Origin: Sinorhizobium arboris LMG 14919
Lineage (GTDB): Bacteria; Pseudomonadota; Alphaproteobacteria; Rhizobiales; Rhizobiaceae
Direction: 5' to 3'
DNA length: 64,000 nucleotides
Assembly (NCBI RefSeq): GCF_000427465.1
Contig: NZ_ATYB01000008.1
Coordinates: 186,001 to 250,000 of the forward strand
Of the stretch, positions 1 to 64,000 are shown piece after piece. How positions within the stretch are numbered: position 1 is the first letter of the stretch; every line of letters starts with the position of its first letter. The position numbers were made by a program, and so were the translations under genes. Below the pieces are notes generated by a model. It saw only the letters and a program-made list of their open reading frames with translations. It made no database searches and was not told the origin of the DNA.

Positions 1-597
1 GTTTTCGCAAACCGTCTCGGCGGTATCCTCACAATGGGCGGACGGGAATTCTCCCATATCGCCGGCGCCGATCCGCCGCGGGACGACGTCCCGCCCGAGG
101 TCCTCGAGCGTCTCGTTTCGCAGCGGACCATCGCGGTGCCCTCCTTCGGCGACGATGATGGTCTCTTCCCCGGCAGCGCCGGACGCGGGCGCGTCCTTGG
201 ACCTGCCGAGACGGCAATGGAGCGCAAGGCCCTGGCGCTCCTTTATTGCGCGCTCCTGACCGCGGAATGCATCGAGACGCTTTCCGCCGATCGCCTCGTC
301 GTGCTCGACGGCAGCTTCCTGCGCGATCCCCTCTATGCGGGCGTCGTTGCGGCATTGCTTCCCGAGCGCCGGGTGCGCTTCAATCTCGACGCCTATGGCG
401 TTGCCGCCGGTGCGGCGCTGCTTGCCGGTCACGAGGCGCGTGCGGGGCCGGCGCCGCTGGCCCTCAGCGAGCCCGTCGATCTTGCGCGGCTCAATCCCGA
501 CCTTTCCCGCTATGGCGCCGATTGGCGCGCGATCGCCCGCGCAGTGGCAGGCAACAGAGATAAATTCCGGAACACGAAAGGAAAACTTCATGGCTGA
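1..597 (+). CDS. FGGY-family carbohydrate kinase, C-terminal part (5' end outside window)
   Basis: The open frame runs in from the left edge, so the N-terminal ATP-binding half is missing; an internal ATG at 34 is not the likely start. The visible 198 residues resemble the C-terminal actin-fold domain of FGGY sugar kinases: a GGREFSHIAG segment near the edge, a helix-rich stretch ending in VVLDGSFLRDPLY, which sits where the FGGY signature lies, and AYGVAAGAALLAG near the end. The stop overlaps the start of the class II aldolase gene by 8 bp, so the two are translationally coupled. A kinase next to a class II aldolase is the layout of fuculose- or rhamnulose-type pathways, in which a ketose is phosphorylated and then split to DHAP and an aldehyde. 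The exact sugar cannot be read from this fragment. Confidence 0.72.
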   Translation, partial: VFANRLGGILTMGGREFSHIAGADPPRDDVPPEVLERLVSQRTIAVPSFGDDDGLFPGSAGRGRVLGPAETAMERKALALLYCALLTAECIETLSADRLVVLDGSFLRDPLYAGVVAALLPERRVRFNLDAYGVAAGAALLAGHEARAGPAPLALSEPVDLARLNPDLSRYGADWRAIARAVAGNRDKFRNTKGKLHG

Positions 598-1285
598 GAC
601 GGACAAGCTGGCACTCCGGCGGGAAATGGTGGACATCTGCCGGCGGATGAATTCGAGCGGCATCAACCAGGGCACGGCCGGCAATCTTTCCGTCCGCACC
701 GATGACGGCTTCCTCATCACGCCGTCCTCCATGCCCTATGACACGATGCAGCCGGAAGACCTGGTGGAGATGGGCTTCGACGGCACCTATGTGGGCCATC
801 GGCCCTCATCGGAGTGGCGCTTCCATCGCGACATTCTGCGCGCGCGCACGGATATCGACGTGGTCCTGCATTGCCACTCGATCTACGCGACGACACTCGC
901 ATGCCATCACAAGACCATTCCGAGCTTTCACTACATGACGGGGATTGCCGGCGGCACGACCATCCGCTGCGCCGAATATGCGACCTTTGGCACACAGGCC
1001 CTGTCGGACAATGCGCTTGTCGCGCTCAAGGACCGCCTTGCCTGCCTGCTCGGCCAGCATGGTCAGATATCGCTCGGCAAGACGCTGGAACAGGCCTTGT
1101 GGCTCGCGATCGAAGTCGAAACGCTTTCGCGGATCTATGTCCAGGCTCTCACACTCGGCGAGCCTCCCGTGCTGCCGGACGAGGAAATGGAGCGGGTGAT
1201 CGCCCAGATGCGGCGCATGAGCTATGGCCAGGCGCCGGACCCGGAGGGCGTCAACGACGTGGCGCGCCCGCGCGGCGCCTCGTGA
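590..1285 (+). CDS. Class II aldolase/adducin-family protein, L-fuculose-phosphate aldolase-like
   Basis: A 231-residue protein, close to the size of FucA and AraD. The metal-binding set of the family is visible: Glu75 in SSEWRFH, His94 and His96 in VVLHCHS, and His157 in LLGQHG, matching the Glu-His-His-His zinc ligands of FucA. The N-terminal GTAGNLSVR segment is the usual phosphate-binding loop. Start at 590 because ATG GCT GAG follows AAGGAAAAC and overlaps the kinase stop; the same frame stays open upstream but lies inside the kinase. Expected reaction: retro-aldol cleavage of a ketose 1-phosphate to DHAP and an aldehyde in the cytosol. Related decarboxylases and epimerases share this fold, so the substrate is open. 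Confidence 0.85.
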   Translation: MAETDKLALRREMVDICRRMNSSGINQGTAGNLSVRTDDGFLITPSSMPYDTMQPEDLVEMGFDGTYVGHRPSSEWRFHRDILRARTDIDVVLHCHSIYATTLACHHKTIPSFHYMTGIAGGTTIRCAEYATFGTQALSDNALVALKDRLACLLGQHGQISLGKTLEQALWLAIEVETLSRIYVQALTLGEPPVLPDEEMERVIAQMRRMSYGQAPDPEGVNDVARPRGAS

Positions 1286-1469
1286 GCCGGTGAGATCATT
1301 CCTGCTCGGATGAATTCAGGTTTGAGCCCCGTCCGGTCAGATCGTAACGGCGAAACAGCGGAGCGGGGGCTGAGACGCGGGACGCGGGCGGAAAACCGCA
1401 CACACATTTCCTGGGCTTGCTTCAGCGGCCACCTTCCGGCGGATGGCTCTGGACGGCGTGCGCTGGCCG

Positions 1470-1495
1470 TTGACAAGGCCAGGCATGTATATACA
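1470..1495 (+). promoter_or_regulatory. Promoter element and HutC-type operator before the regulator gene
   Basis: TTGACA at 1470-1475 looks like a -35 element. The perfect palindrome TGTATATACA at 1486-1495 lies just after it, where a repressor would block RNA polymerase. HutC-family regulators bind TGTATATACA-like palindromes, so autoregulation is likely. An ATG at 1485 sits inside the palindrome and is therefore unlikely to be the regulator start. The same 10-mer recurs at 5979-5988. Confidence 0.65.
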
Positions 1496-1532
1496 ATTGC
1501 CGTCACGATTTCTTTTCGGAATATTTTGGAAA

Positions 1533-2285
1533 TTGCGTGATCACCAAACAAATCGCAGGGCCGGCGTTCCGATCAGCCAGCAGATCAAGGAATACATCCT
1601 TGAGGAGATAAGCTCCGGCCGATGGGTGGCAGGGGACAAGGTGCCCTCCGAAGCGCAACTTTCGGAGAGATTCTCCGCTTCTCGCATGACGGTCAACAGG
1701 GCGGTGAGGGAACTGACCGTTGAAGGCCGGCTGCACCGGATTCAGGGCTTGGGCACCTTCGTATCGGATTTCAAGCCGCTTGCGCCGCTGATCGAGATTC
1801 GCAGCATTGCGGAAGAGATCGCCCTGCGCGGCGGCGTTCATTCCTGCACGCCCATCCATGTCGGCGAAGGCCCGGTCACCACTCAGGAGGCGGAGTGGCT
1901 GCGTTTGCCGCCGCGTAGTCGCGTCTATCGGCTCAAAGCGGTCCATAAGCAGGATGGCGTGCCGATCCAGTTCGAAAACCGGATCGTCAATCCCGCCTTC
2001 TGCCCGAATTTTCTCGACCTGGATTTCACCAAGGCGACAGCATCCGACTATCTTCTGAAAAACGTCAAGTTCACCGAGGTCGAGCACCGGGTCGATGCGG
2101 TCCGGCCCACGCCGGAAGTCAGCAAGTTGCTCGAAATCAACGAAAACGACCCCTGCCTTCGGCTAGTGCGCAGAACCTGGTCGGAGGGTCGGCTGATCAC
2201 CTATGTCCAGCTTATCCATCCGGGCGATTCGTTCTGTCTGGTCGGAAGGTTTCAAGGCCGCGGAATCGCAAAGGTAGTCGCATGA
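1533..2285 (+). CDS. hutC-like: HutC-family GntR transcriptional regulator (winged helix plus UTRA domain)
   Basis: About 250 residues from a TTG at 1533. The longer frames from ATG 1443 or 1485 would start upstream of or inside the operator. The N-terminal winged helix shows PISQQIKEYILEEISSGRW, VPSEAQLSERF and SRMTVNRAVREL, then the wing RIQGLGTFV. The C-terminal UTRA ligand domain includes PIQFENRIVNPAFCPNF, a HutC-subfamily hallmark. HutC normally represses histidine use and is released by urocanate. Here no hutU, hutG or hutI is nearby, while its operators precede a MIO-less lyase and a quaternary-amine importer, so thiourocanate or another imidazole acrylate is an attractive inducer (inference). 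The stop overlaps the next ATG by 4 bp. Confidence 0.88.
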   Translation: MRDHQTNRRAGVPISQQIKEYILEEISSGRWVAGDKVPSEAQLSERFSASRMTVNRAVRELTVEGRLHRIQGLGTFVSDFKPLAPLIEIRSIAEEIALRGGVHSCTPIHVGEGPVTTQEAEWLRLPPRSRVYRLKAVHKQDGVPIQFENRIVNPAFCPNFLDLDFTKATASDYLLKNVKFTEVEHRVDAVRPTPEVSKLLEINENDPCLRLVRRTWSEGRLITYVQLIHPGDSFCLVGRFQGRGIAKVVA

Positions 2286-3088
2286 TGATCGCTTGCACAC
2301 GGATGTATAATCTCAACCCGGCGGTGACGGGTCATTGGCGCGATCTCGTCGCCAAGGTTGCCGCAAATGCCGAACTGCGGCTCGAATTCATCGAGTATCC
2401 GGCGCCCCAGCCTCTGGATGAACTGTGGGACCGCCCCGACCTCGGAGCGGTATTCATGTGCGGTTGGCCGTTTCTGAAGCGCTCGCCGGGGCCTCAGATC
2501 GTCGCGGCGCCGATGCCCGACGATCCCGATTGCGAGGGTGCAAGCTATTGCACCCACTTGGTCGTGCGCGCCGATGGACCTTTCGAAACCCTCGAAGACA
2601 CGTTCGGCGGGCGAATCGCATGGACCGATCCCGGCTCGCAATCCTGATTCAATGCGCCGCGCAAACTGCTCCTCCAATATCGGCAGCCGGGCGCAAATCT
2701 CTATCGCGAACACGTCGGGCCGGTGATTACGCCGCGCGCGTCCCTGCAGTCGGTTCTGGAGGGCAGGGCCGATGTGGCGCCGCTCGACAGCTATTTCCAC
2801 GCCCTGCTCAAACGCCACGAACCGGAGACGGCAGGGCGGCTGCGGGTAGTCGCCCGCACGCAGCCCACGGCCAACCCCATGCTCGTCGCCTCGCAGGAGA
2901 TCGATCCGCGGATCGTACGGCGGCTGGGCGAAGCTTTCGAGGAGGCGAGACAGGATCCGGCGCTGCAAACGCACCTGGAAGCGCTTTGCCTGCTCGGCTT
3001 TGCACGCGTTCCCGACCCGGAGCGCTACCGCATCCTGGGCGAATGGGACCGCGAAGCGATCGCTGCAGGTTATCTGATGCCGTGCTGA
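2282..3088 (+). pseudogene. PhnD-like phosphate/phosphonate-binding-type protein gene interrupted by one in-frame TGA
   Basis: The frame from ATG 2282 reads a protein of the PhnD/phosphonate-binding fold without a signal peptide: YNLNPAV near the start, then VVRADGPFETLEDTFGGRIA and WTDPGSQS. A TGA at 2645-2647 follows, and the same frame continues with FNAPRKLL and VITPRASLQSVLEGRADVAP to the stop at 3088. The family usually has SQSGYNALR at this point, so the TGA replaces a Gly codon; GGA to TGA is a single change. No frameshift is involved. The gene is coupled to the HutC-like gene by an ATGA overlap. It may be a real nonsense mutation or a sequencing error. Its role in the cluster is unknown. 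Confidence 0.75.
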
Positions 3089-3098
3089 GACCGGAGCA

Positions 3099-4766
3099 CT
3101 AAAGGCTCCCGCGGCAGAAGCAGGCGCTCGTCACGGCGACATCGGCCCTTGCTTCGGCGAGCGTCAGTTTTTGTCTGACGATGTCGAGCTCGCTGCCGCC
3201 ACCCTTCCGCTCCAGGCATTCAAGCAAGCCGCGCAGGGCCCAGATATTGTCGGGGTGCTGGGTGCAGCGGGCGACCTCGCCGACAAGTCCGAGATCGGCG
3301 CGATAGGCATGTTCGGCTTCGGCGAAACGCCCTTGCTCGGCCAAAAGCGCGCCGAGAGCGTGGCGCGGAGGGTGCATCCAGGCCCATGGCTCGGTATAGG
3401 TCAGGTTGTCGTCGCGCGAAACGGCCCGGCGCAGGCCCTGGAACGCGAGGTCGTAGTTGCCTTTGCGATATTCGAGCTCGCCTTCAAGCATCGCTTCGCC
3501 GACCGCCAGCATATCGGTCACCGGATTGCTGAGAAAAACCATTTCCGTCGGAATATCGGCCAGCAGTGCATGGAAGCGGCGGCGTGCCTGTTCGGCCTCT
3601 TTGATATTGCCGAGCGCGGCATGGGCTACGCCTTTGCCATAGGCATGCATCGCCCGGCGGATCGGGGCGCGCGTTCCATCCGGCTCTTCCACGGCGGAGA
3701 CCAGATCCGCCCATCTGCCGAACCGCACCAGAACATGGGTGCGCATCGCCGAATAGCCGTCCAGAATCGCCGCCATGAAAGGCGGGCTCGTTTCGAGCTG
3801 CTCGGGCGTGGCCTCCGCGCAGATACGGTCGGCCGCATGGAGCGCCTCGCGGTACTGGCCGAGCATCATGGCCGCGAACATGTGAAGGTGCAGATCGTGG
3901 CAGCGGGCAGTGGTGTAGAAATTTCTCGCGCCCCGGCGCGCGACATATTCGTCGTCCTTCGCGACGGCGCGTTTGCTGACGGCGACGGACTGGGCATAGT
4001 CGCCGCATTGCACATAGATATGGGCCGGCATGTGGTGAAAATGCCCCTCGTCGCGGGCGAGATCCCGCATCGCATCGGCGGCCGGCAAGGCCTTCTCGGG
4101 AGTTTGCGACATCTCCAACGCATGAAGATACATGTGGACCAGACCGGGATGCCGGGCCGCCCGCGGATCGTTCATGCCGCGCAGCATCCTGTCGAGCACC
4201 CGGACGCATTCGGCGGCATCCGAGCCGGACAGAGGTTCGCCCGTGCGCAGGTCCCATAGCCGCCGGGGGGTGCGCGTCACCGCCGCTTCGACGAAGAGAG
4301 CGGCGATATCGAGGTCATCCGGAAAGGCTCTGTGGGCGGCGCGCATCCGATCGGTAAATTCGTCATGCCATCGGTTGAGCGTTTCCGGCGGCGCTGCTTC
4401 GGCTTGGGGATACCGGTAACCGATCGCGGCGATCAGAGCGCTTTCCGCCGGCGAAACGCCATCCCTGCAAGCGGCGGCCTTCATCGCCGCCTCATGGCAG
4501 ACGGGCAGGGTCCGCTCGATCTCGGCCTGTGTGAAACGGACCCAGGGGCGATTGTAGAACGGGCCGCTGGCATAGGCTACGCCCCACCAGGCCATGGCGC
4601 AGCCCGGATCGTGTTTCAACGCTTCGCGAAAACACAACACCGCCTCTTCATGGTTATAGCCGTAGGTCCAGGTGAGCCCGCGATCGAACCATCGCTGGGC
4701 GGCCGGTGAAGACGTGGTGATCTCCCGGTGCCCCGCAGCCAGCTGAAAGCAATATTCTTCGTTCAT
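3099..4766 (-). CDS. TPR-repeat protein of unknown function
   Basis: 555 residues with several tetratricopeptide-like helical pairs: an N-terminal one with WFDRGLTWTYGYNHEEAVLCF, central ones around HFHHMPAHIYVQCGDYAQSV and C-terminal ones around ALGALLAEQGRFAEAEHAYR. No signal peptide or membrane segment is seen, so it is probably cytosolic. The start at 4766 follows a strong AGGGAGGAGG ribosome site. It is divergent from the YeiH-type gene and shares the intergenic operators at 4826-4846, which places it in the HutC-like regulon. Several His and Cys residues (HFHHMP, CHDLHLH, CFCRG at the C-terminus) hint at metal or thiol chemistry, but I cannot name a function. Confidence 0.8.
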   Translation of the reverse strand: MNEEYCFQLAAGHREITTSSPAAQRWFDRGLTWTYGYNHEEAVLCFREALKHDPGCAMAWWGVAYASGPFYNRPWVRFTQAEIERTLPVCHEAAMKAAACRDGVSPAESALIAAIGYRYPQAEAAPPETLNRWHDEFTDRMRAAHRAFPDDLDIAALFVEAAVTRTPRRLWDLRTGEPLSGSDAAECVRVLDRMLRGMNDPRAARHPGLVHMYLHALEMSQTPEKALPAADAMRDLARDEGHFHHMPAHIYVQCGDYAQSVAVSKRAVAKDDEYVARRGARNFYTTARCHDLHLHMFAAMMLGQYREALHAADRICAEATPEQLETSPPFMAAILDGYSAMRTHVLVRFGRWADLVSAVEEPDGTRAPIRRAMHAYGKGVAHAALGNIKEAEQARRRFHALLADIPTEMVFLSNPVTDMLAVGEAMLEGELEYRKGNYDLAFQGLRRAVSRDDNLTYTEPWAWMHPPRHALGALLAEQGRFAEAEHAYRADLGLVGEVARCTQHPDNIWALRGLLECLERKGGGSELDIVRQKLTLAEARADVAVTSACFCRGSL

Positions 4767-4807
4767 CGCCCACCTCCTCCCTGTCTTATAGGCCGAGCGT
4801 TCGGCCG

Positions 4808-4846
4808 TTGACGAGTCACGCTATCGTATATACTCTTATATACAAG
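4808..4846. promoter_or_regulatory. Divergent promoter with two HutC-type operators
   Basis: GTATATAC at 4826-4833 is a perfect palindrome. CTTATATACAAG at 4835-4846 is a near match to CTTGTATATACAAG. TTGACG at 4808-4813 could be a -35 box for the rightward gene, with TATACT at 4829-4834 as a -10 inside the operator. The pair lies between the leftward TPR gene and the rightward transporter gene, so one repressor could control both. Confidence 0.6.
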
Positions 4847-4940
4847 TAGGGGGCGCAATCGCAAGGCGGGGGCGGCGCTGTGCTACCCCGGAGGGTTGCG
4901 GGTTGCACTGTTCATTCGGGTGGGGGCGAGCGGGCGAGGC

Positions 4941-5951
4941 ATGCATGTAAAGTTCAAGCCGCATGCGGACCGATTGCGGTCCATTGCTCCCGGGCTGCTG
5001 ATAGCCGCCTTCGTGGCACTGGCGGCGCAATTCCTGTCGGAGCATTACGGCGTACCGGCCATGCTCATGGCCCTGCTGCTCGGCATGACCGTCACCTTCC
5101 TGTCGGAGTCGGGGCGTTGCGTGGAGGGAGTGAACTTTTCGGCCCGGTCGTTGCTGAGACTCGGCGTGGCGCTGCTGGGGGTGCGGATCAGTTTCGGGGC
5201 GCTGATCGAACTTGGTCCGGCAATGATACTGCTCGTGGTTCTGGCGGTTGTCTGCACCACCCTTTTCGGTTTCTTCGGCGCCAGACTGATGGGACGGGGA
5301 TGGCGTTTCGGCGTGCTGACCGGCGGCTCTGTGGCGATCTGCGGCGCGTCGGCCGCCATGGCCCTGGCGGCCGTCTTGCCCCGCGACGAAAGGTCCGAAC
5401 TCGATCTGACCTTTACGGTGTTGGGCGTGACCCTGCTCAGCACCCTGACGATGATCCTCTATCCTGTGCTTGCCACGTGGCTGAACTTCGACGACGTTTC
5501 CGCGGGACTGTTCCTCGGCGGCACCATTCACGACGTTGCCCAGGTCGTCGGGGCCGGCTACTCGGTCTCGGAGGTGGCGGGGGACACCGCGACGCTGGTC
5601 AAGCTGATCCGGGTCGCCATGCTGGCACCGGTGGTCATCACATTGGTCGCGCTGTTGCGGTTCCGCACGAATGGATCGCCAGGCGGGAGGGCCGGGGCAC
5701 GCCTGGTTCCGACCTTCCTGGCCGGCTTCGCCGCCATCGCGGGGCTGAACTCGGCCGGCCTCCTGCCGCAAGCAGTCGTCCTTCTCATCAGCGACATTTC
5801 GAGGTGGCTGCTGCTGATCGCCATAGCCGCGGTCGGCATCAAGACTTCTGCTCGCACCGTACTGGAGGTCGGTCCGCAGGCGATGATCCTCCTTATGGCG
5901 GAAACGCTTTTCATCGCGGCCTGGGTCGTCGTTGGGTTGCACCTCTTGTAA
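4941..5951 (+). CDS. YeiH/UPF0324-family membrane protein, putative sulfate/sulfite exporter
   Basis: About 336 residues with some ten hydrophobic segments and conserved YeiH-family stretches: VNFSARSLLRLGVALLGVRIS, GGSVAICGASAAMALAAVLP and GGTIHDVAQVVGAGYSVS. Family members are annotated as putative sulfate exporters and few have been tested. The start is uncertain: ATG 4941 gives the best N-terminus, while TTG 4896 would add 15 residues of unconvincing sequence; neither has a well-spaced ribosome site. It lies downstream of the two HutC-type operators. A sulfur-anion exporter fits a pathway that breaks down a sulfur compound such as ergothioneine, but this link is inference. Confidence 0.82.
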   Translation: MHVKFKPHADRLRSIAPGLLIAAFVALAAQFLSEHYGVPAMLMALLLGMTVTFLSESGRCVEGVNFSARSLLRLGVALLGVRISFGALIELGPAMILLVVLAVVCTTLFGFFGARLMGRGWRFGVLTGGSVAICGASAAMALAAVLPRDERSELDLTFTVLGVTLLSTLTMILYPVLATWLNFDDVSAGLFLGGTIHDVAQVVGAGYSVSEVAGDTATLVKLIRVAMLAPVVITLVALLRFRTNGSPGGRAGARLVPTFLAGFAAIAGLNSAGLLPQAVVLLISDISRWLLLIAIAAVGIKTSARTVLEVGPQAMILLMAETLFIAAWVVVGLHLL

Positions 5952-5991
5952 GAGCGATTACGCGGATTTGTATATATGTGTATATACAAAT
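5946..5991 (+). promoter_or_regulatory. Promoter and large HutC-type operator before the lyase-transporter operon
   Basis: A perfect 11-bp inverted repeat, ATTTGTATATA (5966-5976) and TATATACAAAT (5981-5991), is separated by TGTG. The right half contains the 10-mer TGTATATACA (5979-5988), identical to the site before the regulator gene. TTGTAA at 5946-5951 and TGTATA at 5969-5974 are 17 bp apart and could be the -35 and -10 elements, so repressor binding would cover the -10. Confidence 0.65.
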
Positions 5992-6057
5992 CAACCGAAA
6001 TGCGTTAGGTGTCGGTGTCTGTTCGCCGATGCCAGACCCTGGAAGACAGAGCATGAT

Positions 6058-7641
6058 ATGACGCATAATCCGCTTCACACCATATCCCTGGCCGGCAAGC
6101 CGCTGAACTTCGCGGAACTTGTCTCCATCGGCGCCCGGCAGGCGGTTCTCCGGGCTGGCCCCGAGGCCATGGCAAGGGTGGCCGCGGCCCGTGCCGTGGT
6201 CGACGCCGCACTGGCGCAGAACAAACCGATCTATGGTTCGACCACCGGCGTCGGCGCCATGAAGGAAGTGGCCTGGGCGGAAAATCAGCTGGATACGTTC
6301 AACATGGGTCTGGTGCGGGCCCACCACTTCGGCACTGGAGAGCCATTTTCCGACAAGGTGATCCGCACCGCCATCGCCATTCGCGTCAATACTCTGCTGA
6401 CCGGCCGTGTGGGCTGCACCACCGGACTGGTCGATGCCTATCTTGCGCTCTTGTCCACCGATGTGGTGCCGGTCGTGCGGCGCACCGGTTCGATCGGCTG
6501 CGCCGACATCGGGCTGATGGGGCAAATAGGGGCCGTGCTGACGGGTGTGGGAGAAGCCGTTTTCGCAGGAAGGCGCCTTCCGGCCGATGAGGCGCTCGCA
6601 GCAGCCGGGATCGAGCCAATTCGGCTGGCGCCGCGCGATAGTTTGGCAGCGGTTTCCACAAATGCAGTGGGATATGCGGCGGCCGCCCATGCCGTGCGTG
6701 CGGCGGCGACGGTGGTGCGGGTGATGCTGGCCACGGGGCTGACGACAGCCGGCGCGCTTGGCGCCTCGCGTGATCCGTGGAGAGCCACGGCCCATGTCGG
6801 CAATGCACATGAGGCCGTCATCGGCGCCTGGCTCTATGCTAATGCCAAGGGGTGGGACTGGCCCGATGCCACCCATATCCAGGATCCGCTCAGCATAAGA
6901 ATGATGAGCCAAGTCTTCGCGACTGCTTTCGACGTGCTGACGAAAGCCGGAAATGTCCTGCTCGACGCGACCGGCCGCACCGACGACAATCCGGTGGTCT
7001 GCGACGGGGAGGTGCTGACCTCGGGCGGTTCCCTGCCACTCGAAGTCACAGTCGCGATCCAGTCGGCCCAGATCGCGCTGGCGCATGTGGCGCGCAATTC
7101 CTTCAACCGCTGCGTGCTTCTCGGCAATGGTGGTCGGCGCGGTCTGCCGGTCAACCTGGTCATGCCGGGGGCAATTGCCACTGGTTTCGGACCTGCGATC
7201 AAGCTGGCAGGGGAGTTGTTCGCCCGTGTTCTGACCATGATGAATCCGATTTCGGCCAGCTCGGTCGTGGTGGCCGGCGGGCTGGAGGATGAAGCGGCCT
7301 TCCTGCCTCTGGTCGTCGAGCGCTTCGAGCGCCAGGTGGCGACACTCGAGCGTCTCGCTGCGCTCGAGAGCATCCTGGCGGCCCAGGCCATGGACATTTC
7401 CGGGGACCGGCCGGATTGCGTAGCCGGCATGATCTACGAGCTGACGCGTCGACACTCCGAAACCTATGTCACGGACCGCCCGCTCTCCGCCGAGGTTGAG
7501 GCGGTGGAACAGGCGTTATCCACGCCGGCCACGCTTGCCGAACTGATTTCCCATGCGTCGCTCGCGGACGTGGATACGTTCTTCGCGCTCGGCGGCGTCG
7601 GCGATTGCAACCGCCAAGGTTCGCTGCCCCTGACGGGATAG
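6058..7641 (+). CDS. HAL/PAL-superfamily lyase lacking the MIO triad; candidate ergothionase (ergothioneine trimethylammonia-lyase)
   Basis: 527 residues with the fold and active-site landmarks of histidine ammonia-lyase: Tyr59 in IYGSTTGVG, Gln275-Arg281 in QDPLSIR, RTDDNPVV, SGGSLPLE, MNPISASS and Glu410-Asp411. At the MIO site the canonical GSxGASGDL is instead GSIGCADIG: Cys148-Ala149-Asp150 replace Ala-Ser-Gly, so the methylidene-imidazolone group cannot form as usual. Ergothionase, which removes trimethylamine from ergothioneine to give thiourocanate, belongs to this superfamily and works without MIO. A HutC-type operator upstream and a quaternary-amine importer immediately downstream fit that reaction. 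Alternatives are hercynine or another betaine as substrate, or a non-lyase role. ATG 6058 starts beyond the operator; the same frame stays open upstream through it. Confidence 0.8.
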   Translation: MTHNPLHTISLAGKPLNFAELVSIGARQAVLRAGPEAMARVAAARAVVDAALAQNKPIYGSTTGVGAMKEVAWAENQLDTFNMGLVRAHHFGTGEPFSDKVIRTAIAIRVNTLLTGRVGCTTGLVDAYLALLSTDVVPVVRRTGSIGCADIGLMGQIGAVLTGVGEAVFAGRRLPADEALAAAGIEPIRLAPRDSLAAVSTNAVGYAAAAHAVRAAATVVRVMLATGLTTAGALGASRDPWRATAHVGNAHEAVIGAWLYANAKGWDWPDATHIQDPLSIRMMSQVFATAFDVLTKAGNVLLDATGRTDDNPVVCDGEVLTSGGSLPLEVTVAIQSAQIALAHVARNSFNRCVLLGNGGRRGLPVNLVMPGAIATGFGPAIKLAGELFARVLTMMNPISASSVVVAGGLEDEAAFLPLVVERFERQVATLERLAALESILAAQAMDISGDRPDCVAGMIYELTRRHSETYVTDRPLSAEVEAVEQALSTPATLAELISHASLADVDTFFALGGVGDCNRQGSLPLTG

Positions 7642-7653
7642 GTTTTGGAGAAG

Positions 7654-7669
7654 CCCGGCCGGTGCCGGG
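7654..7669 (+). repeat. Short intergenic hairpin between lyase and binding-protein genes
   Basis: CCCGGC (7654-7659), loop CGGT, GCCGGG (7664-7669). No T-run follows, so it is more likely an mRNA-stability or processing element than a terminator; the operon appears to continue. Confidence 0.35.
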
Positions 7670-7684
7670 AATACGGAGGAGCCC

Positions 7685-8596
7685 ATGCGACTGACAAGAG
7701 TAATGACGATATTCGCCGCCGCCTTTGCCCTATCGGCCGGTATCGCGAGCGCCCAGGTGGTCGTTTCGTCCAAGATCGACACCGAGGGCGGGGTTCTGGG
7801 CAACATCATCAAACAGGTTCTGGAAGCCAACCGGATTCCGGTCGAAAACCGTATTCAGCTGGGGGGAACACCGATCCTGCGCAAGGCCATCACCGCCGGC
7901 GAGGTCGACATCTATCCGGAATACACCGGCAACGCCGCATTCTTCTTCGAGAAGGCCGGCGACCCCGTTTGGAACGACGCTGAAAAGGCATATCAGGAGG
8001 CTTCGCGGCTCGATCTCGAGGCCAACCGCATCGTCTGGCTGACCCCCTCGCCGGCGAATAATACCTGGGCGGTGGCGATCCGAAAGGAACTCGCCGAGGC
8101 CAACAATCTGAAAACCTTCAGCGAGTTCGGCGCCTTTGTCGCGGCCGAGGGCGCGGTGAAGCTGGCGGCCTCGTCGGAATTCGTGAATTCGCCGGCTGCC
8201 CTGCCCAAGTTCCAGGAGGTCTACGGCTTCAGGCTTTCGCCTGATCAGTTGATCACTCTTTCGGGAGGCGATACGGCCGCAACGATCGCTGCCGCGGCCC
8301 AGCAGACCAACGGTGCGAATGCCGCCATGGTCTACGGAACAGATGGCGGCATCGCGCCCTCGGGCCTGGTGGTTCTGGAAGACGACAAGCGCGTCCAGCC
8401 GGTCTATCAGCCCGCCCCGCTCATCCGCGAGGAGGTATTGGCCAAATACCCGCAGATTGCCGATCTGCTCAAGCCGGTATTCCTGAGCCTGACGCTGGAG
8501 GTCCTGCAGGACCTTAACGGCCGCGTACAGGTGGGCGGCGAAGCGGCCGCGGCAGTGGCCGCCGATTACCTCGCGAAAAACGGTTTCGTGAAATAG
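7685..8596 (+). CDS. OsmF/YehZ-type quaternary-amine ABC transporter, periplasmic binding protein
   Basis: 303 residues starting after GGAGGAGCCC. Residues 1-23 form a signal peptide ending in GIASA-Q. The mature part has the OpuC/OsmF binding fold: SSKIDTEGGVLGNIIKQVLE, GTPILRKAITAGEVDIYPEY and TYP-like TGNAAFFFEKA, the strand layout of glycine-betaine, choline and carnitine receptors. Members of this fold also bind ergothioneine in the EgtU-type systems. It is the first of four importer genes directly after the MIO-less lyase. Aromatic residues expected to cage a trimethylammonium group cannot be assigned without a structure model. Confidence 0.88.
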   Translation: MRLTRVMTIFAAAFALSAGIASAQVVVSSKIDTEGGVLGNIIKQVLEANRIPVENRIQLGGTPILRKAITAGEVDIYPEYTGNAAFFFEKAGDPVWNDAEKAYQEASRLDLEANRIVWLTPSPANNTWAVAIRKELAEANNLKTFSEFGAFVAAEGAVKLAASSEFVNSPAALPKFQEVYGFRLSPDQLITLSGGDTAATIAAAAQQTNGANAAMVYGTDGGIAPSGLVVLEDDKRVQPVYQPAPLIREEVLAKYPQIADLLKPVFLSLTLEVLQDLNGRVQVGGEAAAAVAADYLAKNGFVK

Positions 8597-8621
8597 GCCC
8601 GGCCGCCTGGCAAGACCAGAA

Positions 8622-8650
8622 GCAGGGCGGCACCTGACCTGCCGTCCTGC
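8622..8650 (+). repeat. Stable hairpin after the binding-protein gene
   Basis: An 11-bp stem GCAGGGCGGCA / TGCCGTCCTGC with one G-U pair and a 7-nt loop, 25 bp after the binding-protein stop and before the permease. No T-run follows. Such hairpins often let the binding protein be made in excess over the membrane subunits. Similar ones follow two other binding-protein genes here. Confidence 0.5.
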
Positions 8651-8742
8651 CCCCAAGCGACATGATTTCAAAGCGTTGTGGCGTTTCGCTGTCGAGTGAA
8701 ACGTCTAGGGGGCCCCTCGGGCACCCGCGTTGGAGAACCCGT

Positions 8743-9939
8743 ATGAGCAGAGCCGAAACCATCAGCGCAAGCAAACGTCCCATCTGGCCGGCGGTCGACA
8801 GGCTCGGCGTGCTGATCGCTCTTATCGCCATCATCGGGGCAGTGCTGCCCTTCGCTCTCTTTCGTGCCAACCGCATCGTTTCCGGGGAGGGCCGGAGCCT
8901 GACAGAAAGCCTTCCCGCGCCGCAGGCGGGCCTGCTGGCAGCCCTCCTTGCGATGAGCCTTCTGGCGGCGCTGCTGCGGATACGCCCCGTCATCAAGCTG
9001 GGAAGCGGCGCGGTGGCACTTGCCGGGCTTTTCCTGTTGGCCGGCGTGGCGGCCAGCACCCTGACGCCGCCTGAAAACAATTTTGCGCGCGTGTCCCCCG
9101 CGTCCGGTTTTTGGCTGCTGGTGTGCGCAAACGCGCTTCTGGTGGCCGATGCACTGACGCGCCTGCAGCTCGGGCCGTGGCCGCGTATCGCCATCCTGAT
9201 ATCGACCTCAGCCGGCTTCGCCGTCTTGCTCGCAAGCGGCGCCTGGAACGACCTTTCCATTCTGAAGGAATACGCAGTCCGCGCGCCGGCCTTCTGGCAG
9301 GAAGCCCGCATCCATCTTTTGTTGACCTTCGGCTCGGTGGCCGCCGCGATCGCCATAGGCATTCCGCTCGGCATATTCTGCTACAAGGTTCCGGTCTTGC
9401 GCGCTGCGGTGCTCAATTTCCTCAATATCGTGCAAACCATCCCTTCCATCGCCCTGTTCGGCCTCCTGATTGCGCCGATGGCCTGGCTTGCCGCCAACAT
9501 GCCCGCCGCCGCCGCCATGGGCGTGTCGGGCATCGGCGTCGCGCCGGCCCTGGTCGCGCTTTTCGCCTATTCGCTGTTGCCCGCGGTCTCCAACACGGTG
9601 GTCGGCCTGATGGGCGTGTCTCCTGCCGCGGTCGATGCGGCACGCGGGATGGGCATGACCGGGGCGCAGCGCCTTGTCGGCGTCGAACTGCCTCTTGCCT
9701 TTCCGGTAATTCTGACGGGCATCCGCATCGTTCTCGTGCAGACGATCGGCCTGGCCACCATTGCCGCGCTGATCGGCGGCGGCGGCTTTGGCGTATTCGT
9801 GTTCCAGGGCATCGGCCAGACGGCGATGGACCTGGTGCTGCTTGGCGCGGTGCCGACCGTGGCGCTCGCTTTCGCGGCGGCCGTAGTGCTCGACGCGGCC
9901 GTGGAAATGATAAGCCGTGAGGAGGCGAAAACGCCATGA
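8743..9939 (+). CDS. Quaternary-amine ABC transporter permease with N-terminal membrane extension (YehY-type)
   Basis: 398 residues from ATG 8743, preceded by GGAGAA at 5-nt spacing; the frame is open upstream to 8662 but without a good ribosome site. The N-terminal ~180 residues carry four hydrophobic segments, an extension typical of YehY. The C-terminal ~210 residues are the OpuCB-type permease domain with IVQTIPSIALFGLL and the EAA-like loop AARGMGMTGAQRLVGVELP that contacts the ATPase. The stop overlaps the ATPase start by 4 bp (ATGA). Confidence 0.88.
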   Translation: MSRAETISASKRPIWPAVDRLGVLIALIAIIGAVLPFALFRANRIVSGEGRSLTESLPAPQAGLLAALLAMSLLAALLRIRPVIKLGSGAVALAGLFLLAGVAASTLTPPENNFARVSPASGFWLLVCANALLVADALTRLQLGPWPRIAILISTSAGFAVLLASGAWNDLSILKEYAVRAPAFWQEARIHLLLTFGSVAAAIAIGIPLGIFCYKVPVLRAAVLNFLNIVQTIPSIALFGLLIAPMAWLAANMPAAAAMGVSGIGVAPALVALFAYSLLPAVSNTVVGLMGVSPAAVDAARGMGMTGAQRLVGVELPLAFPVILTGIRIVLVQTIGLATIAALIGGGGFGVFVFQGIGQTAMDLVLLGAVPTVALAFAAAVVLDAAVEMISREEAKTP

Positions 9940-10868
9940 TCGAAATCGACCGCATTACCAAAGCCTATGGCCGGGCCGTCGTGGTTGAAGAGGTGAGCCT
10001 GACGATCGAGCCGCACAGTATTTGTACGGTGGTAGGCACGTCCGGTTCGGGCAAGACCACGCTGATGCGCATGATCAACCGTCTGGTCGAGCCGACGGCC
10101 GGGCGAATCCGCATCGACGGGCAGGACGTGAACGAGGTTCCGGCTTACGAACTGCGTCGGCGCATAGGCTATGCGATCCAGGGAAATGGTCTGTTCCCGC
10201 ACCGGACGGTGGGACAGAATATCGCTACGGTGCCGCGGCTGCTCGGCTGGGACGACAAGCGTATCGCCGCCCGGGTGGACGAGCTGCTGGGCCTTTTCCA
10301 GCTCGATCCCGCCAAGTATCGGGACCGCATGCCGCATGAGCTTTCCGGCGGGCAGCAGCGGGTCGGGGTGGCCCGCGCCCTGGCGGCCGAACCCAAGATC
10401 CTGTTGATGGACGAGCCCTTCGGTGCCTTGGATCCGGTGATCAGGACCAAGGCGCAGGACGATCTCCTCGCCATTCAGAAACGGTTCGGAACCACCATCC
10501 TGCTGGTGACGCACGACATGGAGGAGGCGATCCGTCTGAGCGACCGCATCGCCGTGATGGACAAGGGCAAGCTCTTGCAATATGCCCCGCCCGCCGAGAT
10601 CGTCGCCCGTCCCGCCACCGGTTTCGTGGCCGAACTGCTGGGTCCGTCGGATCGCGCCTTCCGCCTCCTGTCGCTGTCACGGCTGGGCGATCATGCCGAG
10701 CCGGGCGAGGCCACGGGCGCGCCGCTTTGCGCCGGCGCGAGCCTGCGGGACGCCTATTCGGAGCTTCTGTGGTCGGGCAGGCAGGCAGCCCCGGTGGAGG
10801 CCGACGGCAAGCTGATCGGCCGTATCCGGCTTGAAATGCTGACCAGACTTGCGGTGGCGCCGAAATGA
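9936..10868 (+). CDS. Quaternary-amine ABC transporter ATP-binding protein (YehX/OpuCA-type)
   Basis: 310 residues with Walker A GTSGSGKTT (about residue 34), Q-loop in GYAIQGNGLFPH, signature LSGGQQRVGVARAL, Walker B ILLMDEPFGALD and switch histidine in LVTHDMEEA. The C-terminal ~75 residues look like a short, degenerate CBS-type regulatory tail. The gene overlaps both neighbours by 4 bp, so the importer is made as a unit. It powers uptake of the substrate bound by the 7685-8596 product. Confidence 0.9.
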   Translation: MIEIDRITKAYGRAVVVEEVSLTIEPHSICTVVGTSGSGKTTLMRMINRLVEPTAGRIRIDGQDVNEVPAYELRRRIGYAIQGNGLFPHRTVGQNIATVPRLLGWDDKRIAARVDELLGLFQLDPAKYRDRMPHELSGGQQRVGVARALAAEPKILLMDEPFGALDPVIRTKAQDDLLAIQKRFGTTILLVTHDMEEAIRLSDRIAVMDKGKLLQYAPPAEIVARPATGFVAELLGPSDRAFRLLSLSRLGDHAEPGEATGAPLCAGASLRDAYSELLWSGRQAAPVEADGKLIGRIRLEMLTRLAVAPK

Positions 10869-11611
10869 CCGCCGGGACCCTTGTAAGACTTGCTGCGCTC
10901 GCCGCGCTCGCGCTTCTTCTGCTGCGGCCGGAGCTCTTCGCGGGATTCTTCGCGCTGTTCGCAAATCCGGAACAGCCGGTCATCTACAATCAGGGCAACC
11001 TGCTGAACATCACCGTCAGCCATGTCGCGATCGTAGCGGTGGCAGTGCTGGCCTCGAGCGTGGTCGCCGTTGCGCTGGGGATATTGGTGACCCGGCCGGC
11101 GGGGGCGGATTTCCTGCCGCTTTCTCGCGCCATAGCCAATATCGGCCAGACCTTTCCGCCGGTCGCGGTCCTGGCGCTGACCGTTCCGCTGCTGGGCTTC
11201 GGCACGGCGCCAACTCTGGTCGCGCTCTTTCTGTACGGTCTTCTGCCGGTGTTCGAAAACACGCTGGCGGGTTTTACCACACTGCCGTCTTCCGTGATCG
11301 AAGCCGCTCGGGGTATGGGCATGACCGGCCGGCAGCGCCTTCTTAAGGTGGAACTGCCACTCGCCCTGCCGGTGATCCTGGCCGGCGTACGGCTATCGAC
11401 CGTCATCGCCCTGGCAACGGCCACCATCGGTTCGACCGTGGCGGCGCGCACGCTGGGCGAGGTGATCATTGCGGGCCTGCTTTCGAGCAACACGGCCTTC
11501 GTGCTGCAAGGCGGGCTGATCGTCGGCGCGCTTGCGATCCTGATCCATGACGCGCTGTCGGCGCTCGAGCGTTGGCTGACGGCACGCAACGGCCAGAAGG
11601 GGCGCAGCTAA
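10865..11611 (+). CDS. Quaternary-amine ABC transporter permease (YehW-type)
   Basis: 248 residues, five to six membrane segments, with IGQTFPPVAVLALT and the ATPase-contact loop AARGMGMTGRQRLLKVELP, closely matching the loop in the 8743-9939 permease. An ATGA overlap couples it to the ATPase gene. It ends one base before the converging GMC dehydrogenase stop, so no room remains for a terminator and the two transcripts must read into each other or end inside coding sequence. Confidence 0.88.
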   Translation: MTAGTLVRLAALAALALLLLRPELFAGFFALFANPEQPVIYNQGNLLNITVSHVAIVAVAVLASSVVAVALGILVTRPAGADFLPLSRAIANIGQTFPPVAVLALTVPLLGFGTAPTLVALFLYGLLPVFENTLAGFTTLPSSVIEAARGMGMTGRQRLLKVELPLALPVILAGVRLSTVIALATATIGSTVAARTLGEVIIAGLLSSNTAFVLQGGLIVGALAILIHDALSALERWLTARNGQKGRS

Positions 11612-11612
11612 A

Positions 11613-13235
11613 CTAACCGCGCAGGATCGCCTCGGCTGCCTTTTCGGCAATCATGATGACCGGAGAATTGGTGTTGCCCGAGACGATGGTCGGCATGATC
11701 GAGGCGTCGACGACGCGCAAGCCGTCAAGACCGTGGACTTTCAGCGAAGGATCCACCACTGCCAATGGATCGCTGCCCATTTTGCAGGTGCCCACCGGGT
11801 GGAAGATCGTCGTCGCTATGTCGCCGGCGCGCCGAACGAGTTCCGCCTCGCTCTGGAACTCGACGCCGGGCAGCATTTCCGCCGGCTTGAATCTTGCGAT
11901 CGCCTTCGTCGCCATGAGGTTGCGGGCGTGGCGGATCGCCTGCGCCGCAAGCAGCCTGTCGCCGGCGGTCGACAGGTAGTTCGGCCGGATCTCCGGCGCG
12001 GGCGACGGCTCGGCGGTCGTGACATGCACGCTGCCCCGGCTTTCCGGCCTCAGGTTGCAGACCGAAACGGTGACCGCCGGATATTTGTGCAGCGGCTCTC
12101 CCAGGCGGTCGGTGCTCAGCGGCTGGACATGGTATTCGAGGTCGGCGGTCGCCACCGACGGACTGCTCTTTGCAAATATCCCGAGCTGGCTCGGCGCCAT
12201 GGACAATGGACCGGCACGCCTCAGCACGTATTCGAGGCCCATGCCCATGCGGGAAAAAGCGCTGTGATAGAGCTGGTTCAGCGTCTTCGCCCCTTCGATG
12301 CGGAAGACGGTGCGGATCTGCAGATGATCCTGCAGGTTTTCGCCGACACCCGGGAGGTCGTGGACCACCTCTGCGCCGGCCGCCGAGACGATATCCGGCC
12401 GGCCGACTCCCGATAGTTCGAGGATTTTCGGCGAGTTGATCGCGCCTGCGGAAAGGATCACCTCGCGCGTGGCGCGCGCCATCTGGATGCGGCCGTTCAA
12501 CCGGAAGCGCACGCCCTTCGTCCGGCGGCCGTCGAAGATCAGACGCTCCGTCTCGGCGCCCGTCAGCACACGGAGATTTGGCCGCTTCATGGCAGGGCGC
12601 AGGAAGGCCTTGGTCGTGTTCCAGCGCACACCGCCGCGCTGGTTCACCTCGAAATAGCCGGATCCCTCGTTGTCGCCGGTGTTGAAATCCTCGGTCTTCG
12701 GAATGCCGAGCTCTTCGGCGGCATCGCGAAAAGCGTCGAGGATCGGCCAGGACAGCCGCTGCCGTTCGACCCGCCATTCCCCGCCCGCGCCGTGCATCGG
12801 CGACTTGCCGCGGAAATTGTCTTCCGACTTCAGGAAATAGGGCAGGACATCGTCCCAGCCCCAGCCGGTATTGCCGGCCTGGCGCCAGCCGTCGTAGTCG
12901 GCCGCCTGGCCGCGCATATAGATCATGCCGTTGATCGAAGAACAGCCGCCGAGCAGCTTGCCGCGAGGATAGGGGAGGCTCCGGCCATTGAGACCGGCCT
13001 CCGCAGCCGTCCTCATCATCCAGTCGGTGCGCGGATTGCCCATGCAGTAGAGATAGCCGATCGGCACATGCACCCAGTGATAGCGGTCGCTGCCGCCGGC
13101 TTCGAGCAGCAGGACCCGATTTTTCGGGTCGGCCGAAAGGCGGTTGGCAAGCACGCAGCCTGCGGAACCGGCGCCGATGACGATGAAATCGTAGGTGCCC
13201 GCGTCGGCTATCGTCTCTTCCATGTGAGGGTTCAC
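11613..13235 (-). CDS. GMC-family FAD-dependent alcohol/choline-type dehydrogenase
   Basis: 540 residues. The FAD dinucleotide motif [15 protein letters not shown] is near the start, followed by LLLEAGG and the GMC signature [20 protein letters not shown]. The catalytic His lies in [12 protein letters not shown] and the second catalytic residue in [20 protein letters not shown] 13235 overlaps the kinase stop (GTGA); an ATG at 13223 is an alternative. It closes a nine-gene sugar operon, so oxidation of a polyol or sugar in that pathway is more likely than choline oxidation, although it also faces the quaternary-amine importer. Confidence 0.87.
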
Positions 13236-14761
13236 GCAGCAGCTCCCGTCTTCATCGCCTGCATTGCCGAAAGCCGTTGCCAGAGCGGGGTCATGGCCTC
13301 CGCTATCTCCCTGTAGATTGCGTATCGCCGGGCATAGTGCGCTTCCAGCGCCGTGTTCGGTCGATAGTGCCGCTCGGTTCTCACCATGGCGGCAGCCCCA
13401 TCGGCGAAGTCGGAGAAAATGCCGACGCCGGTACCGGCGGCGATTGCCGCCCCCAGTGCGCCCGTCTCACGCGAGCGGGCAACGGAGACCGGGACGCCGA
13501 GAACGTCGGCGAATATCTGCGGCCATACGAGACTGCGCGAGCCGCCGCCGGAAAGCACCGCCTCGCCGAAGGCCGCACCTGCTTTCCGCATCGTCTCGAT
13601 GTGCTGGCGATGGCCGAAGGCCACCCCTTCCAGGACCGCGCGGACGAGTTGGCCTTTCGTGTGCCAGCCGGCGATCCCGTAGAACCCGGCGCGCGCGCTG
13701 CCGTCCTGCTGGGCGCCGTAAAGATAGGGGTGGTAGAGGGGGTCGTCGGACGCCGGATCGCTTAAGGACGCGAGTTCGCAGCAGAGGTCGAAGGGCGAGC
13801 GCCCATCGGAACGCACCTCGGAAAAGAACTCTCGCACCAGCCATTCGAGGTTTGCGGCGGAGGTCGCGCTGGACTCGATCGCCATGTAGCGGTCGCGGTC
13901 GAAAGTCGACGACATGAACACCGGGCCCTGGAGCTGCGGGCGTTCGATGATCACCTGGTTGATGCTCCAGGTCCCGGCGATGATGGAAGCCGCCCCGGTG
14001 CGGGTGACCCCGGAGCCGATCGCGGAGGCGACCACGTCGAAGAGACCGCCGACAACAGGCGTTCCCGCGGCAAGCCCTGTCTCGGCCGCGGCTGCTTCGG
14101 TGATGCGGCCGGCGATGTCGGCGCTTTCCACGAGCGGCGGCAGGAGGTGCATGGATTCAGAGAGCCCGTAAGCTGCCATGAGTTCCCGGTCGTAGTGCCG
14201 GCCGGCGACGTTGAGCAAACCGCAGCCGGTCATGTCCGAGACGTCGCTGACGCGCGCGCCCGTCAGCCGGTTGACGATGAAGTCCTTGCAGAGAAAGACC
14301 GTGCCGATACTGGCGAAGACCTCCGGCCGGTGCCGTTTCAGCCAGGCGAGCAGGGTAGGGGTCTGCGAGGGCCAGGGCCGTTGCTGACCGATCGGATAGG
14401 TCCGGTCGCCGACGCCTTGCGACGTCCACTCTTCGAGAAGCGCCGCCGCCCGGGTGTCGAGCGATTGGATGCCGAGAAGCGGATGCCCCTCATGGTCGAG
14501 CGCGTAGAGCCCGTTGCCATGGCCCGCGCAGCCGATCGCCGTGATTTCGACGGCGTCGATCCCGGCCTCATCGACACATGCGCGGATGACCCGGCGCGCA
14601 TTCTCCCAAAGCTCGTCCAGGCCGCGCTCGACATGGCCGGGGAACGGCATCCGGCTGTGCCCTTCCGCCGCAGCCGAAGCGATCTCCTCGCCCGCCCGGT
14701 CGAAGATCACCGCCTTGATGACGGTGTTTCCGGCGTCGAGCCCCAATAGATAGTCTCCCAT
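13232..14761 (-). CDS. FGGY-family carbohydrate kinase (L-xylulose/erythritol kinase-like)
   Basis: 509 residues, full length for FGGY kinases. N-terminal [18 protein letters not shown] binds phosphate; [13 protein letters not shown] carries the likely catalytic Asp; the C-terminal nucleotide-binding part shows [20 protein letters not shown] and [12 protein letters not shown]. It sits between the aldolase and GMC genes in the operon. Phosphorylation of a ketose or polyol before aldol cleavage is the expected role; which sugar is not visible. Confidence 0.87.
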
Positions 14762-14791
14762 GCTGAACCCCTCCCAAGGTCCGATATCCGA

Positions 14792-15634
14792 TCAGCCTTG
14801 ACGATACAGCGCGAAAGCCTCTTCACCGCTCGCATTCTCGTGCACGATCGCCATCAATCCGCGCACCACGGCTTTCGGATTGGAGTGCTGATAGATGTTG
14901 CGCCCATAAACCATGCCCATAGCCCCCTGCTTCATCAAGGCCGCCGACTTGTCGAAGACGGATCTCAGATCCTCCTTGCCGCCGCCGCGAACAAGAACCG
15001 GGCAACGCGCCGCTTCGACCACCCGGTGGAAATCTTCAGCAGCGGTGGTCGGGTCCGCCTTGACGATGTCGGCGCCCATCTCCCGGGCAAGCCGTGTCAG
15101 CGTGACGATCTTGTCGGCATCGCCGTCGACCATGTAGCCGCCATGCTCGGTAACCGGCTGCATGACGAGCGGCTCTATCATCAGCGGCATGCCGTACTTC
15201 TCGCAATCGGCCCGCACTCGGGCGATGTTCTGCACGCATTGGCGGAAAAGATCCGGTTCGTCCGGCAGCATGAACAGGTTGACGACGACGCAGGCCGCGT
15301 CCATCGCGAGCGCGCCGATCAGCGGCTCGGCCTCGTTCTGCAGCACCGCCCACATGTCGCGGTGGCGAATACGGTTATAGGGATTGCCCATGTCGATGCG
15401 CATGACGAGCGCCGGTTTGTCCTTGCCCGGCAGTTCCTGCAGCAGATCGGCCTGGCCGTAATTCATCTGGATCGCGTCGGGGCCGGCCTCGGTAAGCGCG
15501 CTTACCACGGCCCCCATGTTCTCGAGCCCGTTCAGGAAGGATGGTTCGTTGCACACTCCGTGATCGATCGCCACGTCCAGGCAGCGCCCGCCGTTGAAAA
15601 GGCGGTTCATCCGCACCTTGCTATTGTTTCTCAT
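14792..15634 (-). CDS. Class I (Schiff-base) aldolase of the DhnA/LsrF/DeoC type
   Basis: 280 residues, a TIM barrel with the DhnA/LsrF pattern: CLDVAIDHGV near the start, MRIDMGNPY, and the likely Schiff-base Lys192 in GADIVKADPTT. C-terminal VLVRGGGKED and GMVYGRNIYQH form the phosphate-binding loops. The neighbouring kinase would supply a phosphorylated substrate, and cleavage would release a triose phosphate that the GlpD-like enzyme or glycolysis could use. Family members act on fructose bisphosphate, AI-2 products or other keto-sugar phosphates. Confidence 0.82.
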   Translation of the reverse strand: MRNNSKVRMNRLFNGGRCLDVAIDHGVCNEPSFLNGLENMGAVVSALTEAGPDAIQMNYGQADLLQELPGKDKPALVMRIDMGNPYNRIRHRDMWAVLQNEAEPLIGALAMDAACVVVNLFMLPDEPDLFRQCVQNIARVRADCEKYGMPLMIEPLVMQPVTEHGGYMVDGDADKIVTLTRLAREMGADIVKADPTTAAEDFHRVVEAARCPVLVRGGGKEDLRSVFDKSAALMKQGAMGMVYGRNIYQHSNPKAVVRGLMAIVHENASGEEAFALYRQG

Positions 15635-15697
15635 TTTCTTCTCCTTCTTCGTATCTGCGTGCTGCCGGAATCGAGGCCACCATAAAAGATTGCGGTA

Positions 15698-17431
15698 TCA
15701 ACCCGCCGCGGCGGCCTTGGCCAATGGGCGCGGCATTCGGGTCGCAAGGGCTTGCTCGTCGAGCCCGTGCCGGTCTCGCAACAGCGCCAGGCACCGGTTC
15801 CGCTCACTCAGGCCGCGCGCCTCGGACCAGCCCTTCTCCTCCGTAAGCAGTTCGAGCGCAGCGTCGAGAATGGCGAGCGAGAGCGTGCCGGAGACCGCGA
15901 GCGTCGTGCGGCGCAAGAGCAGATCGTCCAGATGCTCGACCGCCTCGTTGCGGATCAGGTACAGAAGTTCCCGCACGGTATGACCGGCGCCCGGGATCAC
16001 GGCATCGCTTCCCTGGGCGATGAAAGCCGCCAGCGCCTCCGCTTCCGTTCCGTAGCGGGAGAACAATTCGGCGACGTGCGGCGGCGGCAGGCCGCAACGA
16101 GCGGCCAGCGCGGCAATCCAGCTTTCGCGATCGGCTGGAAATCGCCGCCCGCCGCCGATGGCGCGGTCGGCCGTCGAGACGTGGCGTGAAAGACCGAGCC
16201 GTTCCAGAGCCGTGTCGGCGGCAAGTTCGCCGAACGAGCGAAAGGTCGTCCACTTGCCGCCGATCATGCACAGCACCGGCGTGCCGGCGCTCTCGATCAT
16301 GGTGCAGAAATGGTCGCGCGGGATGCGGCCGGTGAAACTGTCGCTGCTGGCGGGCAGCGGTCGCACGCCGGAGAACTGGAAGACGATTTCATCCTGCCCG
16401 ATCTCGATACCGGGCAAGACGAAGGCCAGAGACTGCAGGATGTAGTCGCGCTCTTGTTCCTCGCACCTGACGGACCCGGGATCCTCGACCCGAATGTCGG
16501 TCGAGCCGACCAGCACCTTGCCGAAAAAGGGAAAAAGGATGCAGATGCGGCCGTCCTCGTTTTCGTAATAGATCATGTGGTCGCCGAGTGCTTCTCGCAG
16601 GCGGGCATTGTCGATGATCAGATGCGATCCCTTCGTGCCGCCCATCAGGGGAGCTGGACGGTGGTCGGCGGGGAGCAGCGCGCAATTGGTGATGTCGATC
16701 CATCCGCCGGTCGCGTTTACGATCAGCCGGGGCTCGATCTCGACTCCGACCTCATCGATGCCGTCGGCTATGAGGTATTTGCCGGCCTCGTTTCTGCGAA
16801 GCTCGGCATAGTTCAGCGCTGCCGCCTCAGTCGAAGCGGACAGGCCGTCCTGCAACAGTTCCATGCCGATGCGCTCGGGGTGGCTCACCCAGGCATCGTA
16901 ATAGGTGGCGGAACTGCGGATCTTCGGGTTGAGCGCAGGCCATTTCGCGAGCGTCGCACGACGGCCGCGGAACCGGTGCCGCGGCATCAGCGCCCGCTTG
17001 CGCGTCAGCAGATCGTAGATCGAAAGTCCGGCTTTGATCGCGATCGCACCGCGGCGGCTCGGCCGACGGCTCAAGCCGAGAAAGCGGACGATACCGTTGG
17101 CAAGGCCGGAGAATGTGTCGAAGACCGGAACCGTCGTCGCCAGAGGCGCCACAAGATGCGGCGCGTTCCTGAGCAGCCGGTCCCGCTCCACGAGCGACTC
17201 CTTGACCAGCGTGAATTCGCCGTTTTCGAGATAGCGCAGGCCGCCATGCACCATGCGCGACAGGGCAGCACTTGCACCGGAGCAGTAGTCGTGTTTCTCG
17301 ACGAGCAGGACGCGCACCCCCTGCAGCGCGAGCTCGCGAAAGACGCTGAGCCCATTGATGCCGCCGCCGAGGACGCACACGTCCACCTTCGGGCTCCGGC
17401 GGAGCCCGTCCAAAATCTCTGTTCTTGTCAT
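15698..17431 (-). CDS. GlpD/EryB-like FAD-dependent sugar-phosphate dehydrogenase
   Basis: 577 residues, about 70 longer than typical GlpD. FAD motif VCVLGGGINGLSVFRELAL; MVHGGLRYLENGEFTLVKES is the GlpD signature; KVLVGSTDIRVEDPG and CMIGGKWTTFRSFGE complete the DAO fold, and a GlpD-type helical C-terminal domain follows. GlpD oxidises sn-glycerol 3-phosphate to DHAP at the membrane; the homologous EryB oxidises a tetritol phosphate. In this operon, with a kinase and an aldolase, either a glycerol phosphate or another polyol phosphate is possible. Confidence 0.85.
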   Translation of the reverse strand: MTRTEILDGLRRSPKVDVCVLGGGINGLSVFRELALQGVRVLLVEKHDYCSGASAALSRMVHGGLRYLENGEFTLVKESLVERDRLLRNAPHLVAPLATTVPVFDTFSGLANGIVRFLGLSRRPSRRGAIAIKAGLSIYDLLTRKRALMPRHRFRGRRATLAKWPALNPKIRSSATYYDAWVSHPERIGMELLQDGLSASTEAAALNYAELRRNEAGKYLIADGIDEVGVEIEPRLIVNATGGWIDITNCALLPADHRPAPLMGGTKGSHLIIDNARLREALGDHMIYYENEDGRICILFPFFGKVLVGSTDIRVEDPGSVRCEEQERDYILQSLAFVLPGIEIGQDEIVFQFSGVRPLPASSDSFTGRIPRDHFCTMIESAGTPVLCMIGGKWTTFRSFGELAADTALERLGLSRHVSTADRAIGGGRRFPADRESWIAALAARCGLPPPHVAELFSRYGTEAEALAAFIAQGSDAVIPGAGHTVRELLYLIRNEAVEHLDDLLLRRTTLAVSGTLSLAILDAALELLTEEKGWSEARGLSERNRCLALLRDRHGLDEQALATRMPRPLAKAAAAG

Positions 17432-17442
17432 GGGGCGGTCCG

Positions 17443-18437
<995 letters not shown>

Positions 18438-18438
<1 letters not shown>

Positions 18439-19439
18439 CAGTGCTCTCCGCCTTCCTTGGCCAGTTCGAGAATGCGAACCCCCGTCGCCTGGTCGGTGAC
18501 GAGCGTGTCCAGATGATTGCCGCGCATGACGCTTAAGATCGGCCCCGCCTTGGTCGGTCCGCTTGCAACACCGATCTTCGTCGGGATCGAAGCGAATTCC
18601 GCGAGCGTCAGCGAGACCAGACGCCGGTTGAGACCGTAGCCGCAGACGCGCCCGTGATCGTCGAGCAGATGTGCCAACAGTTCGCAGGAGGCGCCGGATC
18701 GTTCGATCGCCTCGCGATCCGTGCTCGAGGAGGGGTGCAGGTCGTAATAGCTGGAGTCGTCCGACAGGATCGAACCGATGCCGACGACCGCAACCTTCGC
18801 TTCTCGTGCCCGCTTGAAAACGTCGGCCACCGCGCGCATCCCGAGCAGCATTTGCCGCTCTGCCTCGCTGTCGGCAAAGAGCGGCGCGTGGATCTGGAAC
18901 GAATGCCCGCCGAGCCGGTCCGCCATCAGGGTCGAGACGTGGTTGACGTCGGTATAGTGCTTGCCCTGTACGCAGCCGGTGGCCGGTATGACCTCAACGT
19001 CGAAACGCCGTGGCGGCTGCAGGCCTGCGACCACGGCGCTCACGCCCTTGCCCCCGGTGATGCAGATCGTGTCGCCGTCGGCGATCTCCTCCATCAGCAG
19101 CCGTGCCGCCGCCTCGCCGACCGCTTGCAGCGCGATCTGGGGGTTGTCGGAGACGGTCGGCACGACGACCGCACGGCGGATGCCTCCGAGCGCCAGCAAT
19201 TGCTCTTCGATTGCGACCAGCGGTTCGACGGGGGACTTGATCTTGATTTCGACAAGGCCGAGTTGGCGGCCGCGCTTGATCAGGCGGTTGACGGTCGCAT
19301 GCGAGATGCCGAGCTGATCGGCTATCTGCGCCTGCGTCAGTCCCTCCAGGAAGTGGAGCACCAGGGCCTGGTGCATCTGCCGGGCGATGACGATCTCTTC
19401 ACGCGGGGCAGACAAGGGTTTCGGTTTGGCGTTCGGCAT
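18438..19439 (-). CDS. SorC/DeoR-family transcriptional regulator
   Basis: 333 residues. N-terminal helix-turn-helix in GLTQAQIADQLGISHATVNR (residues about 34-53), then a SorC sugar-phosphate-binding domain with VVVPTVSDNPQIALQAVGEA, ICITGGKGVSAVV and GIGSILSDDSSYY. SorC/EryD-type regulators sense a phosphorylated intermediate. The gene lies inside the operon, one base after the permease stop, so it is probably autoregulatory. The inverted repeat at 23216-23242, upstream of the first gene, is the best candidate operator. Confidence 0.88.
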
Positions 19440-19440
19440 T

Positions 19441-20463
19441 TCAGGCAGCCTTCCGCTTGTGCAGCATATGATCGATGGAAACGGCTGCGAGCAGTATGCA
19501 GCCCTTGATCATATCCTGCCAGTAGACCGAAACGTCGAGCAGGATCAGCGAGCTGGTGACGACGGAGAGGAGGGCGATGCCGAGGATGGCGCCGAGGATC
19601 GTCCCCGATCCGCCGTTGAGCGAAGCGCCGCCGATCACCGCCGCCGCGATGATGTTGAGCTCCATGCCGACGCCGAAGGTCGGCGTCGCCGCGCCGAAGC
19701 GCGACATGTAGATCGTGCCCGCCACACCCGAGAGTGTCGCGCAAAGAACCGTCACCCAGAATTTGACGTCCTTCGTCTTGATCCCGGAATAGAGTGCGGC
19801 CTTCTCGTTGCTGCCGGTGTAGAAAACCTTGCGGAAGGCGGTTGCCCGGCGCAGCAGAAAATCGAAGGCGGCAACGACGGCGATGAAGATCAGGATCACA
19901 TAGGGCACACCGAAGAAAGTGCCCTGGCCCACAGCCTTGAACTCCGGCGGCAGGGTGAAGAGCGAAAGCGGCGTGCCTTTCGTGATGACGAGGCAGAGAC
20001 CGCGCACGATCACCATGGCCGCAAGCGACGTGATGAAGTGGTTGAGCCCGACGACGGTGACGAAGAAGCCCATGATGCAGCCTATGGCGGCACTGGCGGC
20101 AATGCCGACGAGCGATGCCGTCCAAGGATCCAACCCCATCAGGAACAGAGAGCCGGAGAGTACCATCGAGAAGCAGACGACGGAGCCGACCGAGAGATCG
20201 ATGCCGCCGACGATCAAGAGGATCGTCATGCCGACGACGACGATGCCCTCGACCGAGAAGGACATGAGCATCGCCCGGAAATTGCCGAGCGTCAGGAAAT
20301 GCGGCGAGGCGAAGCTCATGATGATGCAGAGCGAAAGGATGATCGCGATCAGTCCCGCCTCGCGCATCGTGCCAATCCGCTTCCAGCCGGGTCTGCGCGT
20401 TCTTCCGGCGACCCCCAATGTATCGACTGCCATAGCCCTGTCCCCTGCTTCTTCAGGCAGCAT
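19441..20463 (-). CDS. Ribose-type ABC transporter permease (RbsC family)
   Basis: 340 residues with about eight hydrophobic segments. Family stretches include [20 protein letters not shown] and [19 protein letters not shown]. The start at 20463 overlaps the ATPase stop by 11 bp; ATG 20433 is an alternative that would remove ten residues. It forms the inner-membrane channel of the importer encoded with the ATPase (20453-21994) and binding protein (22053-23081). Confidence 0.88.
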
Positions 20464-21994
20464 GCCCGGATGCCTTCAAATTTGTTTCGTTCGCCGCGCC
20501 GATGCCGGATGCCAGCCGCATGATCGCTTCCTCGGTCATTTCATCGCCCGAGACCTCTCCGGCGATCCGGCCCTCGTGCACCACCAGCACGCGATCGCAG
20601 AGGCCGATGAGCTCCGGCAGTTCCGACGAAATCACCAGGATGCCGATGCCGGCCTGGGCAAGCTCGCGCAGCAACCGATGGATTTCCGATTTGGCGCCGA
20701 CATCGATGCCGCGCGTCGGTTCGTCCATCAGGATCACCTTTGGATCGACGGCCAGTTGCTTGGCGATCGCGACCTTTTGCTGGTTGCCGCCCGAGAGCGA
20801 GGAGACCGGCATGTCGACGCCGCCCATCCGCACGCCAAGCCTGCGGGTCAGGTCTTCGGCGAGCATCCTTTCCCTGCGGGAGTTGAGCAGGCCCAATGAG
20901 GTCAACGCCTTCAGATCGAGTGCGGCGATGTTCTGGGCGATCGAGAGATCGAGGAAGACGCCGGATCCCTTCCGATCCTCCGAAAGATAGACGACGCCGG
21001 CCGTTGCCGCGTCGCAATAGCGCCGTAGACGAAGCACCCTGTCATGCAGCCGGACTTCGCCTTGCGTCACCGGTCGCAGCGCGCAGATGCCCTCGGCGAT
21101 TTCCGTCCGCCCGGAGCCGATCAGGCCGCCGACGCCGAGAATCTCGCCGTGGCGAAGGTCGAAGCTGACGTCGCGGAAGCGCGCGCCGTCGCCAAGGCCG
21201 CGGACCGAAAGAACCGGCTTGCCTATGCGCCCGCAGAATTGCTGCTTGTCCGGATAAAGCTGATCGATCTCGCGGCCGACCATCAGGCGGACGACGTCGT
21301 CAGGAGTGACCTCAGCGATGGTTTCCGTCGCAACATAGCGGCCGTCGCGGAACACGGTCACCCGGTCGCAAAGGCTGAACACCTCCGCCATGCGATGGCT
21401 GATATAAATGATCGAGATCCCGCGCGCCTTGAGGTCGCGAATGATGCCGAAGAGCACCTGCGCTTCTGTCTCGGTCAGCGCCGCCGTCGGCTCGTCGAAG
21501 ATGAGCACGCGGCAATCGAGCGTCAGCGCCTTGGCGATCTCTACGAGTTGCTGGCTGGAGATCGGCAGGTCGCCCACCCTTTGGGTAACGTCGATCGCGG
21601 CCAGTCGGTTCATCACGGCCTGGGCGTCGCGCTCCAGCTTGGCGAAGTCCATCAGAACCGAGCGTCTCCGGTTCGTCGCCGCCATGAACATGTTTTCCGC
21701 GATCGTCGCGTCCGGGCAAAGAGCGATCTCCTGGTGGACGAGCCCGATCCCGAGCGACTGCGCCGCCGCTGGCGAGGCGATCTTCACCGGTGCGCCTTCG
21801 ACGAGGATCTCTCCCTCCGACGGCTGCAGCACGCCGGCGATGATGTTCATCAGTGTCGATTTGCCGGCGCCGTTCTCACCGCAAAGTGCGTGAACTTCGC
21901 CCCGTTCGAGCCGAAAGTTTACAGCTGTCAATGCCTTCACGGCACCGAAGTGCTTGCTGACATTGTGGATCTCCAGCACGGTTGCTGACGCCAT
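20453..21994 (-). CDS. Ribose-type ABC transporter ATP-binding protein with two ABC domains (RbsA family)
   Basis: 513 residues. The first domain has Walker [10 protein letters not shown] and Walker [11 protein letters not shown]. The second has a degenerate Walker A ([15 protein letters not shown]), signature [15 protein letters not shown] and Walker [14 protein letters not shown]. This pairing of one canonical and one degenerate domain is normal for the RbsA/AraG group. Confidence 0.9.
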
Positions 21995-22017
21995 TACCGA
22001 TCTCCTCCCGGTTCGTG

Positions 22018-22041
22018 GGCCGCCCGGAGGGCCGGGCGGCC
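22018..22041 (-). repeat. Perfect 10-bp hairpin after the binding-protein gene
   Basis: GGCCGCCCGG (22018-22027), loop AGGG, CCGGGCGGCC (22032-22041), directly downstream of the binding-protein stop on the minus strand. No T-run follows. It probably protects the binding-protein mRNA or attenuates transcription into the ATPase gene. Confidence 0.55.
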
Positions 22042-22052
22042 GCTTTGGAACC

Positions 22053-23081
22053 TTATTCCTCGATACCCTTGGTGCCGCGGCGCTTCAGGTACCTGTCCCA
22101 GTAGAAGTCGTCGGCGTTGTCGGCCGTGACGATCGACAGTCCGTTGTCGACGACGGGGATGCTCATCGGGTTGAAGCCGGAGCGCTTGGCGTCGTTCATC
22201 GGGTCGATGAGCTCGGGATGCTTGGCGAGCCAGAGCAGCAGGAAGCCCATATAGCCCTGCATGCCCTGGTTCGGGTTGATCGAGCCGAAGACCTCGCCAG
22301 CCTTGATCATGTCGAGAATGTTGGCGTTGACGTCGGCGCACATGACGAGGACCTTGCCGCCGGTTTCCTTGTTCGCCTGCGCCGCGCCGATCGCCGAATT
22401 GGCCTCGGGCATGAAGACGGCGCCAAGGTTCGGGTTGGCCTGGATGAGGCTCGTCAGGCCCTGGTAGGCCTTGTTCGGGTCCTGATTGGAAGCGGCCCGG
22501 CCGACGAGCTTCATATCGGGCCATTTTTCCTCCATGCGGCCGATGAAGGCCGCAATGCGCTTGTCGTGATTGTCCTGGCCGGGATTTTCGAGCACCGCAT
22601 ATTCGCCCTTGCCGCCGAGCTTTTCGGCGATCTTGTCGGCGGCATAGATGCCTTCGCGGGTATTGTCGGAGGTGATGTAGGAAACGCGCTTCGACAAGGG
22701 TGAATCCGCGGCGAAGGTGACGACCGCCGTACCCTGCTCGATCGCCCGGTTGATCGGCTCGATGAACGGATCGGAGTTCATCGGATGAACCAGGATGCCC
22801 GCCGGGTTCTGCGCGAGTGCCTGGTCGAAGCTGGCGATCTGCTTGTTGACGTCATATTCCGGCGTTCCGGTGTATGCCGTCTCGCAGCCGAACTGCTGGC
22901 CGGCCTGCTTGAACATCTCATAAACGGGGAACCAGTATTCGACGCCGGATACCATCACGTTCATGACGTATTTTTCGCCCGGCTTGCAGCGGAACGGGTT
23001 TTCCGTTTCGGCGGCGGCTGTGCCGGCAAGAAGCGTGGTTGTAAGGACCGCCATCGCGGTCGTGCTGAGAAAATTGCGCAA
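22053..23081 (-). CDS. Ribose-type ABC transporter sugar-binding protein
   Basis: 342 residues. Signal peptide residues 1-24 end in AGTAAA-E. The periplasmic-binding fold of the RbsB group shows in [39 protein letters not shown] and [19 protein letters not shown]. It is the first gene of the nine-gene operon. The bound sugar is not identifiable by eye. Confidence 0.88.
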
Positions 23082-23215
23082 GAGTCCTCCTCGAGGCCGA
23101 AGCCCCTCCCAAAAAGCGCGTCGGCGCGCCCAAGGCGGCCGCTCAAGTTCGTGAAGTCCGACCTTCCTCCTCGAAGTCCGGTAGAGGCAGGTAACTCCAT
23201 GGAAGGACGTGTGTC

Positions 23216-23242
23216 AATATATTTCGCTATGTGAAATATATT
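23216..23242. promoter_or_regulatory. 27-bp inverted repeat, candidate operator of the SorC-type regulator
   Basis: AATATATTTC (23216-23225) and GAAATATATT (23233-23242) are perfect 10-bp arms with a 7-nt spacer. It is strikingly AT-rich in GC-rich DNA and lies 135 bp upstream of the first gene of the sugar operon. The whole stretch 23082-23474 has no convincing gene: apart from this repeat it holds the operon leader and the downstream end of the next permease gene. Confidence 0.55.
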
Positions 23243-23474
23243 TCATACCGTCTCCGCTTGTGCGGGGATGCCGGGTTTGAAGACAGCTGGTCGAGAGGAC
23301 AAAGTCATGGAGCATGGGATCACACCTAAGACCGAGCATGCTCCGCGCGTCCGGGGCATCGCCTGGCAGACGCGCAGCGTCGCCTGGTTGCTGCGCAACG
23401 GCAACGCTCTCGAGAGCGCACTTGCGCAGCAATAGCGATCAAACCCTGTCGGTGCGGCCTTCGGCGTTGCGGCT

Positions 23475-24428
23475 TCAGCCCCGCGGCCTGCCGGCGACGG
23501 ATCGCAGGTTGTCGAGGAGGACCGCGATCAGCAGGATGAGGCCACGCACGACATTTTGATAGAAGGCCTGGATGTTGAGCAGGTTCATCACGTTCTCGGC
23601 AATGCCCATGATCAATACGCCGACGACGACGCTGGTCATGGTCGCCCTGCCGCCGGCAAGCGAAACACCGCCGAGAACGCAGGCGGAAATGACCGAGAGT
23701 TCGAGGCCGATTGCCGCATTCGGCTGGCCGGAAGTGATGCGCGAGGCCAGCAGGATTCCTGCCACGGCGCATACGAGTCCCTGCAGTGCGAAAATCCAGA
23801 TGCGCGTGCGCGCGACGTCTACGCCCGCAAGCCGGGAAGCTTCCGGGTTGCCGCCGATCGCAAGCGTGTTCTTGCCGAAGACGGTACGGTTGAGCAGGAA
23901 GCCGAAGACGATGAAGAAGGCGACCATCACCCAGATCGGCGTGGGGACAGTCAGAAACTTGGACAGGGAGAGCTGGTAAAAGGCCGGATCGTTGATTCCG
24001 ACCGCGCGCCCGTTCGATGCGATCAAGCCGAACCCGCGGACGATTTGCATCGTCGCCAGCGTAGTTATGAGCGCATTGATGCGGAAACGGGCGATCACGA
24101 TGCCGTTCGCGACGCCGACGATTGCGCCGCAGGCGAGAGCTGCGAGCAGCCCGAGTACGATCGAGCCCGTGGCATTCGATGCCATGACGGCTACCATTCC
24201 GGAGAAAGCCACAGTCGAGCCGACGGAAAGGTCGAAGTCACGCGACGCCAGGCAGAACATCATCGTGCAGGAGACGACCCCGATGGTCACCACCGACTGC
24301 AGCAGGCCCAGCATGTTGCGTTCGGTGAGGAAATTCGGAACCGTCAGCGACACCACCAGCAAGGCCGCGGCGAAAATAACCACCAGTCCCTGCTCGCCGA
24401 GAAGGAGTTTTTTCAAGGAAGTCGTCAT
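23475..24428 (-). CDS. Arabinose-type ABC transporter permease (AraH/RbsC family)
   Basis: 317 residues from ATG 24428. The same frame stays open upstream to 24962, but that part overlaps the ATPase gene in another frame and is not protein-like. Family stretches: MMFCLASRDFDLSVGSTVAF, INALITTLATMQIVRGFGLI and VISACVLGGVSLAGGRATMT. It starts two bases after the ATPase stop and forms the channel of the importer with the AraG- and AraF-like subunits. Confidence 0.88.
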   Translation of the reverse strand: MTTSLKKLLLGEQGLVVIFAAALLVVSLTVPNFLTERNMLGLLQSVVTIGVVSCTMMFCLASRDFDLSVGSTVAFSGMVAVMASNATGSIVLGLLAALACGAIVGVANGIVIARFRINALITTLATMQIVRGFGLIASNGRAVGINDPAFYQLSLSKFLTVPTPIWVMVAFFIVFGFLLNRTVFGKNTLAIGGNPEASRLAGVDVARTRIWIFALQGLVCAVAGILLASRITSGQPNAAIGLELSVISACVLGGVSLAGGRATMTSVVVGVLIMGIAENVMNLLNIQAFYQNVVRGLILLIAVLLDNLRSVAGRPRG

Positions 24429-24430
24429 CG

Positions 24431-25957
24431 TTACCGTACCTGTTCGGAAAGGGACACACTTTGGGCTGAAGCATCCGGGAGCGCGGCTGCGAGAATCCGG
24501 TGTTCGTCGAAGTCGGCTCTTGCGACATCGGCCGCGATGCGGCCTTCGCACATCACCAGAATGCGGTCTGCAATGCCCATTACCTCGGGCAATTCGCTCG
24601 AGATGACGACGATGGCCATGCCTTGCGCCGCAAGCTCGTAGAGAATGTCGTAGATTTCCGATTTCGCACCGACATCGATGCCGCGGGTCGGCTCGTCGAC
24701 CAACAGCACCTTGACGCCCTCTTCCGACAGCCAGCGTCCAAGGATCACCTTCTGTTGGTTTCCGCCGGAAAGATTGACGATGTCCTGGGTGCGCGACGGC
24801 GTGCGCACGCGCAGCTTCGCGATGAACCTGTCGGCGAGCTCCGCCTCTTTTTCGAGGTCGAGAATGCCGAAACGCGAGAAATGGCGGCGGGAGGAGATCG
24901 CTATATTCTCCTCGATTGAACGCCCCTGGACGATCCCGTCGGATTTTCGGTCTTCCGGGCATAAGACGACGCCGGCACGGATCGACAGTTGCGGATTGTC
25001 CGCCGGTACGGCAACGCCATCCACCAGGACCTTGCCCCGCGAGCGGCTATCGGCACCATAGACCAGGCGGGCCATTTCGCTGCGGCCGGCGCCGATCAGC
25101 CCGAAGAAGCCGAGAATTTCGCCCCTGCGCACGGAGAAACTGATCGGATGGGGCAGAGCGGCGCCGGCAACGCCTTCGACTGTAAGCCTCGCCGTCCCGA
25201 GCGGCCTGGGACGCCAGCCCCAGATGTTCGCTATTTCGCGCCCGACCATCTCGGCGATGATCTGCTCGCGGCTGACTTTCGAGATGTCCGGATGATGGGC
25301 GGCAAGGCGGCCGTCTCTCAGCACAGTGAGGCTGTCGCACAGGCGGAAGATCTCATCCAGCCGATGCGAAACATAGAGGATAACGGTGCCGTTCGACCGC
25401 AACCTCTCGATCAGGGAAAAGAGGATCTCGCTTTCGCGTGAGGAAAGCGAAGAGGTCGGCTCGTCGAGCGCAATCACCCGGGCATCGATCATCACTGCCT
25501 TGGCGATCTCGACCATCTGGCGCTCCCCGATCGACAGGGACGCGACCTTCGCGGCAGGATCGACGTCGATACCGATTTCCGCAAGCCTGTCGGCGACGAC
25601 TCTGACCAACTGGCGGCGGTCGATGACGCCGGCCCTGCCGGGAAAACGTCCTAGCCAGAGGTTTTCGGCGACCGTCAGCTCCGGCACGAGCTGCAGCTCC
25701 TGATGGATGACGATTACGCCCGCGTCAAAGGCGTCGCGTACGGAACGATAGTGTTGCGGCTCGCCGTCGATGCGGATCTCGCCGGTATCGGCAGCCTGGT
25801 CCCCGGAGAGCACCCGTATCAAGGTGGACTTTCCGGCTCCGTTTTCGCCCATCAGTCCGTGAACGGCACCCTTGCGGACGGAAAAGGAGACCTCCGACAG
25901 CGCCTGGACGCCGGGATAGCCTTTTGAAATCGATTGGAAGTCCAGAAAATCCTGCAT
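24431..25957 (-). CDS. Arabinose-type ABC transporter ATP-binding protein with two ABC domains (AraG family)
   Basis: 508 residues. First domain: Walker [10 protein letters not shown] (about residue 38), weak signature LSIGERQMVEIAKAV, Walker B VIALDEPTSSL. Second domain: degenerate Walker A in GLIGAGRSEMARLVYG, signature [15 protein letters not shown], Walker [14 protein letters not shown]. Part of the araFGH-like importer divergent from the GntR regulator and dgoD. Confidence 0.9.
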   Translation of the reverse strand: MQDFLDFQSISKGYPGVQALSEVSFSVRKGAVHGLMGENGAGKSTLIRVLSGDQAADTGEIRIDGEPQHYRSVRDAFDAGVIVIHQELQLVPELTVAENLWLGRFPGRAGVIDRRQLVRVVADRLAEIGIDVDPAAKVASLSIGERQMVEIAKAVMIDARVIALDEPTSSLSSRESEILFSLIERLRSNGTVILYVSHRLDEIFRLCDSLTVLRDGRLAAHHPDISKVSREQIIAEMVGREIANIWGWRPRPLGTARLTVEGVAGAALPHPISFSVRRGEILGFFGLIGAGRSEMARLVYGADSRSRGKVLVDGVAVPADNPQLSIRAGVVLCPEDRKSDGIVQGRSIEENIAISSRRHFSRFGILDLEKEAELADRFIAKLRVRTPSRTQDIVNLSGGNQQKVILGRWLSEEGVKVLLVDEPTRGIDVGAKSEIYDILYELAAQGMAIVVISSELPEVMGIADRILVMCEGRIAADVARADFDEHRILAAALPDASAQSVSLSEQVR

Positions 25958-25977
25958 GGCAGCGCTCGGGGAAGGAT

Positions 25978-26001
25978 GCCCGGCGCTTGCGACCGCCGGG
26001 C
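25978..26001 (-). repeat. Perfect 8-bp hairpin after the AraF-like gene
   Basis: GCCCGGCG (25978-25985), 8-nt loop, CGCCGGGC (25994-26001), between the binding-protein stop and the ATPase start on the minus strand. No T-run. It occupies the same position as the hairpins at 8622-8650 and 22018-22041. Confidence 0.5.
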
Positions 26002-26023
26002 TCGTTTCAAACGGGGGCAGGGC

Positions 26024-27007
26024 TTACTCGATGCCGAGTTCCTTGCGGACGGCCTCGTAGTTGTCGCGCAGCGCGAGCTGGCCCGCGGTCAGGGTCAGCT
26101 TTTCCGGTTCCTTGGCGTTGGCGATCCACTCATACATGTTGAGGGCCGTCTCGTAGCCGTGGCGCTTCGGCGAGATGATGACGGTGCCGAAGAATCCCGT
26201 GGGCGAGGGCTTCTTGAATTCGTTGATCGCGGAGTCCGCGCCGCCGATGCCAACGCCGATCATGCTGTCTGCGGAAATGCCGACCGTCTCGGTGGCGCGC
26301 ACTGCACCGAGAACGGCTTCGTCGTTGAGACCGACGGCAACCCACTTCTTGATGCCGGCGTTCTTGTTAAGAACGACCGTCGCGGCGTTGAGCGCAGCTT
26401 CGGTGTCGGTCTTTGCCTGCGGTGCGTCGAAGATATTGGCTTCAGGGAAGCCGTTCGCTTTCAGGACGGAGAGCGCGCCCTCGACGCGGTCGACCGCAGT
26501 CGGGAGCTGGTCGTAGGAAACGCGGATCGCGCCGACGTCCTTCATGTCCCAGCCACGCTTCTTGATCTCGGCAATAATCGCCTCGCCGACGGCCTCGCCG
26601 ATCTTCGTGGCGGATATGCCCATATGCGGCACGTCTTCGATCGGGCTGCCGTCTGCATTGACCAGGCGATCGTCGACGGTCATCAGCTTCAGGTCGTTGG
26701 CTGCCGCCTTCGCGACGATGCCGGGGCCAAGCTTCACGTCAGGGGTGCAGATGATGAAGCCCTGTGCACCTTGAGCGCCGAGATTGTCGATGGCCGACTG
26801 AACCTTTTCGCCATCCTGGGCGCCGATCTTGACGAGCGTGAAACCCTTTTCCTTGGCTGCCTCGTCGGCGAATTTCCATTCGTCCTGGAACCATGGCTCC
26901 TCCGGTTGCTTGACGATGAAGCCGATCTTCACGTCGGAGGCGAAGGCGGATGTTGCAGCAAGAATCGCGACGGTGCCGGCCAAAGCGACGGCCTTGATAA
27001 AGCGCAT
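26024..27007 (-). CDS. Arabinose-type ABC transporter sugar-binding protein (AraF family)
   Basis: 327 residues with a signal peptide to about residue 23 (AATSAFA-S). AraF-type segments include KIGFIVKQPEEPWFQDEWKF at the mature N-terminus, LMTVDDRLVNADG and IGVGIGGADSAINEFKK, which resemble the L-arabinose/galactose-binding proteins of E. coli AraF type. The first gene of its operon; divergent from the GntR-type gene. With D-galactonate dehydratase next door, an aldose or aldonate of the galacto/arabino series is the likely ligand. Confidence 0.87.
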   Translation of the reverse strand: MRFIKAVALAGTVAILAATSAFASDVKIGFIVKQPEEPWFQDEWKFADEAAKEKGFTLVKIGAQDGEKVQSAIDNLGAQGAQGFIICTPDVKLGPGIVAKAAANDLKLMTVDDRLVNADGSPIEDVPHMGISATKIGEAVGEAIIAEIKKRGWDMKDVGAIRVSYDQLPTAVDRVEGALSVLKANGFPEANIFDAPQAKTDTEAALNAATVVLNKNAGIKKWVAVGLNDEAVLGAVRATETVGISADSMIGVGIGGADSAINEFKKPSPTGFFGTVIISPKRHGYETALNMYEWIANAKEPEKLTLTAGQLALRDNYEAVRKELGIE

Positions 27008-27064
27008 GATCTCTCTCCCTGTTCGAACTGCTCCCTGCAGCGGTCATTGGTGTAGGATGGAAAG

Positions 27065-27093
27065 ATCATACTTGTCAATTGGTCTTGTATGAT
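27065..27093. promoter_or_regulatory. Inverted repeat in the divergent promoter, candidate GntR operator
   Basis: ATCATAC (27065-27071) and GTATGAT (27087-27093) are perfect 7-bp arms separated by 15 nt. FadR-type GntR proteins bind GTnnAC-containing palindromes, so this site between the importer and regulator genes is a plausible shared operator. The spacing is longer than usual for the family. Confidence 0.4.
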
Positions 27094-27195
27094 GAATGAT
27101 GGACTTAAATCTGATAATGAGCCGTGAGCGGGGGATCGTCACTCCAGGCCAATTGCGATAAGCATCGCTTCAAGCCTCGAGAAATTCGGTCGCAG

Positions 27196-27963
27196 ATGGA
27201 GAGTTCGGTGCAAGCACAAGAGGAAGAATTGGTGGATGCGAGCGGCACGTCTGCCCGCCGGCCCCGTGTCCGGAAGGACGTGACACGGGCGATCGCTTCC
27301 GAGATCTGCGGCGACACCTATCCGGCGGGCAGCTTTCTGCCGCGGGAGAACGACCTATGCGAGCGCTACGGCGTCAGCCGGACGGTGATACGGGAATCGC
27401 TGAAGATTCTCGAATCGAAGGGACTGGTGCGCGGTCGCTCGCGCGTCGGCACCGTCGTCTGCAGCAAGGACGAGTGGAACATTCTTGACCAGCAGGTGCT
27501 GGAGTGGATCGGCGACCGGATTTTTCAGTTCGACCTTCTGAACTGCATTCTGGAAGCCCGCCGTGCGATCGAGCCGGTTGCGGCGGAGCTGGCAGCTGCC
27601 CGCGCGACGGTGCAGGAACTCGCCGAGATCGAGCGCGCCTGGCAGCAGATGAGAGACGCCGAAGGCGACATCGTGAAGTTCACGGCGGCCGACGTCGCCT
27701 TCCACGAGTCACTGTTGAGGGCGAGCCACAATCAGGTGTTTCAGCAGCTGGCGAGCATCATCCAGGCCGGCCTCAAATTCTCTCTGCAAGCCTCGAACGA
27801 GGCGGCGGATACGTGCGGCGACGCTGTGGAGATCCACAGACAATTGCTCGAAGCGCTGCGGATGCGCGACACGGCTGCAGCACGTGCCTGCTCGTATCGG
27901 TTGTTGGACCTTGCCGCACGCGATCTCGCCGTCGCCGTCGAAAGGCATTCGCCGCAAGTCTGA
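27196..27963 (+). CDS. FadR-type GntR transcriptional regulator
   Basis: 255 residues from ATG 27196; a GTG at 27124 would add 24 residues. The winged helix is in [38 protein letters not shown] and [12 protein letters not shown]. The C-terminal FCD-type helical domain has the metal-site pattern Asp...His in [11 protein letters not shown] and later His in [10 protein letters not shown]. The arrangement resembles DgoR/GntR regulators of aldonate catabolism. It precedes dgoD by 59 bp and probably controls both the importer and dgoD operons. Confidence 0.88.
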
Positions 27964-28022
27964 CGGCCAATATCCGACGCCGTTCGGATAACCATCTTCC
28001 CACGCAGATTGGACGCATTTCC

Positions 28023-29171
28023 ATGAAAATCACAAAACTGACGACCTATATCGTTCCGCCGCGCTGGCTGTTTCTCAAGATCGAAACCGATGAGGGTGTC
28101 GTCGGGTGGGGGGAGCCCGTGGTCGAGGGGCGGGCTCTGACGGTCGAAGCTGCCGTTAACGAGCTCTCGGATTATCTCGTCGGCAAGGACCCCTTCCTCA
28201 TCGAGGACCATTGGAATGTCCTTTACCGCGGCGGGTTCTACCGCGGCGGCGCGATCCATATGAGCGCGCTCGCCGGTATCGACCAGGCGCTCTGGGACAT
28301 CAAGGGCAAGGCGCTCGGTCAGCCGGTGCACTCCCTCCTCGGCGGGCAGTGCCGCGACAGGATCAAGGTTTATTCCTGGATCGGCGGTGACCGCCCGAGC
28401 GACGTCGCGAACAATGCGCGCGAGGTGGTCGCCAGAGGCTTCAAGGCGATCAAGCTCAACGGCTGCGAGGAGATGCAGATCGTCGACACCAATGAGAAGA
28501 TCGACAAGGCGGTCGAGACGATCGGGCTCATCCGCGATGCGATCGGACCCCACATCGGCATCGGCGTGGATTTCCACGGACGGGTCCACAGGCCGATGGC
28601 GAAGGTCCTTGCCAAGGAACTCGAGCAGTTCAAGCTGATGTTCATCGAGGAGCCGGTTCTTTCGGAGAACCGCGAAGCCCTCAAGGAAATCGCCAATCAC
28701 TGCTCGACGCCGATCGCGCTTGGCGAAAGGCTCTACTCGCGCTGGGACTTCAAATCGGTTCTCTCAGACGGCTTCGTCGATATCATCCAGCCGGATCTTT
28801 CCCATGCCGGCGGGATCACCGAATGCCGCAAGATCGCCGCGATGGCCGAGGCCTACGACGTGGCTCTGGCGCCGCATTGCCCGCTCGGGCCGATTGCGCT
28901 TGCCGCCTGCCTCCAGGTCGACGCGGTCAGCTATAATGCATTCATTCAGGAGCAGAGCCTCGGAATTCACTACAACGAGGCGAACGACATCCTCGACTAC
29001 ATCTCCAATAAGGAGGTCTTCGCTTACGAGGACGGCTTCGTTTCCATTCCGCAGGGACCCGGTCTCGGCATCGAGGTGGACGAGGCCTATGTGGTGGAGC
29101 GCGCGAAGGAGGGGCATCGCTGGCGCAATCCGGTCTGGCGCCATTCGGACGGCAGTGTGGCCGAGTGGTGA
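28023..29171 (+). CDS. dgoD: D-galactonate dehydratase
   Basis: 382 residues, the same length as E. coli DgoD. It belongs to the enolase superfamily, with metal ligands Asp183, Glu209 and Glu235 (VDFHG, FIEEP, LGERLYS), His185 as one catalytic base and a second His in LAPHCPLGP. These positions match the E. coli numbering. The enzyme dehydrates D-galactonate to 2-dehydro-3-deoxygalactonate. ATG 28023 is chosen because the longer open frame to 27504 overlaps the regulator. No dgoK or dgoA is in the window, so later steps must be encoded elsewhere. Confidence 0.92.
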
Positions 29172-29202
29172 GGACTATGCGCCGATCGAAGGGAGGGCAG
29201 GG

Positions 29203-29982
29203 ATGAGCGGCCGGCTTCAAGGCAAGCGGATCATGGTGACCGGGGCGGCGCAGGGCATCGGCCTTGCCATTGCCGAAGTGTTCCTGTCGGAGGGGGCGGC
29301 ACTCTTCCTTATCGACCGCGACGGCCCCCTGCTCGAAAAGGAAGCAAGGCGCCTGCAGCGGCCGGGACGAGTGTTGGCCTCCGCGCAGGCCGACATTACC
29401 GATGCGGAAGCGATCGAGGCGGCCGTCTCGGCCGCCGCTTCGTCGATCGGCCCGGTCAATGCGCTCGTCAACAATGCCGGGGTCAACGTGTTCTCGGAAC
29501 CGCTGGCGACGAGCGATGCCGACTGGCAACGATGTTTCGACGTCAATCTCCGTGGCGCCTGGAACTGCTGCAAGGCGGTGCTGCCCGGCCTGATCGAGCA
29601 GGGCGGCGGGGCGATCCTCAACATCGCCTCGACGCACGCCTTCACCATCATTCCGCACACATTTCCCTATCCGGTCGCAAAGCACGCGCTACTCGGCATG
29701 ACGAAATCGCTCGGCATCGAGTACGCGTCGAAGGGTATACGGGTGAATGCGCTGGCGCCGGGTTACGTCCTGACCCAGAAGGCCCATGACTACTGGAACA
29801 GTTTCCCGGACCCGGCGGCAGCCGAGGCCGCAACCATGAAGCTTCACCCGGGCGGCCGCATCGCGACAGCGGAAGAGATCGCCCGCGCCGCCGTCTTCAT
29901 GATCTCGGACGAGTGCCCGTTCATGAATGCGACGTGCCTGACGGTGGATGGCGGGCTCAGCGTCCTGCATCATCCGGCGTGA
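29203..29982 (+). CDS. Short-chain dehydrogenase/reductase
   Basis: 259 residues, a classical SDR. Cofactor motif TGAAQGIG, structural NNAG at residues 90-93, catalytic Ser143, Tyr156 and Lys160 (YPVAK). Acidic Asp38-Asp40 after the second strand (FLIDRD) favours NAD. It follows a strong GGGAGGG ribosome site 31 bp after dgoD. Oxidation of a galactose- or arabinose-type aldose to its lactone, feeding DgoD, is the natural proposal; a fucose or other aldose dehydrogenase role cannot be excluded. Confidence 0.87.
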   Translation: MSGRLQGKRIMVTGAAQGIGLAIAEVFLSEGAALFLIDRDGPLLEKEARRLQRPGRVLASAQADITDAEAIEAAVSAAASSIGPVNALVNNAGVNVFSEPLATSDADWQRCFDVNLRGAWNCCKAVLPGLIEQGGGAILNIASTHAFTIIPHTFPYPVAKHALLGMTKSLGIEYASKGIRVNALAPGYVLTQKAHDYWNSFPDPAAAEAATMKLHPGGRIATAEEIARAAVFMISDECPFMNATCLTVDGGLSVLHHPA

Positions 29983-29987
29983 AGCCA

Positions 29988-30008
29988 AGCGCCGCCGCGG
30001 CAGGCGCT
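29988..30008. terminator. Weak hairpin between converging genes
   Basis: AGCGCC (29988-29993), 9-nt loop, GGCGCT (30003-30008). It lies just after the SDR stop and before the end of the converging cyclase gene. No T-run, so a terminator role is only suggested by position. Confidence 0.25.
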
Positions 30009-30107
30009 GACTGAAGGAGCTAAAAAGCCGCTCGCCCGGTGCCCCGAGTCACAATGCCGACGCATGTGGCATCGAAGCGCAGCATTTCGCCTCTCTTCGG
30101 GCGTGAT

Positions 30108-33100
30108 CTACAATCGGTCTCGCCTGCGGCGGAGTTCGGCGGCGATCAGTGCTTCGTCCCTCCGCAGGGAAAGATGTTGTGCGGCGGCCATCCCATCCTT
30201 CCAGACGGACATGGCGCGAGCCTCCTTCCCGTCCAACCAAAGCGATACGCCCGACCACAAGGCAAATTGCGGCGCTCCGATCGGAAATATCCGGGCGTAT
30301 CGATCGAGTTCGCGGAGCGCCTGGCCTTCCCATTGCGGCCAGTCTTCGTATGCGTGTGAAAGGCCCGCCTCGCGGCCGCGCAGGAAAACCTCGGCCGCGC
30401 CCGAGATGCCGACCAGCGTGCTGTGGGACGAGGGGCGCCGCATCGCTTTCAGCAGCTGCAGGGTTTCCGCAGCAGCCTGGACGCTCTCCGCATGCCGCCC
30501 TGTACGCGCAAGAGCAAGCGCAAGCGCCCCCTTCGCCGATATCTGCGCCGCCAGATCCACCGACCCGAGCATGGCTGATGTGATCAGTCGGAGAATATCG
30601 ACTGCCTCGCGCGGCTGATCGGTATGGAGCACGCAGAGCGCCTTGCACCGGAGCGCCCAGATCTCCTGCTGGATATTTCCGGCGTTCTGAGCGCGGGAGA
30701 GAAGCGCCGTCGTCGTCGGCTCGAGGGCGGCCTGCTCGCCGCGGTAGTACAAGGACCAGAAGCGCATGCCCTGGGCGTTGCACCATCGCAGCTGGTCGCC
30801 GGATCGAAGGCAAAGTTGTTGTGCCTGCTCGAGCCGCGCGTCGACGCCCGGCCATTCTCCACGGCCGAGTTGCCAGAGAGCATCGAGATTGCACACGTGC
30901 GAATGTATCGCGGTGTCCGCAAGTTCGACGGCAATCCGTTCCGCTCTTTCCATGAAGTATCGGCAAGCGCGGCGCCAGCCCATCATCCCGAGTCCACAGC
31001 CGAGCTGAGACGCGGCGACCGCCATTTCGGTCGTCTGTCCGGTTCGTTCCGCGCGTGCCACGGCTCCGAGCAGATTGCACATTCCGCGCGTGAAGCGAAG
31101 CTCGAAATAATCCACCATCGCAGCCTGGTTGAGGCAGCGCGCCATCTCCCGTTCCCAGGATCGGAGGTCTTCGCGGCGTATGATCTTCGCGGACGCCGGC
31201 AGGACCTGCTGCAACGCCAGCCGCATACCCCGGGCGGCAAGGCGCAGCAAAGTGACGGATGGGGAGACTGGAACCGGTTGCCCGGCCGCCTTGAGTGCCT
31301 TTCTGACGGCCACGCCCTGCGCATGAATATCGCCGCGGCTGTAGTGAGCCTCCGCCAGCTTCCGACGCCACCGAACCGCCTGAAGCCGCTGTTCGGGGGT
31401 CCAATCCTGCGGCTTGGCTTCGTGGGTCATGCATATACCCAGGAAAGATTCGACCTCCCGGAAGGCGCCGATCTGCAAGGCCCTTGCGGCAGCCAGATCC
31501 GCATACTTGACGACTTTCTCCTTATTGTCCGCAGCTTCGAAATGCCGGACGAGAACCGCCAGGTCGCCCCCCATTGCTTCGATACGGCTGCGCTCGAGCC
31601 ATTGGGCGAGGTTTGCGTGCAGACGGCCGCGCAAGTCCCCGGGCATCGATCCATAAACAACATCTCGCGTCTGGTCATGGCGGAACTCATAGCTTCCCGG
31701 TTGATCGAGCCGGCGCACGAGATGGGCGTCGACCAGTGCCTCGACGGCCGATCTTAGACTCTCCGCATCCAACTCGTCCTTGAGCAAAGCCTCGAGCTCG
31801 ACGAAGGTGAATGAGCGCCCGATGACGGCCGCGGCCTTGATCACGTCCTGCGATGTCGCGTCGAGGCGATCCACACGCTCCCTGATAACCCGTTCGACTC
31901 CCTCGAAATACTGAAGATCGTCAAGTGGACGTATCGAGCGCCAGAGACCATCGCGCACTGCGATCAGGCCTTCGCTCTTCAGGGTATGGGCGATCTCCTC
32001 GGCGAAGAACGGGTTGCCACCGGCAAGAACCGCGATCCTGCGGGCGAGCTCTTCCTGGGGCGATACGTCTCCGAGCGTGCGCGAGACCAGCTCGCAAACC
32101 GCGCTGTCGCTGAGCTCTTCGAGTTCCAGCATCCGGCAGCGCCGCGCCGGATTGTCCATGTCGGTTTCGTTAATTCTCGCCGCCTCGGCCCGCCGCCGCA
32201 GATGTTTCCATTCGGCGGGGACCTCCTCGGAGCGGATGCAAAGCACGAGCAACAGCGAAGGTAACGATCCAAGCACCCACTCGACGAGGCGCCATGAGGC
32301 CGAGTCCAACCATTGACTGTCTTCGAGCACGAGGGCGAACGGCCGTGGAGCCAACACGCCCAGAATGTCTCCCAGGAGGCGCATGGTGGCATCGGCGCGA
32401 TGCGCGCCGTCAAGGTGTCGCGTTCCCTCGCTCTGTTGGATCTCGACCGCCAGAAGGTCGTTAAGCAAGGGCAGGCGATCCGCAATCCAGGGGACCGAGC
32501 GAACGCGGGCGGCAATGCTCTCAAGCAGGACGAGGCCATCGCTCTCGGAGGGCAGCCCGAGGAGCGATTCCAGCACCCGCCGCCACGCCAGGAGAGAGCT
32601 ACGACGGTCGTCCCGCTCGGCGGGGACCACGGAGACGGCGACCCCGACAGCGCGGAGATTGTCCGTGAACGTCGCCACCAGCCGGCTCTTTCCGATCCCC
32701 GGCTCCCCGAGCAGGGCGACGAGGCCGCTTGAGCCGTCACGCGTTTCATCGAACGCTTTCTGAAGAAAGGCGAGCTCGCGCTCGCGGCCGATAAGCGCTG
32801 CCGCAGGCAGCGGCCGCGATCGCGGCTCCAGGGGACGAAAGACCGGAGCTACGTCGCCGAGTCCAGCCAGCTGGAGGGTCCCGCGCCTTTCGAAATCAAA
32901 CGATGTACGGCTCGCTCTCTCGGTCGGCGCGTCGCAGAGCACATCGTCGGAAACCGTCGTGACGAGTCGCGCCGCGCGATTGAGGGGGGTGCCGAGCACC
33001 ATCAACTGCTGCCGGCGGGCGCCCCCCACGACGCGAAACAGTGCCTCACCTGTCGCAACGCCAACCGAAACGGAGAGGCCCATCTCTTCTGCCTGGCGGC

Positions 33101-34115
33101 TGATGGCGCGAGCAGCCTCCACGGCGCGGGCCGGGTCATCGCGATGAAACGTACCCCTCGTTCCAAATACACAGATATATACGAGCCCCTTATCGTCGAA
33201 CAGCAGTTCGCCGGCCGGTCCGCCGCACCGCCTTGAGATGCGTTGAAGTTCGGCGCAGAGGCTGTGATGTCGCGCAAGCGCATCAGGGTCCCGATGCCCG
33301 ATACCGATGATCCGGGCAAAAAGGACTGACACCGGCCTGATCTCGGCAAGCGTGTCGAATCTGGCATCACGGCGGCGGTCTCGCTCGGCGGAATTGACCG
33401 CCGGGCCCGCTGCAGGCGCGGATTGGGGGGCCAGAAGCAGCTCCTGCAATTGCAGCGGCAGGAACTCGACAAGCCACTCGGAGGCAATCGTCGGCCCCGA
33501 AGGAGCAACTGGGGGCATCAGCGCATTTTCACCATCGCCGCGAAGCGCCTTCGCCGCATCCTCGGAAAGAACGACCTCCCAGCGACGAGCGAGCGCCTGC
33601 GAACGGGCCGCCTGAATGACGGCATCGCCGCCGGCCACCAGGTTCCATACCGGCGCGCCGCCTACCGCGGCGGCCCATAGCTGCCCGGCGCCAACGCCGA
33701 TGTGGAGAGCCGGCCCGATTTCCCCTTGCCCGGGATCTCGCCGATCTCGGCTTTCCCTGCAGATCGCCTCCGCGCACTCGGCGGCGCATTTGACCGCGTT
33801 TCCGAGACCCGCTTCCCCAGCGGGCCAATAGGCGAGGAGCGAGTCTCCCGCAAAACAGACGACTTCGCCGCCCCGGTCGCAGACGTGGTCGGCACAGCGC
33901 GCGTAGGAAAGGCTGAGCAGCTTCGGGATCTGCACGAGCCCCTCCTGGCCGCGGCGCGCGAGCTGTTCGACAAGGGCCGTGTACCGCGAGACATCGACAA
34001 AGATCACCGCGGCCGGAAACGTCACCGCCGACGGCCGCTCTCCGTGAGAGCCGTGAAGTCGGCCGAGCAAAGTCAGCGGCAGAAAGCGTTCGAGCGACTT
34101 TGCGATCGTCTCCAT
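30108..34115 (-). CDS. Soluble-adenylyl-cyclase-like protein: two cyclase domains, AAA ATPase, TPR region
   Basis: 1335 residues. Domain 1 (about 33-180) is a class III cyclase with metal Asp41 in VIFVDVSRYTAL and Asp91 in VVCFAGDSLLAYW. Domain 2 (about 255-400) keeps the fold but lacks the first metal Asp (VLFARIIGIGH), as in C1/C2 heterodimers. An AAA/NB-ARC-like ATPase follows (IGRERELAFLQKAF, Walker A GEPGIGKSR, Walker B FALVLEDSQWLD). The remaining ~500 residues are helical TPR-like repeats. This order matches mammalian soluble adenylyl cyclase, and many bacterial homologues are signalling or transcription-linked. cAMP synthesis is likely but not certain. Divergent from the 1895-residue fusion gene. 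Confidence 0.85.
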   Translation of the reverse strand: METIAKSLERFLPLTLLGRLHGSHGERPSAVTFPAAVIFVDVSRYTALVEQLARRGQEGLVQIPKLLSLSYARCADHVCDRGGEVVCFAGDSLLAYWPAGEAGLGNAVKCAAECAEAICRESRDRRDPGQGEIGPALHIGVGAGQLWAAAVGGAPVWNLVAGGDAVIQAARSQALARRWEVVLSEDAAKALRGDGENALMPPVAPSGPTIASEWLVEFLPLQLQELLLAPQSAPAAGPAVNSAERDRRRDARFDTLAEIRPVSVLFARIIGIGHRDPDALARHHSLCAELQRISRRCGGPAGELLFDDKGLVYICVFGTRGTFHRDDPARAVEAARAISRQAEEMGLSVSVGVATGEALFRVVGGARRQQLMVLGTPLNRAARLVTTVSDDVLCDAPTERASRTSFDFERRGTLQLAGLGDVAPVFRPLEPRSRPLPAAALIGRERELAFLQKAFDETRDGSSGLVALLGEPGIGKSRLVATFTDNLRAVGVAVSVVPAERDDRRSSLLAWRRVLESLLGLPSESDGLVLLESIAARVRSVPWIADRLPLLNDLLAVEIQQSEGTRHLDGAHRADATMRLLGDILGVLAPRPFALVLEDSQWLDSASWRLVEWVLGSLPSLLLVLCIRSEEVPAEWKHLRRRAEAARINETDMDNPARRCRMLELEELSDSAVCELVSRTLGDVSPQEELARRIAVLAGGNPFFAEEIAHTLKSEGLIAVRDGLWRSIRPLDDLQYFEGVERVIRERVDRLDATSQDVIKAAAVIGRSFTFVELEALLKDELDAESLRSAVEALVDAHLVRRLDQPGSYEFRHDQTRDVVYGSMPGDLRGRLHANLAQWLERSRIEAMGGDLAVLVRHFEAADNKEKVVKYADLAAARALQIGAFREVESFLGICMTHEAKPQDWTPEQRLQAVRWRRKLAEAHYSRGDIHAQGVAVRKALKAAGQPVPVSPSVTLLRLAARGMRLALQQVLPASAKIIRREDLRSWEREMARCLNQAAMVDYFELRFTRGMCNLLGAVARAERTGQTTEMAVAASQLGCGLGMMGWRRACRYFMERAERIAVELADTAIHSHVCNLDALWQLGRGEWPGVDARLEQAQQLCLRSGDQLRWCNAQGMRFWSLYYRGEQAALEPTTTALLSRAQNAGNIQQEIWALRCKALCVLHTDQPREAVDILRLITSAMLGSVDLAAQISAKGALALALARTGRHAESVQAAAETLQLLKAMRRPSSHSTLVGISGAAEVFLRGREAGLSHAYEDWPQWEGQALRELDRYARIFPIGAPQFALWSGVSLWLDGKEARAMSVWKDGMAAAQHLSLRRDEALIAAELRRRRDRL

Positions 34116-34428
34116 GTCTCCTTCGCACGATGATCAATCACGCGAGTAAAGGGCGTCTCTCGCGTAAAAGTGCATTTACCTCTCGCCGAGCCGTCGACTC
34201 TCGCATATTATTTAGCAATCGCTAAGAGGGACGGCCGACTTAGAAGATCGGCAAGGGCGAAAAAAGTTTCTTCCTGATTTTCGATCCCGTCCGTCGGGAT
34301 CAATGAAAGACGGAGCCACGGCTCAATACCGGGTTCAGGCGTGAAGCGCATCTTTATGGAGAGCGTTATGCCCGATTGGAATTACGGTCACCCATCTCGC
34401 GTCCACCACCCACTCCAGGGAGACAGCG
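34116..34428. promoter_or_regulatory. Divergent intergenic region with two inverted repeats
   Basis: This 313-bp stretch holds both promoters of the divergent giant genes. CGCGAG (34141-34146) and CTCGCG (34159-34164) form an inverted repeat with a 12-nt spacer close to the cyclase-like gene. GATCCCG (34283-34289) and CGGGATC (34295-34301) form a hairpin with a 5-nt loop on the other side. I see no gene here other than a possible 28-codon frame at 34356-34442 that overlaps the next start. Confidence 0.35.
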
Positions 34429-37400
34429 ATGCGCAGCCCTGACTTGGACAACGACTCCCGCACCGCTTGGATCTCCCAAGGCTTCGAAAGACTGGTCGAC
34501 CGCGTTCGCAAAGCGCCTGCGGATCTCCATTTCGATGTTCTGATCATCGGCAGCGGCTATGGTGGCGCGATCGCCGCAGCTGTCATGGCCGGCCGCAAGA
34601 ACGGGAACGGCGACCTGAGGGTAGGGGTGCTCGAGCGGGGGAAGGAATATCTGCCGGGTTCATTCCCCGCAGGCCCCGGCGAGTTGCCTCGTCATATTCG
34701 CAGCGACCGCAACAAAGAGGGACTTGTCGACGTGCGGATCGGACCGGAGGTCGTCACCGTGGTCGCTAACGGCGTCGGTGGTGGCTCGCTGATCAACGCC
34801 GGGGTCATGGAAGTCCCGACGGAGACCGTCTTTCAGACACGTTGGCCAGATCAGCTCCAGAACCTCGGCACGTGGCGACAGTATTTCGAACGGGCGCGCG
34901 AACTGCTCGGGGCCACGGCGAACGGTGTACCGAACACGATCTCCCTGCACCCAGACGGGCTTCCTCAGAAGCACAAATCCATCCGCAACATCGCGCCATC
35001 GAGTTTCCGGGAAGCGGCGATCACGGTCGCCATGGCGAATTCGACGAACTCTGGAAATGTCAGGCTCAACAAATGCGTTCGCTGCGGCGACTGCGCGACT
35101 GGCTGCAATTTCGGCGCGAAGAACTCGCTCGACATCAATCTCCTCGTTACCGCGCTGCGCAATGGCGCCGAGATCTTCAGCGGCGCGACCGTGCTCAGCA
35201 TCAGGGAAGGGTCCGGCGCCTGGATCGTCGACTGCGTCTACACCAATGCCGCGCTCCGGGCGCGCGACGGCGAGGTGCTGAAGATCCGTGCCAGCAAGGT
35301 CGTGCTGGCGGCGGGAACGCTCGGAACCTACGAGATCCTGAAACGGTCGGAGGGTGAAGGGCTGCGACTCTCCGGCACACATCTCGGCAATCATTGTTCC
35401 ACGAATGGGGACATGCTGATAACCGACTACGCGACGTCGAGTACGGTCAATACCGTCTCGGACGAGTCCGTGCAGCCGTCTAAGCGGGCGATCGGCCCCA
35501 CGATCACGGGCATCATCGATCTTAGAAAGACGGCCGGCGTGCTGATCGAAGAGCTGTCGGTGCCGTCGAGCCTGCGCGTGGCTTTCACTGAAATCTTTGC
35601 ATCCCTCAACACCCTCCACGGCCTCGACCGAATCGACTGGACGACGCACAGCAAGGGTCTTGCGGTCGATGACGAGTACGTGGTCCCTTCCGATCGGGTC
35701 GAACATTCCGCCGTTTACGCGGTGATGGCCGACGACGGAGCCGCAGGACATCTGGAACTCGACCCGACAGCCCCGTCGGGCGAAGACGGCGTCGCGCGGA
35801 TGCGCTGGGACGACTTGCCCGATCATCCGGTATTCGACGGACAGGTAGAAACGCTGGCAAGGCTCACGAAGAACACGGGCGGGCGCATCATTGCAAATCC
35901 CGTCTGGAAGCTCTTGCCGCCCGGTCTGAACTGGTTGCTGCAGAACAAGCGCGGCCCCCTCACGACCGTCCACCCGCTCGGCGGCTGCGTGATGGGAAAC
36001 AGCGGAGCCATTGGCGTTGTGGACCATCTGGGGCGCGTCTTCAAGACCGATTCGACCGCGGAGGTCCACGACGGCCTCGTCGTTCTCGACGGCTCGATCA
36101 TCCCGACGGCACTTGGAACGAACCCAGCCCTCACAATAGCGGCGGTCGCTCTGCGCGCTTCGGAGGCGCTTGCAACCCTTTGGAACTATGCCGCCGCTCC
36201 GGCGGCAGCCGCCGCGCCCCTGGTTCGCCCGGTGTTCCGTGCAACCGATGTTGCTGCTCCGCAATCCGATACCAATGTCGAGATCATCGAGCGGCTCGTC
36301 GGTCCAGTCAGCTTTCGGCCGCACGGCGAAAACACCAGGACGAGGATCGTCGAGCTCACACTCCGCTTCGAGCCGAAGGCGCTCGCAGACCTCGCACCCA
36401 GCAACGGCGGCGACGCGACCTTGAAGGTTGCGGCCGATGCTTCCGCACCGCTGGCGCGCAGCATGATCCGTATCTTCCCCCGGGACAAATGGGAGGAAAT
36501 CGAACGGACCTGGGACCCGGCCGGTCTGAAGGAACAGAAACTGGACGCACTGGCCGAATTCAAGGCGCCGCTGACCGGCAGCCTCCGCGTCCTGGAGCGG
36601 CAGGCGACGTGGGTAGGCGGGAGGGTTTGGCGGGCCGGTAAGGCCTGGGTCCTCAATCGCGGGCTGCGCGACATTTATCAGGCGATCGTCGATGGCGATG
36701 GCGGCCCCGGCTTCTGGCAACGCGTCCGCTCGGGACTCGCAATCGCCAGCCGTTCAGGTGAAATTCGTGCATTTACCTACGACCTTAAGATCGGAGCGCC
36801 CGACCCGGGCGCCCGGATCTCCCTCAGCGGCGACCGTATTCTGGGGATGAAGCGGTTCACCTATGAGCGCCGCTGCAATCCCTGGCGCCAGCTCATGGAG
36901 ATCGCACTGGAGCGTTTTCCCGGAGCTGAGGGAGCCGTTTCACGACGGGTATTGAAGCTCGATCTCGAATATCTCGCGCGGATCGGCGTGCCGCTTTTCC
37001 GCGTTACGAAGCAGCGCGACGGCGTGGCCGCCATCGGCGAACTCGTCACCTTCTTCGGATACTTCCTCCGGCTTCTCCTGGGCCTGCACATCTGGAGCTT
37101 CCGGGCGCCGGACAAGGACAAGGATCCGGCGAACGACGTCGTGGATTTCCGGCCGCCCTCTATCCTGAAGATTCCTGGCGGCGGGACAGTCGCGGCGGCC
37201 CGGCAGACGATCGCAATGGGTGTGAAGGCGCCAGAGCTCGGCGGGCCGCCCGTCCTCGGCAAGATACTCCTGACGCGCTATCCCAATCCGGGAACGACAA
37301 AGAGGCCTCTCGTCATGTTTCACGGCTACAGCGCCGGTGGCACGACATTCGCCCATCACGCCGTCAATCCCAACTTCGCAAGCCACTTCTGGAAGACGGG

Positions 37401-40116
37401 GCGCGATGTCTGGATCGCCGACCTCAGAACGAGTCCTGCGCATCCGACTGCCAGCGCCGCCTGGAGCTTCGATGAGATCGGCAAGGAAGACGTTCCCCTG
37501 GCGCTGAAAACGATAGCGGCTCAGACCGGTGCGACCAAGCTCGACGTCATAGCGCATTGTATGGGAACGATCGTTTTCAGCATTGCCGCGCTCGAGGGGA
37601 AAATCGACGGGCTCGTCGACCGCGTGGCCTTCACACAGGTGGGGCCGCTGGTCGTCTTCACGCCCGCCAACATATTCCGTGCCTATGTTGTGCGCTATCT
37701 CCTCGGTTTCCTGCCGGACAGCTACAGCTTTCACCCGGAAAAGCCGACGCTGGCGGACGATCTCTGGGACCGCGTGCTTTCCACGCTTCCCTATCCGGTC
37801 GAAGAGTTCGACGTCGAAAACCCGGTCTGGCCATGGAAACGCACGCCGTGGACACGCACGCGACACCGCATGGATGCGCTCTACGGCCGGGACTTCAACG
37901 CCGCGAACATGGAGCCGGAGATGCTGCGCTTCATCGACGAGCACTTTGGTGCCCTGAGCCTCAAGACAGTCTCGACGACCTTGCATTACGTGCGGCACGC
38001 CATGCTCACGGACCACAAGGGACAAAACAGGCTCGTGTCTCGCCAACTCTTCCGCGACCGATGGGATTTCCCGGCGTTCAGCGTGCACGGAGCGGAAAAC
38101 GGCCTCACACATCCCGCGACCGTCGACCGCATGCGGCGCATCCTGGAGGATGCCGGACGGGTTTATATGGAGCCACCCTTCGTCAATCCGGGCGCCGGCC
38201 ATCAGGATGCGCTCGTAGGTACGACAAGGCACGCAACCTTCAGGAAGATCGAAGAGTTCCTTGACAGGAACATAAACAGGCAAAGCGGGCAGGCGGACGT
38301 GGAGATGACGGCCTATCCGCCCTGGATCGGTCCCATAATCACCAGGGAGGAGCATCCCATTGGGAACCATGTCCTCGTGATGCGGCTGGGGGCACATCCA
38401 TCAATTCGTGAGACGGAATGTGCCATAATGCTGCGCGTCCTGTTGAGCGGCAACGACATCCTCCGGCCGGACGGTCAGCCTTGGGATTTGCCTTACATCC
38501 TCGGCCACATGATGGCTTACTCGTCGCCCGCGCTGAGGGACGCAGGCTGGGATGCCTTCAAGGTTCCGCCTGCAGCGTCCATGCCCGGGCATGATCCGAA
38601 TTATCCCGGAGACGCACTGTTGGTTCTGCTTGTCTATGCGGAAGACAGATCGCTCCCGCGGTCCGTCGACCTGGAATATTTTGCGGTGTCGAGAGGCGGC
38701 ATCGTCTATTGGATCGATCCTCACGAGCCTGACGTCAATAATGACAGGGTTCTGGATGAGCTCGACTACGAGCGTTTCGAGACGATCTCCCGCGGGGCGC
38801 TGCGGGCCTTGGACGCACCGCGGCCCGACATCAATCCGGAGCACGCATCGAAGAATTCGCCGAAGCGACTGGTCTACCGCGGCATGGCGCCGGTCCGTGG
38901 CGCTTCGGTGGCCCCCACGACGGAACCGGAAGCCGGAGCCGGCACCTTGATGGTGTCAGACTTCGCAATGGGCCAGTCCGCGCTGGAGCGTCTGGTCGAG
39001 CAGGACCGTAATCTGATGGATGGCGTCATTCCCGATCGGCCGCAGGCTTCGCGGCCATCGGCAGGCGGTACCGGCTTCATGCTCGCCTCATGCCAATATC
39101 CCGCCGGCTTTGTCGATGGCACGGTTGCCTATCGCTCCTATGCCCGCGTCGCGGAGCGAATAGGAGCGGCGACGGGCATCCAGCCTCAATTTGCCGTCTT
39201 CGTCGGCGACCAGGTCTATGTCGATCCGACCGCCGGGCTCTACGATCCAGCGGCCGAGGATGACCGGTACAAGCTGCCTTACGAGGCATGGCTGCGCGAG
39301 CCGAACGTACGGGAGGTGCTGCGCCGTATCCCGTCGTTCATGCTCCTCGACGACCATGAAATCGACGACAATTGGGAGCCGCCTTCCGATGAAGCCAAGA
39401 AAAAGGCCGGTCTTGAGGCCTTTCGTAAATACCAGCGCGGCATCAAGCGTGATCTCGAAACTTTCGATTTCGACGGCCTCCATTTCTTCCTGCTCGACAC
39501 GCGAACAGAAAGGACGCATCGCAGGGTCGGCGACCTTGACAGGGCCTTCCTGTTCAAGACCGGTCCCGGCGCGACAATGGAGAGGCTGGCCGCTTGGCTC
39601 AGGCTTCCGAATGGCCCGAAATTCATAGCATCGCCGTCGATGTTCCTGCCACGCCATCGCCGCGCGGTTCAGCGCGACAGCAGCCTCAGTCCGGCGAACC
39701 TGAGCGCGCTGCATTCCGATGGCTGGGACGGGTATCCTAACAGCCTGCGCGAAGTCCTCGGCGTCCTTGCCGCCGGGAAGATCCGGCACGTCGTGTTTCT
39801 TTCGGGCGACGAGCACAGGGGCTGCATCGCGACCGCGCGATTGACAGACACGAACGATACTTTGCTTACCACCATTCATTCCGTCCACACCGCCGCGATG
39901 TACGCCCCGTACCCGTTCGCAAACGGAATCGACGAAGACATCGTCGAGAAGGAGGATTTCGAGTTCGAGTACGGATCGAAGCGCTATCGCTGCGTCGTCA
40001 ACGCGACCCGGCCACCTCCAGGCGATGGCGCGACATTCCTCCGTGTGCGACGAGAGGGAACCGACTGGAAGCTGGACTGCGATTTTGCCGGAACCGTGCA
40101 CACGCTCGTGCTCTGA
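34429..40116 (+). CDS. Giant fusion: GMC oxidoreductase, alpha/beta hydrolase, PhoD-like phosphatase
   Basis: 1895 residues after GGGAGACAGCG. Residues 1-585 are a cholesterol-oxidase-like GMC enzyme: FDVLIIGSGYGGAIAA, a CVRCGDCATGC motif (Cys216, 219, 222, 226), HPLGGC and a C-terminal TNPALTIAAVALR. Residues about 600-930 are a linker domain of unclear fold. About 955-1290 is an alpha/beta hydrolase with VMFHGYSAGG, IAHCMGT (Cys1044 in the nucleophile place of Ser) and PGAGHQD. About 1300-1540 is unassigned. About 1545-1895 is PhoD-like: FVGDQVYVDP, LLDDHEIDDNW and FLSGDEHRG supply metal ligands. No signal peptide is visible. The parts suggest stepwise processing of a steroid- or lipid-like ester or phosphoester; that is inference. 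Confidence 0.88.
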   Translation: MRSPDLDNDSRTAWISQGFERLVDRVRKAPADLHFDVLIIGSGYGGAIAAAVMAGRKNGNGDLRVGVLERGKEYLPGSFPAGPGELPRHIRSDRNKEGLVDVRIGPEVVTVVANGVGGGSLINAGVMEVPTETVFQTRWPDQLQNLGTWRQYFERARELLGATANGVPNTISLHPDGLPQKHKSIRNIAPSSFREAAITVAMANSTNSGNVRLNKCVRCGDCATGCNFGAKNSLDINLLVTALRNGAEIFSGATVLSIREGSGAWIVDCVYTNAALRARDGEVLKIRASKVVLAAGTLGTYEILKRSEGEGLRLSGTHLGNHCSTNGDMLITDYATSSTVNTVSDESVQPSKRAIGPTITGIIDLRKTAGVLIEELSVPSSLRVAFTEIFASLNTLHGLDRIDWTTHSKGLAVDDEYVVPSDRVEHSAVYAVMADDGAAGHLELDPTAPSGEDGVARMRWDDLPDHPVFDGQVETLARLTKNTGGRIIANPVWKLLPPGLNWLLQNKRGPLTTVHPLGGCVMGNSGAIGVVDHLGRVFKTDSTAEVHDGLVVLDGSIIPTALGTNPALTIAAVALRASEALATLWNYAAAPAAAAAPLVRPVFRATDVAAPQSDTNVEIIERLVGPVSFRPHGENTRTRIVELTLRFEPKALADLAPSNGGDATLKVAADASAPLARSMIRIFPRDKWEEIERTWDPAGLKEQKLDALAEFKAPLTGSLRVLERQATWVGGRVWRAGKAWVLNRGLRDIYQAIVDGDGGPGFWQRVRSGLAIASRSGEIRAFTYDLKIGAPDPGARISLSGDRILGMKRFTYERRCNPWRQLMEIALERFPGAEGAVSRRVLKLDLEYLARIGVPLFRVTKQRDGVAAIGELVTFFGYFLRLLLGLHIWSFRAPDKDKDPANDVVDFRPPSILKIPGGGTVAAARQTIAMGVKAPELGGPPVLGKILLTRYPNPGTTKRPLVMFHGYSAGGTTFAHHAVNPNFASHFWKTGRDVWIADLRTSPAHPTASAAWSFDEIGKEDVPLALKTIAAQTGATKLDVIAHCMGTIVFSIAALEGKIDGLVDRVAFTQVGPLVVFTPANIFRAYVVRYLLGFLPDSYSFHPEKPTLADDLWDRVLSTLPYPVEEFDVENPVWPWKRTPWTRTRHRMDALYGRDFNAANMEPEMLRFIDEHFGALSLKTVSTTLHYVRHAMLTDHKGQNRLVSRQLFRDRWDFPAFSVHGAENGLTHPATVDRMRRILEDAGRVYMEPPFVNPGAGHQDALVGTTRHATFRKIEEFLDRNINRQSGQADVEMTAYPPWIGPIITREEHPIGNHVLVMRLGAHPSIRETECAIMLRVLLSGNDILRPDGQPWDLPYILGHMMAYSSPALRDAGWDAFKVPPAASMPGHDPNYPGDALLVLLVYAEDRSLPRSVDLEYFAVSRGGIVYWIDPHEPDVNNDRVLDELDYERFETISRGALRALDAPRPDINPEHASKNSPKRLVYRGMAPVRGASVAPTTEPEAGAGTLMVSDFAMGQSALERLVEQDRNLMDGVIPDRPQASRPSAGGTGFMLASCQYPAGFVDGTVAYRSYARVAERIGAATGIQPQFAVFVGDQVYVDPTAGLYDPAAEDDRYKLPYEAWLREPNVREVLRRIPSFMLLDDHEIDDNWEPPSDEAKKKAGLEAFRKYQRGIKRDLETFDFDGLHFFLLDTRTERTHRRVGDLDRAFLFKTGPGATMERLAAWLRLPNGPKFIASPSMFLPRHRRAVQRDSSLSPANLSALHSDGWDGYPNSLREVLGVLAAGKIRHVVFLSGDEHRGCIATARLTDTNDTLLTTIHSVHTAAMYAPYPFANGIDEDIVEKEDFEFEYGSKRYRCVVNATRPPPGDGATFLRVRREGTDWKLDCDFAGTVHTLVL

Positions 40117-40147
40117 CCGTCGCCGCGCTTGCACGACGGTCGGACCG

Positions 40148-40162
40148 GGCCGCGATGCGGCC
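40148..40162 (+). terminator. Small hairpin after the fusion gene
   Basis: GGCCGC (40148-40153), loop GAT, GCGGCC (40157-40162), 32 bp after the fusion-gene stop. No T-run. The 182 bp between the two converging stops otherwise hold nothing I recognise. Confidence 0.3.
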
Positions 40163-40298
40163 GCACCGGGCTCGGCGCCGCCGGTATACAGTCCAGCGCT
40201 CGACGACACGGGACGACCGGCACCCCGAAGGGCGCTCAAGCGAGGCTCAAATCATCCTCCGTCGGCAGCGGCAGAGGCGTCAGGCGGAAGCTCCAGGT

Positions 40299-41066
40299 TC
40301 AGTCCAGAATTTGCCGCAGCGTCGCCGCATCCTCGAGAAACGCCTCCGGATCGTCTCGCGCCACGAACTCCAGCATGGCAAAACGACGGCCGGTCCAACG
40401 GGGTGGCGGCATGGCGGCCAGAACCGTTTGCCAGTAGTCGGCAGCGGACGCCAGGGGGAAGCGGTTGCGGGCGCGATCCCAGGCGAAGACATGGACATGG
40501 GAGACATGCTCGCCAATCCGAGCAACCTCCGCGAGTGCGTCGTCAAGCGGGAGACCGGGTCGAGGCTGCCAGTAGAGGTAGACATTCGGGTGCGCGACCG
40601 CCTCGATAAGGCGGAGTGCCGACCGGGTCTCGTCCGTGAGGGATTGCGGGTGGTATTCGAGCGACACCGTGACGCCGTGCCGGGCGGCTTCCGCGCCCAT
40701 GTCGCGGATCGCATCCGCCGTGGCGCGCCGTTCGTCGGCGCTGTAGTCCCTCGAATCGCGCTGGCGGGTGCCGGGCCAGATGCGCATGTTGGAGGCACCA
40801 AGCGCGAGAGTCGTCTTCAGTGCAGGTTCGAACGCGGAAAGATCGTCGGCCGGCGGCGCGACATACGAGCCGTAGGAGGTCTTCAGACCCGTGCTTTCGC
40901 ACAGACGCCCGACAGCGCGGGCAGCAGAGGCATCGCCGGGGGGAACATGGGCATCTCCCGCCCATTCGATCGCGGCGAACCGCGCCTCCAATGCGAGAGC
41001 GACGATTGCCGCCACGGGGAGCTTGCGGAAGGTGACCGTACAGAGGCCCGGCTCGAAAGCGCTCAT
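40299..41066 (-). CDS. Sugar phosphate isomerase/epimerase (xylose-isomerase-like TIM barrel)
   Basis: 255 residues from ATG 41066, which overlaps the dehydrogenase stop (ATGA); the frame extends to 41093 without need. Fold markers: AAIEWAGDAHVP at strand 2, VTVSLEYHPQSLTDE with a metal Glu, NVYLYWQPRP in place of the usual metal Asp strand, and HVSHVHVFAWD with the His pair. The C-terminal FAMLEFVARDDPE gives the last metal Glu. Terminal gene of a four-gene operon led by a LacI regulator; substrate unknown. Confidence 0.82.
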   Translation of the reverse strand: MSAFEPGLCTVTFRKLPVAAIVALALEARFAAIEWAGDAHVPPGDASAARAVGRLCESTGLKTSYGSYVAPPADDLSAFEPALKTTLALGASNMRIWPGTRQRDSRDYSADERRATADAIRDMGAEAARHGVTVSLEYHPQSLTDETRSALRLIEAVAHPNVYLYWQPRPGLPLDDALAEVARIGEHVSHVHVFAWDRARNRFPLASAADYWQTVLAAMPPPRWTGRRFAMLEFVARDDPEAFLEDAATLRQILD

Positions 41067-42073
41067 GCCATGCGCCCCAGGTCCTGCTTGCAAACCTCGA
41101 ACAGGAGCGGTCTGCCCTGGACGAACCGGCCGACCTCGTCGACGGCCATTTCTCCCAGCCGCGTGCGCTCCAGACCGATGGCGCCGGCAATATGCGGCGT
41201 CAGAAAGACGTTCGGCATGCGGTAAAGCGGCGAGCTTCTTTCCGGAATTTCGGGATGCGTGACATCGATCACCGCATTGATCGCACCCGACTGCAGTCTT
41301 TCGATGAGCGCCGCCTCATCCACCAGGGCACCCCGCGCCGTGTTTATCAGCGTCGCGCCATCCTTCATGAGGGCGAGCTGTCGGGCGTCGATCATGTGCC
41401 GGGTCTCTGGCAGCAGCGGCGCGTGCAGCGAGACGATGTCGGAGCGGGCCATCAGCGTCTGGAGATCGACCTTTTCTACCTTGAGGGCGCAGGCTTCGGA
41501 TTCGCCGACCAGCGGATCATGAAGCAGCAGGCGATAGTCGAGCAGGCGCAACAATTCGATCACGCGGCGCCCGATCCGCGATGCGCCGACAATCCCGACC
41601 GTGCGGCGATAGTTTCCGATCGCTTCCCCCTGAAGAACCTGTGTGCGCTCGCGTCCGCGGTCGGTGGCGTAGATATCGCGGAAGCGGAACACCTGCTTGC
41701 CTGAAAAAATGACGGCTGCGAGGGTGAACTCGGCGACCGGCACGGCATTGGCTTCCGCCGCATGGCTGACCTTGATGCCCGCGTCGAAGGCGCTCTCGTC
41801 GACGAGCCCCTTGATGGTGCCGGCGGCATGGACGATGAGGCGGAGGCGCGCCGCGCGGGCAAGGACGGCAGCATCGATGAACGGGGCGCCCCAGCCGGTC
41901 ACCAGGATTTCCGCATCGCCCAGCAATCGCTGCGACCGCTCATCGCCGAACTCCGTCATCGGCTGTCGGTCCAGGATCCGGGCGACGTCACCGAGCCGCG
42001 ATAAAAGCTCCGGCGTAAAGACGTAGCGCGTTCTTTCCGGCTGCATCGCAATGGCGACGGTCGGGAGGGTCAT
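41063..42073 (-). CDS. D-isomer-specific 2-hydroxyacid dehydrogenase
   Basis: 336 residues. The NAD motif VGIVGASRIGRRVIELL and catalytic Arg in NTARGALVDE are intact. The usual acidic partner lies in DVTHPEIPE, where the family commonly has DVFEPEP, and the catalytic His is in LTPHIAGA. It overlaps both neighbours by 4 bp (ATGA), so it is made with the DUF2264 protein and the isomerase. Likely reduces a keto-acid or oxidises a hydroxy-acid from a sugar-acid pathway. Confidence 0.87.
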   Translation of the reverse strand: MTLPTVAIAMQPERTRYVFTPELLSRLGDVARILDRQPMTEFGDERSQRLLGDAEILVTGWGAPFIDAAVLARAARLRLIVHAAGTIKGLVDESAFDAGIKVSHAAEANAVPVAEFTLAAVIFSGKQVFRFRDIYATDRGRERTQVLQGEAIGNYRRTVGIVGASRIGRRVIELLRLLDYRLLLHDPLVGESEACALKVEKVDLQTLMARSDIVSLHAPLLPETRHMIDARQLALMKDGATLINTARGALVDEAALIERLQSGAINAVIDVTHPEIPERSSPLYRMPNVFLTPHIAGAIGLERTRLGEMAVDEVGRFVQGRPLLFEVCKQDLGRMA

Positions 42074-43923
42074 GGCATTCGTCCCGGGGCCTGCATCGCG
42101 CTGACGGTCGGGCCTTCCGCCCGGAGCGCATCGAGCGCCGCGATATCCGGCATCGCCGGCGGGTTCGACCAGTCTTCGGCGACGGCAGACGTGTTGGGGC
42201 TCGCGACCACCGCGCAGGCGAAGATGGTTGTTCCGGAGGGAATACTTGCCCGCAATTGCGGCACCAGGGTCTTTGCGGCGATCAGGTTCGTATTTGGCGG
42301 CGCTTTCTGGACCAGTCCTTCGCGTGGAACTGTGGAACCGAGATCGCGGATCCCGCTGAAATCCTCAGCCCCGATTGCATGCGCCATCCCTTCCTCTGCG
42401 GCGAGCGTGTCAGTCTCGAAGTCCCGTCGGGGAATGGCGAAGCCACCTTCGGCAGTTTCCAGGGGTCGCGGCGTCGTGATCCGGTGCAGGCGTAGATGCC
42501 AGGGCGAAAAAGGGATCAGCCAGGTTTCGACAAACACATCCGGCCAGGGCGACCATCTGGAAAACAGCACGTCGCCTGCAAGCCGAACCTCCTCATTGGC
42601 CTCGCGCACCCGGTAATGAAGACCGTCGTCGCTGAATGCCAGCATCGAGTCGAAGGCGCCGCCGGCAAATCCCCGTTCGTCGCTCTCGACGCTGAAAGCG
42701 TAGCGCGCCGAGTAGGCAAATTTCGCATATTTTTCCGGGCCGAAGCGCATCTGGCGGTTTTCCTGGCCGGAGGAAAGCGCCACCGTGTCTCCTTTGACGG
42801 GCATCATGACCATGCCAGGATGGCGAAGGGCGACCGGCCCGGCCGGTGGCCGAGGCGGGGCCTCCGCGCTCGTCCAGAACGGGTGGTTTTCGCCGACGCC
42901 AAGCGGCAGGAAAGCCTTGAAGGCCCAATAGGGCGAGCCCGCCGAATTGTAGTTTTCCGACATCAGGAGGTTCGGATAGCCGTATCCGATCGAGAGCACG
43001 CCGTCCCGATGCGCTATCGGCTTGTCCGCCCACCATCTGAGGTGGCGAAGGCAGAGCCCCTTGATTTCGCCCCAGGGCAGCGCCTCGAGGTCGGCAAAGG
43101 CCAGCGCCGCCCAGAAGCCGGCGCAGGCGAAGCGGTAGGTGAGGCTCCTGCCAAAGGGAAGAGTCGCTCCGTCCTCGGCGAACCAGTGGCGAAAATCCTC
43201 AGCGAAGGCGACCGCTCGCTCGCGATAGCGTTTCGCATGGTCGTCTTCGACGAGGCGCGCATAGATCAGCCCGTAGAAGTGCATGGCAAAGGCGATGTAG
43301 TGGTCGACGCGCCGCACATTGCCGTCGCGATACCAGCCGTCCCCGATATAGAAACCGTCGAGTTCGGCGAGATAGGCTTTCGTCAGGCTGCGGTCGTGCC
43401 CGATACCGAGACGATCAAGGGCGATGTCGACGAGAACGCGGAAGAACTTCCAGTTGTTGTCGGCGTAGTCGAACTTGCGGGCATGGAGAAGATAAGAAAC
43501 CAGATTCTCCCTCTCACGCCCGCTCAAGGGATCCCAAAGCTTCTCCGGCACTAGCGCCAGCGCGAAGCCGAGGGCCGCAAGCTCGACCATTCGCTGGTCC
43601 CGTCCGTTCACCCGTCCCCAATATTCCGGGTGTTCAGGATCGGTGCCGTTGGCGATCCCTTCCGCATAGCGCCCCCAATGAGCAAAATCTCCGCCGCCGG
43701 CCGCAAAGGGAGCGAGCCCCCAGAGAGGCCGGGCAAAGCCCTCCAGATCGGCGGCGGACCGGTCGAAATGGGCAGCGGCGGCGTCGAGACGGACCCGAGC
43801 GTTTCCTGCAGAGAAACGCGGTAGCAGCGGATCGAAGAGATCGATCAGCGCGCGCTGCATGTCGCTCCGTGTCTTGAGCGGATTTCCGGCAAGCGGGTTG
43901 GCGCTGGCGGGGTCATAGGTCAT
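42070..43923 (-). CDS. DUF2264-family protein, possible glycoside-processing enzyme
   Basis: 617 residues with the DUF2264 pattern: FARPLWGLAPFAAGGG, VNGRDQRMVELAALGFALAL, LLHARKFDYADNNWKFFRV and SIGYGYPNLLMSENYNSAGS. The N-terminal half is an alpha/alpha toroid as in unsaturated rhamnogalacturonyl hydrolases, the C-terminal half beta-rich. No signal peptide, so cytosolic. It lies directly behind the LacI-type gene (ATGA overlap). Breakdown of an imported oligosaccharide of uronic acid type is plausible; the family has few characterised members. Confidence 0.8.
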   Translation of the reverse strand: MTYDPASANPLAGNPLKTRSDMQRALIDLFDPLLPRFSAGNARVRLDAAAAHFDRSAADLEGFARPLWGLAPFAAGGGDFAHWGRYAEGIANGTDPEHPEYWGRVNGRDQRMVELAALGFALALVPEKLWDPLSGRERENLVSYLLHARKFDYADNNWKFFRVLVDIALDRLGIGHDRSLTKAYLAELDGFYIGDGWYRDGNVRRVDHYIAFAMHFYGLIYARLVEDDHAKRYRERAVAFAEDFRHWFAEDGATLPFGRSLTYRFACAGFWAALAFADLEALPWGEIKGLCLRHLRWWADKPIAHRDGVLSIGYGYPNLLMSENYNSAGSPYWAFKAFLPLGVGENHPFWTSAEAPPRPPAGPVALRHPGMVMMPVKGDTVALSSGQENRQMRFGPEKYAKFAYSARYAFSVESDERGFAGGAFDSMLAFSDDGLHYRVREANEEVRLAGDVLFSRWSPWPDVFVETWLIPFSPWHLRLHRITTPRPLETAEGGFAIPRRDFETDTLAAEEGMAHAIGAEDFSGIRDLGSTVPREGLVQKAPPNTNLIAAKTLVPQLRASIPSGTTIFACAVVASPNTSAVAEDWSNPPAMPDIAALDALRAEGPTVSAMQAPGRMP

Positions 43924-44945
43924 GACTTGTCTTTCGCACTGATTGTGCCCCCGGCCACCGGGACGGCCGCGTGAGAGATATGCCGGGCGGGAACGTCCGG
44001 ATGGCGGAAGCGAAACTGCATCATGCCGACGGCTTCCCGGCCGAGCGCTGCGCGATCGACACGCATCGTCGAAAGGCGCGGATTGGCCATTTCGGCGCAG
44101 GGCAGGTCGTCGAAACCGATGATCGCGAAATCGTCCGGTACCCGCCGGCCCAATTCGGTCACCGCCTCGAGAACGCCCACGGCGATGAAGTCGTTCATGC
44201 AGAAGGCCGCGGTGAAACGCCCGTCCTCAGCAAGAGCGGCGAGCGTTGCCGCATGGGCTTCGGCGCTGGAGTTGTTCGCGAACGGCAATCGGATGACACG
44301 CGCATCGCCGCCCACGGAGGCGACGGCCGCTTCGAAGCCGCGCACGCGCTCGCGGATCGTATGCCTATGCGATCCGGTCAGATGCAGGATACGCCGGTGG
44401 CCGGCGTCCAGCAGCATCCGCGTCGCTGCGTAAGCACCGAAGAAGTTCGGCGGCGAGACACCGTCGAAGCGCAATTGCGGATCGACACCGTTGACGAGGA
44501 CAACGGGGGTACGGCTTTCCAGGAGCCACTCGGCAAGCGCTTCGGAGGGATCTATGCCGACCAGGAAAAGCCCTTGCGCCCCGACCGATTGCATATGTTC
44601 GCCAACGGCTTGCGGCGTCGCCTTCATCTCGTTCATGAGGCGGATGTCGAAAGACATGCCCTGCTCGGCCGCCTCGGAGCGCAAGCCCTCGACTATGCCC
44701 TGGTAGAATGCGCTCAGGCTGCCCGTGACGCCGTTGCTCGCGATCAAAGCCAGTGTGCGAACGGCTGCCGCAGCACCGGTTTTGAGAGGATAGCCGAGGT
44801 CATTGGCGACCTTGAGGATCTGAGCCCGGACATCCTCGCTGATGCCGGGCTCATTCGCGAGAACCCGTGAGACGGTGGAGACGGAAACGCCTGCATGTGC
44901 AGCAATGTCGGCTTGACGGAGTCTTCTGGAAGGTCTTTCGATCAT
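43920..44945 (-). CDS. LacI-family transcriptional regulator
   Basis: 341 residues from ATG 44945; 14 further upstream codons are open but unlikely. The helix-turn-helix and hinge are RLRQADIAAHAGVSVSTVSR and VLANEPGIS (residues about 8-36). The sugar-binding core follows with IASNGVTGSLSAFYQGIVEG and FAIIGFDDLPCAEMANPRLS. It heads the operon with the DUF2264, dehydrogenase and isomerase genes and is divergent from a sugar-binding protein; it should control both through the palindromes at 44956-44978. Confidence 0.9.
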   Translation of the reverse strand: MIERPSRRLRQADIAAHAGVSVSTVSRVLANEPGISEDVRAQILKVANDLGYPLKTGAAAAVRTLALIASNGVTGSLSAFYQGIVEGLRSEAAEQGMSFDIRLMNEMKATPQAVGEHMQSVGAQGLFLVGIDPSEALAEWLLESRTPVVLVNGVDPQLRFDGVSPPNFFGAYAATRMLLDAGHRRILHLTGSHRHTIRERVRGFEAAVASVGGDARVIRLPFANNSSAEAHAATLAALAEDGRFTAAFCMNDFIAVGVLEAVTELGRRVPDDFAIIGFDDLPCAEMANPRLSTMRVDRAALGREAVGMMQFRFRHPDVPARHISHAAVPVAGGTISAKDKS

Positions 44946-44955
44946 GGTGCAAACA

Positions 44956-44978
44956 TTGCGCAAACAACGCAAATTTGC
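44956..44978. promoter_or_regulatory. Two palindromes, candidate LacI-type operators
   Basis: TTGCGCAA (44956-44963) and GCAAATTTGC (44969-44978) are perfect palindromes sharing the TTGC/GCAA half-site typical of LacI-family operators. More TTGC half-sites follow (TTGCAC, TTGCATAA and TTGCGTAA between about 44996 and 45032), on the side of the divergent binding-protein gene. Confidence 0.5.
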
Positions 44979-45094
44979 AATAGGCAAAAGATATATTGCA
45001 CAACTCCGATTTTTGCATAAGCTCTTGCGTAACTTGGTTCCCTGCAGGCGCTGGAGGAGAGCTCCGGGCAGGGCAGCGATAGGGGAGGACTGGC

Positions 45095-46381
45095 ATGCTA
45101 CTCAACAGACGCGGATTCATGGTCGGCGCGGCCGGCGCGGCGACAGGTATCGCTCTCGGTTCCCGTTCGGGCCTTGCGGCCGACAGCGTGCAGTTGCGCG
45201 CGATGTGGTGGGGATCGAACGACCGCTCGAAGCGGACGTTGGCGGTCGCCAAGCTCTTTCAGGAGAAGAACCCGGATATCGGCATCGTCGGGGAGAGCCT
45301 GAGCGGTGACGGGTATTGGACGAAGCTTGCGACGCAGATGGCCGGCCGCGCCATTGCCGACATCTTCCAACTCGAGCCGAGCACGATATCGGACTATTCC
45401 AAGCGCGGCGCCTGCATGGCGCTCGATCCCTTCATCTCTTCAGCGCTCGACGTTAGCGCCTTTGGCAAGGACGTGCTGAAGCTGACGACGGTGGACGGAA
45501 AGCTCTGGGGTGTCGGCCTCGGTCTCAATTCCTTCGCGCTGTTCTACGATGCCGATGCTTTCGCCAAAGCCGGCATGACGCCGCCGGGCGTCGATACGAC
45601 CTGGGCGGACTATGCCGACATCGCCGTCGAGATGACCAAGGCGGCCGGCAAGAAGAGCGTCTGGGGCGGACCCTACGGAGCCCGCTACGCCTATGTCTTC
45701 GATGCCTGGCTCCGCCAGCGCGGCAGCAGTCTTTACACCGATACCGGGCTCGGCTTCGGCGTCGAAGAGGCGAAGGAGTGGTACGCCTATTGGGAGGAAC
45801 TGCGCAAGCGCGGCGGCACCGTCGGCGCCGACATACAAACGCTCGACCAGAACACGATCGACACCAATTGCCTGGCGCTCGGCTACTCGGCGATGGGCAT
45901 GGCCTATTCCAACCAGATGGTCGGCTATCAGCTCATCATGAAAAGCAAGCTCGGTATCGGCATGCTGCCGCGCGCTGAGAAGGGCGGCCCCTCCGGCCAT
46001 TATTACCGCCCGGCGCTGATCTGGAGCATCGGTGCGTCGACGGAACACGGCGAAGAGGCCGCGAAATTCATCAACTTCTTCGTCAACGATATCGAGGCGG
46101 GCAAGATCCTCGGCGTCGAGCGCGGCGTGCCGATGTCGCCGAAGGTTCGCGAAGCGATCCTGCCCTCACTCAACCCGACGGAGACGGAAACGGTCAACTA
46201 CATTAATGCCCTCAAGGATCAGGTCGGCGGCTATCCGGCGCCGGCGCCGCTCGGATCGACCGAGTTCGATCAGCGCGTCCTGCGACCCATCGCCGACGAA
46301 CTCGCATTCGAACGCATATCGATCGACGACGCGGCGACACGGCTGGTGGAGGAAGGCAAGGCTACGGTCCGTGCCGGCTGA
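45095..46381 (+). CDS. Family 1 extracellular sugar-binding protein, orphan
   Basis: 428 residues after GGGGAGGACTGGC. The N-terminus has a Tat-like motif (NRRGFMVGAAG) and a hydrophobic stretch cut near GLAA-D. Family 1 features: MWWGSNDRSKRTLAVAKLF, DIFQLEPSTISDYSKRGACM and IWSIGASTEHGEEAAKFINF. Such genes are normally followed by two permease genes and an ATPase gene, but none appears here; the next frames are short. It may use permeases from another locus, or the operon has been deleted downstream. Confidence 0.87.
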   Translation: MLLNRRGFMVGAAGAATGIALGSRSGLAADSVQLRAMWWGSNDRSKRTLAVAKLFQEKNPDIGIVGESLSGDGYWTKLATQMAGRAIADIFQLEPSTISDYSKRGACMALDPFISSALDVSAFGKDVLKLTTVDGKLWGVGLGLNSFALFYDADAFAKAGMTPPGVDTTWADYADIAVEMTKAAGKKSVWGGPYGARYAYVFDAWLRQRGSSLYTDTGLGFGVEEAKEWYAYWEELRKRGGTVGADIQTLDQNTIDTNCLALGYSAMGMAYSNQMVGYQLIMKSKLGIGMLPRAEKGGPSGHYYRPALIWSIGASTEHGEEAAKFINFFVNDIEAGKILGVERGVPMSPKVREAILPSLNPTETETVNYINALKDQVGGYPAPAPLGSTEFDQRVLRPIADELAFERISIDDAATRLVEEGKATVRAG

Positions 46382-46471
46382 GCAGTCACACATGGCCTTC
46401 CTCTTAAATCTTAGGATTGCCCCGTCCGCGTTCGATGGCGTTTACTCGCCTTGAGCATACGGGAGTGAGCG

Positions 46472-46603
46472 ATGGACGTCGAAATGTTGGCCGGCCTCGG
46501 CGTTGCCGTCTTCATCCTTGCCATGTCGATCCTGGTCGCGGACGAAGTCGGGGACCCGCCCGACCTCTCTGCGGCACAGATGAGCTTCGTGTCGGGGGAA
46601 TAG
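46472..46603 (+). CDS. Small hypothetical protein with one membrane segment
   Basis: 43 codons from ATG 46472, preceded by GGGAG at 46461-46465. The peptide has a hydrophobic helix AGLGVAVFILAMSILV and then an acidic tail rich in Asp and Glu. Its start follows the orphan binding protein by 90 bp. Too short for homology by eye; it could be a real small membrane protein or chance. Confidence 0.35.
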   Translation: MDVEMLAGLGVAVFILAMSILVADEVGDPPDLSAAQMSFVSGE

Positions 46604-46636
46604 AACGGACCTGCCGGAGGGGGTGTCACCGGACGT

Positions 46637-47017
46637 TCACTTCTCCTCCGGCGGCTCCGGCCGCGAGGCGATGAAGATCGCGCAGGTGATCAGGATCGCC
46701 GCAACCGAAATCAAGCCGACGACCGGCGGCCCGACCGCAAGCCAGAGATAGGCGAAGCCCAGGCTCATCAGGAAAATCGCTATCATTTTGGTGCGGCGCG
46801 CTATTGCTCCGTTCTCCCGCCAGTCGCGCAATGGCGGTCCGAACAGGGCGTGCCCCATCAGCCATTGCTCGAGTCTCGGCGAGGAGCGCGAAAACAGCCA
46901 CGCCGCCAGCAGCAGAAAGGGTGTGGTCGGCAGCAGCGGGAGAAAGATTCCGGCTGCGGCAAGACCGACCATCACCCAGGCAAGACAGAGAAGCGCGAGG
47001 CGCGCGGAAAGGTTCAT
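46637..47017 (-). CDS. YbaN-like DUF454 inner-membrane protein
   Basis: 126 residues from ATG 47017, matching the usual YbaN size; an open upstream stretch to 47062 is probably untranslated. Family marker: GIFLPLLPTTPFLLLAAWLF, followed by SRSSPRLEQWLMGHALFGP and GAIARRTKMIAI. Three to four hydrophobic segments. Function of the family is unknown. Confidence 0.85.
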   Translation of the reverse strand: MNLSARLALLCLAWVMVGLAAAGIFLPLLPTTPFLLLAAWLFSRSSPRLEQWLMGHALFGPPLRDWRENGAIARRTKMIAIFLMSLGFAYLWLAVGPPVVGLISVAAILITCAIFIASRPEPPEEK

Positions 47018-47367
47018 CTGCCGTCTCTTTCGTCGGATATCAGGGCCGTCCATTTGCAGCAATCGCGTGTTTCCTCAGTCTGCACAGTTCGCGACAATAG
47101 CCTACCGCACGTCTCCGGTCGCGGCGCTGATGGGAAGAATTGCTTTCCGGCAGTGAATCAGGCGCGCGGCAGCTAGCCGCTTCAGCGTGGATGTATTTGA
47201 TGTACTGGCGAATGCTGCGGCATCGTCTTGGCGAATGCGTGGGTTACAAGTAATAGGGTCATGCGATGTTCGCGCTTATTCACTCTCTGCGCCTGTTGTC
47301 GGCGCGCCTGCAAGCGGATGCAGGATCAAGGATTGCGAAGACTGTACAGTAATCAGGAACGGAATAA
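47018..47367. other. 350-bp stretch without a gene
   Basis: No convincing frame on either strand. It holds a TGGCGAATGC direct repeat near 47207 and 47230 and must carry the promoter of the glycosyltransferase gene that follows. It is visibly less GC-rich than the regions to its left and marks the passage into the polysaccharide block. Confidence 0.4.
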
Positions 47368-48213
47368 ATGACCATAAGCGTTTTGGCAGCAAGTGGCGGC
47401 GTGAAGCAAGTCATCTGCATCAATTGGGGCACAAAGTATGGAGCGCCCTTTATTAACAGGCTGTACGCGATGGTTGCCCGCAACATTACGCCGCCTTTTA
47501 CCTTCACGTGTTTTACCGATAACAGGGCAGGGCTGAACCCCGCGATACTTTGCGAAGACTTGCCTCCGCTCGACGTCAAGAACATGCCGACCAACACGCG
47601 AGGCATATGGCCCAAGGCGCGTCTCTGGGGGCCGGCCTTGGGAAAGCTGAAGGGCCCGGTGCTGTTTCTCGACCTGGATCTGGTGATCGTGTCATCGCTG
47701 GATGTTTTCTTTGAAATAGGGGAGGCGGATGACGTAATTCTGGCGAGAAACCAAACCACGCCCTTTGAGCGTCTCGGGCAAACGTCCCTCTTCCGCTTTC
47801 CCGTCGGGAAGCTCGCACCGCTTCAGGACAGGTTCCGCTCCGACCCACAGGGCGTCGCCGACGAGTACCGGTATGAGCAGCGCTTCGTAAGCCGCAATGC
47901 GCCTGGGGGGATAACGTTCTTTCCACGAAAATGGGTTCTTCATTTTCGCCAGGACTGTCGCTGGCCATTTCCACTCAATTACTTCTTTGCGCCCAGTCTG
48001 CCGCATGAGGCACGTGTCGTCATTTTTCCGCGCGGTCTGCAACCGCTGCACGCGATAGAAGGCCGGTATGGAACCAAGCGTCCCCACAGGACAGCACTCA
48101 AACACATAGCGGGCGTCTTCGACGCGAAGCAAAGGAAGGATAAGGGCGCGCTGCAATACTTGCGGCACTATATCCGTCCGACGCCTTGGGTGGCGGAGCA
48201 TTGGCGCGAATGA
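47368..48213 (+). CDS. Glycosyltransferase, GT8-like
   Basis: 281 residues. The N-terminal VICINWGTKYGAPFINRLYA and ITPPFTFTCFTDN give the nucleotide-sugar half, and LFLDLDLVIVSS contains the metal-binding DxD. PGGITFFPRKWVLHFRQDC lies in the acceptor region. No signal peptide or membrane segment, so it works at the cytosolic face. First gene of the polysaccharide block. Confidence 0.72.
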   Translation: MTISVLAASGGVKQVICINWGTKYGAPFINRLYAMVARNITPPFTFTCFTDNRAGLNPAILCEDLPPLDVKNMPTNTRGIWPKARLWGPALGKLKGPVLFLDLDLVIVSSLDVFFEIGEADDVILARNQTTPFERLGQTSLFRFPVGKLAPLQDRFRSDPQGVADEYRYEQRFVSRNAPGGITFFPRKWVLHFRQDCRWPFPLNYFFAPSLPHEARVVIFPRGLQPLHAIEGRYGTKRPHRTALKHIAGVFDAKQRKDKGALQYLRHYIRPTPWVAEHWRE

Positions 48214-48234
48214 TCGTGCGCCGCACTTAGGGTC

Positions 48235-49206
48235 TCACGGGCGGTTGAGCCGGGAACGGATGACCGAGGCGATGCGGCGTGTCTCATCGAGCGGTTCGTA
48301 GCTGTATGGTTCGATCTTTCCTTCGAACGGCCGGGTCAGCTGCAGGGTTTCATGCAGATCCCGGTGATAGCGCTCGAACTTGTCCAGCCGCGGACCCACG
48401 ACGGGGGTTAAGTCGAGTGTGAAGACCGGCTTCCCCGTCGCCAGGGCTTCGCAGGGCATTGTGATCGAGTCCTTTGCGATGACGAACGCGTCGGCGGCGG
48501 CCATGTAGTCGAGATAGGGGTTCTCGCTTCGTCTGTCCCAGACAGTGATACTTTCGCCGTCGAGTGTCGACAGCGCCTGCTGAGTGTGGTCTTCGGATCT
48601 GCGTGAGACCGACGCGACGATGCGCCAGCCATCTCTCGCCAACTGCCCGATGGCGTCTTTTATATTCTGGTGGGTTCTGTCGTCGTAAACATATGCGCCA
48701 TTCGAGCCGCCGACGAAGACCGCGGCTATTGGGCGTCCGTCGGGCGACAATCGTGCACGGGCAGCATCTCTGAGGGGCGCCAGCCGCGCCCAGGTAATCT
48801 GATGCGGTACTCCGACCATCGGATGATAGTTCGGCCGCCGGTCCAATTCCTCGACCCAATCGTGACGAGAGACGAAAACGAGATCATATCCTTCGATGCG
48901 CGGGCGTTGGAGGTGGATGGCGAAAGGCTTGCCGCCATAGGCCGCTTTAATGTCGAGAACCGCCGGTTCAGCGCGGAAACCGCAGGAGATCACGAGTTCG
49001 GGACGCTGTTCCTTTGTGCGGAACAGTCTGGGTTCGAACAGTTTTCTCAGGCCGCGTGTCCGACTTATCAACTTAACCACCGGCTCCCGGTGGAACTGTT
49101 TTCCAACGCCAATGCACTGGGTAAGCGTTCCCGCCTTGCTTTCGGCCACGGCCCACACGCAGCTCGTGCCGGGAGTGTCCACCGTTTCGTCGTTGCTGTC
49201 TTGCAA
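48235..49206 (-). CDS. ELM1/GtrOC1-family protein, possible glycosyltransferase
   Basis: 323 residues of the ELM1 (mitochondrial-fission-like) family: CVWAVAESKAGTLTQCIGVG near the start, ELVISCGFRAEPAV, AVFVGGSNGAYVY and VIAKDSITMPCEALATGKPV. The C-terminal half resembles the donor-binding part of GT-B enzymes. Rhizobial relatives lie in LPS and capsule loci. Converges with the GT8-like gene. Confidence 0.72.
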   Translation of the reverse strand: MQDSNDETVDTPGTSCVWAVAESKAGTLTQCIGVGKQFHREPVVKLISRTRGLRKLFEPRLFRTKEQRPELVISCGFRAEPAVLDIKAAYGGKPFAIHLQRPRIEGYDLVFVSRHDWVEELDRRPNYHPMVGVPHQITWARLAPLRDAARARLSPDGRPIAAVFVGGSNGAYVYDDRTHQNIKDAIGQLARDGWRIVASVSRRSEDHTQQALSTLDGESITVWDRRSENPYLDYMAAADAFVIAKDSITMPCEALATGKPVFTLDLTPVVGPRLDKFERYHRDLHETLQLTRPFEGKIEPYSYEPLDETRRIASVIRSRLNRP

Positions 49207-49262
49207 ATTCGAGCTCCGTTGTGACGCTGCTTTTCTCCGGCCCGTGCCTGGCTGGCGCAGAA

Positions 49263-50177
49263 TTACTGGCCGAGATCGATCCCGTTCTTGTCGACAAAAT
49301 CGAGCATGCTGCGGTCTTCGATGACGTTCGCTTCGATATACTCTATGGTCGTGGCGACCTTGTTCCGGTATTTCTCGGTGGAACCGTCGAAAGACCAGCC
49401 CCTCTCGGTCTTTTCCTTCAGCTCCTCGATCGATTTTGCGTAATAGTGATTGAGCTGAATGAAGTCTGCGGAGTAAAATTCGGCAGCCTTCCGCTTTTTC
49501 TTGGGCACCACCACCCCCGCATCATTCGCGGTCTTGTCGCCGTAGGAACGTGTTTGGAAGTGATGCACGCTCACTTTCGTGACTTCGACCGGATCGACGA
49601 TGCATTTGAAGTTGCTTGCATCGAGGTTCTGCCGCATGGGATCGGAAACTCGCATCTTATAGTTGAGGCAAACGGGCCCTGCCGGTCGCGAGATGTGGCC
49701 GCTATGGCCGAACATGTGCCACGGCAACGAAATGTTGGGAAAGTCACCTGCGCCTCGTAAGGCCTCCTCTAACGTTCGCCCCTTTTTCGGAAGGAGAAAC
49801 TCGTCGACGTCGATGAAGGCCATACGCTCGTAACGGCTGCCGAAATTCAGAATCGCATGGGCGAAAGCGATCGTCTGCCCGTTCAGGAATTCACCACTCC
49901 TTTCGTCCCGCATACGCATTCTCCAGGGTACGACGGTCAGTTCCTGGCTGGCTAACACCCTCTGCAGAATATCGAACGTCCCGTCGGTCGAGCCGTCATC
50001 GTAGAGACAGAAATGGCGAACACCCACGGCGCGGTGGAATCGCACCCATTCCTCGATGTAGCTGGCTTCGTTTTTGACGCAGGCGACGATCGCGATGCCG
50101 TGTCGGCTGGGGTCGCCTGGCGGAGGTGTGATCGCAAGTTCTCTCGTAAGGTGTGTTTTAGGGTTTATTTTGAACAT
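49263..50177 (-). CDS. GT92/GT2-type glycosyltransferase
   Basis: 304 residues. GIAIVACVKNEASYIEEWVR begins the GT-A fold, FCLYDDGSTDGTFDIL carries the donor-binding acidic residues, AFIDVDEFLLPK the DxD-type metal site, and SVHHFQTRSYG the late family motif. Common in rhizobial surface-polysaccharide loci. Divergent from the next gene by 140 bp. Confidence 0.82.
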   Translation of the reverse strand: MFKINPKTHLTRELAITPPPGDPSRHGIAIVACVKNEASYIEEWVRFHRAVGVRHFCLYDDGSTDGTFDILQRVLASQELTVVPWRMRMRDERSGEFLNGQTIAFAHAILNFGSRYERMAFIDVDEFLLPKKGRTLEEALRGAGDFPNISLPWHMFGHSGHISRPAGPVCLNYKMRVSDPMRQNLDASNFKCIVDPVEVTKVSVHHFQTRSYGDKTANDAGVVVPKKKRKAAEFYSADFIQLNHYYAKSIEELKEKTERGWSFDGSTEKYRNKVATTIEYIEANVIEDRSMLDFVDKNGIDLGQ

Positions 50178-50317
50178 TTACACCCCATGGTGGACAAGAT
50201 CGGCGTTTACTTCGAATACATCGTCTTTATAGAAGGGGATAGCCGAACTTGGAATCCGGGCTTCGGCAACACTGAGAGGCCGCGCGGTCAAAGCACGCCA
50301 AGTTGGGATGAGTAAGC

Positions 50318-51148
50318 ATGGACTTCCCCGCTTCCGGAGCAACGCAGAATTTGGCAACGCCCGAGCAATGGCGTTCTCTGTTTTCCAAGTTTTCACACGT
50401 GATCCTCGTGGCTAACAGCGACCAGGTTGACGTCAAGGAACTTCAGGCCGAATACCCGCACACGGCCGTCTTCGTATTCTTCAATAGGGTCTACAAGGTT
50501 CTTGATAAACAATTTTCCGGCCACTCCCTGCTGATTTCACGCGCTCAGCCACGGGGCGCCAACATCGTTTACCGGCAAGAGGTCGCTGACGTCGTCAAGC
50601 TGTTCGCGCCGCAGGAGTTCCTGGGCATAATGAACATTCGCCTGGCGGCGAACGAGACGTTGAACACAAGCTCCGACTACTTGGGAACGCCCACGGGGCA
50701 TTTGGATTTGACCGGCTTCTGCGCTGACTTTTACCCAGAGGCCAAAGTCCCCACGAGCGGCTTCGCCATGGCTCTGTGGCTGGTCGATCAGGCGCTCCCG
50801 GCCAAAATCATCCTCGCAGGGTTCTCGGCAAAGCGCAGCGAGAAGTGGCGGGTGGTCGCTGTCCACGACTGGACGTTCGAGCAGGTCTTTCTGCGCCTCT
50901 TCGCAAGAGCGGGCAAGCTGACGATGCATGGCGGTATTGCGACAAACAGTTACGCATCGCTTGCCTCACGGTTCCCGGAGCTGCCCGCTGCCGAAATCTC
51001 TTCGACGATCGCAGAAGTCCTGTCATCGCGTCTGAGCCAGACCGACGCGCAGGTCGACAAGCTGATTTCCCTGACAGGCGCATTTCGGTCCATTGACGAA
51101 TTCTTACGTGGGCTGAGGCCGAAGTTTCTGAAGAAAACCAAAGCATAG
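50318..51148 (+). CDS. GT42-like (sialyltransferase-fold) protein, divergent member
   Basis: 276 residues. The first strand SHVILVANSDQVDVKELQ has the place of the GNGPS loop of CstII but with ANSD in it. VFFNRVYKVL gives the Asn of the donor site, and PTSGFAMALWLVDQA with IILAGFSA matches the later TSG...A...G-strand motif. HDWTFEQ may supply the catalytic His. It is the weakest of four such proteins in the block. Alternative: an unrelated hypothetical of the same Rossmann type. Confidence 0.5.
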   Translation: MDFPASGATQNLATPEQWRSLFSKFSHVILVANSDQVDVKELQAEYPHTAVFVFFNRVYKVLDKQFSGHSLLISRAQPRGANIVYRQEVADVVKLFAPQEFLGIMNIRLAANETLNTSSDYLGTPTGHLDLTGFCADFYPEAKVPTSGFAMALWLVDQALPAKIILAGFSAKRSEKWRVVAVHDWTFEQVFLRLFARAGKLTMHGGIATNSYASLASRFPELPAAEISSTIAEVLSSRLSQTDAQVDKLISLTGAFRSIDEFLRGLRPKFLKKTKA

Positions 51149-51188
51149 CAGCATCGAAATTCCTGATATCGAATTCTGGTGAGGACAA

Positions 51189-51920
51189 ATGGGATCATGG
51201 ATCTCCGACGCCCGTAAGCGCATATACCGGAATCTGAAGTACCGCATCACGCGGCCGGATCCGCCGGCCGCACCCTTTCGATTCAATGGCCCCGTCGTCG
51301 TTGTAGGGTCCGCGCCTATCTCCAACAGGCCGGCCGGATTGGACGAGAGCTTCAGGATCATTACCGTGAACGGCTCGCAATCGGTCATCGGCAAGTGGGG
51401 CGTTGATGCGCCGGACATTACCATGATGATGTTCAATCAGGTCGAAGGAACCACTGCGAACGCGATCGAGGTCAGGCGTGTGCTGAAAGGGCAGCGCACA
51501 GGGACGCTCTACGTATTTCTCTGGCGCAAGGACGATCGCGCGCGCCTGGAGGAAGGGTTGCGGGCGTTCGACTATAGATACGACCGGCTGGAAATCGTCG
51601 ATCGATATGAGCGGATGGCGTTGCTGGATCGGGTTGCCGACTTGCGTTCCCTCGAGATGGACGCCGATTCCAAATGCTCGAACGGTATGAACGCGGTCCT
51701 TTTTGCCCTCTACAACGGAGCGCCCGCCGTCATCGTCACGGGAATAAATCCGAACTCAAGCGGTCACGTCTACAATTCAACGGGCTTGAAGCGTTTTCAT
51801 GTTCAAATGGACAAAGTCCTCGTTTCCAAGCTGATTAGCGAGGGTCGCCCCATCTTCACGGCGGATCCGCCGGTTTCGGAAGAACTGGGCATTCCGTTGT
51901 GGAGCGGTTCAAGCCGCTAG
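51189..51920 (+). CDS. GT42-like (sialyltransferase-fold) protein
   Basis: 243 residues after a strong GAGGA site. VVVVGSAPISNRPAGLDE and FRIITVNGSQSV reproduce the strand-loop and Asn pattern of GT42 enzymes; CSNGMNAVLFALYNGAPAVI with VTGINPNSSGH is the second motif. The spacing fits a single Rossmann-like GT-A-variant domain. The N-terminal basic stretch KRIYRNLKYRITR may hold it at the membrane. Confidence 0.55.
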   Translation: MGSWISDARKRIYRNLKYRITRPDPPAAPFRFNGPVVVVGSAPISNRPAGLDESFRIITVNGSQSVIGKWGVDAPDITMMMFNQVEGTTANAIEVRRVLKGQRTGTLYVFLWRKDDRARLEEGLRAFDYRYDRLEIVDRYERMALLDRVADLRSLEMDADSKCSNGMNAVLFALYNGAPAVIVTGINPNSSGHVYNSTGLKRFHVQMDKVLVSKLISEGRPIFTADPPVSEELGIPLWSGSSR

Positions 51921-51982
51921 TACTTTGAATATTTGTTCCGTGCCGTCGTTTTGTCCGCTCAACGCCTGCGTTAGAGAAATCA

Positions 51983-52888
51983 ATGATTTCAAATCGTCCG
52001 TTTTCACGTTCCTTCATCAAGATCGCCGTTCGCCTCCTCCTGGGCCGTTCCAGGGCCCATGTTCAGGACTGGTTTCCCGGCCTCAAGCTCGAACTTGCAA
52101 CCGCTGATCGAGACGGCATGATCCGGTATCGAGGCGAGTCGGTAGGACGTCTCACGAGCCCATCGCGCGCCGTGGAAGAAATGCCGTCGAACGTACTTAT
52201 CGTCGGCTCCGGCCCCTCTGTCGCCCGATGCGATCTGACGCGCGCAGACAGGTCTTCATGCCTTCTCTTGAACGGCGCGTTGCACCTCTTCCCCAGCGTG
52301 GTGGCAAAGCCTCTGGCGATCGCAATCGAAGACGAACGGTTCATATGGAGGCACTTCGATCTCGTGAAGCGGATTCCTGCCGGATGCGTCTGTCTTCTGT
52401 CCGTGAGCGTCATAAGGGCGATCTGCGAGTTGGACGGCACATGGCTGCGAGACAGGCCGGTCGTATTGATCGATAACGTGCGAAAGCCGTACGGGGTGGC
52501 ACGTCGGGACACCGCTGAACTGCGCAAGCTGCCGTATGTGCGGCTGAGCGAGGACGGCGACGTCGGCTTTTCCGAGGACCCCTTTGCCGGCATTTTCCAG
52601 GCAGGCTCGGTCGCGGTTTCCGCCGCACAGTTTGCCGTCGCCTGGAGGCCCCGCTCGATCGGCTTCGTGGGGATCGATCTCAGTAACGCCGATGAACCGA
52701 GGTATTACGAAACAACCGATAAGGCCTATTCGGGAATCGTCGCAGCCCAAAGGCGGATCGTCGACCATCTGGTCATGGCTCGCAGCATAGCCGCCGAGAG
52801 CGGCATCGAGGTCGTTAACCACTCGCCTGTCTCGGCCCTTGTCGGGATGGGGTTTGGCTACGACGCCACCTTTGCCAAAGCCGAGTGA
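51983..52888 (+). CDS. GT42-like (sialyltransferase-fold) protein
   Basis: 301 residues. VLIVGSGPSVARCDLTRAD is a close match to the GNGPSL loop of CstII-type sialyltransferases; CLLLNGALHLF gives the following Asn. AGSVAVSAAQFAVAWRPRSI and GFVGIDLSNADEPRYYE match the second motif. The C-terminal GIEVVNHSP segment is also typical. It lies 62 bp after its neighbour on the same strand. Donor sugar unknown. Confidence 0.6.
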   Translation: MISNRPFSRSFIKIAVRLLLGRSRAHVQDWFPGLKLELATADRDGMIRYRGESVGRLTSPSRAVEEMPSNVLIVGSGPSVARCDLTRADRSSCLLLNGALHLFPSVVAKPLAIAIEDERFIWRHFDLVKRIPAGCVCLLSVSVIRAICELDGTWLRDRPVVLIDNVRKPYGVARRDTAELRKLPYVRLSEDGDVGFSEDPFAGIFQAGSVAVSAAQFAVAWRPRSIGFVGIDLSNADEPRYYETTDKAYSGIVAAQRRIVDHLVMARSIAAESGIEVVNHSPVSALVGMGFGYDATFAKAE

Positions 52889-53013
52889 CGCTTGGCTGGG
52901 ATGGCGTTGGCTGACGTTAAAGCGCTGAAGCCGTATCGCAGCACCGCATCGGGGCGGAAGGCGGTCCGGTGATTGCCGCCGCCCCGATGAAAATCGCTTA
53001 GGGTGTCGAGCGA

Positions 53014-53703
53014 TTAAGCCGAGCGCTGCGTTACATGAAGGACACGATCACGCGCGGCGAACCATTCCTCGGCGTAGTCATCGTTCTTATATTCATCGAA
53101 GTAAGGCCCGCCATCGGTGAAATGGACAAGCTTTGCATCCGGCGAATATTCGTACTCGTTTACGAGCCAGTTCCAGCTCGCGGGCAGTTCGCCGATGAGA
53201 TCGTCGGAATCCAGCCATTTGAACTGATGCAACTCGAGCCCGGTAGCCGTATTGACGTAATCCAAATCAAGCTTGCGGCACTTGGCGTTGTTGAACAGGA
53301 TCACGCTCGACCAGTTCTTCTTTTCGTACTTGGTCTGGACCTGGCCCAGGAACTTCGTTTCGACTTTCGGAACGTAGTCGTGTTTTACGCACATCGCTGC
53401 GTAGCGATCGTCTCTCAGTTCCCACAACTGCGCGATATCAGTCCGCATCAGCATGTCGCAGTCGACGAAAAGGGACCAACCCTCGTAGCGGCTCAGATAA
53501 GGCACGAGGAACCGAGAAAAGGAAAACTCTGTGGATTGGAGAGGATTCCGCTCGCGCGTAAAAATCCTGTCGACGTTGTTCAAGGATATCGGCGTGAACG
53601 TGACCGGGATGGAGCTCTTTTCCAGAATACTTTGGCAAAGAACATGATAGGCGACGACTTCCTTGCTGTCGAAGCCGATGTAAATATGAGCACTTTCCGT
53701 CAT
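53014..53703 (-). CDS. Glycosyltransferase, GT8-like
   Basis: 229 residues. YIGFDSKEVVAYHVLCQSIL is the usual start; FSRFLVPYLSRYEGWSLFVD leads to the metal motif DCDM, and LVHFTDGGPYFDE is the late His-containing motif. ELPASWNWLVNEYE matches the acceptor region of GT8 proteins that lack a transmembrane part. Confidence 0.8.
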   Translation of the reverse strand: MTESAHIYIGFDSKEVVAYHVLCQSILEKSSIPVTFTPISLNNVDRIFTRERNPLQSTEFSFSRFLVPYLSRYEGWSLFVDCDMLMRTDIAQLWELRDDRYAAMCVKHDYVPKVETKFLGQVQTKYEKKNWSSVILFNNAKCRKLDLDYVNTATGLELHQFKWLDSDDLIGELPASWNWLVNEYEYSPDAKLVHFTDGGPYFDEYKNDDYAEEWFAARDRVLHVTQRSA

Positions 53704-54023
53704 TAAACCTCCGGTGACAGGTAGGCTTCAAGCGTGCTTGGCAAGCGGCGAAACGACTCAAAATCACTTATTTGCGTATAAGCGGTTTTCAGGTGTAAAC
53801 AAAAAAGGCGACGCCGTGAAGCCTTGTGCGACGGATAACGTTCTCTCGCCGGCATCAACCGCTTTCCTGTCGCATCGTCTCGTCCTCGTGATGAAGCGAA
53901 CGATGCGGCTGGTTGCTCGTGGACCTCAATCGGGCGTCTGGCAATTTCCTCGAACTTCGCCTAGTAGCTTGTCGCTGGCCCGCGCTATCGCGACCGATAC
54001 GGGCGACGACGTTGGGGATAGAA
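53704..54023. other. 320-bp stretch without a gene
   Basis: No convincing gene. Frames here lack ribosome sites and protein-like composition. It should hold the promoters of the leftward GT8-like gene and the rightward membrane glycosyltransferase gene. Confidence 0.35.
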
Positions 54024-55520
54024 ATGCGCAGTCTCCTGGTTCGAAGACCGGATCTCTTATACGTTCTGATTGCCGGCTATTGCCTGCTCAGCATCGCCCT
54101 GAAGATTCTGCGCCCGGACTCGCTCGAGATCGACGAATCCGAGCAAGCCCTGCTCTCACAATATCTGCTGCTCGGATACGGAGCCCAGCCGCCCTTCTAT
54201 AATTGGCTTCAATATGGGGTCGTGGCGCTGTTTGGAATCTCGGTCGCGTCGCTCACCATCGTAAAAAACGTTCTTCTGTTCCTCTTCCTCCTGTTCTACG
54301 GACTCACTGCAGGTGTCCTCTCCAGCAGCCGGCACGCTCCGGCCGTGGCGGTGCTGGGCGTGCTGACGCTGCCACCGGTTTTCCTTCTGGCGCAGCGCGA
54401 TTTGTCCCACACCGTCGCCGCGCTTTTTGCGGTGTCGCTTTTCCTTTACGGCTTTTTCCGCGCCCTGAAGAACCCGCCCAGCCTTGGCCCTTATCTGCTT
54501 GTCGGCGTTGCCGTGGGGCTCGGGGCACTTTCGAAGTACAACTTCGTTATCCTCCCCGCGGCGGCACTGCTCGCCATTCTGCCGGAAGCAAAGCTGCGCA
54601 AACATCTGTTCGACTGGCGTGTGCTCGCTTCAGTTGCCGTTTGCGCGGTGATCGTGGCACCCCATGCCTACTGGGTCGTCAATAATCTCGGACATGCGAC
54701 CGGTGTCACTGTCGCTGAAATGAAGGAGGGGGCGGACAGCGCGCTGCTGCCGCACGCAATCCAAGGGCTTGTTTCGCTTGCGGTTGCGAGCCTCAAAGGC
54801 GTCGCGCTGACCCTTGCCGTCTTCGGATTGCTCTTCTACGCGGATCTCGGGAAAATCCTTCGCGCCGAGAGCCTATGGACGAGGGTCGTCGGCAGGATGA
54901 TTCTCGCCTGCTTCCTGATGATAGCGCTTATCGTCGTTGCAATGGATGCGACCCATATCCGTGCGAAATGGCTGGCGCTGTTTACTGCGCTTCTTCCACT
55001 CTATCTGATGCTGAAAATCGACGCCGCCGGTCTGGACTCTGCCAGGCGCCTGCCTGCACTTCTTTCTGTCGCGGGCGTCCTCTCCGTCGGCGTGATCGTG
55101 ATGCTTTGGGCAAGGGTATTCGTCGGCCCTATGATCGGCGACTATTCCTTCGCACATACGCCCTATAACGCATTTGCCCGGGTTGTGCGCGCTCAGCCCG
55201 GTCCGCCCCCGGTAGCCATAGTGGCCGACGACAGAATCGTGGCAGGTAACCTCAGAGTACAGTTTCCCGGCACCCCGATCATTCTGACGGGGTTTTCTCC
55301 GGAACCAGAACGACGTCTTCAGGCAGGACGGATTTTGGCGGCCTGGCCGGCAGAAGAACGGAAGGGGCGAGAAGAGATTCCCCCTCGCATTTCGGCTCTG
55401 CTGCAGCTCATGCCCGTGACAATTGCCGACGCGAGGCCGACGATCGTCTCGGTTCCTTACAACGCCGGACGCCCGGGCGACGTATACGCTTTTGCCTATG
55501 TCTGGGCGGACGTCCGCTGA
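54024..55520 (+). CDS. GT39/ArnT-like membrane glycosyltransferase
   Basis: 498 residues from ATG 54024, after GGGGATAGAA; the frame is open to 53913. About ten membrane segments. The first periplasmic loop holds the catalytic acidic pair in SLEIDESEQALLSQY and the motif GAQPPFYNWLQYG, as in ArnT and other polyprenyl-phosphate-dependent transferases. SKYNFVILPAAAL is another family stretch. It should transfer a sugar from a lipid carrier in the periplasm, in line with LPS modification. Confidence 0.85.
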   Translation: MRSLLVRRPDLLYVLIAGYCLLSIALKILRPDSLEIDESEQALLSQYLLLGYGAQPPFYNWLQYGVVALFGISVASLTIVKNVLLFLFLLFYGLTAGVLSSSRHAPAVAVLGVLTLPPVFLLAQRDLSHTVAALFAVSLFLYGFFRALKNPPSLGPYLLVGVAVGLGALSKYNFVILPAAALLAILPEAKLRKHLFDWRVLASVAVCAVIVAPHAYWVVNNLGHATGVTVAEMKEGADSALLPHAIQGLVSLAVASLKGVALTLAVFGLLFYADLGKILRAESLWTRVVGRMILACFLMIALIVVAMDATHIRAKWLALFTALLPLYLMLKIDAAGLDSARRLPALLSVAGVLSVGVIVMLWARVFVGPMIGDYSFAHTPYNAFARVVRAQPGPPPVAIVADDRIVAGNLRVQFPGTPIILTGFSPEPERRLQAGRILAAWPAEERKGREEIPPRISALLQLMPVTIADARPTIVSVPYNAGRPGDVYAFAYVWADVR

Positions 55521-56245
55521 CGCCGATCCGGGCCGATCGGGGTGCCCGGCTTGCCGGCGATGTCGCCTTTGTCACGAACGAAAGGCAGGCCGATATGCTC
55601 GGAGAGTTCCGACTCGGTCGTGAAGACATTGCCCCGATCTCTCAATTGGGTCAGAACGTAAGTGTCCTCGGCAATCTGCCGCCGGGTTTTCCCCTTGTCG
55701 TCGTAGGAATGTCCCATTTTGGTGACCGAGAAGCCCGCAAGGGTCACGGACGGCACGCCCATGAAAAGTGCATAGCACAGGGCGGCAACTCCGTTGGTCA
55801 CCTTGCCGACTTCTCCAATATCGGAGGGAAGCCCGCCACTGACGATGTCGACGATCGCCTCGCGCTCGTCTTTGGTGGCACGCATCAGGCTCTTGTACCG
55901 CACGTGCGGCATTGCCAGAAGTTTCAGATACATCACCCAGATAGGCTTCGTATGAAGCCATAGAAGACCTCGCGTCCTTACGTGGGGATGCTCTTCCCAC
56001 GATTTCTTCCGCTTTCGAAACGTCAAATCAGCGGGCGGGAGGCCCAATGCATTGGCCGTCTTGCCTGCGTTATTGACGTCGACGCGCGCGCAATATCCAA
56101 TCAGGTCCGGCGGAATCGTCGGAGAGGGCGCGGAACCGAGAATCAGCCACGGCTTATCGAGAATGCCGAGTCGCGAGAGCCAACGGCGGTGCTTTTCCCG
56201 CAGTTTTTCAAGCGCTTCAGGTTCAATCGTCATCGCGAATTCCAT
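55496..56245 (-). CDS. GT42-like (sialyltransferase-fold) protein
   Basis: 249 residues; ATG 56245 or 56233. PWLILGSAPSPTIPPDLI and CARVDVNNAGKTANALG give the GSAPS loop and donor-site Asn; KVTNGVAALCYALFMGVPSV, LAGFS and GHSYDDKGKTR give the second motif. Its end overlaps the converging GT39 gene by 25 bp. The SxTNG...LAGFS pattern resembles the 50318-51148 product. Confidence 0.55.
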   Translation of the reverse strand: MEFAMTIEPEALEKLREKHRRWLSRLGILDKPWLILGSAPSPTIPPDLIGYCARVDVNNAGKTANALGLPPADLTFRKRKKSWEEHPHVRTRGLLWLHTKPIWVMYLKLLAMPHVRYKSLMRATKDEREAIVDIVSGGLPSDIGEVGKVTNGVAALCYALFMGVPSVTLAGFSVTKMGHSYDDKGKTRRQIAEDTYVLTQLRDRGNVFTTESELSEHIGLPFVRDKGDIAGKPGTPIGPDRRQRTSAQT

Positions 56246-56384
56246 TGACCGGGTGGGCAGGCGAGATTCACTTAAAGAACTGACATGTTATGTCTCGCAC
56301 AAGCCAGGCTGCCTGTCCATTCGCCGCCGGGGCTTCGACCGGAAGGGGTGAACCGGTATTGCAATATCTCAATACTTCTGTTGT

Positions 56385-56402
56385 CACGCTTCAGTAAGCG
56401 TG
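56385..56402. repeat. 7-bp inverted repeat upstream of the KpsF-type gene
   Basis: CACGCTT (56385-56391), loop CAGT, AAGCGTG (56396-56402), in the divergent region 56246-56492. It could be an operator or hairpin; no T-run. Confidence 0.3.
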
Positions 56403-56492
56403 GAAATACTCGCAAATCGCACAATTTAGCCATCTTGATTTGATTTCGAAGACTTCAATGGTAAGCGACGCCTTGAGAACCGGTCGTCGATA

Positions 56493-57500
56493 ATGACGGG
56501 CAGTCAAGAAATGAACGTGTTTGTAAGTGACGCAATACTGGCGTCGATCAGTCGTACGATCGCCACCGCCGCCGACGGGATCAATGCGCTGGCGGCCTGT
56601 CTTGAGGATGACGCGGCCTTTCGCCGTCGTTTCGTCGACGCCATCGAACTCGTCGCCTCCAAGCGTGGCCGGGTGGTTGTCGCGGGTGTCGGCAAGAGCG
56701 GGCACATCGGGCGCAAGATCGCCGCGACGCTTGCCTCTACCGGTACATCCGCCTACTTCGTTCATCCGACGGAGGCAAGTCACGGCGATCTCGGCATGAT
56801 CACCGCGCAGGATCTGCTTATCCTGCTTTCATGGTCCGGTGAGACGGTCGAACTCGGGAACGTCCTTACTTACGCCAAGCGCTTCGACGTTCCGGTTATT
56901 TCCGTCACGTCGAATGCGGGCAGCACAATCGCTCGCAACTCGACGATCCCGCTCGTCCTGCCGAAAGTGCCGGAGGCATGCCCTCATGGTCTGGCCCCGA
57001 CCACGTCTGCGATGCTGCAGTTGGCGGTGGGGGATGCTCTCGCAATTGCATTGCTTGAGCGCAGGGGGTTTTCGGCCGAGGACTTCAAGACGTTTCATCC
57101 GGGCGGCAAGCTCGGTTCGCAGTTGCTGCTTGCCCATGAGCTCGCCCATTCGGGCGAGGCTGTGCCGCTTTTGCCGATCGGCAGCCCCATGAGCGAAGCG
57201 GTCATCCAGATGTCCTCGAAGGGTTTCGGGGTCGTCGGCGTCGTTGGCAGCGCCGGTGAACTTGTCGGTGTCATCACCGATGGGGACTTGCGGCGCCACA
57301 TGTCAGAGAATCTTTTGCTCCTCACGGTCGAGACCGTGATGTCGCATACGCCGCGCGTCATTACGGGCGGCATGCTGGCCAGCGCCGCAATGGAAATGAT
57401 GCAATCGCAGAAGATCACGGTGCTGTTTCTGGTTGATGATTTGCGCCGGCCGTCGGGCATCCTGCACGTCCATGATCTTTTGCGTGCCGGAGTCGCCTGA
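56493..57500 (+). CDS. kpsF: D-arabinose-5-phosphate isomerase (KdsD/KpsF family)
   Basis: 335 residues (ATG 56493; ATG 56511 is an alternative). An N-terminal SIS domain (about 40-180) holds VVVAGVGKSGHIGRKIAATL and ASHGDLGMI, and two CBS domains follow (about 205-330). It converts D-ribulose 5-phosphate to D-arabinose 5-phosphate, the precursor of Kdo. Its place in a polysaccharide block suggests a locus-specific copy for a Kdo-containing capsule or LPS, next to any housekeeping copy. Confidence 0.9.
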   Translation: MTGSQEMNVFVSDAILASISRTIATAADGINALAACLEDDAAFRRRFVDAIELVASKRGRVVVAGVGKSGHIGRKIAATLASTGTSAYFVHPTEASHGDLGMITAQDLLILLSWSGETVELGNVLTYAKRFDVPVISVTSNAGSTIARNSTIPLVLPKVPEACPHGLAPTTSAMLQLAVGDALAIALLERRGFSAEDFKTFHPGGKLGSQLLLAHELAHSGEAVPLLPIGSPMSEAVIQMSSKGFGVVGVVGSAGELVGVITDGDLRRHMSENLLLLTVETVMSHTPRVITGGMLASAAMEMMQSQKITVLFLVDDLRRPSGILHVHDLLRAGVA

Positions 57501-57603
57501 AGATATTCCGGTGCCGCCTCGAAGATGACTGACGAGTCGGTCTCCGAGTGCAACGTTCGATGCTTTGGACTCGAATATCGGCTTTAGGCAGTCCGTCGTG
57601 GAA

Positions 57604-59628
57604 ATGGGGAGCAGCTTGGCAGTAACTCAACAGAACTTCGAATACCGCCCGGACCTGGACGGTTTGCGCGCCGTGGCGATCTTGCCGGTGCTCCTCTTTC
57701 ATGCCGGCTTCAGCCCGTTCTCGGGCGGATTCGTCGGGGTCGACGTCTTTTTTGTTTTGTCCGGGTTTTTCATGGCGAGGATCATCCTCGCTGACCTGGA
57801 GCGCGGCAGCTTCAGCTTTTGGGCATTCTACGTCAGGCGGATGCGACGCATCTTCCCGGCTCTGTTCTCGATGATCGCCGTTTCGACCGCTGCGGCATGG
57901 TTTTTGTTCATGCCGCAGGAGTTTCGGTATTTCGGTGACAGCGTACAGGCCGCTGCCCTGTTCACTTCGAACATTCTGTTCCGTAGCGAGAGCGGTTATT
58001 TCGATCTCTCCTCGGAGATGAAGCCATTGCTTCATACCTGGTCTCTGTCCGTGGAAGAGCAGTTTTACCTGCTTTTTCCGCTCGCGGCTTTCCTTGGCTT
58101 CAAATACGCACGCAGGCACATTCTCGCAATCGTGTCGGCGGTGGCGCTCTTGTCCTTCGGGGCAAGTATGTGGGGGACCGTGCACGCTCCGGAAAAGGCA
58201 TTCTATCTGCTGCATTTTCGCGTTTGGGAGTTGCTGATCGGAGTCCTTGTTGCCCTTGCTCCGCGCTCGACATATGGCTTCGGCGGGTCACAGGCATTGG
58301 CGGCCCTTGGACTGCTGGCGATTTTCCTCGCCGTTTTCGTCTATTCTCCCGATACGCCCTTTCCCGGTATCTATGCCGCCGTGCCCTGTCTCGGTACGGC
58401 CCTTGTGATCCACGCGCATTGTCGAGGCGGGGCGATCGGGCGCCTGCTGAGCAATCCCGCTTCTGTCTTCATCGGGCGCATCTCCTATTCCCTCTACCTC
58501 TGGCATTGGCCCGTAATTGTGTTCCTGCGCTATGGCCTTGGCCACGAACTCACAACCGGGTGGGCGCTGACGGCCGTGGCGATGTCCTTCGCGCTGGCTT
58601 ACATTTCATGGAAGTTCGTCGAGCAGCCTGCGCGTTATGGCAGCCTGGCATCCTCGCGCGTCGCGATTATCGGCGTGAGCAGCGCTGCCATTGCTTCCGC
58701 AGTCGCCTTCGGCGGCATCGTCAATGCTCTGCAAGGCATTCCCCAAAGGTTGCCCGAAAACGCGAGAACGCTTTACCAGGCCACCTATGATGAGAGCCAT
58801 TTCTCTTCGGAGCGGTGTTTCACCGATTCGAACGGCGAAGGTCTGACCCCGGCTCAGATAAGGAGAGGGGATCTTTGTGGGGTCGGAGTCGAGACTGCAG
58901 GCGAGCCGCAGTTCCTCGTGTGGGGAGATTCTCATGCCGCTGCCATCGCTCCTGCGATTGATGTCGCGGCTCGTCAAATGGGGTTATCGGGCGTGTTCGT
59001 CGGGCGCGGATCGTGCCCGCCTCTGCCGGATACGGATTACGGGAGTCCGGCGGCGGTCAAGAGGTGCGCAGATCACAATTCCGCGGTGATGGCGCTAATC
59101 GAGAAGAGAAAATTCGCCTTTGTTTTCATGGTTGGCTATTGGCCCAAGTATGTCCACCGGGAAGAGCTTCCGGGTCAGGGCATCTTTTTTGACCCCCGCG
59201 TCGTACCCTCCCGGGCAGATTGGTCCGCTCCGGTCAGGAAGGGACTTGACGCGACTTTGACCAAGTTCGCGCGGCAGGGAACGAAGGCAATCTTGGTGAT
59301 GGATGTGCCGGAGATGGGATATGACGTTCCCGAGGCCCTCGCACGAGCGGCTGCGTCCGGACGCTCGCTCGATATAGCGCCTTCTCTCGAATACACGAAT
59401 ACGCGGCAGGCTCTGGCCAGGCGCGTTCTGGCGGACGCGGCCAGATCCAGCGGAGCTTTGGTGGTCGATCCGATGAGCGCAATCTGCGACGCTTCCAGGT
59501 GTCATGCCATTCGAGAGGGTACCGTTCTCTACAAGGATGGAGATCACCTGTCGGCAAAAGGTGCGGAAAGCCTCTCAGCACTCTTCCGTCCCGTGCTTGA
59601 TAAAATGCAAGAGAGTGTCGATCTGTGA
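57604..59628 (+). CDS. OafA-type membrane O-acyltransferase with C-terminal SGNH domain
   Basis: 674 residues from ATG 57604; TTG 57565 is possible. The first ~370 residues are an acyltransferase-3 domain with ten membrane helices: YRPDLDGLRAVAILPVLLFH, FVGVDVFFVLSGFFMARII and LHTWSLSVEEQFYLLFPLAA. The C-terminal part is periplasmic and SGNH-like: VWGDSHAAAIAP (Ser near 442) and KDGDHLSAKGAE (Asp/His). Such proteins acetylate O-antigen or exopolysaccharide. An acyltransferase beside an MsbA-type exporter recalls the msbA2 locus of Sinorhizobium meliloti (from memory). Confidence 0.88.
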   Translation: MGSSLAVTQQNFEYRPDLDGLRAVAILPVLLFHAGFSPFSGGFVGVDVFFVLSGFFMARIILADLERGSFSFWAFYVRRMRRIFPALFSMIAVSTAAAWFLFMPQEFRYFGDSVQAAALFTSNILFRSESGYFDLSSEMKPLLHTWSLSVEEQFYLLFPLAAFLGFKYARRHILAIVSAVALLSFGASMWGTVHAPEKAFYLLHFRVWELLIGVLVALAPRSTYGFGGSQALAALGLLAIFLAVFVYSPDTPFPGIYAAVPCLGTALVIHAHCRGGAIGRLLSNPASVFIGRISYSLYLWHWPVIVFLRYGLGHELTTGWALTAVAMSFALAYISWKFVEQPARYGSLASSRVAIIGVSSAAIASAVAFGGIVNALQGIPQRLPENARTLYQATYDESHFSSERCFTDSNGEGLTPAQIRRGDLCGVGVETAGEPQFLVWGDSHAAAIAPAIDVAARQMGLSGVFVGRGSCPPLPDTDYGSPAAVKRCADHNSAVMALIEKRKFAFVFMVGYWPKYVHREELPGQGIFFDPRVVPSRADWSAPVRKGLDATLTKFARQGTKAILVMDVPEMGYDVPEALARAAASGRSLDIAPSLEYTNTRQALARRVLADAARSSGALVVDPMSAICDASRCHAIREGTVLYKDGDHLSAKGAESLSALFRPVLDKMQESVDL

Positions 59629-59717
59629 AACTCCGACCGAGGTCTTAAGACTGAATTGCAAGCGACGAGCGCTGCTGCTAGTCTCCAGGCAGAGTGCAAT
59701 CACCGGGGGACGGAAGT

Positions 59718-60014
59718 TTGCATATCGAAGATGACCGACTGCGGGTCGCGACCCTCGAATTTCTGGTGAAAGTCCTTGCAACCAGAAGAGTCAGGGACGA
59801 TCCCGGTGCTGATCTGAAGCAGGACGTACTGAGCGCACTTGAACGCGTACCGCTTCAATGCATTTCCAGTGAAGTCGAACAGGCCGAGATCAGAGCAAGG
59901 ATGCATGCGGAGGCGGATGCAATTCTAAGCTGGGCAGTCAATGGTCGTACGACCACGATTTCACCGATTGAGGGAAGGCCATTATCGGCCTCGCACTATC
60001 GTCAATGGCGCTAG
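59718..60014 (+). CDS. Small hypothetical protein
   Basis: 98 residues from TTG 59718, with GGGGGACGGAAG just upstream. Charged and helical (RVATLEFLVKVLATRRV, EQAEIRARMHAEADAIL), no signal peptide or membrane segment. It lies between the acyltransferase and pyruvyltransferase genes on the same strand. I do not recognise a family. Confidence 0.45.
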   Translation: MHIEDDRLRVATLEFLVKVLATRRVRDDPGADLKQDVLSALERVPLQCISSEVEQAEIRARMHAEADAILSWAVNGRTTTISPIEGRPLSASHYRQWR

Positions 60015-60247
60015 GGAGCGTGCTCAAATCACCTTGAGGCGGTTGAGCAGGTTCTCTTCCGGTTCGGCGGCTGCCCATCCGTCATCCGGTCTCTGCCACT
60101 CCCCAGTGTGATTGCAAATGCTGACGCTGCCTGCCGCTGCACTCGTCAACCGCTGCATGTGTTCGCTCGAGCGGAAGCTTTATCAAAGGTCGCGCGGATC
60201 CCTGCAGGCTTGGCATTTCGAGGGCTCTGCTGCCGAGGAAGAAGCGC

Positions 60248-61324
60248 TTGAAGACTGCGGTTCTTATCAATGACACATCCACAAAGGCCCATCTGGGATG
60301 TCGGGTCGTTGTCAGCCAAATTGTCCGGCTGGCGACATCGGCGGGCATCCGAGTTGCGGCGTCCTCGTCGGTGCATACCGACTGGCGTGACCATGAAAAT
60401 CTCATAGCGGCCATGCGGGCCGCGGATATTGTCATCGTCAATGGCGAGGGGACGCTTCACGATGCCACAAGGCAGGCGAAGGCTCTCGCTGCCGTGGGAC
60501 CATTTTGCCGAGATGCCGGCGTCCCGAGCGTCCTCATAAACAGCGTATACGAACGTAACGACCCGGAGGTCGCAACGGCGTGCCGGGCTTTTGACAGGAT
60601 CTATGTGAGGGAGTCGATAAGCGCTTATGAAGCGCGACGGGCCAGTCTGAAAGTTGAAGTCGTGCCGGATCTCACGCTGTCGAGCGATGTCATGGACCCC
60701 TTCCGCGAGACCCCTAAGGTTTCGACGATAGTCGTGACCGACAATGCAAACCGGGATGTCGGACGACGCGCCTTGGAGGCAGCGCTAACACGGGATGACG
60801 TGTCCTTTCTTCATCTCGATACATCGGAACCGAACAATCCCTTTATGGAGGGCGCCCAACCGCCGGAATTCGTGTTCATGAAGACGGGACGGGTGGCCGG
60901 GGCGCCTCCTCCTCCGCCTCAGCGAAGGCAGAGCTCAGCGTTGAGAGCCTTGCGCAAGTCCCTCTTCAGGCGGCACATGCTCAGACGCATGAAAATGATC
61001 CGCCAGTTGAGCGAACCCCTTTCGTCGACACAGATCCTCTCGCTGATAGCGAGTTCGAGAGGCGTTGTGGCCGGACGCTTCCATGCGGCATGCATGTCCA
61101 TGTTGTCAGGCACGCCCTTTGCTGCGATGTCTTCGAACACGTCGAAAATGAAGGGCCTGCTGACTGACGCGGGGATTGCACGCTTCCTGACCGACGACCC
61201 GTCTGCCACATTCCGGTTGATAGACGATTGGAAGGAAGCCGACGAATTTGCCGTCAGAGACTATGTGCAGAAGGCGAGGCGAGACGCGAAGGCCATGTTC
61301 GATGACATCGCGAGCCTTGCGTGA
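60248..61324 (+). CDS. Polysaccharide pyruvyl transferase-family protein
   Basis: 358 residues from TTG 60248, with GAGGAAG at proper spacing. The GT-B-like fold of the PF04230 family shows in KTAVLINDTSTKAHLGCRVV, ADIVIVNGEGTLH, YVRESISAYEA and VAGRFHAACMSMLSGTPFAA, the last being the signature region. It adds a pyruvyl ketal, or in some members transfers a sugar, to a surface polysaccharide. Confidence 0.82.
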   Translation: MKTAVLINDTSTKAHLGCRVVVSQIVRLATSAGIRVAASSSVHTDWRDHENLIAAMRAADIVIVNGEGTLHDATRQAKALAAVGPFCRDAGVPSVLINSVYERNDPEVATACRAFDRIYVRESISAYEARRASLKVEVVPDLTLSSDVMDPFRETPKVSTIVVTDNANRDVGRRALEAALTRDDVSFLHLDTSEPNNPFMEGAQPPEFVFMKTGRVAGAPPPPPQRRQSSALRALRKSLFRRHMLRRMKMIRQLSEPLSSTQILSLIASSRGVVAGRFHAACMSMLSGTPFAAMSSNTSKMKGLLTDAGIARFLTDDPSATFRLIDDWKEADEFAVRDYVQKARRDAKAMFDDIASLA

Positions 61325-61534
61325 TGTCACGCGCAGGATTTGGGGATATCCGAAACGGCAATTCCTGCCTTTTCTCAGGCATCAACCGGCATTGGTGTTG
61401 CCGTTGAGGGACGCTGCTGCAGAAGGTGAGACCATTCACCGCAAAGACTCGCCAAGACGCCGGCAAACCTCTATAGAGCCACGGGTAGCGTCGGCGGACG
61501 GCGGCGCACCATCGGAGGTGCAGGGACGGGCGTA

Positions 61535-63340
61535 TTGAACGTCGACGATCGAACACAGCGCGCAGTCGATTCCGAAACGGTCAAGGGAATCCTCAGGCGC
61601 GTCATCGCCGAAAACGGCCGCGACCACATCCGGGGCTATGCTTTTGCCATCGCATGTCTCGTCGTGGTGGCCGCGACGACCGGCTTCACCGCCTGGATCA
61701 TGGAGGCGGTCGTCAACGAGGCCTTTGCCAACCGGCGCGCGGATATCGTTCTCGTCATCTGCGTGGCACTGTTCGCGACGTTCGTGTTGAGGGGACTTGC
61801 GACCTACGGGCAAGCTGTCGCCTTTTCCAAGATCGGCAACAGCATCGTCGCGACCTATAAGCGCCGCCTTTACGCGCACCTGATGGCGCTCAGCGTCAGC
61901 TATTTCCACGAGCAACGCTCTGCGCGGCTTCTCGCAAAGATCAACCAGAATATCGGCGGCATTCGCGACGTGCTCAACATGACGGTCACGTCGGTCGCCC
62001 GCGACCTGCTGACACTGATCGGCCTGGTTGCGGTCATGTTCAGCAAGGACTGGGTGCTTTCACTCATCATCTTCCTCGTCGCGCCGCCGTTGCTCCTCGG
62101 CCTTCGCTACATAGCGAGGCGCCTGCGCCTGGCGACGCGCGAGGCGTTGGAAGCCAACAGCCGGGTTGTCGGCGCCATGCAGGAGACCGTCCAGGGCATC
62201 CCCATCGTCAAGGCCTTCACGATGGAGAACGAGCTGCGGCGCAAGGTCGAGGCGATCATCGATCACGCCGAGAACCGCGCCAACCGCATCGCGCGGCTCA
62301 GCGAGCGAACCGCGCCGATGACCGATACCTTCGCCGGACTGGCGATCTCAAGCGTCCTCGCCTATGCCGCCTTCCGCACGATCTACTACAATATTCCACC
62401 GGGAGCCTTTTTCGCCTTCGTCACCGCGCTGCTGTTGGCGTATGACCCGGCGCGGCGCTTGGCGCGCCTGCAGGTTTCGCTCGAGCGCGCCGCCGTCAAC
62501 GCACGGATGCTTTACGAAATACTCGATACGGTGCCGCATCAGCGGGATCTGCCGGGCGCGACGGAGCTGACCTTCAGCGAAGCGACCGTCGAGTTTCGCG
62601 ACGTGCGCTTCTCCTACGGCAATGGCGAGGAAATCCTCAAAGGGGTCAGCTTCCGCGCGGAGGGCGGCAAGACCACGGCGCTCGTCGGCCCGTCCGGCGC
62701 CGGCAAGTCGACCATCATCAGCCTCATTCCGCGATTCTACGATCCACGGTCCGGCGAGATCCTGATCGATGGCCAGAATATCGCCGGCGTCACCAAGCAG
62801 TCGCTCCGTGCCGGTCTCGCCTATGTCTCGCAGCAGCCCTATCTCTTCGAAGGTACCATTCGCGACAATATCCGCTACGGCCGGCCGGAAGCGACGGATG
62901 CGGAAGTCGAGGAAGCGGCGCGGCTTGCCCATGCCCATGATTTCATCCTGGCGCAGCCGCAGGGCTACGATACGCCCGTCGGCGAACAGGGGATGACCCT
63001 TTCCGGCGGCCAGCGTCAGCGTCTGTCGATTGCGCGCGCACTCGTCCGCAACGCGCCCGTCCTGCTTCTGGACGAGGCGACATCGGCGCTCGACACGGAG
63101 TCGGAAGCGGCCGTCCAGAAGGCGCTGGATCAGGCGATGAGCGGCCGCACCGTCATCGTCATCGCCCACCGGCTCTCCACCGTCGTCAATGCGGACAAGA
63201 TCGTCGTCATGAAGGATGGCATGGTCGTCGAAGAGGGCACCCACGAGGAGCTTGCGCGCCGTCCGGGCGGTCTCTACGCCCGCCTCCACAATCTGCAAGG
63301 GAGCGCCTTGGAACTGTCCGTGGGGGCCGATGCCACTTAG
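61535..63340 (+). CDS. msbA: MsbA-type lipid/polysaccharide ABC exporter, fused membrane and ATPase domains
   Basis: 601 residues. TTG 61535 is the only start upstream of the first helix. Six membrane helices (about 35-325), then the ABC domain: Walker A GPSGAGKST (385-393), signature LSGGQRQRLSIARAL, Walker B VLLLDEATSALD and switch His in VIAHRLSTV. Works as a homodimer that flips lipid-linked products across the inner membrane. Its neighbours suggest a modified lipid or polysaccharide precursor rather than housekeeping lipid A, but that cannot be settled by sequence. Confidence 0.88.
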   Translation: MNVDDRTQRAVDSETVKGILRRVIAENGRDHIRGYAFAIACLVVVAATTGFTAWIMEAVVNEAFANRRADIVLVICVALFATFVLRGLATYGQAVAFSKIGNSIVATYKRRLYAHLMALSVSYFHEQRSARLLAKINQNIGGIRDVLNMTVTSVARDLLTLIGLVAVMFSKDWVLSLIIFLVAPPLLLGLRYIARRLRLATREALEANSRVVGAMQETVQGIPIVKAFTMENELRRKVEAIIDHAENRANRIARLSERTAPMTDTFAGLAISSVLAYAAFRTIYYNIPPGAFFAFVTALLLAYDPARRLARLQVSLERAAVNARMLYEILDTVPHQRDLPGATELTFSEATVEFRDVRFSYGNGEEILKGVSFRAEGGKTTALVGPSGAGKSTIISLIPRFYDPRSGEILIDGQNIAGVTKQSLRAGLAYVSQQPYLFEGTIRDNIRYGRPEATDAEVEEAARLAHAHDFILAQPQGYDTPVGEQGMTLSGGQRQRLSIARALVRNAPVLLLDEATSALDTESEAAVQKALDQAMSGRTVIVIAHRLSTVVNADKIVVMKDGMVVEEGTHEELARRPGGLYARLHNLQGSALELSVGADAT

Positions 63341-63390
63341 GGCTTTTCACTGTCGGGCCGGAACGATGAAACGCCGCGTCATGGGTTCGT

Positions 63391-64000
63391 CTACCGGAGG
63401 AACTTCTTGAAAAGGCTCTCCATCGGATTATCGGCCTCGTCCCCGGGTTCCTCTCCGCCGTTCGCCGGCTGCTCGGCGGCCCCGTCGGCTGCGGCGGGTT
63501 CCGCGTTCGCAGGCATTTGGCCGGGCTCGGACGCCGCATCGCCACCGATGATTTCCTCGATCGAAAGCTGCTGTCCTTTCTGCTTGAGCACCTTGTCCAG
63601 GGTGCCGCCGAGCAGATCCTTGACGGAGCCGCCCGATCCGGCCCCGTTAATCAGGTCGCCGATCGGCAGCTTGTCGACCGGCAGTCCGAAATCCCTGAGC
63701 TTTGCCAATGCGGCACCGGGATTCTTCAGCAGGTCCGAAAGATCAGGATAGATGCGGGGGGCGGCGAAGCTGCCTTCGACCACGACGGGGACGCCGATGC
63801 CGTCGGTGGAGATTTCGGCGCCCTGGCCCTGGAGAGAAGCGACCAGGCGGGGCTCGAGCCGGAAGTTCAAAGTGCTCTCCGCGAGGTCTGCCGCACCTTT
63901 CCCTGTCATGCGGACCAGCGGGCCGACAAGCCTGAGGTCCTCGGTGCGCGCAACGCCGCCTTCGATGGCGAACGACGCCGCAAGCTCGGTGAAGGTGGTG
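63391..64000 (-). CDS. AsmA-family protein, C-terminal part (5' end outside window)
   Basis: The frame runs in from the right edge; about 202 residues are visible and the internal ATG at 63909 is not the start. TTFTELAASFAIEGGVARTE and LVGPLVRMTGKGAADLAEST are typical of the AsmA C-terminal beta-groove; FRLEPRLVASLQGQG and GVPVVVEGSFAAPRIYPDLS follow. The last ~90 residues are low-complexity, rich in Ala, Glu and Pro. AsmA-like proteins bridge the periplasm and help phospholipid transport and outer-membrane homeostasis. Confidence 0.85.
   Translation of the reverse strand, partial: TTFTELAASFAIEGGVARTEDLRLVGPLVRMTGKGAADLAESTLNFRLEPRLVASLQGQGAEISTDGIGVPVVVEGSFAAPRIYPDLSDLLKNPGAALAKLRDFGLPVDKLPIGDLINGAGSGGSVKDLLGGTLDKVLKQKGQQLSIEEIIGGDAASEPGQMPANAEPAAADGAAEQPANGGEEPGDEADNPMESLFKKFLR

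Follow-up and report, generated by a model that had tools for sequence, protein, structure and literature searches.

In the standard route of ergothioneine breakdown, sulfur is released as sulfide. Components of the corresponding Ert operon are described in NCBIfam as thiourocanate hydratase (NF058530), thiohydantoin desulfurase (NF058529), ErtD (NF058538) and ErtE (NF058540). A bacterial ergothioneine sulfonate pathway was reportedly described by Yan, Huang and Zhang in 2022, and it may have a trimethylamine lyase and the release of oxidised sulfur in common with the locus considered here. In addition, genes for YeiH, an ornithine-cyclodeaminase-family (OCD) protein and a PhnD-like protein occur near lyases lacking the MIO triad on four plasmids, those of Paracoccus saliphilus, Rhizobium NXC14, Rhizobium WSM1689 and Polaromonas JS666.

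In this study, we analyzed a 64,000-nt stretch of Sinorhizobium arboris LMG 14919 DNA (contig NZ_ATYB01000008.1, positions 186,001-250,000), hereafter the window, to which all coordinates refer. Homology to the Sinorhizobium kummerowiae plasmid backbone (blastn, 91-92% identity) stops at 1290 and restarts at 11620, and the island between these points (1291..11619, no strand) shares no homology with this backbone, which borders it left and right. The left half of the island, containing genes for HutC, a PhnD-like protein, a TPR protein and YeiH as well as two operators, is homologous to and collinear with P. saliphilus plasmid NZ_CP067141.1, with 69-77% identity between the proteins. The right half, which encodes a lyase, a binding protein, two permeases and an ATPase, corresponds by homology to an ergothioneine operon of the Devosia type (73-79% protein identity). 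All parts named in an earlier note on this DNA were confirmed, save that the starts of HutC, the lyase, YeiH and the first permease were corrected. We tentatively regard 1291-11619 as a chimeric regulon of the HutC type that was gained by horizontal transfer and centers on an ergothionase-type lyase and its OsmF importer, a view that, together with the mechanism proposed below, falls somewhat short of probable. The island is not the known ergothioneine operon, although its components are genuine and the earlier note was largely right in pointing to ergothioneine.

The lyase (6058..7641, + strand, 527 aa, start placed at 6058) matches PF00221 at 284 bits and is indeed a MIO-less HAL homologue, as had been noted: it contains GSIGCADIG, compared with GSVGASGDL in HutH. 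Its best solved relative, T. denticola ergothionase (PDB 6s7j, 6s7q), likewise lacks the MIO triad but is distant (161 bits, versus 148 for histidine ammonia-lyase). In phylogenetic analyses, the lyase is nested within Devosiaceae lyases and sits in a clade whose members are encoded together with later ergothioneine genes, the clade found in the Ert operon; such genes lie beside the lyase in 65 of 80 relatives. Phylogeny and the operon context of relatives thus support its assignment as an ergothionase-type enzyme, which would release trimethylamine.

The lyase gene is followed by genes, all on the + strand, for an OsmF-type betaine-binding protein (7685..8596), a 398-aa ABC transporter permease (8743..9939, PF00528, start placed at 8743), an ATPase (9936..10868, PF00005) and a second, 248-aa permease recognised by homology (10865..11611). 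The last protein is 73% identical to the permease of the Devosia-type operon, and DNA homology reaches 11586. The binding protein exceeds the cut-off of the OsmF equivalog NF049931 (483 versus 400), and the OsmF-type importer proposed earlier is present with all its genes. The suggested likeness to EgtU did not hold to the same extent: the binding protein belongs to the same superfamily and matches EgtUC chains, but is far nearer OsmF (464 bits to OsmF-type 4nd9, 112 bits to EgtU). To our knowledge, the natural substrate of OsmF importers is unclear. The equivalog score, and the fact that the closest solved chains carry names of glycine-betaine-type binding proteins, would suit an ordinary glycine-betaine importer that happens to lie next to an unrelated lyase. 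We consider this highly improbable, as an OsmF importer of this type lies near the ergothionase-type lyase in 33 of the 80 relatives, and 22 of these 33 also have the full set of four later genes. This recurrent proximity ties the OsmF importer to ergothionase-type lyases.

No later ergothioneine genes adjoin the lyase, in agreement with the earlier statement that later steps are not in the window; ErtD and ErtE are absent from the neighboring genes, and the later genes of the Devosia-type operon do not follow. A genome-wide profile search gave no match to the thiohydantoin desulfurase family PF06032, whereas 16 of 17 further genomes with the same lyase class, chosen by hand, do contain it. 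Where the lyase lacks ert neighbors, PF06032 is kept elsewhere in the genome (8/8 such genomes tested), so its loss is unusual. The earlier note had also proposed a genome search for a hutU-like thiourocanate hydratase; none was found in the genome, where the only urocanase (a single PF01175 match, 85% identical to P. saliphilus hutU) scores in its matched domain as HutU (305 bits) over thiourocanate hydratase (243 bits). Homologues of HutU, HutI and HutF are resident in the genome. The proposal of an ergothioneine uptake and degradation regulon was therefore borne out for the lyase, the importer and the shared putative operators, and failed for the full degradation set. As searches of the genome revealed neither thiourocanate hydratase nor thiohydantoin desulfurase, the lyase product would not follow the known Ert route, and the missing steps hint at a different, less studied route of breakdown.

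An unlikely alternative is a truncated ergothioneine module, whose lyase and importer would handle unmodified ergothioneine. The cell would draw nitrogen from the trimethylamine and either release the thiourocanate or process it by other means, and YeiH and the TPR protein would have been carried along with the regulatory half when it was captured. Both the clade of the lyase and the neighbors of its relatives agree with such a module, and the lyase and the importer also occur together without PF06032 in at least one further genome. Thiourocanic acid is reported to cross-feed gut bacteria (PMC13405746). The unusual loss of PF06032 speaks against truncation, as does an operator upstream of the lyase that groups it with the YeiH unit.

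The regulator that may recognize this operator is a HutC-family repressor of 250 aa (1533..2285, + strand), likely with a TTG start at 1533. It is 74% identical to P. saliphilus HutC and scores above the cut-off of TIGR02018 (266.9 versus 220 bits), consistent with the HutC-family sensor recognised previously, and below that of PRK14999 (204 versus 424). Position 1470 was rejected as its start; it fits the -35 box of a putative sigma70-like promoter (1470..1497, + strand, TTGACA-16-TACAAT, 11/12 match). One such site was found in 1200-12000, compared with a shuffle mean of 1.6, i.e., not above chance, and the call is made because P. saliphilus hutC has identical hexamers and spacing at the same place.

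Three putative HutC-type operators, to which no strand is assigned, were identified. Operator A (ATGTATATACAA, 1485..1496) overlaps the -10 box of the hutC promoter, operator B (GTATATACTCTTATATACAA, 4826..4845) lies between the divergent TPR and YeiH genes, and operator C (5965..5992), upstream of the lyase, is a perfect inverted repeat with 12-bp arms and a 4-bp gap. The HutC site pattern TGTA-N2-TACA fits at 1486-1495 and 5979-5988, while operator B deviates on one side. Near copies of both A and B occur in P. saliphilus, that of B between the OCD and yeiH genes; no operator precedes the lyase in any of the 80 relatives. In the window, the operator pattern was observed three times, always inside the cluster, compared with 0.14 expected (0 of 100 shuffles reached three). 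Genome-wide, it was not enriched at up to two mismatches (31 places, versus 40 for the reversed control); at one mismatch it occurred in four places, two of them in the cluster. These putative sites would join the regulator, the TPR/YeiH genes and the lyase in one regulon, with a urocanate derivative, or urocanate itself, as the presumed inducer.

The score of HutC as a histidine-utilisation repressor, the resident HutU, HutI and HutF homologues and the position of the P. saliphilus MIO-less lyase, directly after hutU in a hut set, would also fit hercynine (histidine betaine) as the substrate. The lyase would then yield trimethylamine and plain urocanate, which would induce HutC and feed the resident Hut pathway. 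This is quite unlikely: YeiH would be left without a role if no sulfur is freed, relatives of the lyase sit with thiourocanate hydratase and desulfurase, and hercynine, trimethylamine and urocanate were not found together in the literature searched.

YeiH (4941..5951, + strand, 336 aa, start placed at 4941), a putative sulfite/sulfate exporter, is 76% identical to its P. saliphilus counterpart. The family assignment made earlier stands by PF03601 (223 bits, cut-off 24.5), but the TIGR00698 score (153 bits) is under the cut-off of 232.6, which marks it as a divergent member. In Salmonella, YeiH is reported to be the principal determinant of sulfite resistance (PMC12880088), and its presence here points to sulfite rather than sulfide as the sulfur product.

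The TPR protein (3099..4766, - strand, 555 aa) matches several TPR models and is 77% identical to its P. saliphilus counterpart. The PhnD-like gene (2282..3088, + strand) matches PF12974 on its second piece. A TGA codon interrupts its reading frame at 2645-2647, which makes it a probable pseudogene; an intact relative is present in P. saliphilus. The TPR and PhnD-like proteins, previously listed as possible new parts, both belong to the P. saliphilus cluster, although the latter has probably lost its function here. The cluster has no OCD gene (28% for the best genomic relative) and the interrupted PhnD-like copy is the only one, so a sulfonate route built on OCD and PhnD would be incomplete here. 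With these two defects, a recombinant island that is now losing function comes into view. It would accord with the long lyase branch in the tree (0.54) and with departures of the lyase at 11 of 229 columns near-invariant in 53 relatives, compared with 0 to 7 in seven left-out controls. However, the frames of HutC, the TPR protein, YeiH, the lyase and all four importer genes are open and the operators are well formed, and we consider such decay very unlikely.

In the explanation we prefer, HutC would keep all three transcription units repressed, an ergothioneine-type betaine would enter through the OsmF importer, and the lyase would split off trimethylamine, leaving a urocanate derivative; this derivative, or urocanate itself, would free HutC. 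The most likely substrate would be oxidised ergothioneine (the sulfonate), whose sulfur, after a presumed desulfonating step, would exit as sulfite via YeiH, and the urocanate part may enter the resident enzymes HutU, HutI and HutF, which are assigned by homology. This sequence-based scheme for a HutC-controlled trimethylamine-lyase module is plausible but tentative when all of its steps are taken together. Ergothioneine, its sulfonate and hercynine are all candidate substrates; against the sulfonate, the lyase has its nearest relatives among ergothioneine-type enzymes rather than among the lyases found with YeiH in other clusters.

Such lyases occur in the plasmid clusters mentioned above. 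The P. saliphilus cluster (HutC-PhnD-TPR-OCD-YeiH, hut genes and a MIO-less lyase) differs from the island in its OCD and hut genes, uninterrupted PhnD gene and lyase of another lineage (30% identity). The Rhizobium and Polaromonas clusters resemble the island in having YeiH, a MIO-less lyase and PhnD, and those of Rhizobium also have HutC and an OsmF-like binding protein, but the lyase is again of another lineage (29%, Rhizobium NXC14) and OCD is present; the Rhizobium clusters further contain CoA-transferase, SDR and MaoC genes, unlike the island. YeiH, HutC, OCD and PhnD were found near none of the 80 ert-type lyases, and none of the four was annotated in the regions viewed around the lyases of P. 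seriniphilus and S. meliloti pSymA.

It is possible, though more doubtful than the scheme above, that these clusters represent a plasmid-borne, sulfite-releasing family that acts on oxidised ergothioneine or related compounds and exists alongside the Ert route with its desulfurase. Its members would have a MIO-less trimethylamine lyase, YeiH, OCD-family and PhnD-like proteins, often under HutC. The island would then be a hybrid of natural origin, formed when the regulator and exporter of this family captured a lyase and an importer of the ergothioneine type. Recombination could in this way rewire ergothioneine-related catabolism, with the first enzyme and importer retained, the later enzymes lost, and a HutC-type switch and sulfite-type exporter gained. 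The chemistry of the plasmid clusters with MIO-less lyase, OCD-family, PhnD-like and YeiH proteins is open to direct testing. In P. sediminicola, a YeiH relative adjoins the sulfonate genes xsc and pta.

DNA comparison with a plasmid of Sinorhizobium kummerowiae delimited a chimeric island within the window: the flanks are 91-92% identical, homology to this backbone stops at 1290 and restarts at 11620, and both borders are clean. By the same comparison, window positions 1569-5917 are homologous to a plasmid of P. saliphilus, and positions 6058-11586 to a Devosia operon. Proteins of the left half (HutC, PhnD-like, TPR and YeiH) are 69-77% identical to their P. saliphilus counterparts, and those of the right half (a MIO-less lyase and an OsmF-type importer) 73-79% identical to the Devosia-type operon (L188). 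In the cluster of P. saliphilus, hutC, PhnD, TPR, OCD and YeiH stand in this order, and a hut set and a MIO-less lyase come next; its gene for an ornithine-cyclodeaminase-family protein (OCD) is absent from the window, and the closest relative in the S. arboris genome has 28% identity. At the level of sequence, these comparisons establish a horizontally assembled cluster, in which an ergothionase-type lyase and an OsmF importer are joined to a Paracoccus-type HutC/YeiH half under shared operators, without the known later ergothioneine pathway.

The S. kummerowiae plasmid itself holds a different 4.6-kb stretch at the island site (L206:8093-12677), including another TPR-like protein of 592 aa with 31% identity, which suggests a possible hotspot for insertions. 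The backbone genes adjoining the island (window 11613-17431; GMC oxidoreductase, FGGY-type kinase, aldolase and GlpD-like dehydrogenase, named by eye) resemble a catabolic set for sugars or polyols.

All parts named in the earlier note, i.e., HutC, the PhnD-like protein, the TPR protein, YeiH, the lyase and the importer, were found, and the corrections concern the start of hutC, the intactness of the PhnD-like gene, and the starts of the lyase (6058) and YeiH (4941). Position 1470, previously taken as the hutC start, is consistent with the -35 box of a putative promoter, and an operator overlaps the -10 box. The layout is identical in P. saliphilus hutC; a single promoter-like site within window 1200-12000 does not exceed chance (mean of 1.6 in shuffles). 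The PhnD-like gene contains an in-frame TGA, and the island may be decaying.

The lyase lacks the MIO triad, and its closest solved structure is the ergothionase of T. denticola (161 bits, versus 148 bits for histidine ammonia-lyase). The best 80 of its 208 relatives were fetched with flanks (12 of the 80 were shorter than 21 kb and so had no full flank), genes were predicted with a codon-usage gene caller, and neighbors were scored by chosen identity and length thresholds within 10 kb on either side. Later ergothioneine genes were identified via curated equivalog models on example proteins, every score being above cut-off: thiourocanate hydratase, 1062 versus 930 (a Rhizobium protein), and, for proteins of a Devosia locus, thiohydantoin desulfurase, 593 versus 440, ErtD, 780 versus 600, and ErtE, 584 versus 520. 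Of these best 80 of 208, 65 had at least one later ergothioneine gene near the lyase and 57 had all four, while 33 had the OsmF importer nearby; HutC, YeiH, TPR, OCD and PhnD were near none of the 80 ert-type lyases.

A lyase tree of 63 rows was built from the window lyase, 46 of the 74 relatives derived from the gene caller, 11 fetched regions and 5 plasmid lyases, with over-long gene calls trimmed to the final 535 residues. The window lyase is placed inside Devosiaceae (support 95/89 for 18 rows and 100/99 for 28 rows), on a long branch (0.54 in the 63-lyase tree). It differs at 11 of 229 columns that are near-invariant in 53 relatives, versus 0 to 7 in seven left-out controls, and thus has drifted or become specialized. 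A related lyase of 52-53% identity is present in 12 of 32 other genomes of the genus, and lies beside ErtD-E-C-B in all 7 fetched from these 12; the three genus lyases in the tree form, with one lyase of the same family, a clade separate from the window lyase. Vertical inheritance within the genus was therefore rejected.

The genome (6.85 Mb in 7 contigs, with the window at positions 186001-250000 of contig 2) was also searched for later steps. The hutU-like thiourocanate hydratase for which the earlier note had proposed a genome search did not turn up: the sole urocanase adjoins hutH and shares 85% identity with hutU of P. saliphilus, and its matched domain scores better as HutU (305 bits) than as thiourocanate hydratase (243 bits). 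The P. saliphilus urocanase likewise scores as HutU. The desulfurase family, PF06032, had no match in the genome, and with both enzymes absent from these searches a complete ergothioneine operon was rejected. PF06032 was detected in 8 of 9 and 8 of 8 other hand-picked genomes that carry a lyase of this class, G214 being the sole other genome of the 17 without it. Plain ergothioneine may be the substrate, the later steps having been lost. The substrate may also be hercynine; a search of openly licensed papers found none treating hercynine, trimethylamine and urocanate together.

The second set of 8 genomes was picked for lyases without an ert neighbor (8 of 15 such loci: L007, L032, L034, L037, L040, L053, L078 and L079). 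Since all eight genomes hold PF06032 elsewhere, split ergothioneine gene sets seem common. A second S. arboris lyase (L177:10981; contig 4, ~2569000) is HutH-like (39% to the HutH of P. saliphilus) and likewise has no ASG triad (GSVGYLTHAAAIG). With it are found a HutC-like regulator of its own (42%), an ABC transporter and a HutF-like gene.

The quaternary-amine importer of the earlier note is indeed of the OsmF type, as assigned by a curated model for its binding protein; the protein scores 464 bits to the solved structure 4nd9 versus 112 to EgtUC, and an EgtU-type importer was rejected. A role in ergothioneine uptake is suggested by its repeated position near the lyase.

Against an expected 0.14, the window holds three matches to the pattern TTGTATATACAA with at most 2 mismatches. 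One lies at hutC, one between TPR and YeiH, and one in front of the lyase. Near copies of the hutC and TPR-YeiH sites occupy the matching positions in P. saliphilus. The lyase site forms a perfect inverted repeat (12-bp arms); such a site was found upstream of the lyase in 0 of the 80 relatives (500 bases before the match start, with start codons unchecked). TGTA-N2-TACA is the reported binding site of HutC (PMC12977541). Genome-wide, at most 2 mismatches yielded 31 places versus 40 for the reversed control, and 1 mismatch yielded four, two of them inside the cluster. Among openly licensed papers, no title or abstract describing an ergothionase under HutC was found.

YeiH, reported as the chief sulfite-resistance factor in Salmonella (PMC12880088), does accompany MIO-less lyases that belong to other lineages; the plasmids are those of P. 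saliphilus, Rhizobium NXC14 and WSM1689, and Polaromonas JS666. HutC is present in the first three of these clusters and PhnD with an OCD-family gene in all four; the annotation of the stretches viewed includes neither a desulfurase nor a thiourocanate hydratase. In Martelella, an exact operator precedes a MIO-less lyase that is accompanied by HutC, OCD and PhnD, with no YeiH in view. Besides P. saliphilus, 7 of 211 PhnD records were opened (NXC14, WSM1689, Polaromonas, Martelella, Comamonadaceae, Rhodococcus and Terrarubrum); YeiH was in view in 3 of the 7; four had a MIO-less lyase, two an ordinary HutH and one no annotated lyase. Of three further lyase matches opened, that of P. denitrificans carries no annotation, and the regions of P. 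seriniphilus (included irrespective of MIO) and S. meliloti pSymA had no YeiH, HutC, OCD or PhnD in view.

The Ert route releases sulfide, and T. denticola ergothionase reportedly also takes ergothioneine sulfonate. In P. sediminicola, a YeiH relative adjoins xsc and pta. Given these neighbors, the link of YeiH to sulfite and the sulfide of the Ert route, the YeiH-type cluster more likely handles a sulfite-yielding substrate, e.g., ergothioneine sulfonate. The substrate, inducer, sulfite export and link to Hut assigned to the cluster are putative. Both PMC13405746 and PMC9967237 cite a paper whose title names an ergothioneine sulfonate pathway; the left half of the island may belong to it and hence not be new.

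Plasmid clusters at L254:1-11067, L261:225-12067, L260:2922-9828 and L259:4472-12073 combine a MIO-less lyase with OCD-family and PhnD-like genes. They variously add YeiH, HutC and betaine-type binding proteins, and the Rhizobium ones CoA-transferase, SDR and MaoC genes. They may represent an additional pathway that acts on a urocanate derivative.

For TPR/YeiH context, 18 genome regions were fetched, 12 picked for TPR matches and 3 for YeiH; the latter three had no lyase among gene calls. PhnD and TRAP genes lie near the TPR gene in 3 of the 12 (G612, G705 and G782), no common context was seen in the remaining 9, and two plasmid TPR matches had no annotated lyase in view. The TPR protein belongs to a very large family: of 7997 candidates scored, 5266 reached E <= 1e-100. 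The predicted fold (mean pLDDT 90.8) matches generic TPR superhelices alone, with TM <= 0.43 by query length among the 50 matches listed. In the family of the TPR protein (window 3099-4766), a C-terminal Cys-x-Cys is invariant in 20 of 20 aligned members.
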